Positions 1-64,000 of a stretch of 64,000 nt of DNA are shown in pieces. The first letter of the stretch is position 1. Each line of letters opens with the position of its first letter. Source of the stretch: Spirochaeta thermophila DSM 6192 (GTDB taxonomy: Bacteria; Spirochaetota; Spirochaetia; Winmispirales; Winmispiraceae); contig NC_014484.1 in assembly GCF_000147075.1 (NCBI RefSeq), positions 1,567,501 through 1,631,500 on the forward strand. The letters are read 5' to 3'. The notes beneath the pieces are model-generated. The model saw only the letters and a list, made by a program, of their open reading frames with translations. It had not been told where the DNA came from and did no database searches. Position numbers and translations under genes: made by a program.

Positions 1-949
1 GGTTCCGCTGCTCGTAGAGCCTGCCGCCCGGTCTCACGAGGTCGTCTATGCTCTGATACCCGCCGAGGGCGGTCTGGATCCCGAACTGGGCGGTCATGTT
101 GCTGCACAGGCGCATACTCGAGAGGAGCGAGATCCCCTCGATGTAGTCCTTGGCGAGCGGCCGCTTCTTGCCGCTGATCATGAGCCACCCCGCACGGAGT
201 CCGGCGGCCCGGTAGGCCTTCGAGAGGCCGTTGAAGGTGAGACACAGGGCATCCTCGGCGATGAGCGACATGGGGGAATATGCGGCCCTCGCATCCTCGT
301 CATAGATGATCTTCTCGTAGATCTCGTCCGAGAAGATCACCAGGTTGTGTTCACAGGCGATCTCGTAGATCTTCTCCAGCACCTCCCGAGGATAGACCGC
401 ACCCGTGGGGTTGTTGGGGTTGATGACCACGATGCCCTTCGTGCGCGAAGTGATCTTCCGCCGTATGTCCTCTATGTCGGGTATCCAGTCACTCTCCTCG
501 TCGCAGATGTAGTGTACCGGTCTGCCACCCGCCAGACGGGTGACCGCAGTCCACAAGGGATAGTCCGGAGCGGGGATGAGCACCTCGTCCTCGGGATTGA
601 GGAGGGCCTGGAGGCTTATGGAGATGAGCTCGCTCACGCCGTTGCCTATGAAGATATAGTCGGTGTCGGCGTCGAACACCCCCTTGGCCTGGTAGTACTG
701 CATCACCGCCTTCCGGGCGGGAAAGATACCCTTGCTGTCTCCGTACCCCTGCGCGTTCGGCAGATTGATGATGATGTCGTGGAGGATCTCGTCCGGGGTG
801 TTGAATCCGAACGGCGCAGGGTTCCCGATGTTGAGCTTGAGGATCTGGAATCCCTCCTCCTCCATCCGTCTCGCCTCGTCCATGACAGGCCCGCGGATCT
901 CGTAACACACGTCGTCGAGCTTGTGCGACTTCTGGAACAGTTGTTTCAT
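1..949 (-). CDS. alaA: Alanine-type PLP aminotransferase (AlaA family), C-terminus beyond window
   Basis: Fold-type I class I/II aminotransferase that probably makes alanine from pyruvate and glutamate in the cytoplasm. Translation from the ATG at 949 begins MKQLFQKSHKLDDVCYEIRG, which matches the start of the AlaA/YfbQ group. Visible landmarks are NPNNPTGAV, the SDEIYE aspartate, and the PLP lysine in NGLSKAYRAAGLRAGW. The frame is still open at base 1, so about 316 residues of a roughly 400-residue family are present. The ATG overlaps the stop of the upstream membrane-protein gene as ATGA, so the two are translationally coupled. Substrate preference (alanine versus another amino acid) is inferred from family resemblance. 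Confidence 0.85.
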   Translation of the reverse strand, partial: MKQLFQKSHKLDDVCYEIRGPVMDEARRMEEEGFQILKLNIGNPAPFGFNTPDEILHDIIINLPNAQGYGDSKGIFPARKAVMQYYQAKGVFDADTDYIFIGNGVSELISISLQALLNPEDEVLIPAPDYPLWTAVTRLAGGRPVHYICDEESDWIPDIEDIRRKITSRTKGIVVINPNNPTGAVYPREVLEKIYEIACEHNLVIFSDEIYEKIIYDEDARAAYSPMSLIAEDALCLTFNGLSKAYRAAGLRAGWLMISGKKRPLAKDYIEGISLLSSMRLCSNMTAQFGIQTALGGYQSIDDLVRPGGRLYEQRN

Positions 950-1746
950 ACGTACACCCGTTCTACCGCATCGGCTATGAGTTTGTTCATGATAAGTACC
1001 ACAAGCTCCTCCCTGTGTCCATCGAGGTAACGTCTCAGGGCGGACCTGGGTACGGCACGGAGAAAGGCTTCCCTCTTCTCTTCGAGGAGCGTCCGTCGCT
1101 CCTCGTCCTTGGGGAAGAACTCGCTGAGGGCATGGAACGAGAGCAGACGGACGGCGGGGTTCCTTCCCCCGTCGAGGAGAGAGAGGAACACCCGTTCCGC
1201 CTCTTCGTACTCGTTGCAGAGGATGAGTCCGTAGCCGTGGAACCACTGTGACCACTCCCTGTCGGCGCCTTTGAGTCGCCCGACAGCGTTCGCATAGTGA
1301 TCCCGTATCGCCTCGCCTTCGTTCGAGAGTATCAGGGGAAGTCCGAGTTCGAGGAGAAACGTCCGGTGTACCGCGGGATTCACCTCTTCGAGAAAGACAT
1401 CGAGCCTCCGAATGGCCTCCCAGTCCCCCCTCATGGCAGCGAGCGTGAGATAGAGTTGCACGTCCCCCCGGGAGACCCGCCTCAGCTTGAAGATCCGGTT
1501 CGAGAGGAGCTCGTAGAGGGCATCCCACTGTTCTTCCTCTAGATAGGAAAAGAACAGACGGTTCCTCGTATAGAACACCACAAGGAGCACGAGGAGGAGG
1601 AGAAACCCCGCGAGCAGGTACCAGTACGAGGACCAGAAGGACACGGCATACTCCCAGCCGAGCATCCAGAAGGGGAGCAACACGAGGAGGAGGGATGCGA
1701 GGACCACCACGCCGACGAAGGCAAGAAAAAGGACCTTAAATTTCAC
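946..1746 (-). CDS. Two-helix membrane protein with TPR-like cytosolic domain, unknown function
   Basis: 266-aa protein starting with GTG; an AGGAG lies about nine bases upstream. Two hydrophobic helices lie at residues 3-28 and 40-60. A charged helical domain follows in which pairs of short amphipathic helices resemble TPR or SEL1-type solenoids (for example around WDALYELLSNRIFKLRR). No catalytic motif is visible. It is the first gene of a two-gene operon with the aminotransferase, and its stop overlaps that gene's start. The function is not recognised; similar small solenoid membrane proteins are common in spirochaetes. Confidence 0.7.
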   Translation of the reverse strand: MKFKVLFLAFVGVVVLASLLLVLLPFWMLGWEYAVSFWSSYWYLLAGFLLLLVLLVVFYTRNRLFFSYLEEEQWDALYELLSNRIFKLRRVSRGDVQLYLTLAAMRGDWEAIRRLDVFLEEVNPAVHRTFLLELGLPLILSNEGEAIRDHYANAVGRLKGADREWSQWFHGYGLILCNEYEEAERVFLSLLDGGRNPAVRLLSFHALSEFFPKDEERRTLLEEKREAFLRAVPRSALRRYLDGHREELVVLIMNKLIADAVERVYV

Positions 1747-1764
1747 CGTGTTTTCTCCTATAAT
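1736..1764 (+). promoter_or_regulatory. Sigma70-like promoter for the HD-GYP gene
   Basis: TTAAAT at 1736-1741, a 17-bp spacer, and a perfect TATAAT at 1759-1764. Transcription would begin near 1771, downstream of the GTG at 1748 and ATG at 1763, which argues that the protein starts at the ATG at 1808. The -35 lies inside the start of the divergent membrane-protein gene. Confidence 0.55.
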
Positions 1765-1807
1765 GAAAGAGAGTGTAACGTATACCCCATGGGGCGGTCA
1801 ACAGAAG

Positions 1808-2974
1808 ATGAAACAGATCCCGGTGAAAGATCTCAAACCCGATAGCTACTGTTCGGACGACCTGTACCTGGACGAGGAATACATCCTCCTCCCTCCTGAG
1901 GTGCCTATCTCATCGGAGCTCATCAACCGTCTCCTGCGATGGGGATTTCTCACCGTGTGGAGCAACGGCAGTCTCTCGGACAGTCCACCAGGGGGGATAC
2001 ACCCTGCAGAGGAAGGAGAAGGGGGAACCAGACAGGAGGCACCATCCCTCGTGGTCGACGCCACCGAGCAGAAGACGCTGCAGGCGGTGCGGGAGTTTTT
2101 CTCGGATCTCGTGACCTTCTGCGAGAAGACCTATTCCGCGTTTCTCAACAACCAGCGACTCAACCCCGGCACGGTTGCCGACAAGGCTAAGGAGGTGATC
2201 ACCGCCGTCCGCGTCCACCAGCCGTTCATCTTCAGGATCCAAGAGATGGACGATCCCCGGCGCAACTACCTCATCGTCCACTCCGCCAAGACAGCCATCC
2301 TCGCGGCGGGACTCGGGCTGCGCCTCCAGATCCCCCAGTTCAAACTGGTCGACCTCGTGACCGCCGCCCTGCTCCACGAGATAGGGATGATCCGGCTTCC
2401 GCCCCAGCTCTACCTCTCGAACAGGGTGCTCACCCCGGAGGAGAAACGCGCGATCACCGCCCATCCGGTGATCGCCTACAAGACATTGCGTTCGTTCGGG
2501 TTCCCGATTCCCGTCTGCCTTGCCGTGCTCGAGCATCACGAGCACATGGATGGCTCGGGCTATCCCCGCGGCCTCAAGGGCGATCAGATCTCCGTGGCCG
2601 CCCGGATCATAGGGATATGCTCCACTTACGCCGCGCTCACCGCGGAGCGTCCTTATCGTCCACCGGCCGAAGGACACACGAGTCTCCTCGATATGATGAA
2701 ACGCGCCGGCAAGTGGTACGACGAAATGCTCCTCAGGTCGCTCATCTTCATGCTCTCGCTCTACCCCATCGGCTCGTACGTGATGCTCCAGTCCGGCGCC
2801 AAGGGCCTGGTGGTGGAGTCGAACCCTGAGAACCCCCGATGTCCTGTGGTGAAGATACTCTTCGACGACCGGGGCCACCGGCTCAAGGATCCCATCCTGG
2901 TGCGCACCGACGAAGGCATCAACACCATCCGTCGCGCCCTCACGCAGAAAGAGGTAGAGGAACTGCTGGGATGA
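1808..2974 (+). CDS. HD-GYP-type protein with degenerate metal-binding motif
   Basis: About 389 aa if started at ATG 1808 (MKQIPVKDL). The open frame extends upstream to GTG 1748, but the TATAAT box sits inside that extension. An N-terminal DUF3391-like region is followed from about residue 130 by an HD-GYP domain, the family of c-di-GMP phosphodiesterases. The HHE...DGSGYP segment, including GYP, is intact. The usual HDIGK reads HEIGM, and the late VADxxDALT aspartates are replaced (GICSTYAALTAERPYRP). Enzymatic activity is therefore doubtful, and a sensory or binding role is possible. It is monocistronic and divergent from the membrane-protein/aminotransferase operon. Confidence 0.8.
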   Translation: MKQIPVKDLKPDSYCSDDLYLDEEYILLPPEVPISSELINRLLRWGFLTVWSNGSLSDSPPGGIHPAEEGEGGTRQEAPSLVVDATEQKTLQAVREFFSDLVTFCEKTYSAFLNNQRLNPGTVADKAKEVITAVRVHQPFIFRIQEMDDPRRNYLIVHSAKTAILAAGLGLRLQIPQFKLVDLVTAALLHEIGMIRLPPQLYLSNRVLTPEEKRAITAHPVIAYKTLRSFGFPIPVCLAVLEHHEHMDGSGYPRGLKGDQISVAARIIGICSTYAALTAERPYRPPAEGHTSLLDMMKRAGKWYDEMLLRSLIFMLSLYPIGSYVMLQSGAKGLVVESNPENPRCPVVKILFDDRGHRLKDPILVRTDEGINTIRRALTQKEVEELLG

Positions 2975-2999
2975 GGAGCCGGAGGGATCAGGAATAACG

Positions 3000-3795
3000 A
3001 TCCGCGCTCGTTTCGTTTCTCCGAATCGAGCTGGACCCTCGGCTGACCCTGGTGGTGGTCCTGATCTTCGCCCTGAATCTCCTGCTCTTTTTCCTGCGGA
3101 AGATGGAGCCCATAGGAGGGAAGGGAACCTTCGCGCCGTTTCTCATGAGCGGTTTCGAATACGGCATGTTCGCCTTCGGGGTCTTCAGCGTGGCCTACGG
3201 GGAGGAGCACATCCCTCTCATCGCAGTGACGAATCTGGGCCACGAGCTCTTCATCTGGTTCATCTTCGTCCCTGCACTCATCGGCACAGCGGGTGGAAGA
3301 AGAGGACTCGGCAGGACCACCGTCTCGTTCATGACATCCCCTGTGATCATCGGGATAGTGCTTGGCCTCACGGCGAACCTCCTGGGGCTTCGGATTCCAC
3401 TGGAAGGAGCACCCGTCTCGGCCGGCATCATCCGCATGCTGGAGATGATCTCGGGCATGACCGGACCTCTCATCCTGCTGGTATTGGGGCAGGACTCGAA
3501 TTCTCTCCACTCGGGTTCCATCTGGCATTCAGAACCCTCGCGGTCCGCTTCCCGACAGTCCTCATCCTGTTCTTTGCACTCAGCCGGTTCGTCTTCAAAA
3601 GATGGCTGGATCTACCATCCGGTTACAGCACGGCCCTCTTCGTCCTCCTCCCTCCCCCCTATGTTCCCCATCTTCATGGGAGAGGGACACGAAGAAGAGC
3701 AGGGCAGGATCAACACCACCCTCACATTGTATACGCTGGTGTCCCTTGGCGCATTCCTGGTGTACTTCGGACTCTTCCCCACGATCGAAACATGA
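3000..3795 (+). pseudogene. AEC-family (auxin efflux carrier-like) transporter, broken
   Basis: The readable part begins near LDPRLTLVVVLIFALNLLLF, which corresponds to an internal helix of AEC permeases, so roughly the first 60 residues are missing. The frame is good to LLVLGQ at about 3490. It then continues one frame over (GLEFSPLGFHLAFRTLAV, then LPPPYVPI), and returns to the original frame near 3660 for the last helix (INTTLTLYTLVSLGAFLVYF). Two frameshifts plus an absent N-terminus make a functional product unlikely. An intact relative would be an inner-membrane secondary transporter of small organic anions. Confidence 0.75.
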
Positions 3796-3943
3796 GACGG
3801 CCCGGCCGGCCGGAACCGGGATGCGCTACGTCTTCATCGGGTGAGGTGGAGACGGGGGCGGGCACGCCCTTCCGATACGAATCCCGGTCCAGTATCCGGA
3901 GAGCCGGTAGTGGGAAGGGGCTCCTCCATACACACATGCATTC

Positions 3944-3959
3944 ATGCAAACGCTTGCAT
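3944..3959 (+). promoter_or_regulatory. LacI/GalR-type operator ATGCAAACGCTTGCAT
   Basis: Sixteen-base near-perfect palindrome (ATGCAA-ACGC-TTGCAT) with the central CG typical of LacI/GalR-family half-sites. Its right arm coincides with the -35 element of the following promoter, so a bound repressor would block RNA polymerase. The regulator itself is not encoded in this window. Confidence 0.7.
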
Positions 3960-3982
3960 TAATGTGGAGGTCGGGGTATACT
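3954..3982 (+). promoter_or_regulatory. Promoter of the alpha-glucan phosphorylase gene
   Basis: TTGCAT at 3954-3959, exactly 17 bp, then TATACT at 3977-3982. The start codon is 27 bp downstream, preceded by GAGGAGG. The -35 is embedded in the LacI-type operator. Confidence 0.7.
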
Positions 3983-4008
3983 GGCCCTATACCATCGAGG
4001 AGGATGTA

Positions 4009-5625
4009 ATGAGCGACCGATCACTACCGCGTGTGGCGTACTTCTCCATGGAGTACGGCCTCTCATCGGAGTTCAAGATCTACGCCGGCGGGCTCGGCAT
4101 CCTGGCCGGTGACTACCTGAAGGGCGCGAAGGATCACGGCTACCCCATCGTGGGGATCGGGATCCTCTGGAAGCAGGGCTACACCGATCAGCTCATCGAC
4201 GAGGACGGCAGACCCTACGATGCCTACAAGAACTATCGCTACGACTTCCTCAAGGATACGGGCGTGAAGGTGAAGGTGAGGATCCGCCGGAGGGATGTGT
4301 GGTGCAAGGTCTGGCTCGTGGACTGCTTCGGGAACGCGCCCCTCTACCTGCTCGACACGGATCTCCCCGAGAACGAGGACAGGTGGATCACGGGCCAGCT
4401 CTACGGGTGGTTCGGCGAGGAACGGATCGCCCAGGAGATGGTGCTGGGTATAGGGGGCGTGAGGGCCCTGCGCGCCCTCGGGATGGAGGTGGACGTGTAC
4501 CACTTCAACGAAGGACATGCGGTCTTCGCGGCGTTCGAGCTTATCCGCGAGAAGATGGAAAAGGGCATGGGCTTCGAGGAGGCGGTGCAGGCGACGCGCG
4601 AGGAGGTGGTCTTCACCACCCACACCCCGGTGAAGGAGGGGAACGAGACCCACTACCTCGACCGGCTCCTGTACATGGGTGCCAACCACGGCCTCACCCT
4701 GGAGCAGCTCGTGCGACTGGGTGGAGCTCCCTTCAACATGACGGTTGCCGCCCTGCGGCTCTCTCGGATCTCCAATGCGGTGGCCCAGCTCCACGCCGAG
4801 ACCGCGAACAGGATGTGGGAAGGTGTGGAGGGGAGGTCGCAGATCATCGGGATCACCAATGCCATACACCTGCCCACCTGGGTGGACGAGCGGATACTAA
4901 GGGCGGCCGAGGGTGCGGGTGACCTGTGGGAGACGCACATGGACAACAAGCGGGCCCTCATCGCCTTCGTGAAGGAACGGACCGGCGTGGAGCTCGATCC
5001 CGATGCACTGCTCATCGGTTTCTCACGGCGCGCAGCCCCCTACAAGCGGAGCGACCTCATCTTCAGCGACCCCAAGGTAATCGATCCGCTCCTCAAGGCA
5101 CGGAAGATCCAGATCGTCTTCTCGGGCAAGGCCCACCCGCTCGACGACACGGGCAAGGGGATCGTCGCCAATCTGGTGAAGATGGCGAGGACCTATCCCC
5201 ACGCGGTGGTGTTCCTGGAAAACTACGACATGACCATAGGTCGGATGCTCACCCGTGGTGCGGATGTGTGGCTCAACAATCCACGCAGGCCGCTCGAGGC
5301 GAGCGGCACCTCGGGGATGAAGGCGGCCATGAACGGTGTGCTCAACCTGAGCACGCTCGACGGTTGGTGGCCCGAGGCCTGCCAGCACGGGGTGAACGGG
5401 TGGCAGTTCGGTGACGGTTTCACGAGCCCCGATGTGGAGGCACACGACAGGCACGACACCGAGGCCCTCTACCGGGTACTCACCGGAGAGGTGATCCCCA
5501 CCTACTACGAACAGAGGGGGAAGTGGGTGGAGATGATGCGGCAGAGCATCCTCACCACCAAGGACCGCTTCAACGTGAAGCGGATGCTCGAGGAGTACTA
5601 CGAGCGGATGTATCGACAAAAGTAA
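4009..5625 (+). CDS. glgP: Alpha-glucan (glycogen/maltodextrin) phosphorylase, GT35, short form
   Basis: 538-aa cytoplasmic phosphorylase that releases glucose-1-phosphate from alpha-1,4-glucans. The start is ATG 4009 because GAGGAGG precedes it and the promoter lies at 3954-3982; the open frame upstream of it is not used. VAYFSMEYGLSSEFKIYAGG is the N-terminal signature of the short phosphorylase group. EASGTSGMKAAMNG contains the PLP-binding lysine, and NPRRPLEASGTSG is the glucan-phosphorylase active-site stretch. The length fits the roughly 540-700-residue class found in thermophiles rather than the 800-residue GlgP type. It is a single-gene unit, probably induced by sugar through the LacI-type operator. 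Confidence 0.92.
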   Translation: MSDRSLPRVAYFSMEYGLSSEFKIYAGGLGILAGDYLKGAKDHGYPIVGIGILWKQGYTDQLIDEDGRPYDAYKNYRYDFLKDTGVKVKVRIRRRDVWCKVWLVDCFGNAPLYLLDTDLPENEDRWITGQLYGWFGEERIAQEMVLGIGGVRALRALGMEVDVYHFNEGHAVFAAFELIREKMEKGMGFEEAVQATREEVVFTTHTPVKEGNETHYLDRLLYMGANHGLTLEQLVRLGGAPFNMTVAALRLSRISNAVAQLHAETANRMWEGVEGRSQIIGITNAIHLPTWVDERILRAAEGAGDLWETHMDNKRALIAFVKERTGVELDPDALLIGFSRRAAPYKRSDLIFSDPKVIDPLLKARKIQIVFSGKAHPLDDTGKGIVANLVKMARTYPHAVVFLENYDMTIGRMLTRGADVWLNNPRRPLEASGTSGMKAAMNGVLNLSTLDGWWPEACQHGVNGWQFGDGFTSPDVEAHDRHDTEALYRVLTGEVIPTYYEQRGKWVEMMRQSILTTKDRFNVKRMLEEYYERMYRQK

Positions 5626-5668
5626 CACAAAAAGTAATACAAACGCCCCGCACCCTCTGGTGCGGGGC
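5626..5668 (-). terminator. Intrinsic terminator, minus strand
   Basis: Perfect 10-bp stem GCCCCGCACC/GGTGCGGGGC (5645-5654 with 5659-5668) and a CTCT loop. On the minus strand it is followed by a T-rich run (complement of the A-rich 5626-5644), so it ends transcription of the broken lipoprotein gene. On the plus strand it lacks a T tract but may still help end glgP transcription. Confidence 0.7.
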
Positions 5669-5669
5669 A

Positions 5670-6627
5670 CCCTGCAATGGGGAGTGAGGGAGGGAATCCG
5701 CCGTGAAGTACATGAGGAAAGATGCAGGCGGGTCAGGAGCTCGGCTATGAGAAAGGAGGAACCCAGGTCTTCTGATGCATAGAGGTCACCGCCGTGAACC
5801 TCGAGGCCGTCAACACCTAAGGAAGGGAAAGGGAGGCAACCTCCCCAGGGAAGCGGGATTTGAGAGATCCAGCATGGCGATGCGCTCTCTGTCCGAGAGG
5901 GAAAGGGAGGAGGCCGAATCGACCACGGATGAGACCGTGTTGGTACCGTCGTTCACATCCACTTTCGTAACCTGATAGTGAGAGGAGGGATCGGTGTCGT
6001 TCACGACCACGAGGGCATTTCCATCCCTACCCACCCCACCCATGAGGGTGAGCTCAGTGGCGGTGATGCCAGAGACCTGGGCCGCACCTACTGGTTGGGA
6101 GGGAGTACTCTCATTCACGACGAGAAGCTCGTCGTCCCGTCTGCGAGGGAGACGTAGTCTCCCTCTTTCACCACGGTGCGGGCATTGCCGACGCTGTCGA
6201 GGGTCCCTGTCATGGTGAGGGTTGAGGGGCTGCTCACGTCTACTATCCCAAGGCCGGCAAGACCCCAGGCGACGTAGGCATAGACCCCTTCGACCATCAC
6301 ATCTTGTGGCCACTCTTTGAGAAGCGTGATGCATCCTTCCACGACAGGCTCATCCTTGTCACTCGCGTGCAGCATGTCACCAGGAAAGGATTTATTCGAG
6401 ATCCGTACAGGGTTGGGTAGATCAGCCACATCCACGATTCGAAGGGGGAGTAATCTACGTGGTGAGGGAGGCATAGTGCCCTCAACAGGAACGTCCACCC
6501 CGTTCCCGACGCCAAGATCCCTCCACCACTGAAAAGCCGGGGGGACCGGATCCGCATCTCCCACCGGAGAGCTACATCCTGCGAGGGAGAGGAAGGTGAT
6601 GGCCAGAAAAACGGGTACGTGTTTCAT
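5670..6627 (-). pseudogene. LVIVD-repeat surface lipoprotein, frameshifted
   Basis: The start at 6627 encodes a signal peptide with the lipobox LAGC (MKHVPVFLAITFLSLAGCSS). LVIVD-type beta-propeller units follow (AYVAWGLAGLGIVDVSSPST, GNARTVV...YVSLADG). The frame is lost near 6130 after SLADG and continues one frame over as DDELLVVNESTPSQP. It is lost again near 5818, after which a third frame reads VDGLEVHGGDLYASEDLG. Adding one G to the run at the 6130 break restores the first junction; the second needs a deletion. A minus-strand terminator follows. The intact protein would be an outer-membrane-anchored propeller of unknown ligand. Confidence 0.7.
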
Positions 6628-6827
6628 GGCACATTCCTTTACGATCGCATAAGTTTAAGCATATCTAATAGTTACGACATTAAAAATGTAAATAATGGAA
6701 AGCAACTTTGTGAAAAATCATATTAAATAGGCATGGCGGCCATTCCCTCTTCTCCTGCAGTAGTGATACCGATATGGAGAGGGGCGAAGGGCTCGCTTCT
6801 CTCCCATACCATGGCTTCTCCACCCGA

Positions 6828-6877
6828 TTGACATTTACGTGCACGCGTGTTAACCGAATACTTGTTATGGTTAACCC
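6828..6877 (+). promoter_or_regulatory. birA promoter and putative BirA operator overlapping the start codon
   Basis: TTGACA at 6828-6833 with a weak -10 (TAACCG at 6851-6856). TGTTAACC at 6848-6855 and GGTTAACC at 6869-6876 form an inverted repeat with a 13-bp spacer. It resembles the known BirA operator TTGTTAACC-N14/16-GGTTAACAA, although the spacer is one base short. The right half-site starts on the G of the birA ATG (6867), so holo-BirA bound here would block its own operon. Confidence 0.6.
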
Positions 6878-7781
6878 AAAACGGTTCATCCTCTCCAGGC
6901 TCAGAGAAGGCGGGGTGGTCTCCGGACAGGAGCTCGCCCGGGAGCTCGGGATCTCGCGGGTGGCGGTGTGGAAGCACGTCCAGGCCCTGGTGGAGCGCGG
7001 GTACGGGATCGTGAGTACGGGGAGTGGGTACGTGCTGGAGGAGGACGGGGATTTCCTCTACCCGTGGGAGTTCTCCCGTCCGGAACTGGTCCTCTGGGAG
7101 GAGGAGACGGGGAGCACCATGGATCTCGCGCGGGGGTGTGCGGCCTCGGGGGCGCCCGAGGGTACGGTGGTGGTGGCGGAGCGGCAACGGGCGGGGCGAG
7201 GCCGGTACGGGAGGGTGTGGGAGACCCCGCCCGGGGCGATCGCGGCCACGGTGGTGTGGCGTCCCGAGGGGGGGCTCGACCGGGCGTGGGAGGTGCTCTT
7301 CGCGGCGGGGGTGGCGCTCGCGGAGGTGCTGCGGGAGCAGGGGGTGCCGGCCGTGCTCCACTGGCCGAACGATGTGTACGTGGAGGGGAAGAAGGTGGCG
7401 GGACTCCTCCTCGAGGTGCTCGCCGAGCACACGCGCCTGGTGTGGGCGAGCCTGGGGATGGGGGTGAATGTGCACGCGCGGCCGGGGGTGGAGGGGGCAG
7501 GGGCGCTGGACGAGTGGACCGCCGGAAGGATACGGCGCGCGGCGCTCCTGGAAGGGGTGCTCACCAGGATGCGGGGGCTCCTGGCCGAGGGGCCCGAGGC
7601 GATACGGGCGAGGTGGCGGAGGGTGTGCGGGCTGTGGGGGAGGCGTGTGGTGGTTGAGGAACAGGGGAGGGTGGTGAGGGGGGTGGCCGAGGATCTGGGG
7701 AGGCAGGGCGAGCTGGTGGTCCGGACCCCGGAGGGGGGGCGGGTGAGGGTGGTGAGCGGGGTGTGCACGCTGGAGGGGTGA
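6867..7781 (+). CDS. birA: Biotin-[acetyl-CoA-carboxylase] ligase and biotin repressor
   Basis: 304 aa from ATG 6867 (MVNPKRFILSRLREGG); the longer open frame to 6774 lies upstream of the promoter. An N-terminal winged helix (residues 5-60, GISRVAVWKHVQAL) binds DNA. The central ligase domain carries GRGRYGRVWETPPG (biotinyl-AMP loop) and KVAGLLLEV. The C-terminal SH3-like domain is present. It attaches biotin to carrier proteins and should repress the biotin genes. No Shine-Dalgarno sequence precedes the ATG, and the promoter would start RNA only a few bases upstream. It leads a group with bioY, bioM and bioN on the same strand. Confidence 0.92.
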   Translation: MVNPKRFILSRLREGGVVSGQELARELGISRVAVWKHVQALVERGYGIVSTGSGYVLEEDGDFLYPWEFSRPELVLWEEETGSTMDLARGCAASGAPEGTVVVAERQRAGRGRYGRVWETPPGAIAATVVWRPEGGLDRAWEVLFAAGVALAEVLREQGVPAVLHWPNDVYVEGKKVAGLLLEVLAEHTRLVWASLGMGVNVHARPGVEGAGALDEWTAGRIRRAALLEGVLTRMRGLLAEGPEAIRARWRRVCGLWGRRVVVEEQGRVVRGVAEDLGRQGELVVRTPEGGRVRVVSGVCTLEG

Positions 7782-7804
7782 GGATGTCTCGAGGTGTGTG
7801 CGGT

Positions 7805-7823
7805 CCGCCGGCGTGGCCGGCGG
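7805..7823 (+). other. Intergenic hairpin between birA and bioY
   Basis: Perfect 8-bp stem CCGCCGGC/GCCGGCGG with a GTG loop. It is followed by TTCATCCTACTAT, not a clear T tract. It could be a weak terminator or an mRNA processing/stability element separating ligase and transporter expression. Confidence 0.45.
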
Positions 7824-7853
7824 TTCATCCTACTATACGAAAGGATGTATACG

Positions 7854-8399
7854 ATGGATCAGAAGGTGGTACGGTATGCGGTGGTGTGCGCCCTCTTTGC
7901 GGCGCTCATCGTGGTGGGTTCGTATCTTTCCATCCCCATAGGGCCGGTGCCCATCGTGCTCCAGAACCTGTTCGTGCTCCTCGCCGGGCTTCTCCTGGGT
8001 CCGTGGCTCGGGGCGGCGAGCGTGGGGCTGTTCCTTCTCGCAGGGGCGGTGGGTCTTCCCGTGTTCGCCGGGGGAACGGGAGGGCTCGCCCACCTCGTGG
8101 GTCCCACAGGGGGCTACCTCTTCGGCTACCTCGTGGCGGTGGTGCTCGCGGGTCTCGTGGCAGGACGTCGGGGTGAGGTGGTACGGATGATCATCGCAGT
8201 GGTGGCAGGCTCGCTGGTGATCTACGCGATAGGGGTGCCCTGGCTCAAGGTGTCGCTCGGTATGGACTGGGGCAAGGCCCTGGCCGCAGGGATGCTGCCG
8301 TTCCTCATAGGGGATGCGCTCAAGGCGGCGGCGGCCGTGGCGATCGCCCGTGGGCTGCGGCCGCTCCTCATCTCGCAGGGGTTCATGCAGGCTTCATGA
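7854..8399 (+). CDS. bioY: Biotin ECF transporter S component
   Basis: 181-aa integral membrane protein that captures biotin. ATG 7854 is chosen because AAAGGA ends eight bases upstream; an in-frame ATG at 7845 overlaps that ribosome site. Six hydrophobic helices are evident, and the BioY signatures GPVPIVLQNLFVLLAGLLLG and AGGTGGLAHLVGPTGGYLFG are intact. The final ATGA overlaps the start of bioM, so S component and ATPase are coupled. Together with BioM and BioN it forms a complete dedicated ECF biotin importer. Confidence 0.93.
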   Translation: MDQKVVRYAVVCALFAALIVVGSYLSIPIGPVPIVLQNLFVLLAGLLLGPWLGAASVGLFLLAGAVGLPVFAGGTGGLAHLVGPTGGYLFGYLVAVVLAGLVAGRRGEVVRMIIAVVAGSLVIYAIGVPWLKVSLGMDWGKALAAGMLPFLIGDALKAAAAVAIARGLRPLLISQGFMQAS

Positions 8400-9109
8400 G
8401 TATCGTGGTGGAGGGGCTTTCCCACCGCTTCCCCGATGGGTCGTGGGGGCTCAAGGATGTGTGGCTCACGATCCACGAGGGGGAACGGGTGCTGCTGGTG
8501 GGAAGGAATGGGTCGGGCAAGACGTTGCTCATGAGACACCTGGTGGGGCTCGCGCAGCCCACGGAGGGAAGGGTCCTGGTGGATGGTCGTGATGTCCGCC
8601 GGGACCCGTTCTTCGCGCGGCGGCGGGTGGGCCTGGTCTTCCAGAGTGCCGAGGCACAGCTGGTGCGGCACACGGTGCGGGACGAGGTGGCGCTGGGGCC
8701 GGAGAACCTGGGGCTGCCGGGAGACGAGGTGGCGCGTCGCGTGGAGGGGGTGATGGGGAGGCTGGGGATCTCCCACCTGGCGGCCCGTCATCCGCGGACG
8801 CTCTCGGGAGGGGAGAAGCGGAGGGTGGCAATCGCAGGGGTGCTGGTGATGGAGCCCGCCTACCTGGTGCTCGACGAGCCGTTCGCAAACCTGGATCTGC
8901 CGGGGATAAGGAGCGTCCTGGAGGCGCTCGAGGTGCTGGAGCGTGAGGGACGTGGATGGGTGGTGATCTCGCACGAGGTGTGGTGGCTCAAGGACAGGGT
9001 GGACAGGGTGGTGGCGATGGAGGGGGGGCGGGTGGTGCTGGAAGGAAGGCCGGAGGAGGTGGGGGGGAGGCTGGAGACCCTGGGGATCTGGGAAGGGGGG
9101 AGGGTGTGA
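8396..9109 (+). CDS. bioM: Biotin ECF transporter ATPase
   Basis: 237-aa ABC ATPase. Walker A is GRNGSGKT, the Q-loop is in VFQSAEAQLV, the signature is LSGGEKRR, Walker B is YLVLDEP, and the switch histidine is in VISHE. It starts inside the last codons of bioY (ATGA), and its own TGA overlaps the GTG of bioN (GTGA). It energises BioN/BioY-dependent biotin uptake at the inner membrane. Confidence 0.92.
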   Translation: MSIVVEGLSHRFPDGSWGLKDVWLTIHEGERVLLVGRNGSGKTLLMRHLVGLAQPTEGRVLVDGRDVRRDPFFARRRVGLVFQSAEAQLVRHTVRDEVALGPENLGLPGDEVARRVEGVMGRLGISHLAARHPRTLSGGEKRRVAIAGVLVMEPAYLVLDEPFANLDLPGIRSVLEALEVLEREGRGWVVISHEVWWLKDRVDRVVAMEGGRVVLEGRPEEVGGRLETLGIWEGGRV

Positions 9110-9870
9110 GGGATACGCTCCTCTTCTTCTACCAGCCCGGTGCGGGGGTGCTCCACAGGGTGGATGTGAGGAGCAAGGCGCTGGGGTTCGTGTGGGCGTG
9201 TGTGGCTACCATGGCGTCGGGGAGGTGGGGGCTGGGGTTGTTGGGGGTGCTGGGGGTGGGGTTGTGTGTGGGGGGCGGGGTGCGGGGGGTGTGGCGGAGC
9301 GTGAGGGGGGTGCTGGTGCTGGGGGCGCTGGTGCTGGTGGGGAGGGCGCTGAGCACGGAGGGGGTGGTGGTGTGGGAGGGGTGGGGGCTGAGGGCGACGG
9401 CGGAAGGGCTCGTGCGGGGGGCGGTGGGGGCGGGGAAGCTGGGCCTGCTGGTGGTGTGGGCCCACCTCTTCCTCGCCTCCACCCCCCTCTCCTCCTTCGA
9501 GGCCGCCCTCGCCTGGCTCCTCTCACCCATCCCCGGCCTGCGCCGCCTCCGCGGCCTCATCGCCGGCACCCTCTCCCTCATGCTCTCCTTCCTCCCCCTC
9601 ATCGCCCACCAGGCCGCCCTCATCCGGGACGCCCTCAGCGCCCGCCTCCTCTCACCCTCACGCCGCCCCATCCACTCCCTCACCCTCCTCTCCTCCACCC
9701 TCATCCAGAACCTCTTCCTCCTCGCCCAGGAGACCGCCGACGCCCTCACCGCCCGCTCCTACACCTTCACCCCTCCTCCCCTCCCCCCGGGCCCCTCACT
9801 CCTCCCACCCCTCCCCTTCCTCGCCGTCCTCACCCCCCTCACCGTCCTCCTCGCACTCCTTCCCGCCTGA
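9106..9870 (+). CDS. bioN: Biotin ECF transporter transmembrane (T) component
   Basis: 254 aa from GTG 9106. The open frame extends upstream into bioM but the GTGA junction fits the operon style. Hydrophobic helices fill residues 20-140. The coupling-helix signature Ala-Arg-Ser/Gly is seen as TARSY near residue 225, with a related SARLLSPSRR stretch before it. Codon style changes sharply near 9460: before it codons end mostly in G (GTG, GGG, CTG), after it mostly in C (CTC, CCC, ACC). The last 32 bases overlap convergently with the end of the zinc ATPase gene. Confidence 0.85.
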   Translation: MRDTLLFFYQPGAGVLHRVDVRSKALGFVWACVATMASGRWGLGLLGVLGVGLCVGGGVRGVWRSVRGVLVLGALVLVGRALSTEGVVVWEGWGLRATAEGLVRGAVGAGKLGLLVVWAHLFLASTPLSSFEAALAWLLSPIPGLRRLRGLIAGTLSLMLSFLPLIAHQAALIRDALSARLLSPSRRPIHSLTLLSSTLIQNLFLLAQETADALTARSYTFTPPPLPPGPSLLPPLPFLAVLTPLTVLLALLPA

Positions 9871-11827
9871 GCCCCCATCCGAACGCCCTCACCGCATTGA
9901 GCACCGCAAGGAGCGTGGTCCCCACATCGCCGATCACCGCCTCCCACATCCCCGCGAGCCCCGCCACACCGGCCACCATGAGCCCCAGCTTGAGCCCCAG
10001 GATGAGGACCACATTCTCCCACAACACCACCCTCGCCTTCCGAGCGAGCCGCACCGCCTCCACCACCCCGTGGAGCGAATCCTCCATGAGCACCACATCC
10101 GCGCTCTCGCTCGCCGCCTGCGTCCCCCCCGCCCCCATGGCGATCCCCACATCGGCCCGCGCGAGCACCGCCGCATCGTTGACCCCGTCGCCCACGAAGA
10201 CCACCCCCTCAGCCTGCTCCACCAGACGCGCCACCTCCCTCACCTTGTCCTCGGGGAAGAGCCCCGCCTTCCACTCCCGTATACACAGATCCCCCGCCAC
10301 CTCCTGCACCGCCTCCTCCGTGTCGCCCGTGAGCACCACCACGCGCCGCACCCCCAACCTGCCAAGCGCCGCGAGCACCCCCTTCGCATCCTCCCTCACC
10401 GCATCCTCCACGCGCACCCGCCCCACATACCGACCGTCCACCGCCACCTCCACCACCCCCCCATCCCGCACGCACCGCTCGTGGGGAATCCCCTCATCGT
10501 GCAGGAGCCTGTCGCTCCCCGCCACCACACGCCGGCCCAGCACCTCCGCCACCACCCCCCGGCCCGGCACCTCCCGCCACCGGCCATCCAGCCCCTCGAG
10601 CCGCCCCCCACGCTCCCTGTAGGCACTTCGTACCGCCTCGGCCACGGGGTGGGCCGCGTGAGCCTCGGCCCTCGCCGCCCATTCCAACACCTCATCCCCC
10701 CTCACCCCCTCGGCGGGCTCCACCTCCTTCAGGGCGAACACCCCCCGGGTGAGCGTTCCCGTCTTGTCGAACACCACGGTGGACACTCGCGCGAGCGCAT
10801 CCATGACCGCTCCACCCTTGAAGAGCACCCCCCGCGCAGCCGCCACCCCCATGGCGTTCATGTAGACCAGGGGAATCCCCACCACCAAGGCGCACGGACA
10901 CGAGATCACCAGGAGCACCAGGGCGCGGTAGCCCCACCGTGCGAGCGACCCCAGGCCGAGAAGCGGCGGCACCAAGGCCACCACGGCCGCGATCGAGACC
11001 ACCAGAGGCGTGTACACCCTCGCGAACCGGGTGAAGAACCGCTCCACCCTCCCCTTCCGCTCCCTCGCCTCCTCCACCAGTCGCCGGATCCGCACGATCG
11101 ACGACTCCGCATACGGATGCACCGCCTCCACCTCGACGACTCCCGTGAGGTTGAGGGCCCCCGCCTGCACCTCATCGCCCTCCTCCACGGCCACGGGAAG
11201 CGACTCACCGGTGAGCACCGCGAGGGAGAGGTCGGTCCTCCCCTTTCTCACCACCCCGTCCACGGGTATCCTCTCTCCGGGGCGGACGAGCACCACCTGG
11301 CCCGGCCTCACCTCCTCGGGCCGCACCTCCCGCACCGATCCTCCCTCCACAAGATGGGCCCGATCCGGCATCACCGAGAGCAGGGCGGTGATCGAGTCCC
11401 TCGCCCGGCGGACCGCCCTGTCCTGAAGGGCCTCGCCGAGCTGATAGAAGACCGCCACCGCCGCGGCCTCTGCAAAGGCCCCCAGGAGCAGAGCCCCCAG
11501 GGTCGCCACACTCATGAGGACGAACTCGTCCAGCACCCCACCGCGCACCAGACTCCGCACCGCACTCCGCCAGAGGGGGAGACCGGCCCAGAGATAGAGA
11601 CCGAGAAAACCCGCATCCCGGAGCAGGGAAGGCATTCCGGGAAGGACCTCGCCGAGCACGATGAGGATAAGGAGCCCTCCTGCGGCTGCAAGATGAGGCC
11701 AGAGCGGGGCCTCTTTCTCCGGAGGGGAGGCCTGTATCGTGCGACAGGAGGTGCAGCACGCATCCCCGGTGCCGCACCCCTGGGCCGGAGCGCGTTCGTC
11801 TACCGATGGTATGTATCGCTTTTCCAT
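9839..11827 (-). CDS. zntA: Zn2+/Cd2+/Pb2+-exporting P-type ATPase (P1B-2)
   Basis: 662 aa from the ATG at 11827, preceded by GAGGAGCACAGG. The N-terminus has a short Cys cluster (CGTGDACCTSCRT) in place of a full HMA domain. The translocation motif is SCPCAL, the phosphorylation site DKTGTLTRG, the hinge GDGVNDAAVLARADV. Near the C-terminus, NVVLILGLKLGLM and the later DVGTTLL carry the Lys and Asp typical of the Zn/Cd/Pb subgroup. It pumps metal out of the cytoplasm. It lies 10 bp downstream of the SmtB-type repressor, forming a two-gene operon. Confidence 0.9.
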   Translation of the reverse strand: MEKRYIPSVDERAPAQGCGTGDACCTSCRTIQASPPEKEAPLWPHLAAAGGLLILIVLGEVLPGMPSLLRDAGFLGLYLWAGLPLWRSAVRSLVRGGVLDEFVLMSVATLGALLLGAFAEAAAVAVFYQLGEALQDRAVRRARDSITALLSVMPDRAHLVEGGSVREVRPEEVRPGQVVLVRPGERIPVDGVVRKGRTDLSLAVLTGESLPVAVEEGDEVQAGALNLTGVVEVEAVHPYAESSIVRIRRLVEEARERKGRVERFFTRFARVYTPLVVSIAAVVALVPPLLGLGSLARWGYRALVLLVISCPCALVVGIPLVYMNAMGVAAARGVLFKGGAVMDALARVSTVVFDKTGTLTRGVFALKEVEPAEGVRGDEVLEWAARAEAHAAHPVAEAVRSAYRERGGRLEGLDGRWREVPGRGVVAEVLGRRVVAGSDRLLHDEGIPHERCVRDGGVVEVAVDGRYVGRVRVEDAVREDAKGVLAALGRLGVRRVVVLTGDTEEAVQEVAGDLCIREWKAGLFPEDKVREVARLVEQAEGVVFVGDGVNDAAVLARADVGIAMGAGGTQAASESADVVLMEDSLHGVVEAVRLARKARVVLWENVVLILGLKLGLMVAGVAGLAGMWEAVIGDVGTTLLAVLNAVRAFGWGLRREGVRGGR

Positions 11828-11837
11828 CCTGTGCTCC

Positions 11838-12140
11838 TCACATCTCCTCGAGGTGCTCGCGTGCGAGCTCGTACACCTTCTGGACGTGCTCGTCCGCAAG
11901 CCGGTAGTACACGTGTCTCCCCTCGCGCCTCGACCGGACGAGCCTCGCGTGCTTGAGGAGCGCGAGCTGGTGTGAGACCGCCGAGTGCGTCATCTCCAGC
12001 CGTTCGGCAAGGGTATGCACGCAGAGCTCCTCGTCGAAGAGGAGGGAGAGGATCCGGATACGGGTGGGATCCCCCATCATGCGGAAGAACGAGGCCATCT
12101 CCTCGATGAGGACCTCCTGTGTTTCGGAAAACCCCGACAT
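11838..12140 (-). CDS. ArsR/SmtB-family metal-sensing repressor
   Basis: 100-aa winged-helix repressor. The start is ATG 12140, with AAGAAGG six bases upstream; an in-frame GTG at 12146 overlaps that site. The recognition helix reads MTHSAVSHQLALLKHA. The last helix carries D-x-H-(10 residues)-H-x-x-E in DEHVQKVYELAREHLEE, which matches the SmtB alpha-5 zinc ligands (Asp104, His106, His117, Glu120) in spacing. ELCVHTL holds a Cys and His in the alpha-3 position. It should sense Zn (or Cd) and release the operator just upstream. Confidence 0.88.
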   Translation of the reverse strand: MSGFSETQEVLIEEMASFFRMMGDPTRIRILSLLFDEELCVHTLAERLEMTHSAVSHQLALLKHARLVRSRREGRHVYYRLADEHVQKVYELAREHLEEM

Positions 12141-12162
12141 AGACACCTTCTTAAAAATGAAA

Positions 12163-12182
12163 ATATGAACAACTATTCATAT
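12163..12182 (-). promoter_or_regulatory. SmtB/CadC-type operator
   Basis: The sequence ATATGAACAACTATTCATAT is an imperfect palindrome with perfect seven-base arms ATATGAA/TTCATAT, the classical ArsR-family zinc-repressor site. It lies 23 bases upstream of the repressor ATG, so the repressor would control itself and the ATPase. Confidence 0.75.
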
Positions 12183-12249
12183 ATTAGCACGGACTGTTCC
12201 TTTGTTCAACCCCTCGCCCCACTACCGCCCCATCCACACCTCAGCTCCC

Positions 12250-13245
12250 CTACTCCACTCGCCTCCCCACGCGCACCGGAGCCTCCATGATCTTTGCCTT
12301 CACAAACCGTCCCGACTCGGTGAGCTGCTCATCGGGCCAGGGCCCTGTGGTGCTTGCCCCGAAGACCAGGGCCGAGGCGCTCTCACGCTTGTCGTTCATG
12401 GCCCAGTTGGCCCAGCTTATCATGTGCTCGTCGAGAAAGGCGAGCCAGCGTTCCGATTCCTCGATATCGATCGGCCCGTCGCCCGAGGCCTCGCAGGTTC
12501 CCCACTCGGTCACGAACAAGGGGAGCCCCTTGGAGAGGGCATACCGGGCCTTTTCCCTCAGATCCTCCCGGTGCGTCCCTGCGTAGAAGTGGAGGGTATA
12601 GGCGATGTTCTCGTACCCTGTAATCGGATCGTCGGCCGCCACATCCACGTCCTGCGACCAGTGCGGCGTGCCCACAATGATGAGGTTCTTCGCCCCCTTC
12701 GAGCGTATGGTCTCGATGATGCGCACCGCATAGGCCTTGATCTCGTCCCACGTCTCGGTGTCGGGCTCGTTGTAGATCTCGAAGATCACGTTGGGCACAT
12801 TGCCGTAGCGCTCGGCCATCTCGGCAAAGAAGGCCTCGGCCTGCGGGAGGTAGATGTTGTGTGAGTGCCAGTCGATGATCACGTAGATGCCCTCCTCTAT
12901 GGCGGCATCCACCACCTTCATGAGGAGGTTTTTGTGGTACTTGTTGCTCGTGAGGTAGGCGTTCTCCACTCCCATGGCCGCCCTGATGAGGGAGACCTTC
13001 CAGGTACGGGCGAGGTTTCTCACCAGCTCCGGATTCCAGAACGGCGCCGACCACTGGCTCCAGAAGAGGCTCATCCCGCGAAGCTGAATCTGCCGCCCAT
13101 GGGCGTCGCAGATCGCACTCCCCCTCACCTGGAGCATCCCGTGCCGATCCACCACCGACCCGCCGGTGGCGAGGCGGAGCCCCACCCCCACGCCCGCCGC
13201 GAGCACCACCCCCGCCGCGAGCACGATGATCCACTTCCGCTTCAT
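12250..13245 (-). CDS. GH5-family endo-glucanase, membrane-anchored or secreted
   Basis: 331 aa starting MKRKWIIVLAAGVVLAAGVG, a signal or anchor segment; GAGGAGGTGGTCTC precedes the ATG. The TIM-barrel GH5 signatures are present: the acid/base Glu in VIFEIYNEPD (about residue 160), a catalytic-site His in YTLHFYAGTHRE, and the nucleophile Glu in FVTEWGTCEASGDG. The pattern fits the GH5_2 cellulase subfamily (endo-beta-1,4-glucanase). It is the second gene of a likely operon, 60 bp after the acetylesterase gene. No carbohydrate-binding module is attached. Confidence 0.88.
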   Translation of the reverse strand: MKRKWIIVLAAGVVLAAGVGVGLRLATGGSVVDRHGMLQVRGSAICDAHGRQIQLRGMSLFWSQWSAPFWNPELVRNLARTWKVSLIRAAMGVENAYLTSNKYHKNLLMKVVDAAIEEGIYVIIDWHSHNIYLPQAEAFFAEMAERYGNVPNVIFEIYNEPDTETWDEIKAYAVRIIETIRSKGAKNLIIVGTPHWSQDVDVAADDPITGYENIAYTLHFYAGTHREDLREKARYALSKGLPLFVTEWGTCEASGDGPIDIEESERWLAFLDEHMISWANWAMNDKRESASALVFGASTTGPWPDEQLTESGRFVKAKIMEAPVRVGRRVE

Positions 13246-13305
13246 GAGACCACCTCCTCTGCCCTAAGTATAGAGCACGCCCTCCAGTTGGTCGAGATGT
13301 CCGCC

Positions 13306-14844
13306 CTACTCCACCCTCAGCGAGAACGGCATGGCGGGAAGTCCCGACTCGTCGAAGAGGTTCACCTGGGGGGTGTTGCGCCACGCGTACCGTACCTCCC
13401 GCACCTCCTCGGGGTGCTCCACCTGCAGCAGCACGGACTGCCCCTCGATGAGGGCCGGGGCCGACACCACCTCTCCCGAGGAGCGCACCACGGAGAACTC
13501 GCGGGGTGGATTCCCGTCGTGTGTCACGAGCCTCTCCGCATGGGCGAAGACCACCCGTATCCCCGAGGGTTCCCGCACCACCCGCACCGCAGTGGGGGGG
13601 AAGGGGTCGATATCATCCCGCCCGTAGACATCGCGGAGTGCGAGGAGGGCGAGGCGGTCTCCCACCTCACGCTTGCGGCGGGGATGGATGTCGTCCGGAT
13701 CGCCCACATCCACCGTGGGCGCCATACCCGTGTGCGGCACCTCGAGCACCGCTACCTGGGCCTCCCAGAACCTCGGGAGGAGCCCCTCGGTTCCATAGTC
13801 CCACGGAGCGATCTGGGCGAAGAAAAACGGAAGCGCCGGGTCACCGAAGAGGCGCCTCAGTCCCTGGATGAGGGCCCGCATCTTCACCGTATAGAGCGGT
13901 CCATCGCCCACGTCGCTCTCCCCCTGATACCAGATCACACCCTTGAGGGCGAGGGGCACGAGCGGAGCGACCATCGCGTTGTAAATCGTAGCAGGCTTGA
14001 GCTTGTCGTAGTCGGTGATCCCCTCCCAGGGGTGACGTGCAGCGGGATCACGCCTCAGGGCCTCCTCGTACTCCGCGCGGGCCTCCTCTATCATCTCGGC
14101 ATAGCGTGCCAGCTCCGGGAAGGCCCGAAGCTCTTCCTCGGGGATCCAGGCGTGGATGGGGCTTCCTCCATAGGCGGCCTGGATGAGGCCTATGGGCACG
14201 CCCAGCTCCTTGTGGAGCTTCCTCCCGAACGTGTAGGCCACCGCGGAAAACCCGAACCACCCTCCGGTCACGAGGTACTCGCGCTCGGAGGGGAACCACG
14301 CGCCCGGAACATCCCTTTCCGGGAAGGGACCGGTCGACTTGGGGATGAGGTAGAGGCGGATGTGCGGGTAGTCGATGTCCTCGAGCTCCCGGTCGCGATC
14401 GGCGATGGCGGCCATGCCCATCTCCATGTTGGACTGCCCGGCACAGAGCCACACGTCACCGACCAGCACGCCCCGGAGCACCCGGACCTCGGGCTCCCCT
14501 GCGATCCTCCTCCGGTCACGCTCCGAGAGCACATAGGAGATGGTCATCTCCTCGTCCCGGGTGGACGCCTCCATGGGATCGAGCCAGACCATCCACCTGC
14601 CCTCCTCGTCCACCACGCTCCGCTTCACCTGATCTCTGAATCGCACCTCCACCGTGAGGCCCGGATGTCCGGTTCCCCACACGGGAACCGGCACCTCACG
14701 CTGAAGGACCATGTTGTTGAGGAAGAGTCTCGAGGTCTTCAAAGGGACCAGGGGTTCCGCTGTCTTCTCCATGGTCATACACCCCACGAGCAAGAGGATA
14801 CTGCTCATCAGTGCAAGCAGGCGATATCCACGGCCTCCTCTCAT
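13306..14844 (-). CDS. Sialate O-acetylesterase-type SGNH esterase, lipoprotein
   Basis: 512 aa from ATG 14844, preceded by AGGAGGTGTACG; in-frame upstream codons lie outside the transcript. The signal peptide ends in the lipobox LLVGC. The SGNH hydrolase core has the catalytic Ser in CAGQSNMEMG, an Asn-containing block in WYQGESDV, and the Asp/His in DDIHPRRK. Relatives remove acetyl groups from sialic acids or from plant xylan and pectin. Given the cellulase and hemicellulase neighbours, a carbohydrate acetylesterase role is the better inference. Confidence 0.85.
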   Translation of the reverse strand: MRGGRGYRLLALMSSILLLVGCMTMEKTAEPLVPLKTSRLFLNNMVLQREVPVPVWGTGHPGLTVEVRFRDQVKRSVVDEEGRWMVWLDPMEASTRDEEMTISYVLSERDRRRIAGEPEVRVLRGVLVGDVWLCAGQSNMEMGMAAIADRDRELEDIDYPHIRLYLIPKSTGPFPERDVPGAWFPSEREYLVTGGWFGFSAVAYTFGRKLHKELGVPIGLIQAAYGGSPIHAWIPEEELRAFPELARYAEMIEEARAEYEEALRRDPAARHPWEGITDYDKLKPATIYNAMVAPLVPLALKGVIWYQGESDVGDGPLYTVKMRALIQGLRRLFGDPALPFFFAQIAPWDYGTEGLLPRFWEAQVAVLEVPHTGMAPTVDVGDPDDIHPRRKREVGDRLALLALRDVYGRDDIDPFPPTAVRVVREPSGIRVVFAHAERLVTHDGNPPREFSVVRSSGEVVSAPALIEGQSVLLQVEHPEEVREVRYAWRNTPQVNLFDESGLPAMPFSLRVE

Positions 14845-14863
14845 CGTACACCTCCTTGCACCC

Positions 14864-14892
14864 ATCCTAGCAGGATCGGAGGAGTCTGACAA
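14864..14892 (-). promoter_or_regulatory. Promoter of the acetylesterase-GH5 operon
   Basis: On the minus strand TTGTCA (14892-14887), a 17-bp spacer, and TAGGAT (14869-14864). Predicted RNA start is near 14857, leaving a short leader with AGGAGG before ATG 14844. Confidence 0.6.
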
Positions 14893-14964
14893 GAGAAAAC
14901 GGTTTCTCACCGGGATGCACGGATCCCCCCGTCCGGGAACATCCCCCTCCACCCTGCATCGAGA

Positions 14965-14993
14965 TTGACAGGGCCTGCCTCCTGCCGTATCGT
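14965..14993 (+). promoter_or_regulatory. trkA promoter, positioned for a leaderless transcript
   Basis: TTGACA at 14965-14970, 17-bp spacer, TATCGT at 14988-14993. Only six bases separate the -10 from the ATG at 15000, so RNA would start at or next to the start codon. Confidence 0.6.
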
Positions 14994-14999
14994 GGAGCT

Positions 15000-16394
15000 A
15001 TGAAGATCATCATCCACGGTGCGGGGAGGGTGGGGTTCCAGCTCGCCCGGACCCTCATCCAGGAAGGACACGCGATCACCATCATCGAACAGGATCCCGC
15101 CCTGGCACGACACGCGGCCAACCTCCTCGACTGCTTCGTGCTCAACGAGCCGGGAAACCAGATCGAGACCCTCCGAAAGGCGGAGGTGGACAAGGCCGAC
15201 TACTTCGTGAGCGTCACCGACTCCGACGAGATCAACATCATATCGTGCGGGCTCGCCAAGAGCGTGTTCCACACCCCCAAGACCATCGCCAGGGTGAGGA
15301 AGTTCGACTACAGCGCGAGCGAGGTGCTCGAGACCCCCCTCTTCGGCATCGACATCATCATCAACCCGGAGATAGAGACCGCCCGGATGGTGGTGCGCGC
15401 CATCCAGAGCGGGGCCATGAGCCCCATCAGCCTGTTCGAGACCTCGCACTTCCAGCTCCAGGTGATAAAGGTGCCTCCCTCCTCGCCTTTCATCAAGAAA
15501 CCCATACAGCACCTCCGCGCCGTCGTAGGTCTCCTTTTCCTCGTCCCCCTCATCCAGCGGAGGGAGGCCTACCAGGTCCCCTCGGGCCACAGTCCCATCG
15601 AGGAAGGCGACCACCTCTACATCCTCGCCCGCCCCGAAGACTTCCCCACGCTCTACAAGGCCATAGGCATCACCCCCGAGGAGATAAAGAAGATCGTCCT
15701 GGTGGGCGGCGGCGAGTTGGGCTGCTACATCCTCGACATGCTCAATGCACGAAGGGAGGAGGGCGGCTTCTTCCGCCACCTCTTCAGGCGTATCTTCACC
15801 CCCCACCGCTACCAGTTCCACATCATCGACCAGGACTACGACCGCTGCAAATACCTCGCCCACCGGTACCCCGACGCCACGGTGAGCAACGTGGACATCT
15901 CCCAGGAAGGCTTCATGGAGGAGGGGAACCTCGAGGGGTACGACGTCGTGATCACCGCCACCCAGAGTCAGGAGCTCAACCTGCTCACCGCCCTCTACGC
16001 CAAGAAGGTGGGGGTGCGCAAGTCCATCGCCGTGGTCCACCGCATCCCCTTCATGCACCTGGGGGAACAGCTCGGCCTGGACGTGACCGTGAGCCTCAAC
16101 CACGCCGTGCTCACCACCATCCTCAAGGCCATCTACCAGGAGAAGGTGCACACCATCTACCCCATCTCGGGGAGTCCGTACGAGCTGGTGGAGACCGTGA
16201 TCCTCCCCACCTCCCCGTTCATCGGGAAGAAGATAAAGGAGCTCGGGCTCCCGGGGGAGACGCTCATCCTCCTCATCACCCGTAAGGAGGAGCAGATCAT
16301 CCCCACAGGGGACACGGAGCTGAGGGAGGGCGACAAGCTGGTACTCATCTTCAACCAGACACACCGGCAGAAGGTGGAGGAGTTCTTCGCGTGA
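15000..16394 (+). CDS. trkA: Trk potassium-uptake regulatory subunit
   Basis: 464-aa peripheral protein with two tandem RCK units. The first Rossmann NAD site is IIHGAGRVGFQLARTL at the N-terminus; the second is KIVLVGGGELGCYILDML near residue 240. Each is followed by a RCK_C half (residues about 140-220 and 375-460). It gates the TrkH channel in response to nucleotide. The last codons overlap the GTG of trkH, so the two are translationally coupled. GGAG lies five bases before the ATG, although the promoter spacing may exclude it from the mRNA. Confidence 0.93.
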   Translation: MKIIIHGAGRVGFQLARTLIQEGHAITIIEQDPALARHAANLLDCFVLNEPGNQIETLRKAEVDKADYFVSVTDSDEINIISCGLAKSVFHTPKTIARVRKFDYSASEVLETPLFGIDIIINPEIETARMVVRAIQSGAMSPISLFETSHFQLQVIKVPPSSPFIKKPIQHLRAVVGLLFLVPLIQRREAYQVPSGHSPIEEGDHLYILARPEDFPTLYKAIGITPEEIKKIVLVGGGELGCYILDMLNARREEGGFFRHLFRRIFTPHRYQFHIIDQDYDRCKYLAHRYPDATVSNVDISQEGFMEEGNLEGYDVVITATQSQELNLLTALYAKKVGVRKSIAVVHRIPFMHLGEQLGLDVTVSLNHAVLTTILKAIYQEKVHTIYPISGSPYELVETVILPTSPFIGKKIKELGLPGETLILLITRKEEQIIPTGDTELREGDKLVLIFNQTHRQKVEEFFA

Positions 16395-17836
16395 TCCACC
16401 TGAAGGGAATCGCCCGCCTCCTGGGGTTCCTCCTCTTCCTGCTCGCAGGGTTCCTCCTCATTCCCCTGGGCATCGCCCTCTTCGAGGGGCCACGCACGTG
16501 GCAGGCCTTTCTCTTCACCATGATCATCATGGCAGTCTCGGGCCTCGTCCTGCTCCTCGTGTCCACGGGGGAGCGCTTCATCAAGCTTCAGGTCCGCCAC
16601 GCCTTCCTCTTCGTCACCTTGAGCTGGATCTCGGCAGCCGGATTCGGGGCCCTTCCCTTCACCCTCTCGGGGAGCATCCCCTCTTACACCGACGCCTTTT
16701 TCGAGACCATGTCGGGGTTCACCACCACAGGGGCCTCCATACTCACCGAGATCGAGGGGCTGCCCCGTTCGATCCTCTTCTGGCGCTCGCTCACCCACTG
16801 GCTCGGCGGTATGGGAATCGTGGTGCTCACCGTGGCACTCCTCCCGCTCCTCGGGGTCGCGGGGGCCCAGCTCTTCAAGGCCGAGTCACCCGGCCCCACC
16901 CTCGAGAAGGTGACTCCCACCATCGCCCAGACCGCGAAGGTGCTCTGGAAGATCTACGTGGGGTTCACGGCGGCCGAGACCGTGCTCCTCATGCTGGGCG
17001 GGATGGACCTCTTCGACGCACTCACCCACACCTTCGGCACCCTGGCCACCGGCGGGTTCTCCCCCCGGAATCAGAGCGTGGGGGCCTACCGCTCGGCCTA
17101 TGTCGACGTGGTGATCACGGTCTTCATGCTCATGGCGGGATTCAACTTCGGTCTCTATCACAGGGTGTGGTCGGGAAAGGGCCGGGATATCCTGAGGAAC
17201 ACCGAGGCCAGGGCATACGCCGGCATATTCGCAGTGTCGACTCTCGCCGTGGCCTTCGCGGTGCGGCCTCTCTATGGATCCCTCCTCAACGCCCTGCGAT
17301 ACGCCGGCTTCCAGGTGGCTTCCCTCCTCACCACGACCGGGTTCGCCACGACCGATTTCGATGCCTGGCCTGCCTTTGCAAAGGGCGTGCTCTTCTTCCT
17401 CATGTTCGTGGGGGGATGCTCGGGATCCACGGGAGGCGGGATCAAGGTGATAAGGCTCGTCACCCTGGCCAAGCAGGCGGTGGTGGAGTTGAAATACCTC
17501 CTCTTTCCCTACGGTGTCTTCAGGCCCCGCGTCAACGGAGAGCCGGTGAGGAAGGATTTCCTCATGAGCATCTCGGGGTTCTTCTTCCTTTATATAGCGA
17601 TTCTTCTCGCCGTGACGCTGGTGGTGACCTCGGGAGGATACGACCTCACCACCTCGTTCTCCTCGGCGCTCGTCACCCTGGGGAACATAGGACCGGGATT
17701 TGCAAAGATAGGACCGACTCAGAACTACGCCTTTCTCCCCGCCTACATCAAGTGGGTGCTCTCCGTCGCCATGCTCCTGGGAAGGCTCGAGCTCTACACG
17801 GTACTGGTGGTGTTCCATCCCAGGTTCTGGCGGTAG
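16391..17836 (+). CDS. trkH: Trk potassium-uptake channel subunit
   Basis: 481-aa inner-membrane protein starting with the GTG that overlaps the trkA stop. Four pore-loop repeats are visible: GFTTTGASIL, TLATGGFSPRNQS, LTTTGFATTDFDAW and LVTLGNIGPGF. The GGCSGSTGGGIKV loop of the TrkH/KtrB family precedes the last repeat. With TrkA it forms a Trk-type K+ importer used for turgor and pH balance. Confidence 0.93.
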   Translation: MIHLKGIARLLGFLLFLLAGFLLIPLGIALFEGPRTWQAFLFTMIIMAVSGLVLLLVSTGERFIKLQVRHAFLFVTLSWISAAGFGALPFTLSGSIPSYTDAFFETMSGFTTTGASILTEIEGLPRSILFWRSLTHWLGGMGIVVLTVALLPLLGVAGAQLFKAESPGPTLEKVTPTIAQTAKVLWKIYVGFTAAETVLLMLGGMDLFDALTHTFGTLATGGFSPRNQSVGAYRSAYVDVVITVFMLMAGFNFGLYHRVWSGKGRDILRNTEARAYAGIFAVSTLAVAFAVRPLYGSLLNALRYAGFQVASLLTTTGFATTDFDAWPAFAKGVLFFLMFVGGCSGSTGGGIKVIRLVTLAKQAVVELKYLLFPYGVFRPRVNGEPVRKDFLMSISGFFFLYIAILLAVTLVVTSGGYDLTTSFSSALVTLGNIGPGFAKIGPTQNYAFLPAYIKWVLSVAMLLGRLELYTVLVVFHPRFWR

Positions 17837-17843
17837 GACGTTA

Positions 17844-17874
17844 TTGACGTGAGTGGCGAATACTCTTTAGAGTA
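17844..17874 (+). promoter_or_regulatory. ilvD promoter overlapped by a palindrome
   Basis: TTGACG at 17844-17849 and TAGAGT at 17868-17873 make a sigma70-like promoter. The 14-base palindrome TACTCTTTAGAGTA (17861-17874, six-base arms) covers the -10 and is a candidate operator for an unidentified regulator of branched-chain amino acid synthesis. Confidence 0.5.
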
Positions 17875-17901
17875 ACGACATACCCGAGAGGAGGCCGAGC
17901 C

Positions 17902-19752
17902 ATGGCGCAGACACCGAAGATCCCCTTGAGGAGCAGCATCACCACGAGCGGAAGGCTCATGGCGGGCGCCCGGAGTCTCTGGCGGGCGGCCGGCATGAAG
18001 GAGGAGATGATCGGCAAGCCGGTGATCGCCATCGCCAACTCGTTCACCCAGTTCGTGCCGGGACACACCCACCTTCACGAGATAGGCCAGTACGTCAAAA
18101 AAATCATCGAGAGCCGCGGTTTCTTCGCGGCCGAGTTCAACACCATCGCCATCGACGACGGGATCGCCATGGGGCACGATGGGATGCTCTATTCCCTCCC
18201 CTCGCGCGATCTCATCGCCGACAGTGTGGAGTACATGGTGAACGCCCACAAGGCGGACGCCCTGGTCTGCATCAGCAACTGCGACAAAATCACGCCCGGC
18301 ATGCTCATCGCGGCCATGCGTCTCAACATACCCACCATCTTCGTGAGCGGCGGTCCCATGGAGGCGGGCACCCTCGACGGGAAGAAGTACGACCTCGTGG
18401 ACGCCATGGTGCTGGCGGCCGACGAGGAGGTCTCCGACGAGGAGATCTCCACCATAGAGCGGATCGCCTGTCCCACGTGCGGCTCGTGCTCGGGTATGTT
18501 CACCGCCAATTCCATGAACTGTCTCAACGAGGCGCTGGGTCTCGCCCTCCCGGGTAACGGCACGGTGGTGGCCACCCACAAGAACAGGATCAGGCTCTTC
18601 GAGCAGGCCGCCCATCGCATCTGCGATCTGGTGGAGGAATACTACTACGAGGGCGACGACAGGCACCTTCCCCGGTCGATCGCCACCCGCGAGGCCTTCA
18701 TGAACGCCATGGCCCTCGACATCGCCATGGGAGGATCCACCAACACGGTGCTCCACATCCTCGCGATCGCCCGTGAGGCGGGGGTGGCGTTCACCCTCGA
18801 GGACATCGACGGGCTCTCCAGGCGGATCCCCTGTATCTGCAAGGTGGCACCCAGCTCGGAGTACCACGTGGAGGACGTGAACCGCGCCGGGGGCATACTC
18901 GGGATCATGGGCGAGCTCGAACGGGCGGGACTCCTCCACACCGAGGTGTACCGGGTCGACGGCCTCACCCTCGGGGAGGCCATCGCGCGCTACGACATAA
19001 GGCGTCCCACGGCCACCGAGGAGGCGCGCCGCCTCTATGCGAGCGCCCCCGCGGGGAGGCCGAGCCTCACCATGGGCTCGCAGGAGAGCTACTTCAAGGA
19101 GCTCGACCTCGACAGGGAGAAGGGCTGCATCCGCGACGTGGAACACGCCTACTATCCCGACGGCGGGCTTGCGGTCCTCTACGGGAACATCGCCAGACGC
19201 GGGTGCGTGGTGAAAACCGCAGGCGTGGATCCGAGCATCTTCCACTTCAAAGGACCTGCGAAGGTCTTCGAGTCGCAGGAGGAGGCCTGCGAGGGCATCC
19301 TCGACCCCGAACGTGTGAAGGCGGGAGACGTGGTGGTCATCCGCTACGAGGGGCCGAAGGGGGGACCGGGGATGCAGGAGATGCTCTACCCCACCTCCTA
19401 CCTCAAGGCCCGCCACCTGGGCAAGGAGTGCGCCCTCATCACCGACGGCCGGTTCAGCGGCGGCACCTCGGGACTCTCCATCGGGCACGTCTCCCCCGAG
19501 GCGGCCGAAGGGGGTGAGATCGCCCTCCTACGGGACGGCGACGTCATAGAGATCGATATCCCCAACCGGCGGATCAACGTGCTGCTCTCCGACGAGGAGC
19601 TCGCCCAGCGAAGGAAGGAAGAAGAGGCCCGAGAACGGCCCTACACCCCCAGGACGAGAAACCGGCCCGTCTCCAAGGCCCTCAGGGCCTACGCCCTGCT
19701 CGCCACCTCGGCGGATACCGGTGCGGCACGGAAGCTGCCTGACGAGGAATAG
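17902..19752 (+). CDS. ilvD: Dihydroxy-acid dehydratase
   Basis: 616 aa, the same length as the E. coli enzyme. It converts 2,3-dihydroxy-isovalerate and -3-methylvalerate to the 2-keto acids of valine and isoleucine synthesis. The start has GAGAGGAGG upstream. Iron-sulfur ligands are in [11 protein letters not shown] and [35 protein letters not shown] is the E. coli-type substrate motif, and [20 protein letters not shown] lies in the C-terminal domain. No other ilv gene is nearby. Confidence 0.95.
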
Positions 19753-19832
19753 GGAAGAGACCCGTCCTCCTTGGAAGGGGCTCCACCGGAAGGAAGGGGA
19801 AGGGGGCCGATCCCCCGCTGAGAGGGAATCTC

Positions 19833-20216
19833 TCAACACCACCGGAAGGGCAGGAGCTCCTTCAGGGCCACCACCCGATCCCGGGCCACCACTACGGCGG
19901 TCCGTTCGTTCTCGTCGTCGATCTGCAGCATGAACTCCCTGCATCTCCCACAGGGGGGAATGATGTGTCCCCCTTCCGTGATCGCTGCCACCATCTCGAT
20001 ACGTGTCTCCCGATGCTTCAGCATCTCAGCGATAGCAGCATGCTCGGCACAGAAACCGATACCGCAGGAAACATCGATACTGATCCCGGTGTAGATCCTT
20101 CCTGATGCAGTACGTATCGCCGCAGCCACACCCCCCGCCGACATCCACTCCCTGGACAATCTGAATGCCCCGAGGTACTTTCTCGCTTCCTCTATGAGCG
20201 ATGCCACCTCATCCAT
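19833..20216 (-). CDS. Cytidine deaminase-family protein (blasticidin-S-deaminase-like)
   Basis: About 127 aa from ATG 20216 (MDEVASLIEEARKYLG); in-frame ATGs at 20243 and 20246 are alternatives with no better ribosome site. The zinc site is complete: CAEHAAIAEM (Cys ligand and catalytic Glu) and PPCGRCREFM (two Cys ligands). Family members deaminate cytidine or, with the CAEH variant, blasticidin S. Pyrimidine salvage is the default inference. It stands alone between ilvD and a broken membrane gene. Confidence 0.8.
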   Translation of the reverse strand: MDEVASLIEEARKYLGAFRLSREWMSAGGVAAAIRTASGRIYTGISIDVSCGIGFCAEHAAIAEMLKHRETRIEMVAAITEGGHIIPPCGRCREFMLQIDDENERTAVVVARDRVVALKELLPFRWC

Positions 20217-20357
20217 CTTCCCGATCCCTCCCTCCCGCGGCATCATCGGTCGGGATACTGAACGGGCGAGGATCGAAGCGCTCGCTCCCCAGCCAGAGGT
20301 CTATCTTCGTGCCCTCCTCCGTCCGGGATACAGTGGCGTGCTTCACCTGCCACCCTA

Positions 20358-21271
20358 TCATCTCGAGGCGCGAGGTACCGCGTTGAAAGCCCCGCCCACC
20401 ACCCACACATATGCCGCCGAGGCAAAGCCCAAGAGCCCCATGTTCATAAGGCTTCCCCCAGGCGCCACCATCGTCACGAAGTCGGAGGGAAGTCTGCCCG
20501 GGATGCTTTGGATCGACCGAAGCTCCCTGAACCCCCCGCCGCGGGAGAAGATGAGTCCTGCGAGGACCAGGGTGAGAGAGAGGAGAGGGACGAGCAGAAC
20601 CATCGCAAGGGGAGGATCTTCGAGGAGACGGACCCCCAACGGGAGGAGACTGTCGGCCGAATCGAGGATCGAGGCGATGAAGAGCCCCAGGAAACCGGCG
20701 GTGAACCCGATGTTGTAGAGGTTGTATCCCTGATGCAGGTGGAGGAGTGCCACCCCCACGGGGGGATGAGCATACCCACCAGAATGGAGGCCCCCACCCC
20801 GAGGACGGCTGAAAGAGGCAACGGGAGTCCAAGCTCGAAGATGAGATACGTCGTGAGGGGACCGAGGGCCGTACCGAAGAGGGCGAAGAGGATGTAGGAT
20901 TTGAACGGCTTTCTCATGAGGAGGGAAGAGAAGTACACTCCGAGTATGATCGGAGCGATGTTCAGTATGGTCTTTCCGAAGAGCGCGAATCCCATCAGCG
21001 TGAAAACCGCGGCCATGGTGGGACCTGCGAGAAGCACGCCGCTCCATCGAATGAGGAGCAGGCCGAAGATTCCCACGAGGACAGCGTTCAGGAACGCTCC
21101 CCCCACCCCACCCCATGAGGCGAAGTCGTTCAACAACCTCGCAGGAGAGGTCTGCAATCTCACGAATCCTCTCAAGGCCTGGATCAGTCCATCCTCAGCA
21201 AGGCCGAGACCAAGGAATTCCAGGAGCACGATCCCCATCACCACATAGAGAAATCGTTCATTCCGTTCCAC
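20358..21271 (-). pseudogene. DUF1576 membrane protein, frameshifted
   Basis: Begins at GTG 21271 (GGGAG upstream) as VERNERFLYVVMGIVLLEF. Successive membrane helices are in frame to VGMLIPP near 20760. There the frame must shift to read VGVALLHLHQGYNLYNIGFT, the DUF1576 signature; adding one C to the C6 run repairs it. A further break follows VVGGAFNAV near 20370, so the C-terminal helices are missing. The intact family consists of multi-helix inner-membrane proteins of unknown function. Sequence down to about 20245 shows no recognisable continuation. Confidence 0.7.
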
Positions 21272-21299
21272 GGCTGGCTCCCACCGGAAGATCCGCGAT

Positions 21300-21327
21300 A
21301 TTCTAACACACATCTAGGATTTGTCAA
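21300..21327 (-). promoter_or_regulatory. Promoter of the DUF1576 gene
   Basis: On the minus strand TTGACA (21327-21322), a 16-bp spacer, and TAGAAT (21305-21300), a close sigma70 match 29 bp before the GTG start. The promoter is intact although the gene is broken. Confidence 0.6.
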
Positions 21328-21509
21328 ATGAAATATATCAGATCTCAGAAAGGACCGGTGAAGACCTGCCAGGAGGGCGCCCCTCCCAAGAGAGGCACCC
21401 AGTGGAAGAGAGAGACATGTCTCCACACATAGTCATTCACCGTTGAGGCATTTCGAGACAGAGGGAAAAGGACGCAAGGCCACACGGAGGCAGGACCTCC
21501 TCCGTGCCT

Positions 21510-21719
21510 TCAGTCTTCGCTTTTCTGTGCTCCACCACACAGGGCGATGATGGGCGAGATGATGAGTCCCAGTCCCAGCCCGGCGAGGATGCACCCCACA
21601 AAGGCAAACACCGATGCCTGGAGGAAGAAGAATCCCACCCCCAACCCGATCATCAGCCCGCCAGCTATCGCGAGCTCACTCTTGTCCTCGTGCTTCTTCT
21701 GTTTCTGTTGTTCTTTCAT
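21510..21719 (-). CDS. Small two-helix membrane protein, unknown
   Basis: 69 aa from the ATG at 21719 (MKEQQKQKKHEDKSELA). A very basic, Gln-rich head of about 15 residues is followed by two glycine-rich hydrophobic helices (residues 17-38 and 40-62) and a short tail. Glycine-zipper spacing (GGLMIGLGVG, GLGLGLI) suggests tight helix packing. No Shine-Dalgarno sequence is evident. No homologue is recognised; it may be a short orphan protein. Confidence 0.5.
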   Translation of the reverse strand: MKEQQKQKKHEDKSELAIAGGLMIGLGVGFFFLQASVFAFVGCILAGLGLGLIISPIIALCGGAQKSED

Positions 21720-21774
21720 TGGTACGACACTATCATGCGGGGGGAGAAGAGACAACCCATTATGACTCCAAACA

Positions 21775-21801
21775 GAGGGACGGGGTTTCATCCCGTCCCT
21801 C
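21775..21801 (-). terminator. Hairpin terminator after the GH3 operon
   Basis: Perfect 10-bp stem GAGGGACGGG/CCCGTCCCTC with a GTTTCAT loop, 24 bp past the GH3 stop on the minus strand. The following T run is weak (TGTTTGG), so efficiency is uncertain. Confidence 0.55.
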
Positions 21802-21824
21802 CCGCACGTGTGACTCACGATCTC

Positions 21825-24095
21825 TCAAGATGAAAGCGACTCGCTGCACCTCTTGATGATGTCTGTGAGCATCTCTTCGGTGAAGGCACCTCCGCTGAAG
21901 TTCACCAGATCCCTCAAGGGGAGGTACCTGATGATCGCCTGTGCCATGTTCGGGCTCCGCTTCATGATCCCCTCCATCGGGCCGCCAGGCCGGGTGAGCC
22001 CTGCCACCACCTCTTCGCCGATGGACCTGGTGGCAGGATGGGCAAGGAGATCCCCCAGGAGGGTGTTCCGACCCACCTCGAAGGGCACACGATCGTTCGA
22101 CCGCAGGGTCACCCGCTCCGAGAGCCGGATATCCCGCGAGGAGGCACCCACCAGGATCTCGAACTCACCTTCCTCCACCACCCAGTCCTGCACCTCGGGC
22201 TCGTAGTAGGCAAAGGCCCGCCTATCGAGGGTGAAGCGCACGGTCTTCTCCTCTCCCGGTTCGAGAAAGACCTTCTCGAAGCCCTTGAGCTCCTTCTCAG
22301 GCCGCACCACCGAGCTCTCCACGTCCCGCACGTAGAGCTGCACCACCTCTTTCCCGGCCCGCTTCCCCACATTCTTCACCGAGACCTCCACCACCAGCTG
22401 ATCGTCGGCCGATACTTCCCCGGCGCTCACCTTCATCCCGGTATAGGCGAACTCGGTGTAGCTGAGCCCGAACCCAAAGGGGAAGAGCACCTCCTTCCCC
22501 ACCGTGTCGTAGTAGCGGTAGCCCACGAAGATACCCTCCCGGTACTCGACCCTGTCCCGTTCGCCCGGGAACCAGAGGTAGCAGGGAGTATCCTCCAGGC
22601 GCTGCGGGAATGTCTCCGCGAGCTTCCCGCTGGGAGAGACCACCCCCGCCAGGATGTCCGCCACCGCGCCGCCCACTCCCTGGCCGCCCAGGTAGGCCTC
22701 CAGCACCGCCTTCACCCTTCCCAGCCACGGCATGCGCACCGGCGCGCCGTTGTGGAGCACCACCACCGTGTGGGGCTGCACCGCTGCCACGGCCTCCACC
22801 AGCCGGTTGTGGCTCTCGGGCAGCTCCAGGTGCTCCCTGTCGTATCCCTCCGACTCCCACTCCTCCGGAAGCCCCACACACACCACCGCCACCTCCGCAG
22901 CCTTCGCCGCCTCGCACGCCTCCTGGATGAGCCGCTCGTCCACCTTCCCCTCCTCCCCCGGCACATAGCCCGGCACATAGGAGATCTCCGCTCCCTCGAG
23001 GACCTTCGGCAGCTCCGCGTAGAGGCTCTCCACCTTGAAGGCGTTGATGTGGGAGCTCCCGCCCCCCTGGAAGCGGGGATGCCGGGCAAAGGCGCCCACC
23101 AGCGCCACCCTCCTCACCCCTTCGAGAGGGAGGATCCCCTCCTCGTTCTTGAGGAGCACCATGCACTCCCGCGCCGTCTCCCTCGCGAGACGGTGGTGCG
23201 CCTCCTTGTCGTAGGTACCCGAATGGGCCTCCCCGGCCCGCGCGAGCACACCCAGTATCCGCTCCACGGCCCTGTCGAGCACCTCCTCGGAGAGCCGCCC
23301 CTCCTTCACCGCCTTCACCAGCTTGCCCGGCCCCACCCCGAAGCTGCTCGGCATCTCCAGATCCATCCCGGCCTTGAGCGCCTCCACAATCTCGTCCACC
23401 GCCCCCCAGTCGGACATCACGAACCCGTCGAACCCCCACTCCTCCCTGAGCACCCGGGTGAGGAGAAACGAGCTCTCCGTGCAGTACGCCCCGTTCACCC
23501 GGTTGTAGGCGGCCATCACGGTCCACGGACGGCCCCCCTTCACCGCCCTCTCGAACGCCGCCAGGTAGATCTCGCGCAGGGCGCGCTCGTCGATCACCGC
23601 ATCCGCACTCATCCTGCGGTGTTCCTGGTTGTTCGCCACATAGTGCTTGACCGAGGTCCCCACCCCCTGCTCCTGCACCCCCCGGATGTAGGCCGCCGCG
23701 AGCTCGCCCGCGAGGTACGGATCCTCGGAATAGTACTCGAAGTTCCTCCCGCAGAGGGGCGAGCGCTTTATATTGATCGCAGGACCCAGGAGCACGTCGA
23801 TCCCCTCGGCCCTCGCCTCCTCGCCGAGCACCCGACCCAGCCGATGGAGCAACTCCCTGTCCCAGGAACTCGCGAGCGCCACCCCCGAGGGGAAACACAC
23901 GGCCGGCACCGTCATCTCCTCGGCATCCACCTCCGTCCCCTCCTTCATCTTCCTGAGCCCATGCGGCCCATCGGAGAGGAGCATGGACCGCACCCCCAGC
24001 TCCGGAATATCCACCGTGAACCAGAAGTCCTTCCCGCTACACAAGGCAGCCTTCTGTTCGAGCGAAAGTCGTGCAACAATATCCTTCACCTGCAT
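21825..24095 (-). CDS. GH3 beta-glucosidase, cytoplasmic
   Basis: 756 aa from ATG 24095, which has GGAGGATACGGT upstream. The (alpha/beta)8 domain carries KHYVANNQEHRR (substrate-binding Lys-His) and the nucleophile Asp in GFVMSDWGAVDE. The alpha/beta sandwich domain carries a glutamate-rich loop (ESEGYDREHLELP), the usual location of the acid/base. A C-terminal fibronectin-III-like domain (KELKGFEKVFLEPGEEKTV) and a short helical tail complete it. There is no signal peptide, so it should hydrolyse imported cello- or beta-oligosaccharides. It is the last gene of the AraC-GH3-esterase-GH3 unit. Confidence 0.9.
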   Translation of the reverse strand: MQVKDIVARLSLEQKAALCSGKDFWFTVDIPELGVRSMLLSDGPHGLRKMKEGTEVDAEEMTVPAVCFPSGVALASSWDRELLHRLGRVLGEEARAEGIDVLLGPAINIKRSPLCGRNFEYYSEDPYLAGELAAAYIRGVQEQGVGTSVKHYVANNQEHRRMSADAVIDERALREIYLAAFERAVKGGRPWTVMAAYNRVNGAYCTESSFLLTRVLREEWGFDGFVMSDWGAVDEIVEALKAGMDLEMPSSFGVGPGKLVKAVKEGRLSEEVLDRAVERILGVLARAGEAHSGTYDKEAHHRLARETARECMVLLKNEEGILPLEGVRRVALVGAFARHPRFQGGGSSHINAFKVESLYAELPKVLEGAEISYVPGYVPGEEGKVDERLIQEACEAAKAAEVAVVCVGLPEEWESEGYDREHLELPESHNRLVEAVAAVQPHTVVVLHNGAPVRMPWLGRVKAVLEAYLGGQGVGGAVADILAGVVSPSGKLAETFPQRLEDTPCYLWFPGERDRVEYREGIFVGYRYYDTVGKEVLFPFGFGLSYTEFAYTGMKVSAGEVSADDQLVVEVSVKNVGKRAGKEVVQLYVRDVESSVVRPEKELKGFEKVFLEPGEEKTVRFTLDRRAFAYYEPEVQDWVVEEGEFEILVGASSRDIRLSERVTLRSNDRVPFEVGRNTLLGDLLAHPATRSIGEEVVAGLTRPGGPMEGIMKRSPNMAQAIIRYLPLRDLVNFSGGAFTEEMLTDIIKRCSESLSS

Positions 24096-24158
24096 ACCGT
24101 ATCCTCCATACATTTGATCTCCCGTATCGATCACACCTGGAGGCCCACGCCCCCGCTT

Positions 24159-25100
24159 CTATCGCTTCCGGTGTGAGAGAAGCCACTGGTAGATGTCCTC
24201 ACCTGCATACACCCGCACCCACACATCGTGTCCCATATCCTGTTCCGTGGTGAACCGGTAATCCCTGTGCCCCAGCTCCTCCAGACGGATGAAGGCGGGG
24301 AAGAACAGACTCGTAGGCACCACCGGATCCCTTCCGCCGGAAAAGCACCAGATGGGCATCCTCGCCTCTGCGAGCGGCTCCATCATCTCCGGGTAACCGA
24401 ATCCCACCACCGGGGCGATGGCCGCGAAACGCTCGGGATACCGTGAGGCGATGATCCAGGTTCCGATCCCCCCCATGGAGACGCCGGACAGGTAGACCCT
24501 CGACTCGTCCACCCGATACCGGCCGGCCACCAGATCGAGGAGCACAGGCATGTCCTCCGCTACGCGGTCCCATCCCGGTGGAAGGGCCTCGATCGGAGGA
24601 AGCACCTCGGCAGGCACCGCCCCGGTGTACGGCACATCCCACTCCATCGGCCTGATCCGGGGAGGCACGCCCTCCTCGAGCCTGCGGGGAATCTGGTCAC
24701 GGGACCGTCCGGTGATGTAGGGAGGGGCATCCGGCCCCTCATCCCTCCCCCACATCGGCATCTGAGGCGCCACGATGATGAACGGGAGATCCCGCTTCTG
24801 AATCCACGCCTCGTAGAGCGGACCGTAGGAGAGCACGTAGTGGAGGTCCTCCTTGCCGTCGCCCCGCTCACCGTCGCCGTGGCCGTGAAGGAAGAGCAGG
24901 AGAGGCCACGGGTCTTCCGTGTCCTCGTAGCCTGCGGGCACGTAGACGAAGGCGTCCCGCTCCTTCCCGTCGTCCACACTCACATAGGAGACGCGCTCAA
25001 GTCGCGCTTCGCTGTCTTTCATCGATCGACCCTCCTTGAGACTTGCACATGAGACCAGCACTCCCACGAGTGCACAGCCGAGCATCAACCGCACCTTCAT
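24159..25100 (-). CDS. Alpha/beta-hydrolase esterase lipoprotein (CE1-like)
   Basis: 313 aa with a lipoprotein signal ending VSCAS and AGGAGG upstream of the ATG. The alpha/beta-hydrolase triad is visible: Ser in GVSMGGIGTW, Asp in GGRDPVVP, and His in EQDMGHDVW. An oxyanion stretch LFLHGHGDGERG lies near residue 70. Fold and context fit a carbohydrate esterase (feruloyl or acetyl esterase) acting on hemicellulose outside the cytoplasm. A peptidase-like or phospholipase-like specificity cannot be excluded. Confidence 0.75.
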   Translation of the reverse strand: MKVRLMLGCALVGVLVSCASLKEGRSMKDSEARLERVSYVSVDDGKERDAFVYVPAGYEDTEDPWPLLLFLHGHGDGERGDGKEDLHYVLSYGPLYEAWIQKRDLPFIIVAPQMPMWGRDEGPDAPPYITGRSRDQIPRRLEEGVPPRIRPMEWDVPYTGAVPAEVLPPIEALPPGWDRVAEDMPVLLDLVAGRYRVDESRVYLSGVSMGGIGTWIIASRYPERFAAIAPVVGFGYPEMMEPLAEARMPIWCFSGGRDPVVPTSLFFPAFIRLEELGHRDYRFTTEQDMGHDVWVRVYAGEDIYQWLLSHRKR

Positions 25101-25193
25101 TCTAAGACCTCCTGGGGAAAAAAGCTAGTTTCACTATTCCACATACCATCCTCTCCCGCTACCCTTTTCTTGTACACAATGCGCGCCCCTTCT

Positions 25194-26876
25194 TTACCCG
25201 CCACAGGAGCCCCTCACGTCCTCCATTCCACAGAACGGATCCACGGGGTTTCTCCCCCGGAACTCCCTCCTCCCCATGAGGAGATCGACCAGCACCTTGA
25301 GGCCCACCTCAGCCGGGGAATACACGTTCACATACGTCCCCACCGTGGGCGCCTCGAAGAGGAAATACGGACTGCTCAGGGAAATCATCACCGTGGGGAT
25401 GTCGTCCCAGAAGCGCCACATCGATCGGAATGCTCCCCCATGCAACTCCGCCCAGGGGATCGAAGCCCGCCCTTCACTCATGAAGGTGTAGTGATCGAGC
25501 AGGTAGATGGCCAGATCGTAGAGATCAGGATCGGGGAGCACATCCGCCTCCATCCTGGTCACCCAGAACCCCTCCTGCTCGAGATAGTCCTTGAAGGGGG
25601 TGAACCCCGAAGGCCCGAAGACCTCGGGAGGCCGGCTCTCCAGCAGGAGCACCCGACGGTACCGCTGCGGCGAGATGGGCAGGATATCGTTCTCGTGCTT
25701 CACCAGCGTGATGGACGAGGCGAAACACTCCTCGGCCCACCGGGCGTGTTCCTCCCTCGACGCCCTCGCCTCTTCCATGAGCCCTCTCACGTGCGAGGAC
25801 CAGTCCTCAACGCGGTGAAGGCCGAGCGCCGCCTTCCAGGCGAGGATACGCAACACCGCCTCGTCCAACCGCTCGGGAGCCACCCGCCCCGACTTCACTG
25901 CATCGAGGACGATCTGGACATCTTCCTCAGGATCCTCGGAAAAGAGTATGATATCGCATCCCGCATCGAGGGCCCGGGGCAGGAGATCCTCCCTCTTCCC
26001 CTGTGAGGCGAAACCCGCCATGGGGGTGGCATCCGAAATCACCACGCCATTGAAACCCAGGCGCTCCCGAAGGAATGTGATCGTGAGATCCCCCGAGAGA
26101 GAGGCCGGCACGAAACGATCGGGACCGTCCACGAGCGCAGGGGCGCAGATGTGGGCGCTCATGATGCTCTGCACTCCGGCCTGTATCACCCCTCGGTAGA
26201 CCTCACCGTAGCTCGCCTCCCACACATCGCGGGAAAGGCTGTTGCACGACGTCACCAGGTGCTGATCGCGATCGTCCACCCCGTCTCCCGGCCAGTGCTT
26301 CGCACAGGCCCCCATCCCCTCTTCCTGGAGCACCCTGACGTAGACCTCGGAGAGACGCCTCACCATGTCGGCATCGCTCCCGAAGGTCCTCGTTCCGGTG
26401 ATGGTACTCCTGAAGTTGTAGTTTATATCCACCACGGGGGAGAAGGTCACATTGTAGCCCAGGGCCCGCCCCTCCCTGGCAGCGATACGGGCCATCCTCT
26501 CCACATCCCTGAGGGGATCGGACGATGCGGCCACCCCCATCTGTGTCTGGAATTCGCTCCCCTCATCACCGATCTTGACCGCAAAGAAGGAAAACTCGAG
26601 GTCGCCGGTGAGGAGGAGGGGGACGCGTGAGTGTTCCTGGAGGAACACGGCCGAGGAAGCGAGCGTCTCCCACGAGACTCCGTTCGGGAATCTATGGATC
26701 CCTCCGGGCTTGAGTCCCAGGACGTACTGCATCTTCTCCTCGGAGAGCTCGTCGCACAGCAGGACGAAGACCTGACCGACCTTCTCTTCGAGAGAGAGGG
26801 ATCGGAACGTCTCCTCCACCCAACGCCGGTCCTGAGGAGAAAGAGAAAACGGTGCTCGGCTCATCCACTCCATCAT
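25194..26876 (-). CDS. GH3-family beta-glycosidase, NagZ-like architecture
   Basis: 560 aa, start with AAGGAGAG five bases upstream. A single GH3 barrel domain carries KHWPGDGVDDRDQH, the position of the Asp-His acid/base dyad of NagZ-type enzymes. The nucleophile Asp lies in GVVISDATPM. A shorter alpha/beta domain follows (about residue 370 on). No signal peptide is present. NagZ-type enzymes act on N-acetylglucosaminides, but relatives in glycan operons also act as beta-glucosidases, so the substrate is left open. Its start lies about 20 bp after the AraC gene stop. Confidence 0.82.
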   Translation of the reverse strand: MMEWMSRAPFSLSPQDRRWVEETFRSLSLEEKVGQVFVLLCDELSEEKMQYVLGLKPGGIHRFPNGVSWETLASSAVFLQEHSRVPLLLTGDLEFSFFAVKIGDEGSEFQTQMGVAASSDPLRDVERMARIAAREGRALGYNVTFSPVVDINYNFRSTITGTRTFGSDADMVRRLSEVYVRVLQEEGMGACAKHWPGDGVDDRDQHLVTSCNSLSRDVWEASYGEVYRGVIQAGVQSIMSAHICAPALVDGPDRFVPASLSGDLTITFLRERLGFNGVVISDATPMAGFASQGKREDLLPRALDAGCDIILFSEDPEEDVQIVLDAVKSGRVAPERLDEAVLRILAWKAALGLHRVEDWSSHVRGLMEEARASREEHARWAEECFASSITLVKHENDILPISPQRYRRVLLLESRPPEVFGPSGFTPFKDYLEQEGFWVTRMEADVLPDPDLYDLAIYLLDHYTFMSEGRASIPWAELHGGAFRSMWRFWDDIPTVMISLSSPYFLFEAPTVGTYVNVYSPAEVGLKVLVDLLMGRREFRGRNPVDPFCGMEDVRGSCGG

Positions 26877-26895
26877 GGTATCTCTCCTTGAAAAA

Positions 26896-27858
26896 TTATC
26901 TTAATCGGTCCTCTTCGGAGGACACATACCGCTCGAGAAGACGAAACGCCTTCTTCCTGGACAGGGGGTTGTACACAGAGTGAGGCGGGGGGGCCAGTCG
27001 CTCCATGGTACTGGAACGCCACGCAGAGGGGGTCGATCCATAGAACTTCCTGAACGACGTCTCATACGCCTTCACACTGGGAAACCCATAGTCCATCGCG
27101 ATCTCCGTGATGGTGCGGGAACTCGTGATGAGATCCCGCAACGATTTCTGCAGACGTACCATCTGCAGGTAATCTTTGAAGGCAAGCCCTACCTTCTCGT
27201 GGAAAAACCTGGAAAGGTAGCTGGGATGCACCCCTTCCCGCTCGGCGAGTTCGGAAAGGGAGATACGATCCATGTAGTGGGTGTCCAAGTATTTGAGTAT
27301 GCGCGCCACTCTCGAGAAGTATCTCATGCTCTCCTCGATCTGCGACCTGTCCACCCGCATCTCCCTCTCCCCCACCCTGAACTCCGAGACGAGGAGCGAG
27401 AGGATGCGAAACACCCTTTCCATCATCCTGAGGCGTGCACCCTCCTCTGTCTTCCGGGACATGGCCATGAGGGAGGCGAGTTCCGTCCTCAACCTTCGAT
27501 ACTTCTCTTGGTCCTTCCCCTCTCTCGAGAGCGTGGAGTTACAGAGGAATCGCATCTGCGAGAACCCGGGTTCCCACTGATCGGCGTAGAGCACATCCAT
27601 CTGGAACACGAGGACGATATTCTGATCACCCATGGAATGGGTGAAGTGGAGCTCCTCGCCATGCACCAGTACCACGTCGTCGATCCCGCATACGTACTGG
27701 TTTCCCTCCACCTGCACCAGGATACTCCCGTCCAGCACGAAAAGCATCTCCAACTCCTTGTGGAGATGGAACCCGCACTCCCTCACGTTGTGGAGGAACA
27801 CCTTGAACGGAAGGTGCTCCTTGTACTCCACGTTCTCTATGTAGAAAAGACCTTCCAT
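26896..27858 (-). CDS. AraC-family transcriptional regulator
   Basis: 320 aa from ATG 27858 (MEGLFYIENVEY). An N-terminal cupin sugar-sensing domain holds histidines in FHLHKELEMLFVLDG. The C-terminal 100 residues have two helix-turn-helix units (ISLSELAEREGVHPSYLSRF and RTITEIAMDYGFPSVKAYE, followed by SFRKFYGSTPSAWR). It heads the GH3-esterase-GH3 operon and most likely activates it in response to an oligosaccharide. GGGAG precedes the ATG, but the TATAAT box lies only nine bases upstream of the start codon. Confidence 0.88.
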   Translation of the reverse strand: MEGLFYIENVEYKEHLPFKVFLHNVRECGFHLHKELEMLFVLDGSILVQVEGNQYVCGIDDVVLVHGEELHFTHSMGDQNIVLVFQMDVLYADQWEPGFSQMRFLCNSTLSREGKDQEKYRRLRTELASLMAMSRKTEEGARLRMMERVFRILSLLVSEFRVGEREMRVDRSQIEESMRYFSRVARILKYLDTHYMDRISLSELAEREGVHPSYLSRFFHEKVGLAFKDYLQMVRLQKSLRDLITSSRTITEIAMDYGFPSVKAYETSFRKFYGSTPSAWRSSTMERLAPPPHSVYNPLSRKKAFRLLERYVSSEEDRLR

Positions 27859-27867
27859 AGCGCTCCC

Positions 27868-27897
27868 ATTATATAACCATATGGGAGAACCCATATG
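27868..27897 (-). promoter_or_regulatory. AraC-gene promoter with perfect inverted repeat
   Basis: On the minus strand TATAAT occupies 27873-27868. CATATGGGAGAACCCATATG at 27878-27897 is a perfect inverted repeat with eight-base arms and a four-base centre, covering the -35 region. It is a candidate autoregulatory site. Bases 27898-28083 up to the MFS promoter show no gene. Confidence 0.6.
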
Positions 27898-28083
27898 AGT
27901 TCTACCACACAGAGCACCCCACAGCACATATCATAACTCACCGGGTACTCAGGGAAAGAAAGTATACAAGTCCTTCCCCGCCCCTGTCTCTCCTCTTTTT
28001 TACATGCTATCAAGGCGTTCCTTTACCGGAGCCGTGACCGGCGACGAGACGAAATGCGTCGGCCGTTCATCAACGCTCCATCA

Positions 28084-28112
28084 TTGACAACAAAAAACGA
28101 CTAGGCTATATG
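28084..28112 (+). promoter_or_regulatory. Promoter of the MFS transporter gene
   Basis: TTGACA at 28084-28089, 17-bp spacer, TATATG at 28107-28112. The GTG start lies 51 bp downstream behind GGAGG. Confidence 0.65.
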
Positions 28113-28163
28113 CTCTTTCTCCTTTATAACCCTGTAAGCATACCCAATGCGGAGGTAGCACGA

Positions 28164-29357
28164 GTGAAGCACCAGATCCGATCGTCCCTCGGAGGTCCAC
28201 TTTTTCTGAGCGCCATGGCGGTCCAGTTCCTCATATCCACCAGCACCTTCATGCTGTTCACCGCGCTCCCGCTCTACTTCCAGACCCAAGGGGCACCCAA
28301 GACAGTGGCCGGGCTCTCCACCACGCTCTTCGCGATCGCCGCGCTCCTCGCCCGTCCCCTGGGAGGCGTACTCTTCGATCGGTACGATCGGACGCTCGTA
28401 TTCCATCTCGGAGTGGGAACCCTGATAGGCGCCACATCCCTCATGGCCCTGCCCGCCGGGATCCCCTACCTCCTCACCTGCCGGCTCTTGCAGGGAGTGG
28501 GATTTTCCCTGTTCACCACCGGGATGGGAGTCCTCCTCCCCGACTTCGTGCCCCAGGGCCGCGTGCTCCAGGCCATAGCCATTCAGGGCCTCGTCGCGTC
28601 CCTGGGCCCTGCCCTCGGAGGACCGCTCGCCGTACAACTCCTGCCCGCCGGATTCGAGCTGGTGGTCGTGACCTCCACGCTCATCGGCATCGCGGGAATG
28701 GCTCTGGCCGTCCCCACCTTCCCCCGCACACCATCCTCACGCGATGGAGAAGGAAGCGCATCCTCCCAGGATCTTCCCCACAGACTCTGGTCCCGCCTAT
28801 TCCACAAGGAGGCTCTCGCCCCTTCCGCCTTCGCCCTGCTCCTGGGCCTGAGCTACGGCGCGGCCCTCACCTTCATTCCCGGCTATGCACTCACCAGGGG
28901 CATACCCAACGGCGGCCTCTTCTTCACCAGCTTCACCCTGGCCGTCGTACTCACCCGACTCTTCTTCGGAAAGGTACAGGGCGACCTCTCTCTCCTCACG
29001 TCGGGATCCTTCATCGTGAGCGGCATCTCGTTTCTCCTCCTCATCCCACTTTCCGGTTACCTGCACCTTCTCGTCTCGGGGTTCCTCTACGGTGCAGGGT
29101 ATGGCGTGGCCTTTCCCATCCTCAACACAGGGGCGCTCATGAGCGCAGCACACCATCGGAGGGGTGCCGCCGCCTCCACCTTCTTCACCGCCATGGACGC
29201 GGGCGTAGCCACAGGGTCACTCGCCGCAGGCGGAATCGCACAGATGTGCGGATTCCCCGCCGTGTACCTCACCCTGGGGATAGGGCTCCTGGGAGGAGGC
29301 GCTGCACTCCTCCTCCCGGAGGTACGGGGGGCGAGATTTCTCCGCACCCTCGACTAG
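28164..29357 (+). CDS. Major facilitator superfamily transporter
   Basis: 397 aa from GTG 28164, chosen because GCGGAGG lies about ten bases upstream. Twelve hydrophobic helices are evident. The loop 2-3 motif appears as ARPLGGVLFDRYDRTLVF near residue 70. A small charged loop after helix 6 (PSSRDGEGSASSQDLP) divides the halves. The family exports drugs or sugars, or imports small solutes; the substrate cannot be read. It is single-gene and convergent with the ABC ATPase gene, with 3 bp between stops. Confidence 0.82.
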   Translation: MKHQIRSSLGGPLFLSAMAVQFLISTSTFMLFTALPLYFQTQGAPKTVAGLSTTLFAIAALLARPLGGVLFDRYDRTLVFHLGVGTLIGATSLMALPAGIPYLLTCRLLQGVGFSLFTTGMGVLLPDFVPQGRVLQAIAIQGLVASLGPALGGPLAVQLLPAGFELVVVTSTLIGIAGMALAVPTFPRTPSSRDGEGSASSQDLPHRLWSRLFHKEALAPSAFALLLGLSYGAALTFIPGYALTRGIPNGGLFFTSFTLAVVLTRLFFGKVQGDLSLLTSGSFIVSGISFLLLIPLSGYLHLLVSGFLYGAGYGVAFPILNTGALMSAAHHRRGAAASTFFTAMDAGVATGSLAAGGIAQMCGFPAVYLTLGIGLLGGGAALLLPEVRGARFLRTLD

Positions 29358-29360
29358 CTG

Positions 29361-30158
29361 TTACTCGAGACTCCACTCGGCCATGAGCCTGGGAACATCA
29401 GCGAGAAGGCTCTTCGTGTACTCGTGTCGGGGGGCCTCTATCACCCGTTTCGCATCACCTTCCTCGCATATCTTTCCCCTGTGCATGATGGCGATCCGAT
29501 CGCTCACATAGTAGGCAAGCCCCAGGTCATGCGTGATGAACACGATCGTCGTACCCCGTTCCTTCCTGAGGGAAAGCAACATGTCGAGTATCGTCGAGCG
29601 GGAACAGGCGTCTATCATGGACGTGGGCTCATCGGCGATGAGTACCCTCGGTTTGATGATGAACACCCGGGCGATCATGAGACGCTGCATCTGCCCGCCC
29701 GAGAGCTCGAATGGATACTTGTTGTAGATCTCGTGATAGGGGAGGTTTACGAAGGAGCACGCCTCCTCCTTGATCCTGCGCGCCTCTTGTTCCGAGGCCT
29801 GAATACCCGCCACCTTGAGACAGTCCTGGAGGAACCTGTCGACCCTGAAGAACTGATTGAAGGACGCGAAAGGGTCCTGGAAGATGGCCTGGACCTCGCT
29901 CCAGTAGGCCCTCCTCTCCCGCTGGCCTCGCAACCGCAACACCTCTCCCCTGTAGCGCACCTCACCGGAGCTCGGCCTGAGGAGCCCCAGGAATATCTTG
30001 GCCAGGGTGGTCTTACCGCTCCCGCTCTCCCCCACTATGGAGACGATCTCCCCTTCACGGAACCCTATGTTCACGTGGTCCACGGCGGCGAACCTTCGCC
30101 GCCCTATACCGAAATAGCGGGTGAGATCCACCCCTTCGAGCACGTATTCATTCCCCAT
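29361..30158 (-). CDS. Oligopeptide/oligosaccharide ABC transporter ATPase (OppF/DppF type)
   Basis: About 265 aa from ATG 30158 (an in-frame ATG at 30164 is the alternative). Walker A is [10 protein letters not shown], signature [13 protein letters not shown], Walker [10 protein letters not shown], and the switch His is in [12 protein letters not shown]. The [12 protein letters not shown] variant is the form seen in dipeptide-type transporters that import beta-oligosaccharides in Thermotoga; transferring that substrate here is inference. The partner ATPase upstream is truncated, and no permease or binding protein is present, so this transporter cannot work from this locus alone. Confidence 0.85.
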
Positions 30159-30645
30159 GTGCATACCTCTCCTTGAGATCTTCTACATCGATGAGACATC
30201 TGTACATCCTCTTTCCTACGGGCCGCTCCGCCACCGCATGTTCCCTGCACGCGTCAAAGGCGTATGGGCACCTGTCGGCGAACCGGCATCCCCTTATCTC
30301 CTCCTTGAGGTTCGGCGGAGCACCCGGAATCGTTCGAATCGTGCGGGAGGAACTCATGAACTCCTCGTCCGGCACCAGGATGGAACCCATGAGGGCGTGG
30401 GAATAGGGATGAAGGGGATCGAATATCACCTCCCGGGCCGTCCCCTTCTCCACCAGCTGCCCGGCGTACATCACGGCGATGTCGTCCGCCACATGGTAGA
30501 GGAGTGGAAGCTCATGGGTGATGAAGATCATGGCCTTGATCACGCGCTCTCTCATGAGCAGCCTGAGCATCCGGATGACCGCCTTCTGGGAAGAGACGTC
30601 GAGTGCAGAGGAACACCACATGTTCCTGGAAACACAGCCATTCTC
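30148..30645 (-). pseudogene. Beheaded OppD-type ABC ATPase
   Basis: Only the C-terminal half is present. The frame begins around [20 protein letters not shown], the D-loop just after Walker B. It continues through [20 protein letters not shown] (switch His) and the OppD-type C-terminal [17 protein letters not shown] cysteine cluster. Walker A, Q-loop, signature and Walker B are missing. The boundary with unrelated sequence lies near 30615-30645. The stop overlaps the start of the OppF-type gene, as in an intact opp operon. This is the scar of a deletion or rearrangement. Confidence 0.8.
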
Positions 30646-30672
30646 CTGCCTCCTTCCTCAGCCGTCTTCCCT

Positions 30673-30684
30673 TTTGTTAACAAA
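30673..30684. promoter_or_regulatory. Palindrome TTTGTTAACAAA
   Basis: Perfect 12-base palindrome in the AT-rich gap between the OppD remnant and the HTH regulator gene. It could be a repressor site that once served the transporter operon or now serves the regulator. No second copy was noticed in the window. Confidence 0.4.
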
Positions 30685-30779
30685 TATGTTGGATGGTTTT
30701 TTACCTCGACATGAGGATCTCGTCGTGAGCAGGTACATTTCCGAAAATATGATAAATATCCGGTCTAAACTGTAGCAGG

Positions 30780-30808
30780 TTGTCACGGAGCAAAATAAAG
30801 AGTATAAT
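30780..30808 (+). promoter_or_regulatory. Promoter of the arabinan-locus HTH regulator
   Basis: TTGTCA at 30780-30785, exact 17-bp spacer, perfect TATAAT at 30803-30808. Only eight bases separate it from ATG 30817, and there is no Shine-Dalgarno sequence, so the transcript is probably leaderless. Confidence 0.7.
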
Positions 30809-30816
30809 AAAAGATC

Positions 30817-31758
30817 ATGGAGAGAAGTGAAAAATTCTTACTCATCAACAGTTACGAAGATGCCCGCATCCTCAAGGCGCTTTCTTCGGAGATACGGATC
30901 AACATCCTCAACCTGCTGACCACCGAAACCCTGAATGTGAATCAGATCGCCGAGCGTCTCAAGCTCCCACAATCCACCGTGGCGACCAATATCGCCATCC
31001 TGGAAAAGGCGGGGCTCATCGAAACCGAGATAGTGAACGGCAAGAAGGGGAATCAGAAGCTCTGCCGCACCCGCTATGAGGAAATCATGGTCCAGTTCAT
31101 CACGGAAAAGAAGCCTGAAGAGGACAACACCATAGAAGTGGAAATGCCCATAGGCCTCTATACCAATTTCCACGTGACGCCACCGTGCGGCCTGTGCTCC
31201 TCGGAAAGCATCATCGGCTATCTCGATGTGCCGGACTCGTTCCTCCTTCCCGAGAGAGCGAAAGCCGCCCTCCTGTGGTTCGAGACCGGATGGGTGGAAT
31301 ATCAATTTCCGAACAACAGCCTCTACCGGAAAGAGCCGCTCCAGAGCCTCGAAGTGAGTATGGAACTCTCCTCCGAGATACCCGGCACGAACAAACAGTG
31401 GCCCTCAGACATCACGGTATGGATCAACAACGAAGAGATAGGAACCTGGGAATGTCCGGGGGACTTCGGCGACAAGCGGGGGAAATATACCCCCGAATGG
31501 TGGAAGCTGGAGGGATCCCAGTACGGCCTGCTCAAGAACTGGAGCATCACCGAATCGGGAGCCTATATCGACGGGGTGAAGGTCTCCGACATAACCCTCA
31601 GCGATCTCGATATTTCGAAACACCACTCCATCAGGGTGAAGGTGGGAGTCAAGGAAGAAGCCTCCCATCCCGGAGGGGTGAACATCTTCGGACGGGGCTT
31701 CGGTAACTACGACCAGGGAGTCGTCTTGAGGCTCTATTTCAAGAATTCCAGAGGATAG
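30817..31758 (+). CDS. ArsR-like winged-helix regulator with large C-terminal domain
   Basis: 313 aa. Residues 10-90 form a winged helix (ALSSEIRINILNLLTT, LNVNQIAERLKLPQSTVATN). The remaining 220 residues are a beta-rich domain without metal-sensor motifs, beginning after TPPCGLCSSE and containing VTWIN-like strands (DITVWINNEEIGTWECPG). Similar two-domain regulators sit next to glycosidase genes in Firmicutes. A sugar-sensing role for the C-terminal domain is inferred. The gene directly precedes the GH127 gene on the same strand, with a 48-bp gap holding only a weak hairpin. Confidence 0.75.
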   Translation: MERSEKFLLINSYEDARILKALSSEIRINILNLLTTETLNVNQIAERLKLPQSTVATNIAILEKAGLIETEIVNGKKGNQKLCRTRYEEIMVQFITEKKPEEDNTIEVEMPIGLYTNFHVTPPCGLCSSESIIGYLDVPDSFLLPERAKAALLWFETGWVEYQFPNNSLYRKEPLQSLEVSMELSSEIPGTNKQWPSDITVWINNEEIGTWECPGDFGDKRGKYTPEWWKLEGSQYGLLKNWSITESGAYIDGVKVSDITLSDLDISKHHSIRVKVGVKEEASHPGGVNIFGRGFGNYDQGVVLRLYFKNSRG

Positions 31759-31806
31759 GGAAACCACCGCAGATGGTTTTCTCTCTACTCGAAAAGAGCA
31801 CTCACC

Positions 31807-33738
31807 ATGAGTACCATGCCGCACACCTTTTTCCTTCCCAGGTACGTGCACCTCACCTCAGGATGTATGGCACGACCCCACAGGACCGTGATAGAGAAGG
31901 TGATTCCCTACCAGGAGAAGGTACTCAGAGACGAGGTGCCCGATGCCCCGAGCCACGCGATAGAGAACTTCAGGATCGCCGCAGGAGAATCGTCGGGGGA
32001 ATTCCAGGGGATGGTCTTCCAGGACAGCGACGTGGCGAAGTGGCTGGAGGCGACCGCCTATTCTCTCATGGTCCGGCCGGATCCCGATCTTGAGAGGCGG
32101 GCCGACGAGGTGATCTCCCTCATAGGAAAGGCCCAACTGCCTGACGGGTACCTCAACACCTATTTCATCCTCACGGACATCGAAAAACGGTGGACCAACC
32201 TCGCGGAGTGCCACGAGCTCTACTGTGCAGGCCACATGCTCGAGGCGGCCATCGCCTACTTTCAGGCCACGGGAAAGAGGGAGCTCCTCGACATCATGCT
32301 CCGGTTCGTGGATCACATCGACTCCCGGTTCGGTCCAGAAGAAGGAAAACTGAAGGGATACCCAGGACATCAGGAGATAGAGCTCGCCCTCCTCAAGCTG
32401 TACGAACTCACAGGAGAAAAGCGGCATCTCGACCTCGCTTCGTTCTTCATCGAGGAGCGGGGTAGGCAACCGCATTACTTCGAGTGGGAATGGGAAAAGC
32501 GTGGGAGGACGTCCTTCTGGCCCAGATTCAGAGAGCTCGGTCATGAATACTCGCAATCCCATATCCCCGTGAGAGAACAAAGGGAGGCGGTCGGGCATGC
32601 GGTGAGAGCGATGTACATGTACACAGCCCTCGCGGATCTCGCACGCATCACAGGAGATACCCTGCTATGGGAAACAGCGCAGGCACTCTGGAAGGATGTC
32701 ACCCGCAGGAAGATGTACCTCACCGGAGGGATAGGCGCCTCGGCTTTCGGGGAATCCTTCAGCATCGCCTATGACCTCCCCAACGATCGCGCGTACAACG
32801 AGACGTGTGCATCCATCGGGCTCTTCTTCTGGGCCTCGAGGATGTTGCGGAAGGAAATCGATGCCGAGTATTCGGATGTGATGGAGCTCGCGCTCTACAA
32901 TGGAATCCTCTCCGGGATGTCACTCGACGGATCGAGATTCTTCTATGTGAACCCCCTCGAAGTGTGGCCAGAAGCATGCAGACACCGGGAGGATCTGAGA
33001 CACGTCATGACCACACGTCAGAAATGGTTCGGCTGTGCCTGCTGCCCACCGAACCTCGCACGTCTTCTCGCCTCCATCGGGGGGTATTACTACTCAAGAT
33101 CCGGCTCCTCGCTCTTCGTGCACTTCTACGGATCCAGCAATCTCACCATCGAGGACTGGGGAGTCACAGTGGAGCAGGAGACGGAGTATCCCTGGGACGG
33201 GGAGGTGAAGCTTTCCGTGATCGCTCGGGAGCCGAGGGAGTTCACGCTTTCCCTCCGCATACCCGGATGGTGCAATGACTTCTCGTTGGAGATGAACGGA
33301 GAAGCCTATACGTCGACACCCGAAAGAGGTTATGTAGCGATCCGGCGCACATGGAACGGCCGCGATACGGTGAGGCTCCGCCTCTCCATGCCGGTGATGA
33401 AGATCTACGCTTCTCCGGCCGTTCGTGAGAACGTGGGAAAGATCGCGTTGAAACGGGGGCCTGTGATCTATTGCCTCGAGGAAGTGGACAATGGGAAGGA
33501 TCTCCAGGCCCTTGCAATCAAGAGGGACTCCTCCCCTGTCGCCCGCTACGAATCCTCGCTCCTGGGTGGGCTCACCACCATCACGGCCGAGGGAGTCCGG
33601 CTCACGGCGGACGACTCAGCCGCCCCGTATCACACGACTCCTCCCACGCGGTCTCCCGCATACCTCGTCTTCATCCCCTACTATGCCTGGAACAACAGAG
33701 GAGAGGGTGAAATGCGTGTGTGGATACGAGAAGAATAG
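31807..33738 (+). CDS. GH127 beta-L-arabinofuranosidase
   Basis: 643 aa without signal peptide, the usual length for GH127. The Zn/thiolate catalytic centre seen in Bifidobacterium HypBA1 is present: the Glu and Cys of YNETCASIG and the double cysteine of FGCACCPPNLAR, where the first Cys is the nucleophile in the studied enzyme. The alpha/alpha barrel begins with WLEATAYSLM and NLAECHELYCAGHMLEAA. It removes beta-linked L-arabinofuranose in the cytoplasm. The start lacks a clear ribosome site; co-transcription with the upstream regulator is likely. Confidence 0.9.
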   Translation: MSTMPHTFFLPRYVHLTSGCMARPHRTVIEKVIPYQEKVLRDEVPDAPSHAIENFRIAAGESSGEFQGMVFQDSDVAKWLEATAYSLMVRPDPDLERRADEVISLIGKAQLPDGYLNTYFILTDIEKRWTNLAECHELYCAGHMLEAAIAYFQATGKRELLDIMLRFVDHIDSRFGPEEGKLKGYPGHQEIELALLKLYELTGEKRHLDLASFFIEERGRQPHYFEWEWEKRGRTSFWPRFRELGHEYSQSHIPVREQREAVGHAVRAMYMYTALADLARITGDTLLWETAQALWKDVTRRKMYLTGGIGASAFGESFSIAYDLPNDRAYNETCASIGLFFWASRMLRKEIDAEYSDVMELALYNGILSGMSLDGSRFFYVNPLEVWPEACRHREDLRHVMTTRQKWFGCACCPPNLARLLASIGGYYYSRSGSSLFVHFYGSSNLTIEDWGVTVEQETEYPWDGEVKLSVIAREPREFTLSLRIPGWCNDFSLEMNGEAYTSTPERGYVAIRRTWNGRDTVRLRLSMPVMKIYASPAVRENVGKIALKRGPVIYCLEEVDNGKDLQALAIKRDSSPVARYESSLLGGLTTITAEGVRLTADDSAAPYHTTPPTRSPAYLVFIPYYAWNNRGEGEMRVWIREE

Positions 33739-33767
33739 GCATTCAGCAGGACGTGCAGCCATGAGAT

Positions 33768-33796
33768 GAGGCCGCCCACTGGGGCGGCCTCTTTTT
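33768..33796 (+). terminator. Intrinsic terminator after GH127
   Basis: Perfect 10-bp stem GAGGCCGCCC/GGGCGGCCTC with an ACTG loop, followed by TTTTT. It also lies between the convergent GH127 and GH43 genes. Confidence 0.85.
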
Positions 33797-33824
33797 CAAA
33801 CATCAAGGAAAGGTATCCTGTGTG

Positions 33825-35360
33825 TCAGGGCAAGAGGTACTTCACCGCCCAGACGGACTCGTTTCCGTCGGAGAGCGCCGAGATGGAGAGGGTGTCGTTC
33901 CCCGCCTCGTCCCGGGTATGAATGAGGAGCCCTCCACAGCGTACGCCACCCAATTGTAGATGAACAAAACCCGTGTCCGGCTCGTATGACCAGCTTCCCA
34001 CATCCCTTCCCCTCCCGTCTCTCACGCGCCCCGAAGGAGTAAAGAGGTGCTCCTCCGCTCTCTTTATCACCGAGCTTATATCGGTTCCATGATTGATGAG
34101 CCAGTAGTACCCCGCCACCTCTTCTCTGCTCAGCCCCCTGGCGATCTCCTCTGAACCGTTATAGGCAAAAGGAGAGGCCACGAGCCACCCATCTCCGGTT
34201 CTGAACATGCGACGGACCCTCAGTTCGTGATACTCCGTACCATCATCGAAGCGTGTGTGATGTACGAGGAAGATCTTTCCATCTTCGTCGATCATGGCGG
34301 AGTTGTGTCCGGGAGCCATATAGGCTATCTCGAAGGAAGGGAAAGAGTAGTTCCCCATCAGCTTGACTCCGTATGGATAGTGGAAGCTCTTGCTCCTGTC
34401 CAGCGTGTCGCCCCGCTTGTCGGTATAGGGGCCGTCCGGGTACTTCGAGCGAAAGAGACGGATCTGGTACCCACCGTTGCTCTGAAGACTCCCATAGGAG
34501 ACGAAGAGGTAGTAGTATCCCGTTTCCTCGTCAAAGAGTACATACGACCCCTCCACGGAGTTGTGGTAGCCTCCCGCAAGGTGCCTCCCGAAATAAGGAT
34601 CGATTCCCTTTGCGGGATCTTCCCCGGGATGTATGGGATACCCCGTCCTCTTGTCCAGTTCCAGAATGAAGATACCGCCCGACCATGAGCCATAGACCAT
34701 CCAGAGGCGTCCTTCCGCGTCGTAGAAGAGCGAGGGATCTATCGCATTGGGCCAGAGGTGATTGTTGTACTTGTTGAGATGAAAGTATCGCGCCACACCT
34801 TTTTCATCCACGAAGTCTCGCACGTTGGTTTCCGCAATGGTATCCGGAGTGAATCCGGAATAGATGATGGTATCCTGATATGTATAAGGCCCTTCCACCT
34901 CGTCCGCTGTGGCGAAACAGATATTCGACTTGATGTAGGTGGAAGTGGTACAGAAATACATCATCCACTTACCCATGACAGGATTGTAGATCACATCCGG
35001 AGCCCATACGGAATACCCACCCTGACTGTTACGCCCCACATACGTGAAGGCACGCATTTCACTGTCGAAAAGATTCGAGAAAAGGCGATTGTATTTCGAC
35101 ACACCTTGTGTCAAAAGTTCCCACCGGATGAGATCGGAGGAAACCGCGGAGACCATGTGAGAGCCAAAGACATAGTACTTACCCTCCGCCTTGACGATAG
35201 AAGGATCATGGACCGACACCCCCACCCGTAACGCGGATCTTCGGAGGGAGGAAAGGTTCGGTCGATCGGGTACACTGCTACAGGATGCCGTCATACCCAA
35301 CACCCCAACGGTGATAACGACGAGGGAAACAAATCCAACACCTGTATGCCTCCATTTCAT
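33825..35360 (-). CDS. GH43 endo-arabinanase lipoprotein (AbnB-like)
   Basis: 511 aa with signal peptide and lipobox TASC, so it is probably surface- or periplasm-anchored. The five-bladed propeller has the general-base Asp in VGVSVHDPSIVK, a pKa-modulating Asp in NAIDPSLFYD, and the acid Glu in NSVEGSYVLFD. A His of the metal pocket is in MAPGHNSAMIDEDGK. A C-terminal beta domain (from about residue 390, YYWLINHGTDISSV) resembles the GH43_C domain of extracellular arabinanases. GGAGGAGG precedes the ATG. It faces away from the LamG-barrel genes across a shared regulatory gap. Confidence 0.88.
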   Translation of the reverse strand: MKWRHTGVGFVSLVVITVGVLGMTASCSSVPDRPNLSSLRRSALRVGVSVHDPSIVKAEGKYYVFGSHMVSAVSSDLIRWELLTQGVSKYNRLFSNLFDSEMRAFTYVGRNSQGGYSVWAPDVIYNPVMGKWMMYFCTTSTYIKSNICFATADEVEGPYTYQDTIIYSGFTPDTIAETNVRDFVDEKGVARYFHLNKYNNHLWPNAIDPSLFYDAEGRLWMVYGSWSGGIFILELDKRTGYPIHPGEDPAKGIDPYFGRHLAGGYHNSVEGSYVLFDEETGYYYLFVSYGSLQSNGGYQIRLFRSKYPDGPYTDKRGDTLDRSKSFHYPYGVKLMGNYSFPSFEIAYMAPGHNSAMIDEDGKIFLVHHTRFDDGTEYHELRVRRMFRTGDGWLVASPFAYNGSEEIARGLSREEVAGYYWLINHGTDISSVIKRAEEHLFTPSGRVRDGRGRDVGSWSYEPDTGFVHLQLGGVRCGGLLIHTRDEAGNDTLSISALSDGNESVWAVKYLLP

Positions 35361-35433
35361 CAGGACGCCTCCTCCAGATTGTTATGCCTTTTATATCATA
35401 AAATCAAAACAAAAACCCCATAACCATCATCCA

Positions 35434-35462
35434 TGTTAAAACACATGTCCATAATCTGTCAA
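35434..35462 (-). promoter_or_regulatory. Promoter of the minus-strand GH43 gene, with inverted repeat
   Basis: TTGACA (35462-35457), 17-bp spacer, TTAACA (35439-35434) on the minus strand. CATGT-N6-ACATG (35432-35447) spans the -10. The surrounding 35361-35673 gap is very AT-rich compared with the genome. Confidence 0.5.
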
Positions 35463-35599
35463 TCTCGAAACACCAGCACGTACGAATTTCGCACATCGAA
35501 GAATAGCAAACTATAAATAAAGACTTATTTTATTATTTTATAAAAAACTAAAATAATAATCCATACAAAACAAAATAATAGATCACACGACGGAAAAAT

Positions 35600-35628
35600 T
35601 TGACAAGTCCGAAATCTCGAGTTACAAT
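35600..35628 (+). promoter_or_regulatory. Promoter of the LamG-porin-LamG unit
   Basis: TTGACA at 35600-35605, exact 17-bp spacer, TACAAT at 35623-35628: nearly consensus, implying strong transcription. A leader of about 40 bases with GGAGG precedes ATG 35674. Confidence 0.75.
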
Positions 35629-35673
35629 CATAAATATCAATATAAATCAAATATTACGGTTAGGAGGTCGGAC

Positions 35674-36462
35674 ATGAAAGGAGTGATGAAAAGCGCGTTC
35701 ATTCCTGTCATCGCGACCATGATACTGGCCTGCGGTGAGCCAACCATCGGGAGGGAAGAGGTGGAAGCCTCTCAAGACAATCCAGTCACAACCACGCCTC
35801 TCAATCTCACCAATTCCACAGCACTGGTGGTACTACAATTCGAGAACACTCTCGAGGATGATTCTGGAAACAGTAACGATGCCACCATAGGTGGAACATC
35901 TCCTTCCTCATACTCCTTCATCACAGGCTATAGAAACACATCCCTCTATCTGGAGAACCCCGACAACACCCTGGGCTATGTGTATCTCACTCTCCCCGAC
36001 AACCTGGTAGGCAATACCTTCACCATTTCCTACTGGGCCAAGGTGATCACCTGGAATACGAGCTGGGGAGCCATCGCTCACATGATATTCAAAGATAGCG
36101 GGGGCACGTGGGAAGGCTTTGTGAGTCATGGCAGCAACTCTGATACGAGTTTCTACGCCCGAAACCGCAGCGATCTGGCTAACGACTGGGGTGACATTTT
36201 CACGACCCTCCCATCGGCCGGGGAATGGTTCCATGTCACGGAGACCATGGATTCTTCTGGTGTAGCAACACTCTACATCAACGGTGAAGAGCAAGGCACC
36301 TACGATACCGCATATGAGGATTTCACCGCCGCCACTGTATCCATCATGTTCGGACAGGATACCTGGCAGGCTCAGGGGGTGATCCTCGATGACGTAGTGA
36401 TCTACGACAGGGCCCTCAGCGCCTCGGAGGTGAGCGACCTCTGTGCAGGAATCCTTCCCTGA
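35674..36462 (+). CDS. LamG/concanavalin A-like lectin lipoprotein 1
   Basis: 262 aa. The signal peptide ends in the lipobox ILAC. After a Thr/Asn-rich linker, a LamG_3 jelly-roll runs from about residue 50 (VVLQFENTLEDDSGNSNDAT) to the end. It has the typical EWFHVTETMDSSGVATLYIN strand pair and the closing DDVVIYDRALSASEV motif. It has no catalytic residues; it probably binds arabinan or other glycans at the cell surface. It is followed by the barrel gene after 27 bp and by a paralogue after that. Confidence 0.82.
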   Translation: MKGVMKSAFIPVIATMILACGEPTIGREEVEASQDNPVTTTPLNLTNSTALVVLQFENTLEDDSGNSNDATIGGTSPSSYSFITGYRNTSLYLENPDNTLGYVYLTLPDNLVGNTFTISYWAKVITWNTSWGAIAHMIFKDSGGTWEGFVSHGSNSDTSFYARNRSDLANDWGDIFTTLPSAGEWFHVTETMDSSGVATLYINGEEQGTYDTAYEDFTAATVSIMFGQDTWQAQGVILDDVVIYDRALSASEVSDLCAGILP

Positions 36463-36489
36463 CAAAAAACAAACCAACAGGAGGACACC

Positions 36490-37779
36490 ATGATGAAGAG
36501 ATTACGTGTATGTGCACTGGGACTCATCGTGGCATGTGTAGGAGGCATCCTGGCAGCTCAGCAGGTGACGTTTCACGGGTATGCAGACTATTCCAACTAC
36601 CTCCTCACCACCTATGCCACACAGACCGGTAGTAAAGACTGGGAACAGTTCGAGTACGGAGCCGGGTTCGGTTCGTGGTACGGGGGCCGTACCGAAGTGA
36701 ACATGTTCATGGACTCTCAGAACATCCATTTCGTCCTCGGGATACGTCTCGGCAACGATCTCGACACCTGGTACGATCTCTATGGCGATGACGTTCCCTT
36801 CTATCAGGCCAACGTCCGGATAAATCTTCTCAACAATCAGCTCGACATCCTCACCGGTAAGTTCGAGGAACAGAACTTCGGCTACGTCACCAATGACCTC
36901 GCATGGGGATTCATCTACGCGCACAACGTGGCCGATCGGGACGTAGGCCCCTACTTCACCGGGCTGGAGATCAAGCCCTACATGCTCGACGGGTTTTCGC
37001 TTCTCGTTGGCATACCGATACGAGCCTGGAGCACCAACGACGGCTGGGGATCCATGCCGGCCAACAACTACTGGCAGAACCTGGTAGATCAGTTCAAGAT
37101 CAACATGAGGTACAGCCTCCCCATGGGTATCACGCTAAAAGCCGGGTATTACCACGGACTGTGGTACTCCGCTTCCGATTACAAGGGAGACGACGACGTG
37201 GTGAGAGAGGCCTATCTGAGCGCTGAGGGATTCAACTTCCTCGGATCGGGTTTCGATCTCGCCGCAGGCTACGACTTCCAGTACCGAACGGCTACAGAAG
37301 GAACGAAGCACAATATCAATGTCTCCGGAGCATACCGACCGGTTTCCTCTCTCCGCATTGCCCTCGGCAACAGATTCGCCTACGCGACCGAGTTCCACGA
37401 CAATGCAAAAGAGATCTTCCTCGACAGAGTCGTACTCGACGCGCTCTACGACCTGCCACTGCCTGGGGTCCAGGTAGGACTCAGAGGGAACTTCACCTAC
37501 ATGTCGGACTCTTCCGGTCAGGTGGGCAACGTGATGAGCGGCGACAGCGACGACCTCGGATTCTCCACCAACATCGATGCCGCATACGTGCCCGCCAATC
37601 CCGCGGATGGAACCTCCGGAATGGCCATGGGCGGTGGGGTCTTCCCGTTCTTAAAGAAGAATTTCTCCAACGGGTACGTACAACTGGGGTATCAGATGCA
37701 CATCAATTATTACGAATCCAAGACCTCGGTGAAGGCCATCTCCCACTACGTACCACTCAATATCGCCTTTTGGTTCTGA
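36490..37779 (+). CDS. Outer-membrane beta-barrel protein (porin-like)
   Basis: 429 aa. A cleavable signal peptide (…GGILAAQQ) is followed by alternating hydrophobic strands rich in Tyr, Gly and Asp, ending in aromatic AFWF, as expected for outer-membrane barrels. A GDSDDLGFSTNIDAAY loop could be extracellular. Its length fits 14-18 strands. Being sandwiched between two LamG lipoproteins and next to arabinanases, it is inferred to pass arabino-oligosaccharides. No TonB box or plug domain is seen, so it is not a SusC homologue. Confidence 0.8.
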   Translation: MMKRLRVCALGLIVACVGGILAAQQVTFHGYADYSNYLLTTYATQTGSKDWEQFEYGAGFGSWYGGRTEVNMFMDSQNIHFVLGIRLGNDLDTWYDLYGDDVPFYQANVRINLLNNQLDILTGKFEEQNFGYVTNDLAWGFIYAHNVADRDVGPYFTGLEIKPYMLDGFSLLVGIPIRAWSTNDGWGSMPANNYWQNLVDQFKINMRYSLPMGITLKAGYYHGLWYSASDYKGDDDVVREAYLSAEGFNFLGSGFDLAAGYDFQYRTATEGTKHNINVSGAYRPVSSLRIALGNRFAYATEFHDNAKEIFLDRVVLDALYDLPLPGVQVGLRGNFTYMSDSSGQVGNVMSGDSDDLGFSTNIDAAYVPANPADGTSGMAMGGGVFPFLKKNFSNGYVQLGYQMHINYYESKTSVKAISHYVPLNIAFWF

Positions 37780-37789
37780 ACAGACAAAG

Positions 37790-37819
37790 GTGTCCCCTGT
37801 TCTCCTGAACAGGGGACAC
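37790..37819 (+). other. Long intergenic hairpin without T tract
   Basis: Perfect 13-bp stem GTGTCCCCTGTTC/GAACAGGGGACAC with a TCCT loop, just after the barrel gene. The absence of a T run suggests an mRNA-stabilising or attenuating element that keeps the barrel and LamG 1 message more abundant than the downstream LamG 2 message. Confidence 0.65.
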
Positions 37820-37859
37820 ACCATAAGAAATGGAACATTGGAATATCTGGGGAGGAAAC

Positions 37860-38597
37860 ATGAACAGTACGAGCGTCATCAAACCGATGGGGACGCTGCT
37901 CGTCCTCATCCTCGCGCTTGTGGGATGCGCCTCGATGGAAGAGAAAGGAGCACCCCTTACGGTGGACTTCGACCTCCATGCGAGGGCTGTCTACACCATG
38001 GAGCATATAGAGGGAAACACCCTGAAAGACGATTCAGGGAACGGACTGGATGCGATCATCAGGGGTAACCCGGCGACCACCGAAGGGAAGTTCGGGAAAG
38101 CACTCGTATTCGATGGGACCCAGACGTATATCGAACTCAAACCCGAGGTCCTGGAGGGTAAAGAGTGGTCATTCCTCGCCTGGGTGAATGCCGAGGCATG
38201 GCCCCCATGGGCCAGGATATTCGATTTCGGTGACGGCGCCACCGCCGACATGTGGTTCGGATTCAGCGGCGTGGAAGGTGTGATGAGGTGTGACATCTTT
38301 CATCCATCTGGTAGCGTGAAACTGCTCGGACCTGCCTTTCCCACGGGCGAATGGGTACATCTGGCCATCACAGTGAACGGGAGAGAGATGGTCATGTACG
38401 TCGACGGTAAGCGCATGGCATCCGGTTACACGGGACTCCTTCCTTCTCATGTAGAAAAGAAGAGACTCTACATAGGGGCGAGCAACTGGCCCGATCCGCT
38501 CTTCGTGGGAAAGATGGATGAGATCCTCATCGCCGACGCGGCATACACGGACCAACAGATCAAGGCCATCATGCAGTCGGGTATCCCTGTACGATAA
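37860..38597 (+). CDS. LamG/concanavalin A-like lectin lipoprotein 2
   Basis: 245 aa from ATG 37860, which has GGGGAGG upstream. The lipobox is LVGC. The LamG_3 domain spans about residue 40 to the end (TLKDDSGNGLDAIIRGN, GKFGKALVFDG, GEWVHLAITVNGREMVMYVD, GKMDEILIADAAYTDQQ). It is paralogous in layout to LamG 1 on the other side of the barrel gene. Role as for LamG 1: glycan capture near the outer-membrane channel, by inference. Confidence 0.85.
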   Translation: MNSTSVIKPMGTLLVLILALVGCASMEEKGAPLTVDFDLHARAVYTMEHIEGNTLKDDSGNGLDAIIRGNPATTEGKFGKALVFDGTQTYIELKPEVLEGKEWSFLAWVNAEAWPPWARIFDFGDGATADMWFGFSGVEGVMRCDIFHPSGSVKLLGPAFPTGEWVHLAITVNGREMVMYVDGKRMASGYTGLLPSHVEKKRLYIGASNWPDPLFVGKMDEILIADAAYTDQQIKAIMQSGIPVR

Positions 38598-38611
38598 GTT
38601 CCCTCCTCACA

Positions 38612-38640
38612 CCCTGCCCCACCCCGGGGCAGGGGTTTTT
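38612..38640 (+). terminator. Intrinsic terminator after LamG 2
   Basis: Nine-bp stem CCCTGCCCC/GGGGCAGGG followed by GTTTTT. It separates the LamG-barrel unit from the two GH43 genes. Confidence 0.85.
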
Positions 38641-38669
38641 CCTCAACGAACTGCAATGGGGCGTACTTT

Positions 38670-40316
38670 ATGGGAAAGCACACCTTTTTTCTGACGTCAT
38701 GGTCTCTCATCCTTCTCCTCTCATGCCGAGTGGGAAGTGAATACGCACCCACGGACACCCCTGTGGATGTCGGAGAAGATCCTGCAATCACAGAAAAGTA
38801 CACACGTTCGATCGACATCTACGATCCCACGACGTGGGGACCTTTGAACGTCCACGATCCCGAACTATTCCAGGACGATGACGGCACCTTCTATGTGTTC
38901 TCCACCGATGCAAGCATTGGAAACACCTGGCAAGGAGGCGTCCAGGTCCGTCGATCGAAGGACCTCGTACACTGGGAATGTCTGCCTGAGCCGGCCCTCG
39001 GCATGTGGGACGAGGAGATGAAGGAGTGGCTCGGATTTCCCTCTGATGCAGAGGCCTATACCTGGGCTCCCTCGGTGGTGAAACTCAACGGCCGGTACTA
39101 CATGTATCACGGCGTCATCGTGGAGGTCCCCGACAATGACAACCGCCCCCGCGCCTGGATCGGTCTTGCCATAGCCGACACGCCTACCGGCCCGTATCTC
39201 CCGGCCGACGAGTATGATCCCTCTACCTATTCCTGTTCCACAGTAGTCCGCTACACCTTCACGAGGACCCCCGGAACGATCGACGAGGATTGCCTCAACG
39301 AGAGCGGAGGAGACTGGTCGAAAGGGTTCGGAGCCATTGACCCCGAGGTGGTCTTCGATGTGGAAGGGAACATGTGGCTCACCTATGGCTCATGGAAAGG
39401 GGGGATCGCTATACTCCAACTCGATCCCACTACCGGCATGCCGATCAACGGTTATCCTGCGGATACCATAGAAAACGGATACGGGACCCTGATCGCGGGT
39501 GGGAATGGAATAGCAATCGAAGGAGCGTGCATCTTTCCATATGGAGACTACTACTATCTCTTCTACTCCCTGGGAGACCTCCTCTATGACTACAGTATAC
39601 GGGTGGGCCGTCGTCCGATCTCCGAAGGCATCGCAGGACCATATTACGATTCCGAAGGAAGAGACCTCACTACACTCACGTGGGAGGAATCCCATAGGTA
39701 CGGCAACAAGATCCTTGGTGCTCATCAGTTTGAAGGTCACTACGGGTGGAGGAATCCAGGGGGACAATCGCTCCTCATCACCCAGGATGGCAAGATTCTC
39801 ATGGCCCACCATACGAGGACCACATTCAGAGAGAGCTGGTACTTCTATCTCCAGGTGAGGCAAATCTACTTCACTGAAGACGGATGGCCGGTGGCCAATC
39901 CCAACGAATACGCCGGGGAAACCTTGAGAGAGGTGAGCCCTACGGAATTCGCGGGGACCTACAAAGTCATCCACACGAAAAGAGGAACCAGTTGGGGATT
40001 CGTTTCAACCTATGAAGGTACCCAGAGCTCCGACGAAGTGAATCTGGAAGATGCGATCGAGACGGTATCCGAGAATGTGACCTTTCATTCGGAGGGGACG
40101 ATTTCAGGAGCCTACCAAGGCACCTGGTCGATCTCGAACCACTACCACATCACCATCCAGCTCGAGGACAACCAAGGGACTCCCATTGGGACCTACAAGG
40201 GTATCGTGAGCGATGCCCTGGACTGGTCACGAACAGGTGATGTGGAGAGGCACACTCTCACCTTCACTACATTCTGCCCGGAAACGGGAGAATATTTCTT
40301 CGGCAACAAGGAGTAA
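38670..40316 (+). CDS. GH43 endo-arabinanase-like lipoprotein
   Basis: 548 aa, signal peptide with LLLSC lipobox. The propeller base Asp is in LNVHDPELFQDD. Another Asp is in GAIDPEVVFD, and the acid Glu in AIEGACIFPYG. HHTRTTFRESW supplies the usual His. A C-terminal beta domain (from about residue 415, TYKVIHTKRGTSWGF) resembles that of extracellular arabinanases. Compared with the minus-strand paralogue it has a longer insertion around residues 150-215. It is immediately followed by a second GH43 gene 4 bp later. Confidence 0.87.
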   Translation: MGKHTFFLTSWSLILLLSCRVGSEYAPTDTPVDVGEDPAITEKYTRSIDIYDPTTWGPLNVHDPELFQDDDGTFYVFSTDASIGNTWQGGVQVRRSKDLVHWECLPEPALGMWDEEMKEWLGFPSDAEAYTWAPSVVKLNGRYYMYHGVIVEVPDNDNRPRAWIGLAIADTPTGPYLPADEYDPSTYSCSTVVRYTFTRTPGTIDEDCLNESGGDWSKGFGAIDPEVVFDVEGNMWLTYGSWKGGIAILQLDPTTGMPINGYPADTIENGYGTLIAGGNGIAIEGACIFPYGDYYYLFYSLGDLLYDYSIRVGRRPISEGIAGPYYDSEGRDLTTLTWEESHRYGNKILGAHQFEGHYGWRNPGGQSLLITQDGKILMAHHTRTTFRESWYFYLQVRQIYFTEDGWPVANPNEYAGETLREVSPTEFAGTYKVIHTKRGTSWGFVSTYEGTQSSDEVNLEDAIETVSENVTFHSEGTISGAYQGTWSISNHYHITIQLEDNQGTPIGTYKGIVSDALDWSRTGDVERHTLTFTTFCPETGEYFFGNKE

Positions 40317-40320
40317 GCCT

Positions 40321-41325
40321 ATGAGAAACGCTCAGCATCACCTGCCTGCTGTCCTGGTGATCCTCTCGATTCTTCTTTTCTCCTATTCCACAGGGTGTCG
40401 CCTCCTCCCGGAAGGCGAGGTGGACCCTACCCCCTGGGACAACCCCATCATACGAGACATCTATTCAGCGGATCCTGCAGCACTTGTCCATGGAGATACG
40501 CTTTATCTTTATGTAGGACATGATGAGGCCCCAGAAGATGCAACCACGTATGCGATGAACGACTGGTACTGTTACTCCACGAAAGACATGATCCACTGGA
40601 CCAACCACGGGCCGGTGCTCTCCGTTAGGGATTTCTCGTGGGCAGATGGTAACGTCTGGGCGGGACAGGTGGTATATCGGAACGGCACGTTCTACTACTA
40701 TGTGAGTGTGTCCCAGAGTTCCACAGGGGGTATGGCGATAGGGGTAGCGGTTTCGGACAGTCCGACCGGTCCCTTCAAGGACGCCCTGGGAAGGGCACTC
40801 ATTACCTCCAACATGACGAAGTTTTCCGGGCAACCGAGATGGAGCTGGGACGATATCGACCCCACTGTGCTCATCGATGACGACGGTCAGGCGTATCTGT
40901 ACTTCGGCAACACCTACCCCAAGTATGTAAAACTCAATGAAGACATGATCAGCTTCGACGAAGAGACCGGTATCCAGCCTCTCCTCCTTCCCTTCGTAGC
41001 GGGACTTCCCTTTACAGAAGCCCTGTGGATTCACAAATACAAAGGAACGTACTACCTCTCGTGGGCTGCCGGATGGGAGGAACAGCTGGTGTACGCCACG
41101 AGTGACTATCCGACCGGCCCATGGAAACCCGGAGGAAAACTGATGACCCATGCGGAAAATTGCAATACGAGTCATCATGCGATCGTCGAGTTCAAGGGGA
41201 AGGGATACATCTTCTATCACAACGGTACGCTTCCAGGCGGAGGATCCTATCGGAGATCAGTGTGCGCCGAATATCTCACCTACGACGAGGAGGGGAACAT
41301 ACCTCTTATCTCCCCCTCACCTTGA
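40321..41325 (+). CDS. GH43-family glycosidase lipoprotein
   Basis: 334 aa from ATG 40321, with AAGGAG in the last codons of the preceding gene. The signal peptide ends at a lipobox STGC. It is a single GH43 propeller: base Asp in IYSADPAALVHGD, modulator Asp in DDIDPTVLIDDDG, acid Glu in LPFTEALWIHKYKG, and His in CNTSHHAIVEFKGKGYIF. There is no extra domain. The specificity (alpha-L-arabinofuranosidase, xylosidase or galactanase) is not readable; context favours arabinan side-chain removal. Confidence 0.85.
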   Translation: MRNAQHHLPAVLVILSILLFSYSTGCRLLPEGEVDPTPWDNPIIRDIYSADPAALVHGDTLYLYVGHDEAPEDATTYAMNDWYCYSTKDMIHWTNHGPVLSVRDFSWADGNVWAGQVVYRNGTFYYYVSVSQSSTGGMAIGVAVSDSPTGPFKDALGRALITSNMTKFSGQPRWSWDDIDPTVLIDDDGQAYLYFGNTYPKYVKLNEDMISFDEETGIQPLLLPFVAGLPFTEALWIHKYKGTYYLSWAAGWEEQLVYATSDYPTGPWKPGGKLMTHAENCNTSHHAIVEFKGKGYIFYHNGTLPGGGSYRRSVCAEYLTYDEEGNIPLISPSP

Positions 41326-41372
41326 AGAAGTCTCTCATAAATTTAAGGAAAGAGTAGTCTCATAACCTTAAA

Positions 41373-41407
41373 GAAGGACGTCCCAGGGGGGACGTCCTTC
41401 TGATTTT
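41373..41407 (+). terminator. Terminator between convergent GH43 and araM genes
   Basis: Perfect 12-bp stem GAAGGACGTCCC/GGGACGTCCTTC with an AGGG loop, followed by TGATTTT. It can serve both strands. Confidence 0.75.
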
Positions 41408-41444
41408 CGCGTGAGGTCGTCCTATGCATCACAAGTGCTCTTTC

Positions 41445-42644
41445 CTACTTTTCCCCCAGGTGGGATACCACATAGTCGGCCATGTCATCGATGAGGTCCA
41501 TCTCTCGTGCCATCTGCAATATGGTGTACCTATGAGGCCGCAACTCACTCGCATGACGGATACTGTCATGGAGGAGGTTTCCATCGATGCCCAATCGGCC
41601 CGGCCTTATCTTCAATCCCGAGGAGACGAGCAAGGTATGCACCTCCGAAGGGGAAGGCGGAACAAGGCCCAGATCCGAGACCAGATCTGGAAGGCGCGCG
41701 TTCATGAAGGCATAGCAGTGGGCGATACACAGCGTGGCGACGCCTACGGCGGATCCATGGAAAAAGGGAGGCTCCACCCCCGCATCGAGGAGTCTGTACT
41801 CCCAGTAGTGCACGAGGTGATGTTCCGAGCCGGAGGCGGGACGGGAACTGCCCACGTATTCCATCGCAAGGCCGGAAAGGACAAGCCCCTCCATGAGGGC
41901 AGTAACGTCCACGGCTGTCGTCCCATCTCCGGATCGAAGGGAGTCGAGCGCCGCATCCACCGCCTGCTCCATGAGGGATGCTACTTCTGGACAGTAGTAT
42001 TCCCCCCTCCTCCCGTGGGAGAGCCGCCAGTCCGTGAGGGCGGTCTTCTTTCCTATCATGTCTCCCACTCCGGCCCGGATCAATTCCGACGGTGCATCCT
42101 GGAGCACCCTCCGTGACGCAAAGACACCGAGCGGCACATGAGCGGGAAAGGTCTGCTTCTTTCCATCCACAAGGAGAGGGCTCACGGAAGATGCATAGCC
42201 GTCCATCGAGGGAGCAGTCGCCACCACCACATATGGGATGCCCAGCACGAACGAGACGAATCGGCATATATCGTTGAGAGTCCCGGAGCCCACGGCCACG
42301 ATCATGCCCACCCCGGAATGTGCGGAAATCGTGAGCGATCCCACGGCGTGTTCATCAGGATGAAGTCTCTTCCGACCCGGAAAGACAAACGATCGAACGG
42401 ATCGCCCCACGCGCCCCCTGAGCACCCGGTATAGCTCCTTCCCCTGTACCTCCCATGTGTACTCATCCGCCACGCACAACACATCCCCTTCCAGCTGGAA
42501 ACCCTTCAAAAAGGAAAGGAGTCCCTCCTCACAGGAGGCTTCACAGATACGCACGCTTTGCACCTTGCTCTCATGCACCCTTCCACAGGCACAGACCCCC
42601 TCTCCCATCGACCCAGTCCTGGCCACCGGCCCCCCCGTTCCCAC
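41445..42644 (-). CDS. araM: AraM-type glycerol-1-phosphate dehydrogenase
   Basis: 399 aa from GTG 42644, which has a G-rich ribosome site; an ATG at 42608 is the alternative. The iron-containing alcohol-dehydrogenase fold has the nucleotide motif VGSGTLNDICRF, TAPSMDGYASSVSPL, and metal ligands around GSEHHLVHYWEYR and HGSAVGVATL. In Bacillus subtilis AraM lies in the arabinose operon and reduces DHAP to sn-glycerol-1-phosphate. Here too it adjoins arabinofuranosidase genes. Its start abuts the stop of the GH51 gene, so it is the third gene of the unit. Confidence 0.85.
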   Translation of the reverse strand: MGTGGPVARTGSMGEGVCACGRVHESKVQSVRICEASCEEGLLSFLKGFQLEGDVLCVADEYTWEVQGKELYRVLRGRVGRSVRSFVFPGRKRLHPDEHAVGSLTISAHSGVGMIVAVGSGTLNDICRFVSFVLGIPYVVVATAPSMDGYASSVSPLLVDGKKQTFPAHVPLGVFASRRVLQDAPSELIRAGVGDMIGKKTALTDWRLSHGRRGEYYCPEVASLMEQAVDAALDSLRSGDGTTAVDVTALMEGLVLSGLAMEYVGSSRPASGSEHHLVHYWEYRLLDAGVEPPFFHGSAVGVATLCIAHCYAFMNARLPDLVSDLGLVPPSPSEVHTLLVSSGLKIRPGRLGIDGNLLHDSIRHASELRPHRYTILQMAREMDLIDDMADYVVSHLGEK

Positions 42645-42645
42645 G

Positions 42646-44136
42646 TCACCCCCCCTTTTCCTCGGATGAGAAGCTCAAGGCCACGACGGATCTGGGAGGA
42701 AGGGCCGTCCGCACCACCCCTTCCTTCGAGACAACTCCTCCATCGAAGGGCCGGGGCATGACCCTGTCCGGATCTTCGAATGTATTGTGAGCATCGATCG
42801 TCTCCGCACTGAGGATACGTCCTCCCTGATAGGTGACGGCGGTGCCCATGAACTCGCAGGTGAGTTCCACCTGTTTCTCGTGATGGAGATTGCACAGGGT
42901 GAGGTGGATCCTCCCGCTTTTTCTCGATGCGGACGCGCTCACGAGAGGAATCGTCTCCTTTCCCATACGGTACTCGTCTCCCTCGTAACGGAGGGGAAGA
43001 TGCTCCCCCTCCTGGTGGGGGGCATAGAGATCGAAGACATGGTACGTGGGGGTCAGGACAGTACGCTCACCTTCGGTGAGGAAGAGGGCCTGGAGCACGT
43101 TGACGAGCTGGGCGAGATTCGCCATCCTCACCCTGTAGGCGTGACGGTTGAAGATGTTGAGGTGGATCCCCGCCACCAGGGCATCCCTGATGGTGTTCTG
43201 CTGATAGAGGAACGCGGGATGGGTCCCCTCTTCCACCCGGTACCAGGTGCCCCACTCGTCCACGATGAGCCCCACCCTTCGTTCCGGATCGTACCGGTCC
43301 ATGATCGTGCCGTGCCGCACAACGAGCGTCTCCATGAAGAGCGCCTTCTTGAGGGTCTCGAACCACTCCTCCTCGCCAAAACCCGTCGCAGCCCCTTTTT
43401 CCTCCCAGGTGCCCGGCACGGTGTAGTAGTGGAGGCTGAGCCCGTCCATGAGGTGGGCCGCCTCTCTCATGAGTACCTCGGTCCACCGGTAGTCGTCCAC
43501 GTTCGCACCCGAGGCGATCTTGTAGATGGGCTCCTCTCCGTAATCACGGACATAGGTGCGGTACCGCCTGTAGAGATCGGCGTAGAACTCGGGACGCATG
43601 GTGCCCCCACACCCCCACGTCTCGTTCCCGATACCGAGAAACTTGAGCCGCCAGGGGGCCTCCCGGCCGTTCTTCCTCCTCCACTCCGCCATCTCGGAGT
43701 CACCGGAAAAGGTCATGTACTCTATCCATTCCGCCATCTCCTGCACGGTCCCGCTCCCCACGTTGGCAGCCACGTAGGGCTCACACCCCAAAAGCTCACA
43801 GAAGTCGAGGAACTCATGCGTACCGAAGTGGTTCGTCTCGATCACCCTTCCCCAGTGGGTGTTGACCCTTTTGGGCCGGCTCTCCCTCGGTCCCACCCCA
43901 TCCTTCCAGTGATACTCATCGGCAAAGCATCCCCCGGGCCAGCGAAGCACGGGAATCCTTATCCTTCGCAGGGCCTCCACCACATCCTTTCGGTACCCTC
44001 TGATGTTGGGTATGGGGGAATCCTCCCCCACCCATATCCCTTCGTAGATACACCGCCCGAGATGTTCTGCGAAGTGACCGTAGATCTCTCGTGGAATCTT
44101 CCACGAGGGCTCCGGATACACTATGACTCTATTCAT
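42646..44136 (-). CDS. abfA: GH51 alpha-L-arabinofuranosidase 1
   Basis: 496 aa from ATG 44136, with GGAGG upstream. The clan GH-A barrel has the acid/base Glu in [13 protein letters not shown] and the nucleophile Glu in [15 protein letters not shown]. The N-terminal [19 protein letters not shown] and the [19 protein letters not shown] loop are diagnostic. A C-terminal jelly-roll follows. There is no signal peptide, so it removes arabinose from imported arabino-oligosaccharides. The start overlaps the preceding GH51 stop by eight bases. The GGCGG-T insertion after GNETW distinguishes it from its neighbour. Confidence 0.92.
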
Positions 44137-45634
44137 CACGCTTCCTCCTGAACCTGAGCACGTTCCACGACAGTCTGGGGAGAGCAACCGAAAAGACATC
44201 CGTTTTCATCGGTTCCACACGTTTCTCCCGACGGGGGTGCACCTTGTCCGGCTCCTCGAAGGTGTTGATCGCGTGGAGATCGGGGCCATCCAAGACGATA
44301 TGCTCCACAAAGGAAACCCCATCGAAAGAACGGAAATCCAGCTCCACCTCCACGGGAACCTCCTGGGAGGTATTGAGCACGAACACCGTGATGTCACCCG
44401 AGGCCTCATCGTAGGTGGCGGCAGGATAGACTAAGGGCACCTCCTCATAGGTCCTCGTTCCATAGGTGGGCGCCTTCACGATGGGTTTGAGGGCCTCACC
44501 TCTTCCATACGCGGCAGCGAGCTGGAAAGGATGGTAGATGGTCTGTTTGATGGCCCTCCCCCCCCGTTCAGTATAGATGGGTGCGATCACGTTCACAAGC
44601 TGAGCCAGACACGCCATCTTGACCCGATCCGCATTGTTTATCAATGTAGCGATCAGCCCCCCGACCACCAGCGCATCGAGCAACGAATATCTGTCCTCGA
44701 GGATGGGAGGTGCCGTCTCCCAGGGCATGAGTTTCAGCTTCTTCTGATACCACACATTCCATTCGTCGAACGAGAGCATGAGCGACTTGGCGCTCCTCTT
44801 CTTGGCCTTCACGAAATCCGCCGTGGCAACCACCGCACGGATGAACCGATCCATATCGATGAAAGACGCCAGGAAATCGCCCACATCTCCCTCGTTCTCG
44901 TAGTAGCGATGGAGGGAGATGTAATCCACATGGTCGTAGAGGTATTCGAGAATCATCCTGTCCCATTCCGGGAAGGTGGGCATGAAGGAGGTGGAGCTCC
45001 CGCTCGCCACCAACTTGATCTCCGGATCGACCCACTTCATGATCTTCGCCGTCTCAAGGGCCTTCTTGCCGTAATCGTCTGCCTCGAGATGGCAGATCTG
45101 CCAAGGACCATCCATCTCGTTTCCCAGGCACCATACCTTGATCGAATGAGGATCCTTGTGTCCGTACTCGATCCTGAGATCGCTCCAGTACGTACCAGAC
45201 GGGTGATTGCAGTACTCGATGAAGTACCCCGCCTCCTGAGGGGTACCGGTCCCGAGGTTGACAGCAGCCATCACATCCACACCCGCCTTGCGGGCCCAGT
45301 CCACGAACTCGTCTATGCCCACCTCGTTCGTCTCGATGGAATGCCAGGCGAGCTCGAGCCTCCGTGGGCGACGTTCTTTCGGCCCTATTCCGTCGGTCCA
45401 GTTGTAGCCGGAGACGAAATTCCCCCCGGGATACCTCACGATGGTGACTCCCAGATCCTTCACCAGCTGAAGGACATCCTTCCTGAATCCCTGCTCATCG
45501 GCATCCGGGTGCCCCGGTTCATAGATCCCGGAATAGACCGCTCGACCGAGGTGTTCGATGAACGAACCGTAGAGATACCGATCCACCTCTCCGATCACGA
45601 AATCACGATCGAGAATGATCTTCGCCTGTTGCAT
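44129..45634 (-). CDS. abfA: GH51 alpha-L-arabinofuranosidase 2
   Basis: 501 aa, with GGAGG upstream of the ATG. The acid/base Glu is in [14 protein letters not shown] and the nucleophile Glu in [35 protein letters not shown] and [19 protein letters not shown] are family landmarks. It is the classic AbfA type found in Thermotoga and Geobacillus, while its downstream neighbour is a more divergent paralogue. It is the first gene of the abf-abf-araM unit, reading away from a 450-bp gap. Confidence 0.93.
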
Positions 45635-46047
45635 GATGCCTCCGAAATCAAAAGTATCTTATAGTGTGGAGCCTCACGAGATGCACACCATCCCCTCGTA
45701 CCTACAATAGGGATTTCCTCCCGTCAGTTACGAAGGAGAGACGCACCCCAGGTGCCCGCTCGGACCCGTTTCCGTACGCTCCGGGCGCACGGTCATCGCA
45801 GTGCACGTGTGAGATCGACGCCTCGGAACCTCCTCTTTGGGAAGGATCGGGATTGCCTCATACACCTCTTCTCCTTGTCTCAACATCACCGCACGGAGGA
45901 AAAGGCTCCGTGTCCGGATTTTATCTGTTTTAATGTTCAATATCAATCTATTGGATACATTAGCCATATTATTATACCACCCCAGGGTCCGTGTCAAGGA
46001 TATTTCACTCAGTATCAACTTTTTCGTAGAACACAGACACGCACACC
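45635..46047. other. Intergenic gap of about 410 bp
   Basis: No gene is seen. Bases 45700-45910 are GC-rich and featureless; 45915-46030 is strongly AT-rich and holds promoter-like elements for the minus strand, including CAATA-N6-TATTG (45939-45954). A TATAAG box at 45663-45658 lies nearer the GH51 start. Confidence 0.6.
45918..45946 (-). promoter_or_regulatory. Candidate promoter of the GH51-GH51-araM unit
   Basis: TTGATA (45946-45941), 17-bp spacer, TAAAAT (45923-45918) on the minus strand. A second possibility is TTGACA (45997-45992) with TATAAT at 45976-45971, a short 15-bp spacer. Either would give a leader of about 270 bases or more. Confidence 0.45.
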
Positions 46048-46076
46048 TTGTCATCCCTGAACGAGATCACTATTGT
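46048..46076 (+). promoter_or_regulatory. Promoter of the DUF1015 gene, leaderless geometry
   Basis: TTGTCA at 46048-46053, 17-bp spacer, TATTGT at 46071-46076. Six bases separate the -10 from ATG 46083, so RNA is expected to begin at the start codon. No ribosome site precedes it. Confidence 0.6.
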
Positions 46077-46082
46077 ATGCGC

Positions 46083-47342
46083 ATGAGCAAGAGCACATCG
46101 CCGGACGCACTTCCACGTCTCCCCCTCCTCCCCACCACCATCCTCCTCCCACGCGAGGACATCGACCTCCATCGCTGGGCCGTGATCGCCTGCGATCAGT
46201 TCACCTCCCAGCCCGAGTACTGGCGCGAGGTGGAGCGCATCGTCGGGGAGGCCCCCTCCACCCTCCACCTCATCCTCCCCGAAGTCCACCTGGACGAACC
46301 CGACCTCGAGGCGCGCATCGCCCGTATCCACCACACCATGCGCACCTATCTGGACTCCCGCCTCCTCCGCCCCCTCCCCCCCGGCGCCGTCCTCACCCGC
46401 CGCACCACCCCCTACGGCCGCACCAGAACCGGCCTCCTCCTCTCCGTGGACCTGGAGGCCTACTCCTACCAGGACCCCGCCTCCGCCTCTATCATCCCCA
46501 CCGAAGCCACTGTCCCCGAGCGCATCCCCCCCCGCCTCCGCATCCGCCGCGGCGCCCCCCTCGAACTCCCCCACACCCTCCTCCTCGTCGACGACCGCCG
46601 TGCCCCCCTCATCGCCCCCCTCACCCCCCGCCGCACCCTCTACCACACCCCCCTCATGCTCGGAGGCGGCACCGTGACCGGCGCCTTCATCCCCGAGGAA
46701 GAGATCCTTCCCCACCTGGAACGCACCCTCCCCCTCCTCGCCGAGCAGGGCATCATCGCCGCCGTAGGAGACGGCAATCACTCCCTCGCCACGGCCAAAA
46801 CCCTGTGGGAAGAACACCTACGTGCAGGCGCCCCACCCACCCACCCCGCCCGGTACAGCCTCGTGGAAGTGGTGAGCATCCACGACCCCGGCCTCGCCAT
46901 AGAACCCATACACCGCATCCTCTTCGCCGCCCCCCTCCCCGCCCTTCTCGACCACCTCGCCCCCCACGCGACCACCCATCGCCCCATCTCACCCGACGAC
47001 ATCCCCACCCTTCTCCACACCCATCCCTCCTCCGCCGTCCTCTTCGACGGAACCCGGGCTCACCACCTCCTCCTCCCCACCCCCACCCTCCCCGTGGAGA
47101 CCCTTCAACCCCTCCTCGACACCTTCCTCGAAGGGCACCCCGGGGTTCACATCGACTACACCCACGGCCTCACCCACACCATGGACCTCGCACCCCAAGG
47201 CACCGCCATCCTCCTCCCTCCCATCCCCCGGGAAACCATCTTCGAGGCACTCTCCCGCCGCACCGTACTCCCGAGAAAAAGCTTTTCACTCGGAGAACCA
47301 GAAGAGAAACGCTACTACCTCGAGGCCCGCTGCATCCTGTGA
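46083..47342 (+). CDS. DUF1015-family protein
   Basis: About 419 aa from ATG 46083 (MSKSTSPDALPRLP); the ATG at 46077 abuts the -10 box. The DUF1015 signature GIIAAVGDGNHSLATAKTLWEE lies near residue 220, followed by the domain core ARYSLVEVVSIHDPGLAIEPIHRI. The family is a conserved bacterial protein of unknown biochemical role, sometimes linked to serine or phosphonate metabolism without proof. The gene is extremely rich in C-ending codons. Its last 28 bases overlap convergently with the FtsB-like gene. Confidence 0.82.
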   Translation: MSKSTSPDALPRLPLLPTTILLPREDIDLHRWAVIACDQFTSQPEYWREVERIVGEAPSTLHLILPEVHLDEPDLEARIARIHHTMRTYLDSRLLRPLPPGAVLTRRTTPYGRTRTGLLLSVDLEAYSYQDPASASIIPTEATVPERIPPRLRIRRGAPLELPHTLLLVDDRRAPLIAPLTPRRTLYHTPLMLGGGTVTGAFIPEEEILPHLERTLPLLAEQGIIAAVGDGNHSLATAKTLWEEHLRAGAPPTHPARYSLVEVVSIHDPGLAIEPIHRILFAAPLPALLDHLAPHATTHRPISPDDIPTLLHTHPSSAVLFDGTRAHHLLLPTPTLPVETLQPLLDTFLEGHPGVHIDYTHGLTHTMDLAPQGTAILLPPIPRETIFEALSRRTVLPRKSFSLGEPEEKRYYLEARCIL

Positions 47343-47791
47343 ACCCCGTACGAAGCCCCCTCCCTCCTCCTCCGCTCGCCCGCCGGCACCACGAACCACG
47401 ACAGCAGGAACACCAGCAACCCCACACTCACGGCCACCCCCCTGAGGAGGGGACGCACATCCCTCTCGGCACCCTGGAAGAAGATCACCGCCCCCGGACT
47501 CACCGGATCCTGCGGTACAGGAAGCCCCAGCACATCGATCACCCCCTCCCCCTCACCCACCAGGAGGAGCCGGCGGGCCTCCTTGCGCACCTCCTCCCTG
47601 GAAGAGAGGAGCCGCACCTGTTCCTGGAGCCTGTTCTGGATGAAAGAAAGCTCGCGGAGGTTCTCCTCCATCGCCCCCACCGCACGGGACACCCGGGCGT
47701 ACGCCAGGAGCCCCTGGTTCCCGAAGAAGAGCGAGAGCGACAGATAGAGCACCACCGATACCCATACGGAGACCCACACGCGCCACATCAT
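47315..47791 (-). CDS. FtsB/DivIC-like cell-division protein
   Basis: 158 aa from ATG 47791 (GTG 47794 and ATG 47788 also possible). A short cytoplasmic head and transmembrane helix (WVSVWVSVVLYLSLSLFFG) precede a coiled coil (VGAMEENLRELSFIQNRLQEQ) and the closing REEVRKEARRLLLVGEGEGVI typical of the septum-initiator family. Unusually, a second hydrophobic helix (VSVGLLVFLLSWFVVPA) follows near residue 125. It probably stabilises the divisome. No ribosome site is visible. Confidence 0.75.
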   Translation of the reverse strand: MMWRVWVSVWVSVVLYLSLSLFFGNQGLLAYARVSRAVGAMEENLRELSFIQNRLQEQVRLLSSREEVRKEARRLLLVGEGEGVIDVLGLPVPQDPVSPGAVIFFQGAERDVRPLLRGVAVSVGLLVFLLSWFVVPAGERRRREGASYGVHRMQRASR

Positions 47792-47796
47792 CACTT

Positions 47797-47826
47797 ATCT
47801 TACGGTAGAAACCCGCAGAGACTTAA
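47797..47826 (-). promoter_or_regulatory. Candidate promoter of the FtsB-like gene
   Basis: TTAAGT (47826-47821), 18-bp spacer, TAAGAT (47802-47797) on the minus strand. The ATG at 47791 is five bases past the -10, again leaderless geometry. Confidence 0.45.
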
Positions 47827-47859
47827 TCTCGGAGCCGCATCCTGTGTTCCGCATTGACA

Positions 47860-47888
47860 TTGCACACGCAGTGGCATACCATTATACT
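47860..47888 (+). promoter_or_regulatory. Promoter of the Glu-rich protein operon
   Basis: TTGCAC at 47860-47865, 17-bp spacer, TATACT at 47883-47888. A consensus TTGACA at 47854-47859 pairs with a poorer -10 (TACCAT, 47877-47882). RNA would start near 47895, just before the coupled short ORF. Confidence 0.55.
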
Positions 47889-47905
47889 TAAATGGAGAGA
47901 CCCTC

Positions 47906-47950
47906 ATGCCGAAGATGAAAAAAACAGCCCCAGCACGGGAGAGTACATGA
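47906..47950 (+). CDS. 14-codon ORF translationally coupled to the Glu-rich gene
   Basis: ATG 47906 with GGAGAG six bases upstream encodes MPKMKKTAPAREST, a strongly basic peptide. Its TGA overlaps the ATG of the next gene as ATGA. The good ribosome site and overlap suggest that it is translated and that ribosomes feed from it into the acidic protein. Function unknown; a leader peptide or simple coupling device is possible. Confidence 0.5.
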   Translation: MPKMKKTAPAREST

Positions 47951-50574
47951 CCGATCGGGACCGAGAAGATCTTCAACCCTCAGAAGACAACCTCGAAGAA
48001 TACGGGGTCTGGGTGAAAGCCGGACCCGAGGACATCCCCGAAGACGCCTTCGACGAAGAGGAACTCGTCCTCCCCGAAGAGAGCGGCCTCACCGAGGAAG
48101 AAGAGGCCATCCTCTCCGAACTCGAGAACAGAGGCATAGAAGAAGGCACCGAATATCCCGAAATCGAAGGACTCTCCCTCGAAGGTGGAGCCCCCGGGGA
48201 AGAGACCTCGATCGAGGACCTCGAACCCCCCTTCGAAGAGCCCTCCGGCGAAGAGCCCTCTAGCGCCTCCCTCTCCGAACCCACGCTCGACGAAGACCTC
48301 CAGGCCTTTCCCTTCGAGGAGGAGGCAGGGGAGACCACCCTGGAGGCCTTCCCCTCCGGAGAGACGGAAGAGCCACTCTTCGAAGAGGAAACGACCCGGG
48401 AAACATCCGCGCTGGAAAAACCCTTGGAGGAACCCTCCGTCGAGGAGGCCCCCGAACCCTCTCTCGAAGAAGAAACCGGGGAAGAAGCCACACCGCACGT
48501 GGACCTCGAAGAATTCGAGATAGAAGAACTCGAGCCCGAAGAACCGTCCTCCTACGAAGAGCAGACCTTCTCCGGCGATCTCGAAGCCGGAGACTTCCTC
48601 GAGATCGATCTGGGAGAGGAAGAGGGCACCCCTCCGGAAGAGATCCGCGACGAAGCGGCCGTGGAGGAAATCCCCGTTTCCGACCTCCTCGCCGAAGAAG
48701 CCCTTCCCCCGGAGGAACCCCCGCAGCAAGAAGAGACCCCACCCTCACCGGAGGAGCAACCCTTCGGAGAACTCTCGGAGGAATCGCTCTCCCTCGAGGA
48801 GATCCCCTCCCCTGAAGAGGAGACACCCACACCTCCCCTCGAACCGGCCTCCGAATCCCTCCAGAGCGAGGAGCCCTCTGAAACCACCCTCTCCCTCGAA
48901 GAAATTCCGTCCGACTCATGGGGAGAGGAGCCTGCAGAAATCGAAGGGGGAACCCGGGCTGTGGAAGAGGAGGACCTCTCCTCACTCGAGCTCGAATCCG
49001 ACCTGGACCTCTCGGAACTCCAGAAGGAAGCCGTCGAAGCATCGCCCTCCTCTCTCGAGGAACCCGGTGAGGGAGCACACCCCGAGGAAGCCCCCTCCAT
49101 GGAGGAACCGTCCATCCCCCTCGAGGAATCTCCCGTGGCGGAAGAGACCTACGAGGAGTTCGAACCCATCCTCCCGCCTGAAGAAGCCGCACCCGAGGAA
49201 CCCATCGTGGGCTCCGAACCCTTCGAATCCGCGGAACTTCCCGAGCTCCCCCCCGAAGAGGAGTTCAGCGACATCGCCGCGGTAGCCGAGGCCATGAGCG
49301 CCCCGCTGAGCGAGGAAGAGACACGGGAGACACCGGCGGAGCCCCACACCATGGCCCCGCCTGAAGTCTCTCCCGAAGAGAACCTCCTGAGCAGGATCGA
49401 GGAAGAACTCGCCGCCATAAAACAGGAACTCGCATCCCTCAAGGCGGAACTCTCCACCCTGAGGAGCACCTCGACGCCCGTCGCACCTCCGGAAGAAGAA
49501 CCCTTCCCGGCCGTGGAAGAACCACAGGCAGGAGAGGAACCCTCCTCCATGGAGGAGACCGGCGCATTCCAGGAGATGGAAACCCCTTCCCGGGAGGAGG
49601 AAGCCGCCCTCCCCTCCGGAGGCGGATTCTTCGACGAAGAAGAGGAGGACGAGACCATCGCCCTCACCGGGGAAGAGCTCGAGAACATCCTCAACACCGC
49701 GGAAATCGAAGAGAAGGAAGAAGAGGGCCTCACCGGAGAAGAAGTGGAAGAACCTCTCTCCATGGACGAGGAAACACCGGAAACCGAGGACATCATAGAG
49801 GCGTACAACAAGGAACTCGAGGAATTCAGCACCGAAGAAATCCCCGAGGTGGAAGAGGAGATCCCACTCCCCTCCGAGGAGGAACTCGAAGAGATCTCCC
49901 TCGAGGAACTCGAGATGGAACCCTCCGAGGAAACAGAGGAAACGGAGGAACAGGCCCTGGAAGAAGAGGGCCCCTCCGAGACGGCCATCCCGCCCGCCGT
50001 GGAGGAGATCTCACTCGAGGAACTCGAGGCCGCCCCCATGGAGGAGGTGGCGCAAGAGGAGAGCGCGATAGAAGGACTCGAGGCGATCCCCGAAGAAGAG
50101 ATGGAGCTCGAGATCACAGAGGAACCCGAAGAAGCGGAGGCCTACGGGGCCTATGAGGGAATCACCCCGGAAGAGGAGCCCGAAACCCCGCCCGAGGAGG
50201 AACTCGAACTCAGCATCGCACCTCGAGAAGAGACGGAAGAACCCGTCGAGGAACCCGAGGAGCTCCAGCCCGAAGAGGACCTCCTCCAGACTGCCGAACC
50301 CGTAGAGATGGAGCCATCCCTTCCGGAAGAAGTGGACATGGAAGAAGTCTCCCGGGTGGCGGAGGAGGCCTTCCAGAAGGAAGAGAGCGAGCGGGGCGCG
50401 GGGGGAGAGGGAACCGGACTCCCCGACACCTTGAAGGAGGAACTGAGGGCCGTCCTCTCCTACATGGACCAACTCCTCGAGGCCCTTCCCGAGGAAAAGA
50501 TCCAGGAATTCGCCCGATCCCCCTATTTCGACACCTACAAGCGACTCTTCGAAGAGCTCGGTCTGGAGTCGTAA
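47947..50574 (+). CDS. Very acidic Glu/Pro-rich protein, unknown function
   Basis: 875 aa from ATG 47947 (GGGAG six bases upstream). Glutamate makes up roughly a third of residues, in loose EE-rich repeats with Pro, Leu and Ser, implying a disordered, highly charged chain. A short coiled coil (IEEELAAIKQELASLKAELS) lies near residue 485. The C-terminal 40 residues are more ordered and contain EFARSPYFDTYKRLFEELGL. There is no signal peptide or membrane helix. It is followed directly by an unknown protein and two DUF115 genes, apparently one operon. Confidence 0.7.
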   Translation: MTDRDREDLQPSEDNLEEYGVWVKAGPEDIPEDAFDEEELVLPEESGLTEEEEAILSELENRGIEEGTEYPEIEGLSLEGGAPGEETSIEDLEPPFEEPSGEEPSSASLSEPTLDEDLQAFPFEEEAGETTLEAFPSGETEEPLFEEETTRETSALEKPLEEPSVEEAPEPSLEEETGEEATPHVDLEEFEIEELEPEEPSSYEEQTFSGDLEAGDFLEIDLGEEEGTPPEEIRDEAAVEEIPVSDLLAEEALPPEEPPQQEETPPSPEEQPFGELSEESLSLEEIPSPEEETPTPPLEPASESLQSEEPSETTLSLEEIPSDSWGEEPAEIEGGTRAVEEEDLSSLELESDLDLSELQKEAVEASPSSLEEPGEGAHPEEAPSMEEPSIPLEESPVAEETYEEFEPILPPEEAAPEEPIVGSEPFESAELPELPPEEEFSDIAAVAEAMSAPLSEEETRETPAEPHTMAPPEVSPEENLLSRIEEELAAIKQELASLKAELSTLRSTSTPVAPPEEEPFPAVEEPQAGEEPSSMEETGAFQEMETPSREEEAALPSGGGFFDEEEEDETIALTGEELENILNTAEIEEKEEEGLTGEEVEEPLSMDEETPETEDIIEAYNKELEEFSTEEIPEVEEEIPLPSEEELEEISLEELEMEPSEETEETEEQALEEEGPSETAIPPAVEEISLEELEAAPMEEVAQEESAIEGLEAIPEEEMELEITEEPEEAEAYGAYEGITPEEEPETPPEEELELSIAPREETEEPVEEPEELQPEEDLLQTAEPVEMEPSLPEEVDMEEVSRVAEEAFQKEESERGAGGEGTGLPDTLKEELRAVLSYMDQLLEALPEEKIQEFARSPYFDTYKRLFEELGLES

Positions 50575-50577
50575 CCG

Positions 50578-51630
50578 ATGGGACTGCTCCACAAAGTGCA
50601 GACACTCAAAGAGCAACAGGGAGGTGGTGGACTCTACTCGAAGGCACGAGCCTATAGGGAAGGGGCCGCACGGCTCTCACCCCCCTCCCAAGACGAAAAA
50701 AAAAAGACGCCGCAGGCAGCCGCTCCGGGCCCCGGGGAATCGTCACCCCCAGGATTCCAGGACCAGCTGGAATACCTCATCCATACCCTCACCACCACCC
50801 CTGCATGCCTCCTCTACATTCATGAGACATTCCGTGCGCTCCTGCGTATCCTCAATCCCGAGAAGGCTGTGTGGTACGCTCCGGACCTCGCGGGGACGCG
50901 GTACCTCCCCTGGATCGTCCGGGGAGGGGAAGAACCTCCCGAGCTCTCACGGGACGAGGTGGTGGACCTCCTCACCTCCACCGATCCCTCGGAGGGACGT
51001 CCCGTACAGGAAAAGATCTTCCCGAAGACCAGCCCCTCCCGCATCCTTCTGCTCCCTTTCACGGAGCAACGGCTCTTCCTCCCCTTGAGTCTCGTGGTAA
51101 TCGAGGGACCGAACAGGCCCCCTTCCCCTTCCGAGATCGGGACCCTCACGACCATACTCAGGGAACTGGGCACGCCACACATCCGGGACGTGCAACACCT
51201 CTTCCAGATCCTGGAGGAAGACCCACCTCTCGCCCTCCGAAAGGAAGACTGCGAGGAGCGGATCGCATCGATACTCGAAGAAGACCACGGCCCGCTCTCC
51301 CTCGCCACCCTCTCCCTCACCCCCCTCCAACAGAAACTGGACCTGAGCGTCCAGGACCTCTTCTACAGGAGAACCACAGGGTGCATCACGGCACTCGTGA
51401 ACCGGCTCCTCAAGGACAAAGGGAACATCCTCGCCATCCATCGTGAGCACCTCCTCCTGGAAATCACAGGCGAGGACGTGGACGTGGAACTCGTGCTCCA
51501 CCAGATATGGCACAGGCTCTGCCTCCAGATAGGAGGCGGACAGTGCACGGTGGCCCTCCAGGCACGTTGGACATCCCCCGCCGAAGGGGAGGCCCCCCCC
51601 GAGGCACTCTATACCCGACTCTTTTCATGA
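50578..51630 (+). CDS. Conserved-looking unknown protein in the DUF115 operon
   Basis: 350 aa; starts 3 bp after the Glu-rich gene stop, with no ribosome site of its own, so translation is probably coupled. A basic head with a KKK-containing linker (to about residue 60) precedes an alpha/beta region (DQLEYLIHTLTTTPACLLYI, RILLLPFTEQRLFLPLSLVV) and a C-terminal part with LAIHREHLLLEITGEDVDVE. No known motif is recognised. GAF-like folding is conceivable but unproven. Confidence 0.65.
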   Translation: MGLLHKVQTLKEQQGGGGLYSKARAYREGAARLSPPSQDEKKKTPQAAAPGPGESSPPGFQDQLEYLIHTLTTTPACLLYIHETFRALLRILNPEKAVWYAPDLAGTRYLPWIVRGGEEPPELSRDEVVDLLTSTDPSEGRPVQEKIFPKTSPSRILLLPFTEQRLFLPLSLVVIEGPNRPPSPSEIGTLTTILRELGTPHIRDVQHLFQILEEDPPLALRKEDCEERIASILEEDHGPLSLATLSLTPLQQKLDLSVQDLFYRRTTGCITALVNRLLKDKGNILAIHREHLLLEITGEDVDVELVLHQIWHRLCLQIGGGQCTVALQARWTSPAEGEAPPEALYTRLFS

Positions 51631-51636
51631 ACGTCC

Positions 51637-53099
51637 ATGGCTGAGAGACCCCGCCTCCACTCCGCCTATGATCCACGCAGGGAAGCACTCCGATTCATAG
51701 AGGCGCAGGAACCCCTCAGGAAGACACATCCCTCGTGCATACTCCTCCTCGGTGCAGGAGAGGGACATGTCTTCAATGCCATCAAGGAACGTTTCCCCGA
51801 CATCCCGGTGATCCGTATATTCTACGATCCGGAGCCCGCCTCACAGGCCGAGGGGGCCGAACCGTTTTGGTATCCCGGCACTTCAGAGACAGTGGAGGGA
51901 TTCCTCTCCCGGCACATTCACGACACCCTCGTCCCCGGCCTCGTGGTGCTGGAATGGCCCCCCTCCGCCAGGATATGGCCGGATACCTCCCGCACGATCA
52001 GGGACCTGGTAGCACAGTTCGTCAGGGAGAGGACAGGCACCATCCTCACTTCCCTCCATTCGGGGAGGCGGTGGCTCAGAAACCTGGTGCGGAACACCCT
52101 CATCTTCGACACCTACTATCTTCCCGAAACTCCCCCACCCGAGCTCCTCATTGCAGCATCGGGCCCCTCCCTCACCCCCCTCCTCCCCTCCCTCGCCCAC
52201 ACCCCCTACCACCTCTGGGCCCTCCCCTCCTCCCTCGCCGCCCTCTCCGCCCACCGCATCCGCCCCCACGCCGCCGTCGCCACCGACGGCTCCCCCTACG
52301 CCCGCCTCCACCTCTCCCACCTCCCACCCGACACCCCCTCTTCGCCCCCCTCACCGCCGCCCTCACCCCACACGCCAGACTCATCCCCCTCTCCCTCCAC
52401 AGCCCACTCGAACAGACCCTCCTCTCCCTCCTCCCCCTCCCCCACATCCGCCTCAGCCCCCACGGCACCGTCGCCGGCACCGCCCTCCTCCTCGCTCTCT
52501 CCCTCGGCGCCACACGCATCCTCACGGCCGGACTCGACCTCGCCATCCTCCCCCCCTGGCAACACGTACGCCCCCACACCTTCGACCCCCTCGTGGAGAC
52601 CGTAGCCACCCGCACCACCCCCCTCCTCCACCTCCGCCACACCCCCATCCTCCTCCACACCCGCCCCATCCCCGGAACCCCCTGGCACACCAGCGAATCC
52701 CTCACCACCTACGCCGGCTGGTTTGCCTCCCACCCCCCATCCCCCACCCACACCCTCATCCGCATCACCCCATCCCCCCACCACTTCCCCGGCTGGCAGG
52801 AAACCCCCACCCTCCCCGAGCCCACCACCGCACCCCACCCCCTCCACCTCACCCCACACCCCGCCCCACCCCTCACCACCCGCAGGCGGATCCTCCGAGA
52901 CCTCCTCCACCTCCTCGAAGAACGCACCCTCCTCTCCCCCGACGACCCCCGCTTCACGGAACTCGGCTTCCTCCTGGGAGGCCCTCCCTTCAGGCACCTC
53001 CTCACCCCGCCCGTCACCCTTGAGAAAACCCGCACCTTCCGCGAGGAGGTCCGCACCTTCTTCCACATCCTCCGCCACACCTACGGACTCGAGACATGA
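51637..53099 (+). pseudogene. DUF115 (Maf/MptE-like) protein 1, single frameshift
   Basis: Opens at ATG 51637. The frame holds through ILLLGAGEGHVFNAIKERFP, PELLIAASGPSLTPLLPSL (DUF115 core GPSL) and AVATDGSPYARLHLSHLPPDTP, then must shift at the C5 run near 52335. After it the reading continues LFAPLTAALTPHARL to GATRILTAGLDLAI and the C-terminus at 53099. Adding one C restores a protein of about 487 aa. It is either a sequencing or assembly slip or a fresh mutation, as the rest is well preserved. Maf proteins glycosylate flagellin in other bacteria. Confidence 0.75.
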
Positions 53100-54694
53100 A
53101 CACCACGCTCGCCCGCAACCTCCAGGCCCTCGGCGCCAAAGACCCCTCCCTCGCCCGGCTCATCGCCCACACCCCACCACACCCCGGACTCACCCTCACC
53201 CGCACCCCGCACGGCGAGGCCGTCCCCACCCTTCCCACCCCCACAGGCATCCGGACCCTCCACTCACGCATCGACCCACACCGGGAAGCACGGCGCCTCA
53301 TCGAAGCCCACCACCCCAGAGGCTGCTGCATCGTCCTCGGACTCGGCGCAGGCTACCACCTCACCGTCCTCCTCGACACCCCCGGGGTGCACCACATCCT
53401 CGTCCTCGAGCACGACCCCTCCCTCCTCGCCGCCCTCCTCTCCCTCATCGACCTCTCCCCGATCCTCGCCCACCCCCGCATCCACCTCCTCCTCGACCCC
53501 TCCCCGGACCTCCTCTCCCGGACCATAAGCCGCCTCTTCATCCCCTCGCTCGACCTCACCTACACCGTCATCCCCCTCCGATCCAGGACCCTCCTCCACC
53601 CGGACGCATTCGACCACCTCCTCACCACCACCCTCACCACGCTCGAGGCCATGCACACCGACTACGCCACCCAGGCACGCTTCGGCACCACCTGGATGCG
53701 CAACACCCTCCTCAACCTCCCCCACCTCACCCGAAACACCCCCCTCCCCCCTCTCCCTCCCCGCCTCGCCATCACCGGCGCAGGCCCCTCCCTCCTCCGC
53801 ACCCTCCCCTCCCTCGCCCACCTCCCCACCCTCGCCTCCGACACCAGCCTCCCCCTCCTCCACCACCACGGCCTCACCCCCCTCCTCGCCGCGAGCATCG
53901 ACTGCCAACCCTACACCCTCCTCCACTACACAGGCCTCCCAACCCCCACCTTCCCCGTGCTCCTCGACCTCGCCGCCCCCCCCTCCCTCGTCCGCACCCT
54001 CCCCTCTCCTCTCCTCGCCGCAGGCCCCCACCCCCTCCACCGATACCTCGCCGCACACCTCCCCCTCCCCTCCATCCCCTCCCACACCGGCAACGTGGCC
54101 GCCACCCTCACCCTCTTCGCCCTCTCCCACGGCGCCCGCGAGATCCTCCTGGCCGGCACCGACTTCGCCTACCCCCACCTCCTCCCCTACCCCCCCGGCA
54201 CCTTCCTCTGGCCCTACCTCCTCTCACAGGGCACCCGCACCACCCCCCTCCTCACCGGCCTCCTCGGCCTCACCCTCACCCGCATCCACGGCACCGACGA
54301 CCCACCAACCAGCCCCCTCCTCACCCACTACCGCACCACACTCCTCGCCTCCCTCGCCGAGGCAGGCTGCACGGTGGAAGCGACAGCCCCGGGCACCTTC
54401 CGCATCACCGCCCCCGCCTCCCCCACCCACCCCCTCCCCCCACCGCCTGCACCACAGGCCATCTCCCAGACCATCACCACCTACAGGGCCTCGCTCGACG
54501 ACCTCCCACCCCTCTTCTCGCGCCTCCAGTTCGACACCCTCCCGGACGAGGCACGCACCCTCTGGACCACCCTCCTCCCCCTTCTCGCCTCGATAGAGCG
54601 CCGTACCCCCGGACTTCCCCTCGAGGAAGCGAGCCGCCAGACCCTCACCACCGCCATCCACCTCCTGGATCACCTCCCCTTCCCCCCACGCTGA
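53096..54694 (+). CDS. DUF115 (Maf/MptE-like) protein 2
   Basis: 532 aa starting in an ATGA overlap with the preceding DUF115 gene. The N-terminal Rossmann-like half has CCIVLGLGAGYHLTVLLDT. The DUF115 core has RLAITGAGPSLLRTLPSL, ASIDCQPYTLLHYTG and GAREILLAGTDFAYPH. In Campylobacter, Helicobacter and Aeromonas, Maf proteins transfer nonulosonic acids to flagellin. In archaea the MptE fold is a pterin pyrophosphokinase. A flagellar or surface glycosylation role here is an inference. Codons are almost exclusively C-ending. Confidence 0.8.
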   Translation: MNTTLARNLQALGAKDPSLARLIAHTPPHPGLTLTRTPHGEAVPTLPTPTGIRTLHSRIDPHREARRLIEAHHPRGCCIVLGLGAGYHLTVLLDTPGVHHILVLEHDPSLLAALLSLIDLSPILAHPRIHLLLDPSPDLLSRTISRLFIPSLDLTYTVIPLRSRTLLHPDAFDHLLTTTLTTLEAMHTDYATQARFGTTWMRNTLLNLPHLTRNTPLPPLPPRLAITGAGPSLLRTLPSLAHLPTLASDTSLPLLHHHGLTPLLAASIDCQPYTLLHYTGLPTPTFPVLLDLAAPPSLVRTLPSPLLAAGPHPLHRYLAAHLPLPSIPSHTGNVAATLTLFALSHGAREILLAGTDFAYPHLLPYPPGTFLWPYLLSQGTRTTPLLTGLLGLTLTRIHGTDDPPTSPLLTHYRTTLLASLAEAGCTVEATAPGTFRITAPASPTHPLPPPPAPQAISQTITTYRASLDDLPPLFSRLQFDTLPDEARTLWTTLLPLLASIERRTPGLPLEEASRQTLTTAIHLLDHLPFPPR

Positions 54695-54719
54695 CATACC
54701 CACCTCTTCATGATATAAC
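54691..54719 (+). promoter_or_regulatory. Promoter of the LysE-type gene
   Basis: CTGACA at 54691-54696, 17-bp spacer, TATAAC at 54714-54719, immediately after the DUF115 gene; AGGAG precedes ATG 54751. Confidence 0.6.
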
Positions 54720-54750
54720 CTCCCTCACACCCTCACGATCAGGAGACCTC

Positions 54751-55347
54751 ATGGACCTCATCGCCACGACGACCTTCGTGCTCATAACCAGCCTCACCCC
54801 GGGACCGAACAACATAAGCAGTGCATCCATGGCACTCTCGCACGGGTACCGGAACACCCTGCCCTATCTCTTGGGTATCAGCACAGGATTCTTCATCTTA
54901 CTCACGATCGCCTCCCTCCTCTCCACCCTCATCCTGCAGCACCTCTCCTGGATCGAGGTCCCCATCTCCCTCCTCGGCGGGCTCTACATCCTGTGGCTCG
55001 CCGTTCACATCCTGAAGGCCCAGTACGACGTGGAAACCAAACCCCACCCCCCGCTCGGATTCCCCTCCGGACTCCTCCTCCAGTTCGTAAACCCCAAAGG
55101 CCTCATCTACGCCCTTGCCCTCCACACCACCTTCCTGAGAAACCTCCCAAAGACCATCCCCTGGCCCCTCACCTCATCCCTCCTCCTCGCCTTCATCACC
55201 TTCCTCTCAGTCTCCCTGTGGGCGTTGGGAGGAAGCGCCATCCGCACCCGCATGAGCAACGAGCGGGCGAGACTCGCCCTCAACATCACCCTCGCCGTAC
55301 TCCTCGCCTCCACCGCCCTCTCCCTCTGGATTCACGCCCTGCGATGA
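54751..55347 (+). CDS. LysE/RhtB-family exporter
   Basis: 198 aa, the usual family length, with six hydrophobic helices. The conserved N-terminal TSLTPGPNNISSASMALSHG (LysE signature) is intact, as are GGLYILWLAVHIL and LLLQFVNPKGLIYAL. Members export amino acids or related small molecules across the inner membrane. The start has AGGAG upstream. The gene is probably independent of the DUF115 operon because it has its own promoter. Confidence 0.88.
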   Translation: MDLIATTTFVLITSLTPGPNNISSASMALSHGYRNTLPYLLGISTGFFILLTIASLLSTLILQHLSWIEVPISLLGGLYILWLAVHILKAQYDVETKPHPPLGFPSGLLLQFVNPKGLIYALALHTTFLRNLPKTIPWPLTSSLLLAFITFLSVSLWALGGSAIRTRMSNERARLALNITLAVLLASTALSLWIHALR

Positions 55348-55389
55348 GGGGCCCGGACCCTCACCCCAGGGGGATGAAGAGTCCAGGTG

Positions 55390-55920
55390 CCCTCTCAGCG
55401 TGGCTCCGAAGTATCCCTGCTCTTTCCTCACCCTGAGGTAGTTCTCATAGGCGGCCCTCTCGGTCACATGCGTCCCCTTCTTCGTATGCTCACTCACCGC
55501 CCCGGTCTTCATCCTTGCCCGGCAGGCGAGGTTGTTCACCAGCGTCGACTTCCCGACCCCGGACGAGCCGAGCATGCAGTACGTCTTGGTCCTCTTCAGG
55601 AGTCGCATCAGGTCCCCATACCCCCGACGTGTGGTGTTGCTTATCGCCACGAGGGGGATCTCCCCGAGACGCCGCCGTACCTGCCCCGTGACCTCTTCCA
55701 CCCGCATCCCGGATACCGTATCCACCTTGCTCAACACGACGATCGGTTCCACCCCGGCGGAGCGGCAGACGGCGAGGTACCGCTCGAGTCTGTTGGGATT
55801 GAAATCCCGGATCACGCCACGAAATGCGCCGAGGTAGTGGGCACCGCCGCCAGACTCGCAGCAGAACTTCTCCTGGAAGAAGAGGGCTCGGCGTGAAGAA
55901 ATACTTTGACATCTCATCAA
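55390..55920 (-). pseudogene. rsgA: Ribosome-maturation GTPase RsgA, truncated and internally deleted
   Basis: Recognisable stretches, in order: RDFNPNRLERYLAVCRSAG, VVLSKVD (G4), LGSSGVGKSTLVNNL (G1 of the circularly permuted GTPase), HTKKGTHVTE, then directly AYENYLRVRKEQGYF, the extreme C-terminus of the family. The N-terminal OB domain is absent, as is everything between the switch and the C-terminal helix (DTPG and the zinc-binding cysteines). The frame then runs on into the convergent LysE gene. The product cannot be a working RsgA; an intact copy may exist elsewhere. Confidence 0.75.
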
Positions 55921-56046
55921 AACCGGAGTAAAATGAAGTCGAACAAGGAGTAAGGAGGAGTATACCAAATATGTCAAGGCGTCAGTCTTCCCTCCCGGAG
56001 GGGAGAGGAAAGAGTCCGGCTTTATTCGGTTACCGTGGGTGAGGGG

Positions 56047-56424
56047 ATGAAAGACTCACGCGAATCTCCCCGCATCCTCGTGGTGGAAGACGAACTCCTC
56101 GTGGGCCTCGCGATCAAGGAGATGCTCAAAGAGGCAGGCTATCACGCGGAAGGCCCGGTCGCCGCTCCCGATGAGGTACGGTCCCTCGTGGCAGCCCTCA
56201 CACCCCACGTGGTCATCATGGACCTCAACCTGGGCGGTCACTTCGAGGGGATCGACCTGGGCAGGGAGCTCATCCAGCAGGGGATCCCCGTCATCTTCAT
56301 CACAGGGTATGCGAACGAGCCCATCCTCCAGAAGGTGAAGGCCCTCAATCCCCGGGCACTCCTCATAAAGCCCCTCACCCCCCAGCAGGTCCTTCACGCG
56401 GTAGAGGTGGTCAAAGCCGGGTAG
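56047..56424 (+). CDS. Receiver-only response regulator
   Basis: About 126 aa from ATG 56047 (a GTG at 56035 is in frame; GAGGGG touches the ATG, so the start is uncertain). A single receiver domain has acidic pocket VVEDE, phospho-Asp in VVIMDLNLGG, Thr in VIFITGYANE, and Lys in LLIKPLT. No output domain follows. Stand-alone receivers of the CheY-like, PAS-kinase-linked type commonly pair with hybrid sensor kinases; no kinase gene is nearby. Confidence 0.85.
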   Translation: MKDSRESPRILVVEDELLVGLAIKEMLKEAGYHAEGPVAAPDEVRSLVAALTPHVVIMDLNLGGHFEGIDLGRELIQQGIPVIFITGYANEPILQKVKALNPRALLIKPLTPQQVLHAVEVVKAG

Positions 56425-56437
56425 GCACACGTTTCCC

Positions 56438-56467
56438 TTGCCCCGCACCCACACGATCTGATAGACT
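56438..56467 (+). promoter_or_regulatory. Candidate leaderless promoter of the GT2 gene
   Basis: TTGCCC at 56438-56443, 18-bp spacer, TAGACT at 56462-56467. ATG 56476 is eight bases downstream with no ribosome site in between. Confidence 0.45.
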
Positions 56468-56475
56468 CACACACT

Positions 56476-57231
56476 ATGCGAGATACCCATCCCTCATCTG
56501 AGACCGGCACGGAGGGGCGGACGAGGCCCCTCTTCTTCTCCGTCATCATCCCGGCCTACAACGAGGAACGATACATCGCGAAGACCCTCACCCATCTTTC
56601 CCGGGAAGACTACCCACAGGAGTGCCTCGAGGTCATCATCGTGGAAAACGGCTCATCGGATCGCACGAGGGAGGTGGTGGAAGAGACCGCCCTCCCCCAC
56701 TGGCGCATCCTCCACGTGGCACAGCACGGGGTCTCCCGGGCCAAGAACGCTGGGATCGCGGCATGCGCGCCCCAGGCGGACTGGGTCATCTTCCTCGATG
56801 CGGACACCTACCCGCTCCCCGGCTTCCTTCGGGAACTCAACGAGTTCCTCCTCTCACACCGCACCGACAACCCGGCCTGCGGCATGGTGCGGCTGCGACC
56901 CTGGCCCGAGACGCCCAAGGCACGGGCCTGGTACGCCTTCTACAACTTCGCCAACAGGGTCACGCGCACCACGCGTTCCATCCAGATCGTGCGGCGCGAC
57001 ATCCTCCGCGAGGTGCGGTTCGACGAGGCACTCGCCTTCGGCGAGGACACCAGGCTCCTGGCGGCCTGCAAGAAGCGGGGCAGGTACTTCTACCTCCCCA
57101 CGGACCAGGTCTTCTCCTCCACCCGACGGTTCGAGAAGCGGGGCTGGGTGAGGCAGCTCTTCACGTGGATCTACCTCCACTTCCTTCCCTACGAGCTCAA
57201 GAAACGCGCCTCCTACCCGGCCCTTCGCTAG
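56476..57231 (+). CDS. Family 2 glycosyltransferase
   Basis: 251 aa. GT-A fold: nucleotide-sugar site FFSVIIPAYNEERYIAKTL, EVIIVENGSSDRT, metal-binding DADTYPLPGF, and acceptor region FGEDTRLLAACKKRGRYFYLP. A membrane-proximal amphipathic C-terminus (TWIYLHFLPYELKKR) suggests attachment to the inner membrane. Sugar and acceptor cannot be read; lipid or cell-envelope glycan assembly is the usual role. Its 3' end overlaps convergently with the PlsY-fusion gene by four bases. Confidence 0.85.
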   Translation: MRDTHPSSETGTEGRTRPLFFSVIIPAYNEERYIAKTLTHLSREDYPQECLEVIIVENGSSDRTREVVEETALPHWRILHVAQHGVSRAKNAGIAACAPQADWVIFLDADTYPLPGFLRELNEFLLSHRTDNPACGMVRLRPWPETPKARAWYAFYNFANRVTRTTRSIQIVRRDILREVRFDEALAFGEDTRLLAACKKRGRYFYLPTDQVFSSTRRFEKRGWVRQLFTWIYLHFLPYELKKRASYPALR

Positions 57232-58457
57232 AGGAACCTGAGGGCAAGGGCCATGAGGACGCCCGAGACCACAGAGACGCTGAAATTATCGTCCACCTGG
57301 CCGGGAAGGGCCTCGACCACCGCGGCGCTCAGGGCCCCCACCACGAGCACGTGCAGGGGCAGGGCCCCGCTTACCCAAAGGAAGAATCCCACGCCCAGCG
57401 CCGCTGCGAGGAAGCCGAGCGTGCCCTCGAGGGTCTTCGAGGAACGCCTGAAGAGCACCAGCCTGCCGAAGTTGATCCCCACGATCTTGCCGAACATGTC
57501 CCCAAGGGCCACGAAACCCACCGCGGCGTAGGCCACGTACCGGTCGAAGAGCAGGAAGCACAGGAGGATCCCGAACAGGAAGGTGGTGATGGAAGAGATG
57601 CGGCCCTCCTCCTTCTTCTTGAAGATCTTAAGGTCCGTGGCGATCTCCATCTGGAGCCGCTCTTCCATCACGGGGAGGAGGAGCCTGAGGAGGTCGAGGA
57701 CGAAGAAGAGGCCCAGCACGAGCCCGAGGAGCAGGTAGACGAGCCAGCGGCCCACGAAGAGATCGATGGGGATGAAGACGAGGGCGAGGGGACGGGCGAG
57801 CACACGCCAGGAGGTGCTCTTCTCGGGATAGAGGGCGATCCCGTCACGGCCGAGGTTCTTCGCCGCCTCGTACGAGATCATGCCCAACAGCACCCAGACC
57901 ACGGCGAGTGAGAGCAGGTCCTCCACATGGAGGGCGAGCCAGAGGCCTGTCATGGGGAGGATGGTGACCGCGAAGAGGTCGCCGCTCCCATGGGTGGCGA
58001 GCAGGAAGATGAGGGCGTAGAGCCCCGCAAAGGCGAAGAAGGCCACGCTCTCCATCGGTGGGACACCGGTCACCAGGAGCATGGCAAAGAGGAAGAGGAA
58101 GAGCCCCACCGTGGCGGCGATGCCTCGTCCGCCCTTGAACCCCAGGTAGAAGGGATACTTGTGGCCCAGGATGGCGCAGAAGCCCGCCAGATACGCGAGC
58201 GGAAGGGGGAGGCGGAAGAGGCTGTAGGCTGCGTAGAGGGCGATGAGGGGCTTGGTGACATCGTAGAGTGCGGTCACGATCCCGTAGGCGAGCCCCATGC
58301 TTCGGGCCGCGTTCACCACTCCCGGATTGCCGTCGCCCACGGTGCGGATGTCCGTGCCCCTGAACCCGAGCGAGAGGAAGTAGGCCGGGAGGAACGAACC
58401 GAGGAGGTAGCCCGTGAGGAGGGAGAGGAAGATACGGCCGGAGTAGAGAAGATCCAT
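57228..58457 (-). CDS. PlsY-like glycerol-3-phosphate acyltransferase fused to a CTP-kinase-like domain
   Basis: 409 aa from ATG 58457 (AAGGAG upstream). Residues 1-200 match PlsY: GYLLGSFLPAYFLS, DGNPGVVNAARSMG and LGHKYPFYLGFKGGRG are its three motifs. Residues about 255-409 (MEIATDLKIFKKKEEGRISS, GDMFGKIVGINFGR, SSKTLEGTLGF, EALPGQVDDNF) look like the dolichol/phytol kinase family, which uses CTP. Ordinary PlsY is about 200 aa, so this is a true fusion or a read-through of two adjacent domains in one frame. Both halves are membrane-embedded. Confidence 0.78.
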   Translation of the reverse strand: MDLLYSGRIFLSLLTGYLLGSFLPAYFLSLGFRGTDIRTVGDGNPGVVNAARSMGLAYGIVTALYDVTKPLIALYAAYSLFRLPLPLAYLAGFCAILGHKYPFYLGFKGGRGIAATVGLFLFLFAMLLVTGVPPMESVAFFAFAGLYALIFLLATHGSGDLFAVTILPMTGLWLALHVEDLLSLAVVWVLLGMISYEAAKNLGRDGIALYPEKSTSWRVLARPLALVFIPIDLFVGRWLVYLLLGLVLGLFFVLDLLRLLLPVMEERLQMEIATDLKIFKKKEEGRISSITTFLFGILLCFLLFDRYVAYAAVGFVALGDMFGKIVGINFGRLVLFRRSSKTLEGTLGFLAAALGVGFFLWVSGALPLHVLVVGALSAAVVEALPGQVDDNFSVSVVSGVLMALALRFL

Positions 58458-58486
58458 GGCAGACTCCTTGTGCGGTCTCTCCACAA

Positions 58487-58515
58487 GTGGTACCCCACAT
58501 CGTGCGATCTGTCAA
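58487..58515 (-). promoter_or_regulatory. Promoter of the PlsY-fusion gene
   Basis: TTGACA (58515-58510), 17-bp spacer, TACCAC (58492-58487) on the minus strand, directly after the lpd terminator. Confidence 0.55.
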
Positions 58516-58516
58516 G

Positions 58517-58541
58517 AAAAAACCCTCCCCACCGGGGAGGG
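58517..58541 (-). terminator. Intrinsic terminator of lpd
   Basis: Minus-strand stem CCCTCCCC/GGGGAGGG with a three-base loop followed by TTTTTT. It separates lpd from the PlsY-fusion gene. Confidence 0.85.
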
Positions 58542-58567
58542 CACAAGATGTCCGAACGGGTACCAGG

Positions 58568-59956
58568 CTAGACGTGGATGGCCCAGCCCTGGGCCATGCG
58601 GGCCGCCTCCATGACCCCCTCCGAGAGGGAGGGATGGGCATGGACCATGTGGGAGATGTCGTCGAGGAGGAGCTCGCTCCGCTTCGCGAGGAGGAGCTCG
58701 TGGACGAGCTCGGTCGCCTCAGGTCCCACGATGAAGGCACCCAGGATCTCCTCGGTCTCAGGATCGTAGAGGAGCTTCACGAACCCGTCCGCCTCTCCCA
58801 CGGCCACCGCCTTGCCCACTCCCCTGAAGGGGAAGACCGCGGTCTTGTAGGAGAGACCCTTCTCCTTCGCCTCCTTCTCGGTGAGGCCAAACCCGGCCAC
58901 CTGCGGCTCGGTGTACACCGCGGAGGGAATCTCCTCCTGGGGCAACACCTTCTCCTTGGGCCTGCCCGCCATGTGGAGCACCGCGATCTCGCCCTCCTTG
59001 GAGGCCACGTGGGCAAGCTGCGGCGTAGGCAGGATGTCGCCGATGGCGTACACCCCTTCCACCGCCGTCTGGTAGTAGTCGCCCACCTTCACGAAGCCCC
59101 GCTCATCGAGCTGCACGCCTATCTCCTCGAGGCCGATGCCCCTGGTGTTGGGGGCGCGGCCTATGGAGACGAGGAGCTTCTCCGCTGCAAGCTCCCGGCT
59201 CCCCTCGGGGCCCTCCACCGTGAGGGTCACCCCCGCGTCGGTCTTCTTGAGGGCGGTGGCCTTCGTGGAGGTGAGGATGGTGATCCCCCGCTTCGCAAAC
59301 TCCTTCACGAGCACCTCGACCACCTCGTGGTCCATGAAGGGCAGGACCTGATCGAGCATCTCCACCACCGTCACCTCTACCCCGAAGCTGTTGAAGATAT
59401 AGGCGAACTCCATCCCCACCGCTCCGCCGCCCAGGATGATGATGCGCGGGGGCAGGTCCTTGAGCATGAGGGCACCCGTGGACGAGAGCACCACCTCCTC
59501 GTCGATCTCGAAGCCGGGGATGCTCCGGGGCGAGGAGCCCGTGGCCACGAGGATGTATTTTCCGGTGTAGCGGGCATCACCCACACGCACGGTGTGGGGA
59601 TCCTCCAGCACCCCTTCCCCTGTGATCACATCCACCTTGTTCTTCTTGAGGAGGAATTGCACCCCCTTGCTGAGCCTGTCCGCCACCTGTCGCGAGTAGG
59701 AGAAGACCTTCTCGTAGTCGAACCCGGAGGTATCCACCTTCACCCCGGTGCGGGAGAGGGTCTCCTGCGCCTGGCGGTAGAGGGTGGCCATGTGGATGAG
59801 GGCCTTCGAGGGGATGCATCCTATGTTGAGGCAGACGCCGCCGAGCTTGTCCTTCTCCACCACCGCGGTCTTGAGGCCGAGCTGGGACGCCCGTATGGCA
59901 GCCACGTACCCCCCGGGACCGCTTCCCAGGACCACGAGATCATATTGATAGGACAT
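58568..59956 (-). CDS. lpdA: Dihydrolipoamide dehydrogenase (E3)
   Basis: 462-aa flavoprotein that reoxidises lipoamide in 2-oxoacid dehydrogenase or glycine-cleavage complexes. The FAD site is VVLGSGPGGYVAAIRASQLG, the redox disulfide GGVCLNIGCIPSKAL, the NAD site IILGGGAVGMEFAYIFNSFG, and the active-site His in HMVHAHPSLSEGV. AGGAGG precedes the ATG. No E1 or E2 gene is in the window, and a terminator follows, so it is expressed alone. Confidence 0.94.
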   Translation of the reverse strand: MSYQYDLVVLGSGPGGYVAAIRASQLGLKTAVVEKDKLGGVCLNIGCIPSKALIHMATLYRQAQETLSRTGVKVDTSGFDYEKVFSYSRQVADRLSKGVQFLLKKNKVDVITGEGVLEDPHTVRVGDARYTGKYILVATGSSPRSIPGFEIDEEVVLSSTGALMLKDLPPRIIILGGGAVGMEFAYIFNSFGVEVTVVEMLDQVLPFMDHEVVEVLVKEFAKRGITILTSTKATALKKTDAGVTLTVEGPEGSRELAAEKLLVSIGRAPNTRGIGLEEIGVQLDERGFVKVGDYYQTAVEGVYAIGDILPTPQLAHVASKEGEIAVLHMAGRPKEKVLPQEEIPSAVYTEPQVAGFGLTEKEAKEKGLSYKTAVFPFRGVGKAVAVGEADGFVKLLYDPETEEILGAFIVGPEATELVHELLLAKRSELLLDDISHMVHAHPSLSEGVMEAARMAQGWAIHV

Positions 59957-60049
59957 AGAACCTCCTGTCTCGGTGTTTGTGTAAAGGTACTCCGTTACGT
60001 CCCAAGGGACAAGCAGTCGCCCCTCGCCTCCTTCTTCGACCAGGAAGAA

Positions 60050-60262
60050 CTAGAGGTACGCCCCCAGGGCGAGGAGTCCGTGGAGGAGCGCGAGGAGGAG
60101 GGTGAGCTTCCCCATCCGCATGTGCCACGTGAGGGGGATCTTCCGTCTCCGCGCCGCATAGGCGAATCCCACGGTGATGATGAGGGAGAGGATACTCACC
60201 ACGCCCAGCCAGAAGATGAGGGGTTTACCCAGAATGGGGTAGTAGGCGATCGAGAGGAACAT
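60050..60262 (-). CDS. Small two-helix membrane protein, possible b-type haem site
   Basis: 70 aa; start ATG overlaps the upstream stop as TGATG. Two membrane helices (residues 14-38 and 51-70) carry His47 just before, and His61 inside, helix 2 (WHMRMGKLTLLLALLHG). The pair is spaced 14 residues apart, compatible with haem ligation. Being coupled to a membrane-anchored cytochrome b5 gene, it could relay electrons or anchor a partner. No family is recognised with certainty. Confidence 0.6.
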   Translation of the reverse strand: MFLSIAYYPILGKPLIFWLGVVSILSLIITVGFAYAARRRKIPLTWHMRMGKLTLLLALLHGLLALGAYL

Positions 60263-60663
60263 CAGCGCGTCTCCTCTTCCTTGAGGTAGCCTACCAGGTA
60301 GGTCTCCAGGAGGGCCCGCGCCCTCTCGGAGTGGGGCGTGCCCGAGCCCATGGGTCTGGTCTCGAAGAGCTCGGTGGCATCCGTGCCGCAGCCTTCGAGT
60401 ATGGCCTTGCCTCCCGGATGCCGGGCCACGAACTCGGTGAGGTCGTAGACCTTGCCGTGGATCACCATCCAGCACTCACCGGCCTCGGCGCGCCGGGCCA
60501 CCTCCTCCATGGTGTAAAAGGGAAGGTCTGCCGGCGAGGGGGAGGCCGCCTCGGGCCGGGGGCTCGGCTCCGCACCCTCTCTTGCGCCGAGGGCCGTGAG
60601 TAGGGCCCCTCCGGAGAGGATGACAAGTCCAAAGAGGATGAGCACTATCGGTACCCGTCTCAT
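60262..60663 (-). CDS. Membrane-anchored cytochrome b5-like protein
   Basis: 133 aa with AAGGAG upstream. One N-terminal helix (PIVLILFGLVILSGGALLTA) acts as anchor or uncleaved signal. A Pro/Ser/Glu linker follows, then a cytochrome b5 domain from about residue 50. VYDLTEFVARHPGGKAIL supplies the first haem His (HPGG), and GTPHSERARALLETYLVG the second. Bacterial homologues carry electrons at the outer face of the inner membrane; the partner is unknown but the next gene is coupled. Confidence 0.82.
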   Translation of the reverse strand: MRRVPIVLILFGLVILSGGALLTALGAREGAEPSPRPEAASPSPADLPFYTMEEVARRAEAGECWMVIHGKVYDLTEFVARHPGGKAILEGCGTDATELFETRPMGSGTPHSERARALLETYLVGYLKEEETR

Positions 60664-60847
60664 GAACGCTCCTTCATACGAGGATTCACTAGTAAAATAT
60701 ATCCTTTCTGCAAAAAATATCCAGTATTTCAGTAAGATTTACGGACCATAGTTCCACGGCATCCGATCACGCGATCTCGTGAGGGGATTCACACGCTGGA
60801 AGAATTCCTCTACTGTGGAGCAGTCGGACACGCCATAGGAGGGGACC

Positions 60848-60976
60848 ATGACCGGCAACGGGTACTTCGACGAAGTGGCCTCTCAGTGGGATGCCATGGA
60901 AGACGAAACCTGCTGCGCGGCCTGCGGGTGCGGGAGCGCCTCGGTGAGCATCTTCGCGGCCTACGGCGTGAAGTGA
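60848..60976 (+). CDS. 42-aa Cys-rich ORF, possible remnant of a methyltransferase
   Basis: ATG 60848 with an excellent AGGAGGGG five bases upstream. The first 17 residues (MTGNGYFDEVASQWDAM) look like the N-terminus of a class I SAM-dependent methyltransferase. The rest (EDETCCAACGCGSASVSIF...) does not, and carries four cysteines in CCAACGC. Either a methyltransferase gene was cut off by deletion, or this is a genuine small metal-binding peptide. It lies just beyond the copper ATPase 3' end in the opposite direction. Confidence 0.45.
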   Translation: MTGNGYFDEVASQWDAMEDETCCAACGCGSASVSIFAAYGVK

Positions 60977-61079
60977 GGCCCTCGGTGCTCCCCGTGCCTC
61001 GGTTCCCCCTCTCAACGGGGGATGGAGGAGAGTACACCTGTGGGCGACCCTTGTCTGCCCCCAGGCCACTCCCGGCCGA

Positions 61080-63368
61080 TCAACGCCTCACCCTGAGGAA
61101 GCTCGCATTGACGGCCACGATCACCGTACTCAGCGACATGAGGGCCGCCCCCACGGCAGGTGAGAGGAGGAGGCCGGTGAGAGGATACAGGACCCCTGCA
61201 GCAAGGGGAATCGCCACCACGTTGTAGCCTGTTGCCCAGAGGAGGTTCTGCACCATCTTCCGATAGGTGGCCCGTCCGAACTCTATGAGGGCCGCCACGT
61301 CCGCCGGGCTGTCGTGTACCAGGATGATATCGGCAGTCTCTGCAGCTATGTCCGTGCCGGAACCGATCGCGATCCCCACATCCGCTTGGGCGAGCGCCGG
61401 GGCGTCGTTGATCCCGTCTCCGGTCATGGCGACGAACTCGCCCTTGGCCTGGAGTTCCTTCACCTTCTCCTGCTTCTCATGGGGAAGGACCTCGGCGAAC
61501 ACCCCATCGAGACCCAGTTCCTTCGCCACCGCCTCCGCCACCTTTCTGTTGTCGCCGGTGAGCATCCAGCACCGTATCCCCTTCTTCTGGAGTGTGCGTA
61601 CCGCCTCACGAGACTCCGGCCGTATCCTGTCGGCGAGCACAACGGCCCCTCGCACCTTCCCCTCCTCCACCACGTAGACCAGCGTGCCTATGTGGGAACC
61701 CTCGGTCTCGGGAACCGTGTACCCCCCCTCCTCGAGGGCGCGACGGCTGAGGAGGGCGATCCTCCTCCCGTTCACCACGCCCTCAACCCCCTCGCCCTTC
61801 CTCACGGAGAAGTCCTCCACAGGGAGAGGCGCAAGGCCCCTCTTCTCGGCCTCCTCCACTATCCCCCGCGCCACCGGGTGCTCGGAATTGCGCTCGAGCG
61901 AGGCCGCCAGGGTGAGCAGCTCCTCTTCGGATCCCACAAAGGCCGCCGCCCCTGCCACACCGAACCTCCCCTCGGTGAGGGTGCCGGTCTTGTCGAAGAC
62001 CACGGTGGAGATCTTCCTCGCGTTCTCAAATGCCGTGCGGTTCCGTATGAGAAGCCCGTTGCGGGCCGAAAGTGAAGTAGAGACCGCCACCACCAGGGGT
62101 ACGGCGAGCCCCAGGGCGTGGGGGCAGGTGATGACCATCACCGTGACCATCCGCTCGATGGCAGCAGCGAGATCCCCTGTGAAGACCATCCAGAGCACAA
62201 AGGTGAGGGATCCCGCCCCTATGGCGATGAAGGTGAGCCACTGCGCCGCCCTATCGGCGAGCCGCTGGGTCTTCGACTTGGTCCGCTGCGCCTCTTCGAC
62301 GAGGTGGATCACCTTTTGGAGATAGGAGTCCTCGCCCGTACCGGTGATGCGCACCGTGAGCACGCCATCTCCGTTCACCGAACCACCTATCACCCCATCC
62401 CCAGGTCCCTTCTTCACCGGCACGGACTCCCCTGTGAGCATGGACTCGTTCACATAGCTGGTCCCCTTCACCACTTCACCATCCGCAGGGATCTTCTCCC
62501 CCGCCTTCACGAGTACCAGATCACCAGCGGCAAGCTCGGAGGTACGCACGTCCACCACCTCCTCCCCCTCCACCTTGTGGGCGGTGTCAGGCAGGAGTTG
62601 GGCGAGCTTCTCCAGCGCACGTGAGGCCCCGAGTACGGAGGCCATCTCGATCCAATGGCCCAGGAGCATCACGTCGATGAGGGTGGCGAGCTCCCAGAAA
62701 AAGAACTTTCCGGAAAGCCCAAAGACCACCGCGGTGCTGTACACATAGGCCACCGAGATGGCGAGGGCGATGAGGGTCATCATCCCGGGTTGTCTGCGCT
62801 GAATCTCGTCTCGTCCCCCTACAAGGAAGGGCCACCCGCCGTAGAAGAAGACAAGGCTCGAGAGGGCCCACAGGAGGTACTCCTGAACGGGAAGGTCGAA
62901 AGAGAAACCGAAGACCTCCTGAATGAGGGGCGAGAGGGCCAGTATGGGAAGGGTGAGGAGAAGCGAGACGAAGAACCTCCTCCTGAAGTCGCGGATCATG
63001 GCCTTGTGATGTTCCGCATGATCGTGCCCCCCGTGGTGCTCATGTCCATGGTGGGCGTGCCCGGCCTCTCCGGAGTGCCCTGTATGGTGCTCATGGTGTG
63101 CGTGCCCGGTCTCTCCGGTGACCCCCCCGTGGTGCTCATGGTCCTCGTGCCCCTCATGGTGGGGAGGGTGATTGCCATGGGGGGAGTGCGTCGGGGCCGA
63201 TCCGTGATCGTGCCGATGGGACGCGGGAGCATCCTCGTGAAGGGAGCCCATTCCGCCCCTCGAATGGGGAGATTCCTCAGGAGCCGGTACGAGGGGCGTC
63301 CCGTCCATAGGACACACCCCTTCCTGCTCGAAGGTCATACCACAGGTAGGACATCGATAACGGGTCAT
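61080..63368 (-). CDS. copB: Copper-translocating P-type ATPase, CopB type (P1B-3)
   Basis: 762 aa, GGAGG upstream. It opens with a zinc-ribbon/YHS-like MTRYRCPTCGMTFEQEGVCPMDG, then a striking His-rich tract of about 80 residues (HHEHHTGHSGEAGHAHHGHE). Translocation motif is TCPHALGLAVPL (CPH, the CopB mark); phosphorylation site DKTGTLTEG; HP motif SEHPVARGI; hinge GDGINDAPALAQADV. It exports Cu2+ or Ag+. The upstream methyltransferase gene ends 32 bp before it, on the same strand. Confidence 0.92.
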   Translation of the reverse strand: MTRYRCPTCGMTFEQEGVCPMDGTPLVPAPEESPHSRGGMGSLHEDAPASHRHDHGSAPTHSPHGNHPPHHEGHEDHEHHGGVTGETGHAHHEHHTGHSGEAGHAHHGHEHHGGHDHAEHHKAMIRDFRRRFFVSLLLTLPILALSPLIQEVFGFSFDLPVQEYLLWALSSLVFFYGGWPFLVGGRDEIQRRQPGMMTLIALAISVAYVYSTAVVFGLSGKFFFWELATLIDVMLLGHWIEMASVLGASRALEKLAQLLPDTAHKVEGEEVVDVRTSELAAGDLVLVKAGEKIPADGEVVKGTSYVNESMLTGESVPVKKGPGDGVIGGSVNGDGVLTVRITGTGEDSYLQKVIHLVEEAQRTKSKTQRLADRAAQWLTFIAIGAGSLTFVLWMVFTGDLAAAIERMVTVMVITCPHALGLAVPLVVAVSTSLSARNGLLIRNRTAFENARKISTVVFDKTGTLTEGRFGVAGAAAFVGSEEELLTLAASLERNSEHPVARGIVEEAEKRGLAPLPVEDFSVRKGEGVEGVVNGRRIALLSRRALEEGGYTVPETEGSHIGTLVYVVEEGKVRGAVVLADRIRPESREAVRTLQKKGIRCWMLTGDNRKVAEAVAKELGLDGVFAEVLPHEKQEKVKELQAKGEFVAMTGDGINDAPALAQADVGIAIGSGTDIAAETADIILVHDSPADVAALIEFGRATYRKMVQNLLWATGYNVVAIPLAAGVLYPLTGLLLSPAVGAALMSLSTVIVAVNASFLRVRR

Positions 63369-63400
63369 ACGTTCCTCCCTTCATGATAGATAGGCCTCCT

Positions 63401-64000
63401 TCAAGGGAGAGCGCACACAAAGCGTCTGAAGACATCAACAAGGCCGAGGATCTCGTCTCTCTCGAGCGCGAGTCCTGCCTTCAGGATGTTGCCCCTGGTA
63501 TCCCTGTTCACGTTGAATCCAAAGAGGCTCCTCGTGAGAGGATTGTGGAGGTGCTCCCAGAATGCGATGAGGGGGTGTCTGCTGAGCACATGCTCGAGGA
63601 AGATGAGCCTCCCCCCTGGCTTGAGCACCCGGACAGCCTCTCTCAGGGCCCTCACCGGGTCCGGGATGGAACAGAGGACGAACGTCCCCACCACAAAATC
63701 GAAGGTAGCAGGGGGAAACGAGAGCTCCTGTGCGTCCATCTCGAGCAGGGTGACCTCACGGGACAGTTTTTCGGCACGGGCCTTTGCGCGTTCGAGCATC
63801 TTCGGGCTGAGATCGATCCCCACGAGCTCCACCCCCTCGGGATAGTAGGGGAGGTTCTTTCCCGTGCCCACCCCTATCTCCAGCACCTTCCCCGAGACCT
63901 GTGAGAGGGTCTCGCGCCGCCAGGGGGCGAAGAGCCGTTCCTCCACCCACGCCTCCACCCTGTCGTAGAACCGGGCGAACCTGTCGTACCTGCGTCGCGT
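63401..64000 (-). CDS. Class I SAM-dependent methyltransferase (PmtA-like), N-terminus beyond window
   Basis: The frame is open at base 64000 with RRRYDRFARFYDRVEAWVEE, so the start lies outside; an internal GTG at 63958 is not the likely start. SAM-binding motif I is KVLEIGVGTGKNLPYYP. DLSPKMLERAKARA, EMDAQELSFPPATFDFVVGT and RVLKPGGRLIFLEH follow. The RYD-F-ARFYD head and the late NVNRDTRGNIL fit phosphatidylethanolamine methyltransferase-like proteins, but small-molecule or metalloid methylation is equally possible. It is probably co-transcribed with copB. Confidence 0.8.
   Translation of the reverse strand, partial: TRRRYDRFARFYDRVEAWVEERLFAPWRRETLSQVSGKVLEIGVGTGKNLPYYPEGVELVGIDLSPKMLERAKARAEKLSREVTLLEMDAQELSFPPATFDFVVGTFVLCSIPDPVRALREAVRVLKPGGRLIFLEHVLSRHPLIAFWEHLHNPLTRSLFGFNVNRDTRGNILKAGLALERDEILGLVDVFRRFVCALP

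Follow-up and report, generated by a model that had tools for sequence, protein, structure and literature searches.

A LamG-barrel-LamG gene unit with a probable role in arabinan capture and entry in Spirochaeta thermophila

The central feature of the window, a 64,000-nucleotide stretch from the genome of the plant-fibre-degrading spirochaete Spirochaeta thermophila DSM 6192, is a unit of three genes in the order LamG1, barrel, LamG2. This unit is probably the outer-membrane capture and entry module of an arabinan-utilisation locus, and as such a passive, Sus-like device for arabinan uptake. In this model, GH43 lipoproteins would cleave arabinan on the cell surface or close to it, and the LamG lipoproteins, as surface binders of the AbnA Domain 4 type, would hold arabinan and its fragments near the barrel. 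Arabino-oligosaccharides would then pass passively through the plugless, sugar-porin-like barrel into the periplasm, to be carried over the inner membrane by an ABC importer. The GH51 and GH127 enzymes, which have no signal peptides, would complete the breakdown inside the cell. We infer that the LamG proteins face outward and contact the barrel, and that arabino-oligosaccharides are the substrate of the pore. The gene order and reading frames had been proposed in an earlier sequence-only reading of this DNA, and the coordinates agree with it (Table 1).

Table 1. Features of the arabinan locus, in window coordinates
Feature	Position	Strand	Description
ABC importer remnant	29361..30621	-	Oligopeptide/oligosaccharide-type; OppF-like ATPase and 3' end of OppD-like gene
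ArsR-type HTH regulator	30817..31758	+	Conserved C-terminal region; present in most related loci
GH127	31807..33738	+	Beta-L-arabinofuranosidase-family enzyme; family match
GH43c	33825..35360	-	AbnB-like arabinanase, probable lipoprotein, divergent
Promoter-like site for GH43c	35433..35462	-	TTGACA-18-TAACAT, 10/12 consensus, divergent
Putative sigma-70-type promoter of LamG1-barrel-LamG2	35600..35628	+	TTGACA-17-TACAAT, 11/12 consensus
LamG1	35674..36462	+	262-aa lipoprotein, ConA-like (LamG) domain
Barrel	36490..37779	+	429-aa outer-membrane beta-barrel, porin-like
Hairpin between barrel and LamG2	37790..37819	+	13 bp
LamG2	37860..38597	+	245-aa lipoprotein, LamG domain
Terminator-like hairpin and T-run	38612..38634	+	End of three-gene unit, from sequence
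GH43a	38670..40316	+	Arabinanase-like lipoprotein (GH43 and GH43_C)
GH43b	40321..41325	+	Arabinofuranosidase/xylosidase-like GH43, probable lipoprotein
AraM/glycerol-1-phosphate-dehydrogenase-like protein	41445..42644	-	Family match
GH51-type arabinofuranosidase	42646..44199	-	Family match
Second GH51-type arabinofuranosidase	44129..45634	-	Homologous to GH51-type proteins of related loci

The barrel protein carries a signal peptide, ends in NIAFWF and forms a beta-barrel in its AlphaFold2 model, as expected from its earlier description as a signal-bearing barrel with an aromatic terminus. The model, of moderate confidence (pLDDT 72, pTM 0.72), comprises about 18 strands, which begin directly after the signal peptide and leave no periplasmic domain, and it contains no plug. 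Its best structural matches are porins, with the sucrose porin ScrY and the maltoporin LamB highest (TM 0.54), and no match was found to PDB sequences, NCBIfam or Pfam. The barrel is best read as a porin that lacks a plug and belongs to a new family. It resembles the sugar-specific porins (LamB, ScrY, chitoporin) in its predicted fold and in being, by its model, one barrel without a plug that is encoded in a sugar operon, but its sequence is not similar to that of any solved porin or Pfam family. Porins of the LamB/ScrY/chitoporin type are not known to share their operons with glycan-binding surface lipoproteins of their own.

The LamG motifs recognised earlier are confirmed by matches to the Pfam family Laminin_G_3 in both LamG1 (3.9e-20, 73 bits) and LamG2 (9.2e-25, 88 bits), above the gathering cut-off of 27.6 bits. 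The 2.47-Mb genome has only four LamG domains, and the barrel lies between two of these. For both proteins, the top match among PDB sequences is Domain 4 of the Geobacillus arabinanase AbnA (2.7e-10 and 1.5e-9), for which arabinopentaose has been seen bound in the crystal and arabinan binding measured by calorimetry (PMC9110388). The LamG proteins share the ConA-like beta-sandwich of this domain (Geobacillus stearothermophilus, 5HON; PMC9110388), but Domain 4 forms part of an enzyme that a Gram-positive bacterium secretes, whereas they are free-standing lipoproteins beside a porin. Some Trp positions coincide in the alignment, as where NWPDP pairs with NWWDP. Superposition of the LamG1 model on 5hon gives a TM of 0.73 by target length at 26% identity; since this model has low confidence (pLDDT 58), its fold matches serve as support only. 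From this homology, LamG1 and LamG2 may be expected to bind arabinan. LamG is a promiscuous fold, however, which counts against the capture and entry model: a LamG domain from a xylanase encoded in this genome likewise hits AbnA Domain 4, more weakly (1.5e-6) and second to an S-layer protein, and with a combined LamG profile an S-layer protein and Domain 4 rank equal. Matches of LamG1 to clostridial neurotoxins reflect the jelly-roll shared with their receptor-binding domains; the rest of the protein is not toxin-like, and a toxin identity was rejected.

The neighbouring genes, three GH43, two GH51 and one GH127, support arabinan as the substrate, as had been suggested, and we count them in favour of capture and entry. 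Glyco_hydro_43 (Pfam) matches all three GH43 proteins, and for GH43a and GH43c the best matches are endo-1,5-arabinanases. The description of three flanking GH43 lipoproteins holds for their number, but GH43c lies upstream on the opposite strand and is thus divergent from the unit rather than a member of it. Lipoboxes assigned by eye are good in the LamG pair (ILAC, LVGC) and in GH43a (LLSC), and weak in GH43b (STGC) and GH43c (TASC). Gene loss has affected the locus differently in the two S. thermophila genomes: most of the adjacent ABC importer is gone from the window genome, which counts against the capture and entry model, and the other strain lacks GH127 and GH43c.

The barrel family is found in nine Spirochaetota genomes and at two further Treponema loci, giving 11 loci in S. 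thermophila, another family and many Treponema. The two additional loci come from a profile scan of 84,980 species genomes in which all matches lay in Treponema; the single barrel sequence found no relative in the same genomes, and a search of plasmids gave no match. GH43 genes lie within 10 kb of the barrel in eight of the nine genomes tested, against 0.28 expected (P ∼3e-12 if genomes are independent, 2.5e-6 when each of four genera contributes a single genome), and in the ninth the barrel adjoins GH51 and the same ArsR-type regulator. Conservation of the order in spirochaete genomes had been set beforehand as a test, and the outcome is positive: across the 11 loci a lipoprotein gene stands directly 5' of nearly every barrel, and a LamG2 homologue, the commonest gene on the 3' side, follows in seven. 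An old duplication of the barrel has left each copy still preceded by a lipoprotein gene in most loci. The genes thus co-occur in related genomes, which supports the barrel and its lipoproteins as one conserved unit. Two points count against the model. In relatives, the lipoprotein preceding the barrel often has an unrelated sequence, so that conservation is partly a matter of position. In one Treponema locus (L032), the barrels are kept together with a lipoprotein-like gene and LamG2, but the stretch seen contains no arabinan enzymes.

Arabinanase-like GH43 enzymes of relatives also carry modules homologous to the barrel-preceding lipoproteins, as fusions or as inserts, judging by sequence matches, and we count this in favour of the capture and entry model. 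The lipoprotein L009:2788-3495 matches residues 634-765 of the GH43 protein L025:5022-7418 (6e-26), and L030:10338-10904 matches an insert at 189-323 of the GH43 protein L026:6848-9121 (∼1e-9); both cases involve Treponema lipoproteins, not LamG1 or LamG2. A weak match of the barrel in a family-mate, G033, at L029 (1.8e-4, 97 positions) has an unrelated neighbourhood and was set aside.

The arrangement had been likened to a Bacteroidetes Sus locus without SusC or SusD homologues. That absence is confirmed: the SusD family PF07980 has no match in the nine barrel genomes and, among controls, matches in Bacteroides only, and the TonB plug domain PF07715 is absent from the window genome and from strain G007. 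The likeness itself holds for a barrel, lipoproteins and endo-enzymes in one locus, but the host has no TonB plug domain, so uptake through the barrel would be passive and porin-like, and only transport over the inner membrane would cost energy. As in Sus loci, a barrel gene lies beside lipoproteins with glycan-binding-type domains, and lipoprotein endo-enzymes, exo-enzymes and a regulator are gathered together. In contrast to Sus, the barrel is small and plugless in its model, the lipoprotein gene precedes it, and the binder is ConA-like rather than of the SusD fold. Retention of the barrel-lipoprotein pairing in related spirochaetes suggests a glycan-uptake device without the pump-driven receptors of gut Bacteroidetes. 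It is conceivable, and we put it forward tentatively, that a Sus-like glycan importer of the outer membrane arose independently in spirochaetes. In it, a porin that lacks a plug and represents a new family would be complexed with ConA-like arabinan-binding surface lipoproteins, coupling capture to entry without TonB energy, and the lipoprotein partner would be swappable (LamG, Big_3-containing or other). The same kind of barrel could then serve different glycans.

Neither this locus nor a spirochaete counterpart of SusCD was described in the literature searched, and passage of large plant-glycan fragments across the spirochaete outer membrane is little described. If correct, the model provides a concrete uptake candidate for gut Treponema and for a thermophilic fibre degrader, adds a porin family that the searched family libraries lack, and extends the AbnA Domain 4 type of arabinan binder to free-standing lipoproteins. 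It would also be a case of convergence, in which a binder and a barrel were assembled into an importer that does not depend on TonB.

The LamG proteins and the barrel could instead be co-expressed but independent, the former tethering cells to plant cell walls or concentrating substrate for the GH43 enzymes and the latter acting as an ordinary diffusion porin that makes no contact with them. We regard this as a real possibility, if a somewhat doubtful one. In relatives, binding-type modules are fused to GH43 enzymes and not to barrels, the barrel model resembles a complete porin that would function unaided, the lipoproteins paired with it differ in sequence and one locus (L024) has no lipoprotein gene ahead of its barrel; however, a lipoprotein-then-barrel order that outlasts the old duplication is more than co-regulation requires. 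Independent parts depart from the capture and entry model in the coupling step only. A barrel beside lipoproteins that differ in sequence between loci also recalls an exporter with its cargo, as in Slam and type XI lipoprotein export. It is nonetheless very improbable that the barrel takes its neighbours to the surface rather than conducting sugar, given that 12 family members have no match to such exporters in Pfam or NCBIfam, that the model has no periplasmic N-terminal domain and is closest to porins, and that the gene context is that of an arabinan-specific sugar locus.

The substrate is a separate question, and another arabinose-bearing side chain of pectin or xylan (for example arabinogalactan, RG-I or RG-II side chains, or arabinoxylan) is an unlikely replacement for arabinan proper. 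GH43b is closest to arabinofuranosidase/xylosidase structures, and the GH127 enzyme scores on an aceric acid hydrolase model, although below that model's cut-off. Against these stand the endo-1,5-arabinanase matches of GH43a and GH43c, the two GH51-type arabinofuranosidases, and the similarity of the LamG proteins to the arabinan-binding Domain 4.

The near-consensus promoter reported upstream of LamG1 is real as sequence. Because a consensus scan found three such sites against 4.4 expected in shuffles, only its placement argues for a function. The hairpin between barrel and LamG2 recurs in strain G007, and other hairpins occupy the same place in G300 and G582; the terminator-like hairpin sets the unit apart from GH43a. 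A candidate shared palindromic operator, TATCAA-N6-TTGATA, occurs in 4 of 14 upstream regions against a shuffled maximum of 3 and was not convincing, the search otherwise returning AT-rich dyads alone. The dN/dS values of the three genes (0.10 for barrel, 0.11 for LamG1 and 0.38 for LamG2) are counted in favour of the capture and entry model.

In Spirochaeta thermophila DSM 6192 (one contig of 2,472,645 bases, of which the window is 1567501–1631500), LamG1, barrel and LamG2 form a real, conserved, arabinan-linked outer-membrane unit, and the barrel represents a porin-like family that none of the searched libraries contains. The LamG-barrel-LamG order described in the sequence-only reading is borne out by the gene coordinates, and the LamG domains by Laminin_G_3 (Pfam), well over cut-off in both lipoproteins and found only four times in the whole genome. 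The near-consensus promoter also stands as a sequence. The three GH43 genes said to flank the unit are present; two follow LamG2 and the other is divergently transcribed.

Features of the arabinan locus (window positions)
Feature	Position	Strand	Remark
LamG1	35674-36462		same direction as barrel, LamG2
Barrel	36490-37779		same direction as LamG1, LamG2
LamG2	37860-38597		same direction as LamG1, barrel
GH43a	38670-40316		after LamG2
GH43b	40321-41325		after GH43a
GH43c	33825-35360		divergent from three-gene unit
Promoter	35600-35628		11/12 consensus; upstream boundary of unit
Terminator-like hairpin	38612-38634		downstream boundary of unit
Promoter-like site	35462-35433	minus	faces GH43c

Four genomes have strong hairpins in the space separating barrel from LamG2 (window 37790–37819 and loci L010, L024 and L030 of relatives); their sequences mostly differ, and they may set the barrel:LamG2 ratio or shield the transcript.

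The genes around the unit make up an arabinan locus, with an ArsR-type regulator, GH127, GH43c, two GH51-type enzymes and an AraM-like dehydrogenase. The nearest known structures are endo-arabinanases for GH43a and arabinofuranosidase/xylosidases for GH43b. The regulator (window 30817–31758) ends in ∼200 well-conserved residues that belong to no Pfam family, and is a candidate arabinan-locus regulator common to spirochaetes. Nearby, 21825–27927 holds genes for two GH3-like glycosidases, an esterase-like lipoprotein and an AraC-type regulator, named from their translations only.

An AlphaFold2 model of the barrel (12 sequences, pLDDT 72, pTM 0.72) comprises a signal helix followed immediately by about eighteen strands, ending in aromatic residues, with no plug or periplasmic domain. 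All its Foldseek matches are porins or other outer-membrane channels, the best TM-scores including sucrose porin and maltoporin (0.54) and also chitoporin. Because the host genome has no TonB plug domain and none of the nine barrel-bearing genomes has SusD, this is not a SusCD system, as the earlier reading held, although the layout works like one; the unit resembles a pared-down Sus-type arrangement that does without TonB and SusD.

Among all PDB sequences, both LamG proteins match best the C-terminal Domain 4 of the Geobacillus stearothermophilus arabinanase AbnA (2.7e-10, 1.5e-9). In the crystal structure of this domain, arabinopentaose occupies an aromatic cleft, and by calorimetry Domains 1 and 4 of AbnA each bind arabinan independently (PMC9110388). 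A control LamG domain, from a xylanase of DSM 6192, scored about a thousandfold weaker against Domain 4; the signal thus exceeds family background, though it is not exclusive. A low-confidence LamG1 model superposes on Domain 4 with TM 0.73 by target length. As a separate line of evidence, lipoproteins preceding Treponema barrels recur as modules of arabinanase-like GH43 enzymes in other Treponema. One such module forms the C terminus of L025:5022-7418 (6e-26), and another is an insert in L026:6848-9121 (about 1e-9), a pattern that would be expected of carbohydrate-binding modules for the same substrate.

The barrel, single-copy in DSM 6192, matches nothing in Pfam, NCBIfam or the PDB sequences. 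When Spirochaetota genomes were searched with the single sequence and with a profile, nine proved to carry it, and scanning 84,980 species genomes turned up six Treponema loci, of which two were new. Treponema sp. JC4 and T. zioleckii kT3 are among the named sources, as are several Treponema assemblies, including one from a goat abomasum and one from a roe deer reticulum. The search for conserved gene order proposed earlier came out positive across spirochaetes, for the pairing of lipoprotein and barrel: nearly all barrels stand directly behind a lipoprotein gene, and in 7 of 11 loci a LamG2 homologue comes next, with the ArsR-type regulator also in seven. GH43 lies within 10 kb of the barrel in 8 of the 9 genomes where every GH43 gene was mapped (0.28 expected). 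Five Treponema loci carry tandem barrels, usually with a lipoprotein gene ahead of each; in the tree, first copies cluster together and second copies likewise (100/100 for both on the unrooted split), which makes the paired arrangement an old one. A comparison of the two S. thermophila genomes gives dN/dS of 0.10 for barrel, 0.11 for LamG1 and 0.38 for LamG2; purifying selection acts on the first two, and LamG2 is less strictly constrained. Barrel and LamG2 are ∼70–73% identical between S. thermophila and locus L024, in a genome of another family, and ∼30% identical to Treponema copies; the family-mate G033 lacks the unit, which may have been horizontally transferred. Several Treponema arabinan loci share a further lipoprotein whose N-terminal sequence is similar from one to the next (L009:7065-8012, L028:17262-18200, L035:15601-16380).

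Of the proposal that barrel and LamG proteins cooperate in arabinan uptake, the conserved arabinan-linked unit stands, with gene content, conservation and fold class observed; the pore substrate and the contact between the proteins we infer. Most likely, GH43 lipoproteins, presumably surface-located, cut arabinan into fragments, the LamG lipoproteins would bind polymer and fragments and keep them close to the barrel, and arabino-oligosaccharides would pass through it passively into the periplasm, an ABC importer then moving them inward for GH51/GH127 to finish hydrolysis.

Relative to the congener G007 (2,560,222 bases), DSM 6192 carries a 4.24-kb deletion at position 30610 (window 30610–30611 versus L010:13270-17513). 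It took away the binding protein and both permeases of the ABC importer, which is divergent from the regulator, together with the 5′ part of its OppD gene. A remnant persists at 29361–30621; no other binding protein of the genome is closer than 32% identity. G007 lacks GH127 and GH43c at this locus, and GH43c anywhere. An IS1595-type transposase and a sugar-type ABC permease fragment occupy their place, and a Mutator-family transposase lies between LamG2 and GH43a (L010:6454-7698 and L010:10832-12113). Insertion sequences thus lie on both sides of the unit in G007, and LamG1-barrel-LamG2 is intact in both S. thermophila genomes.
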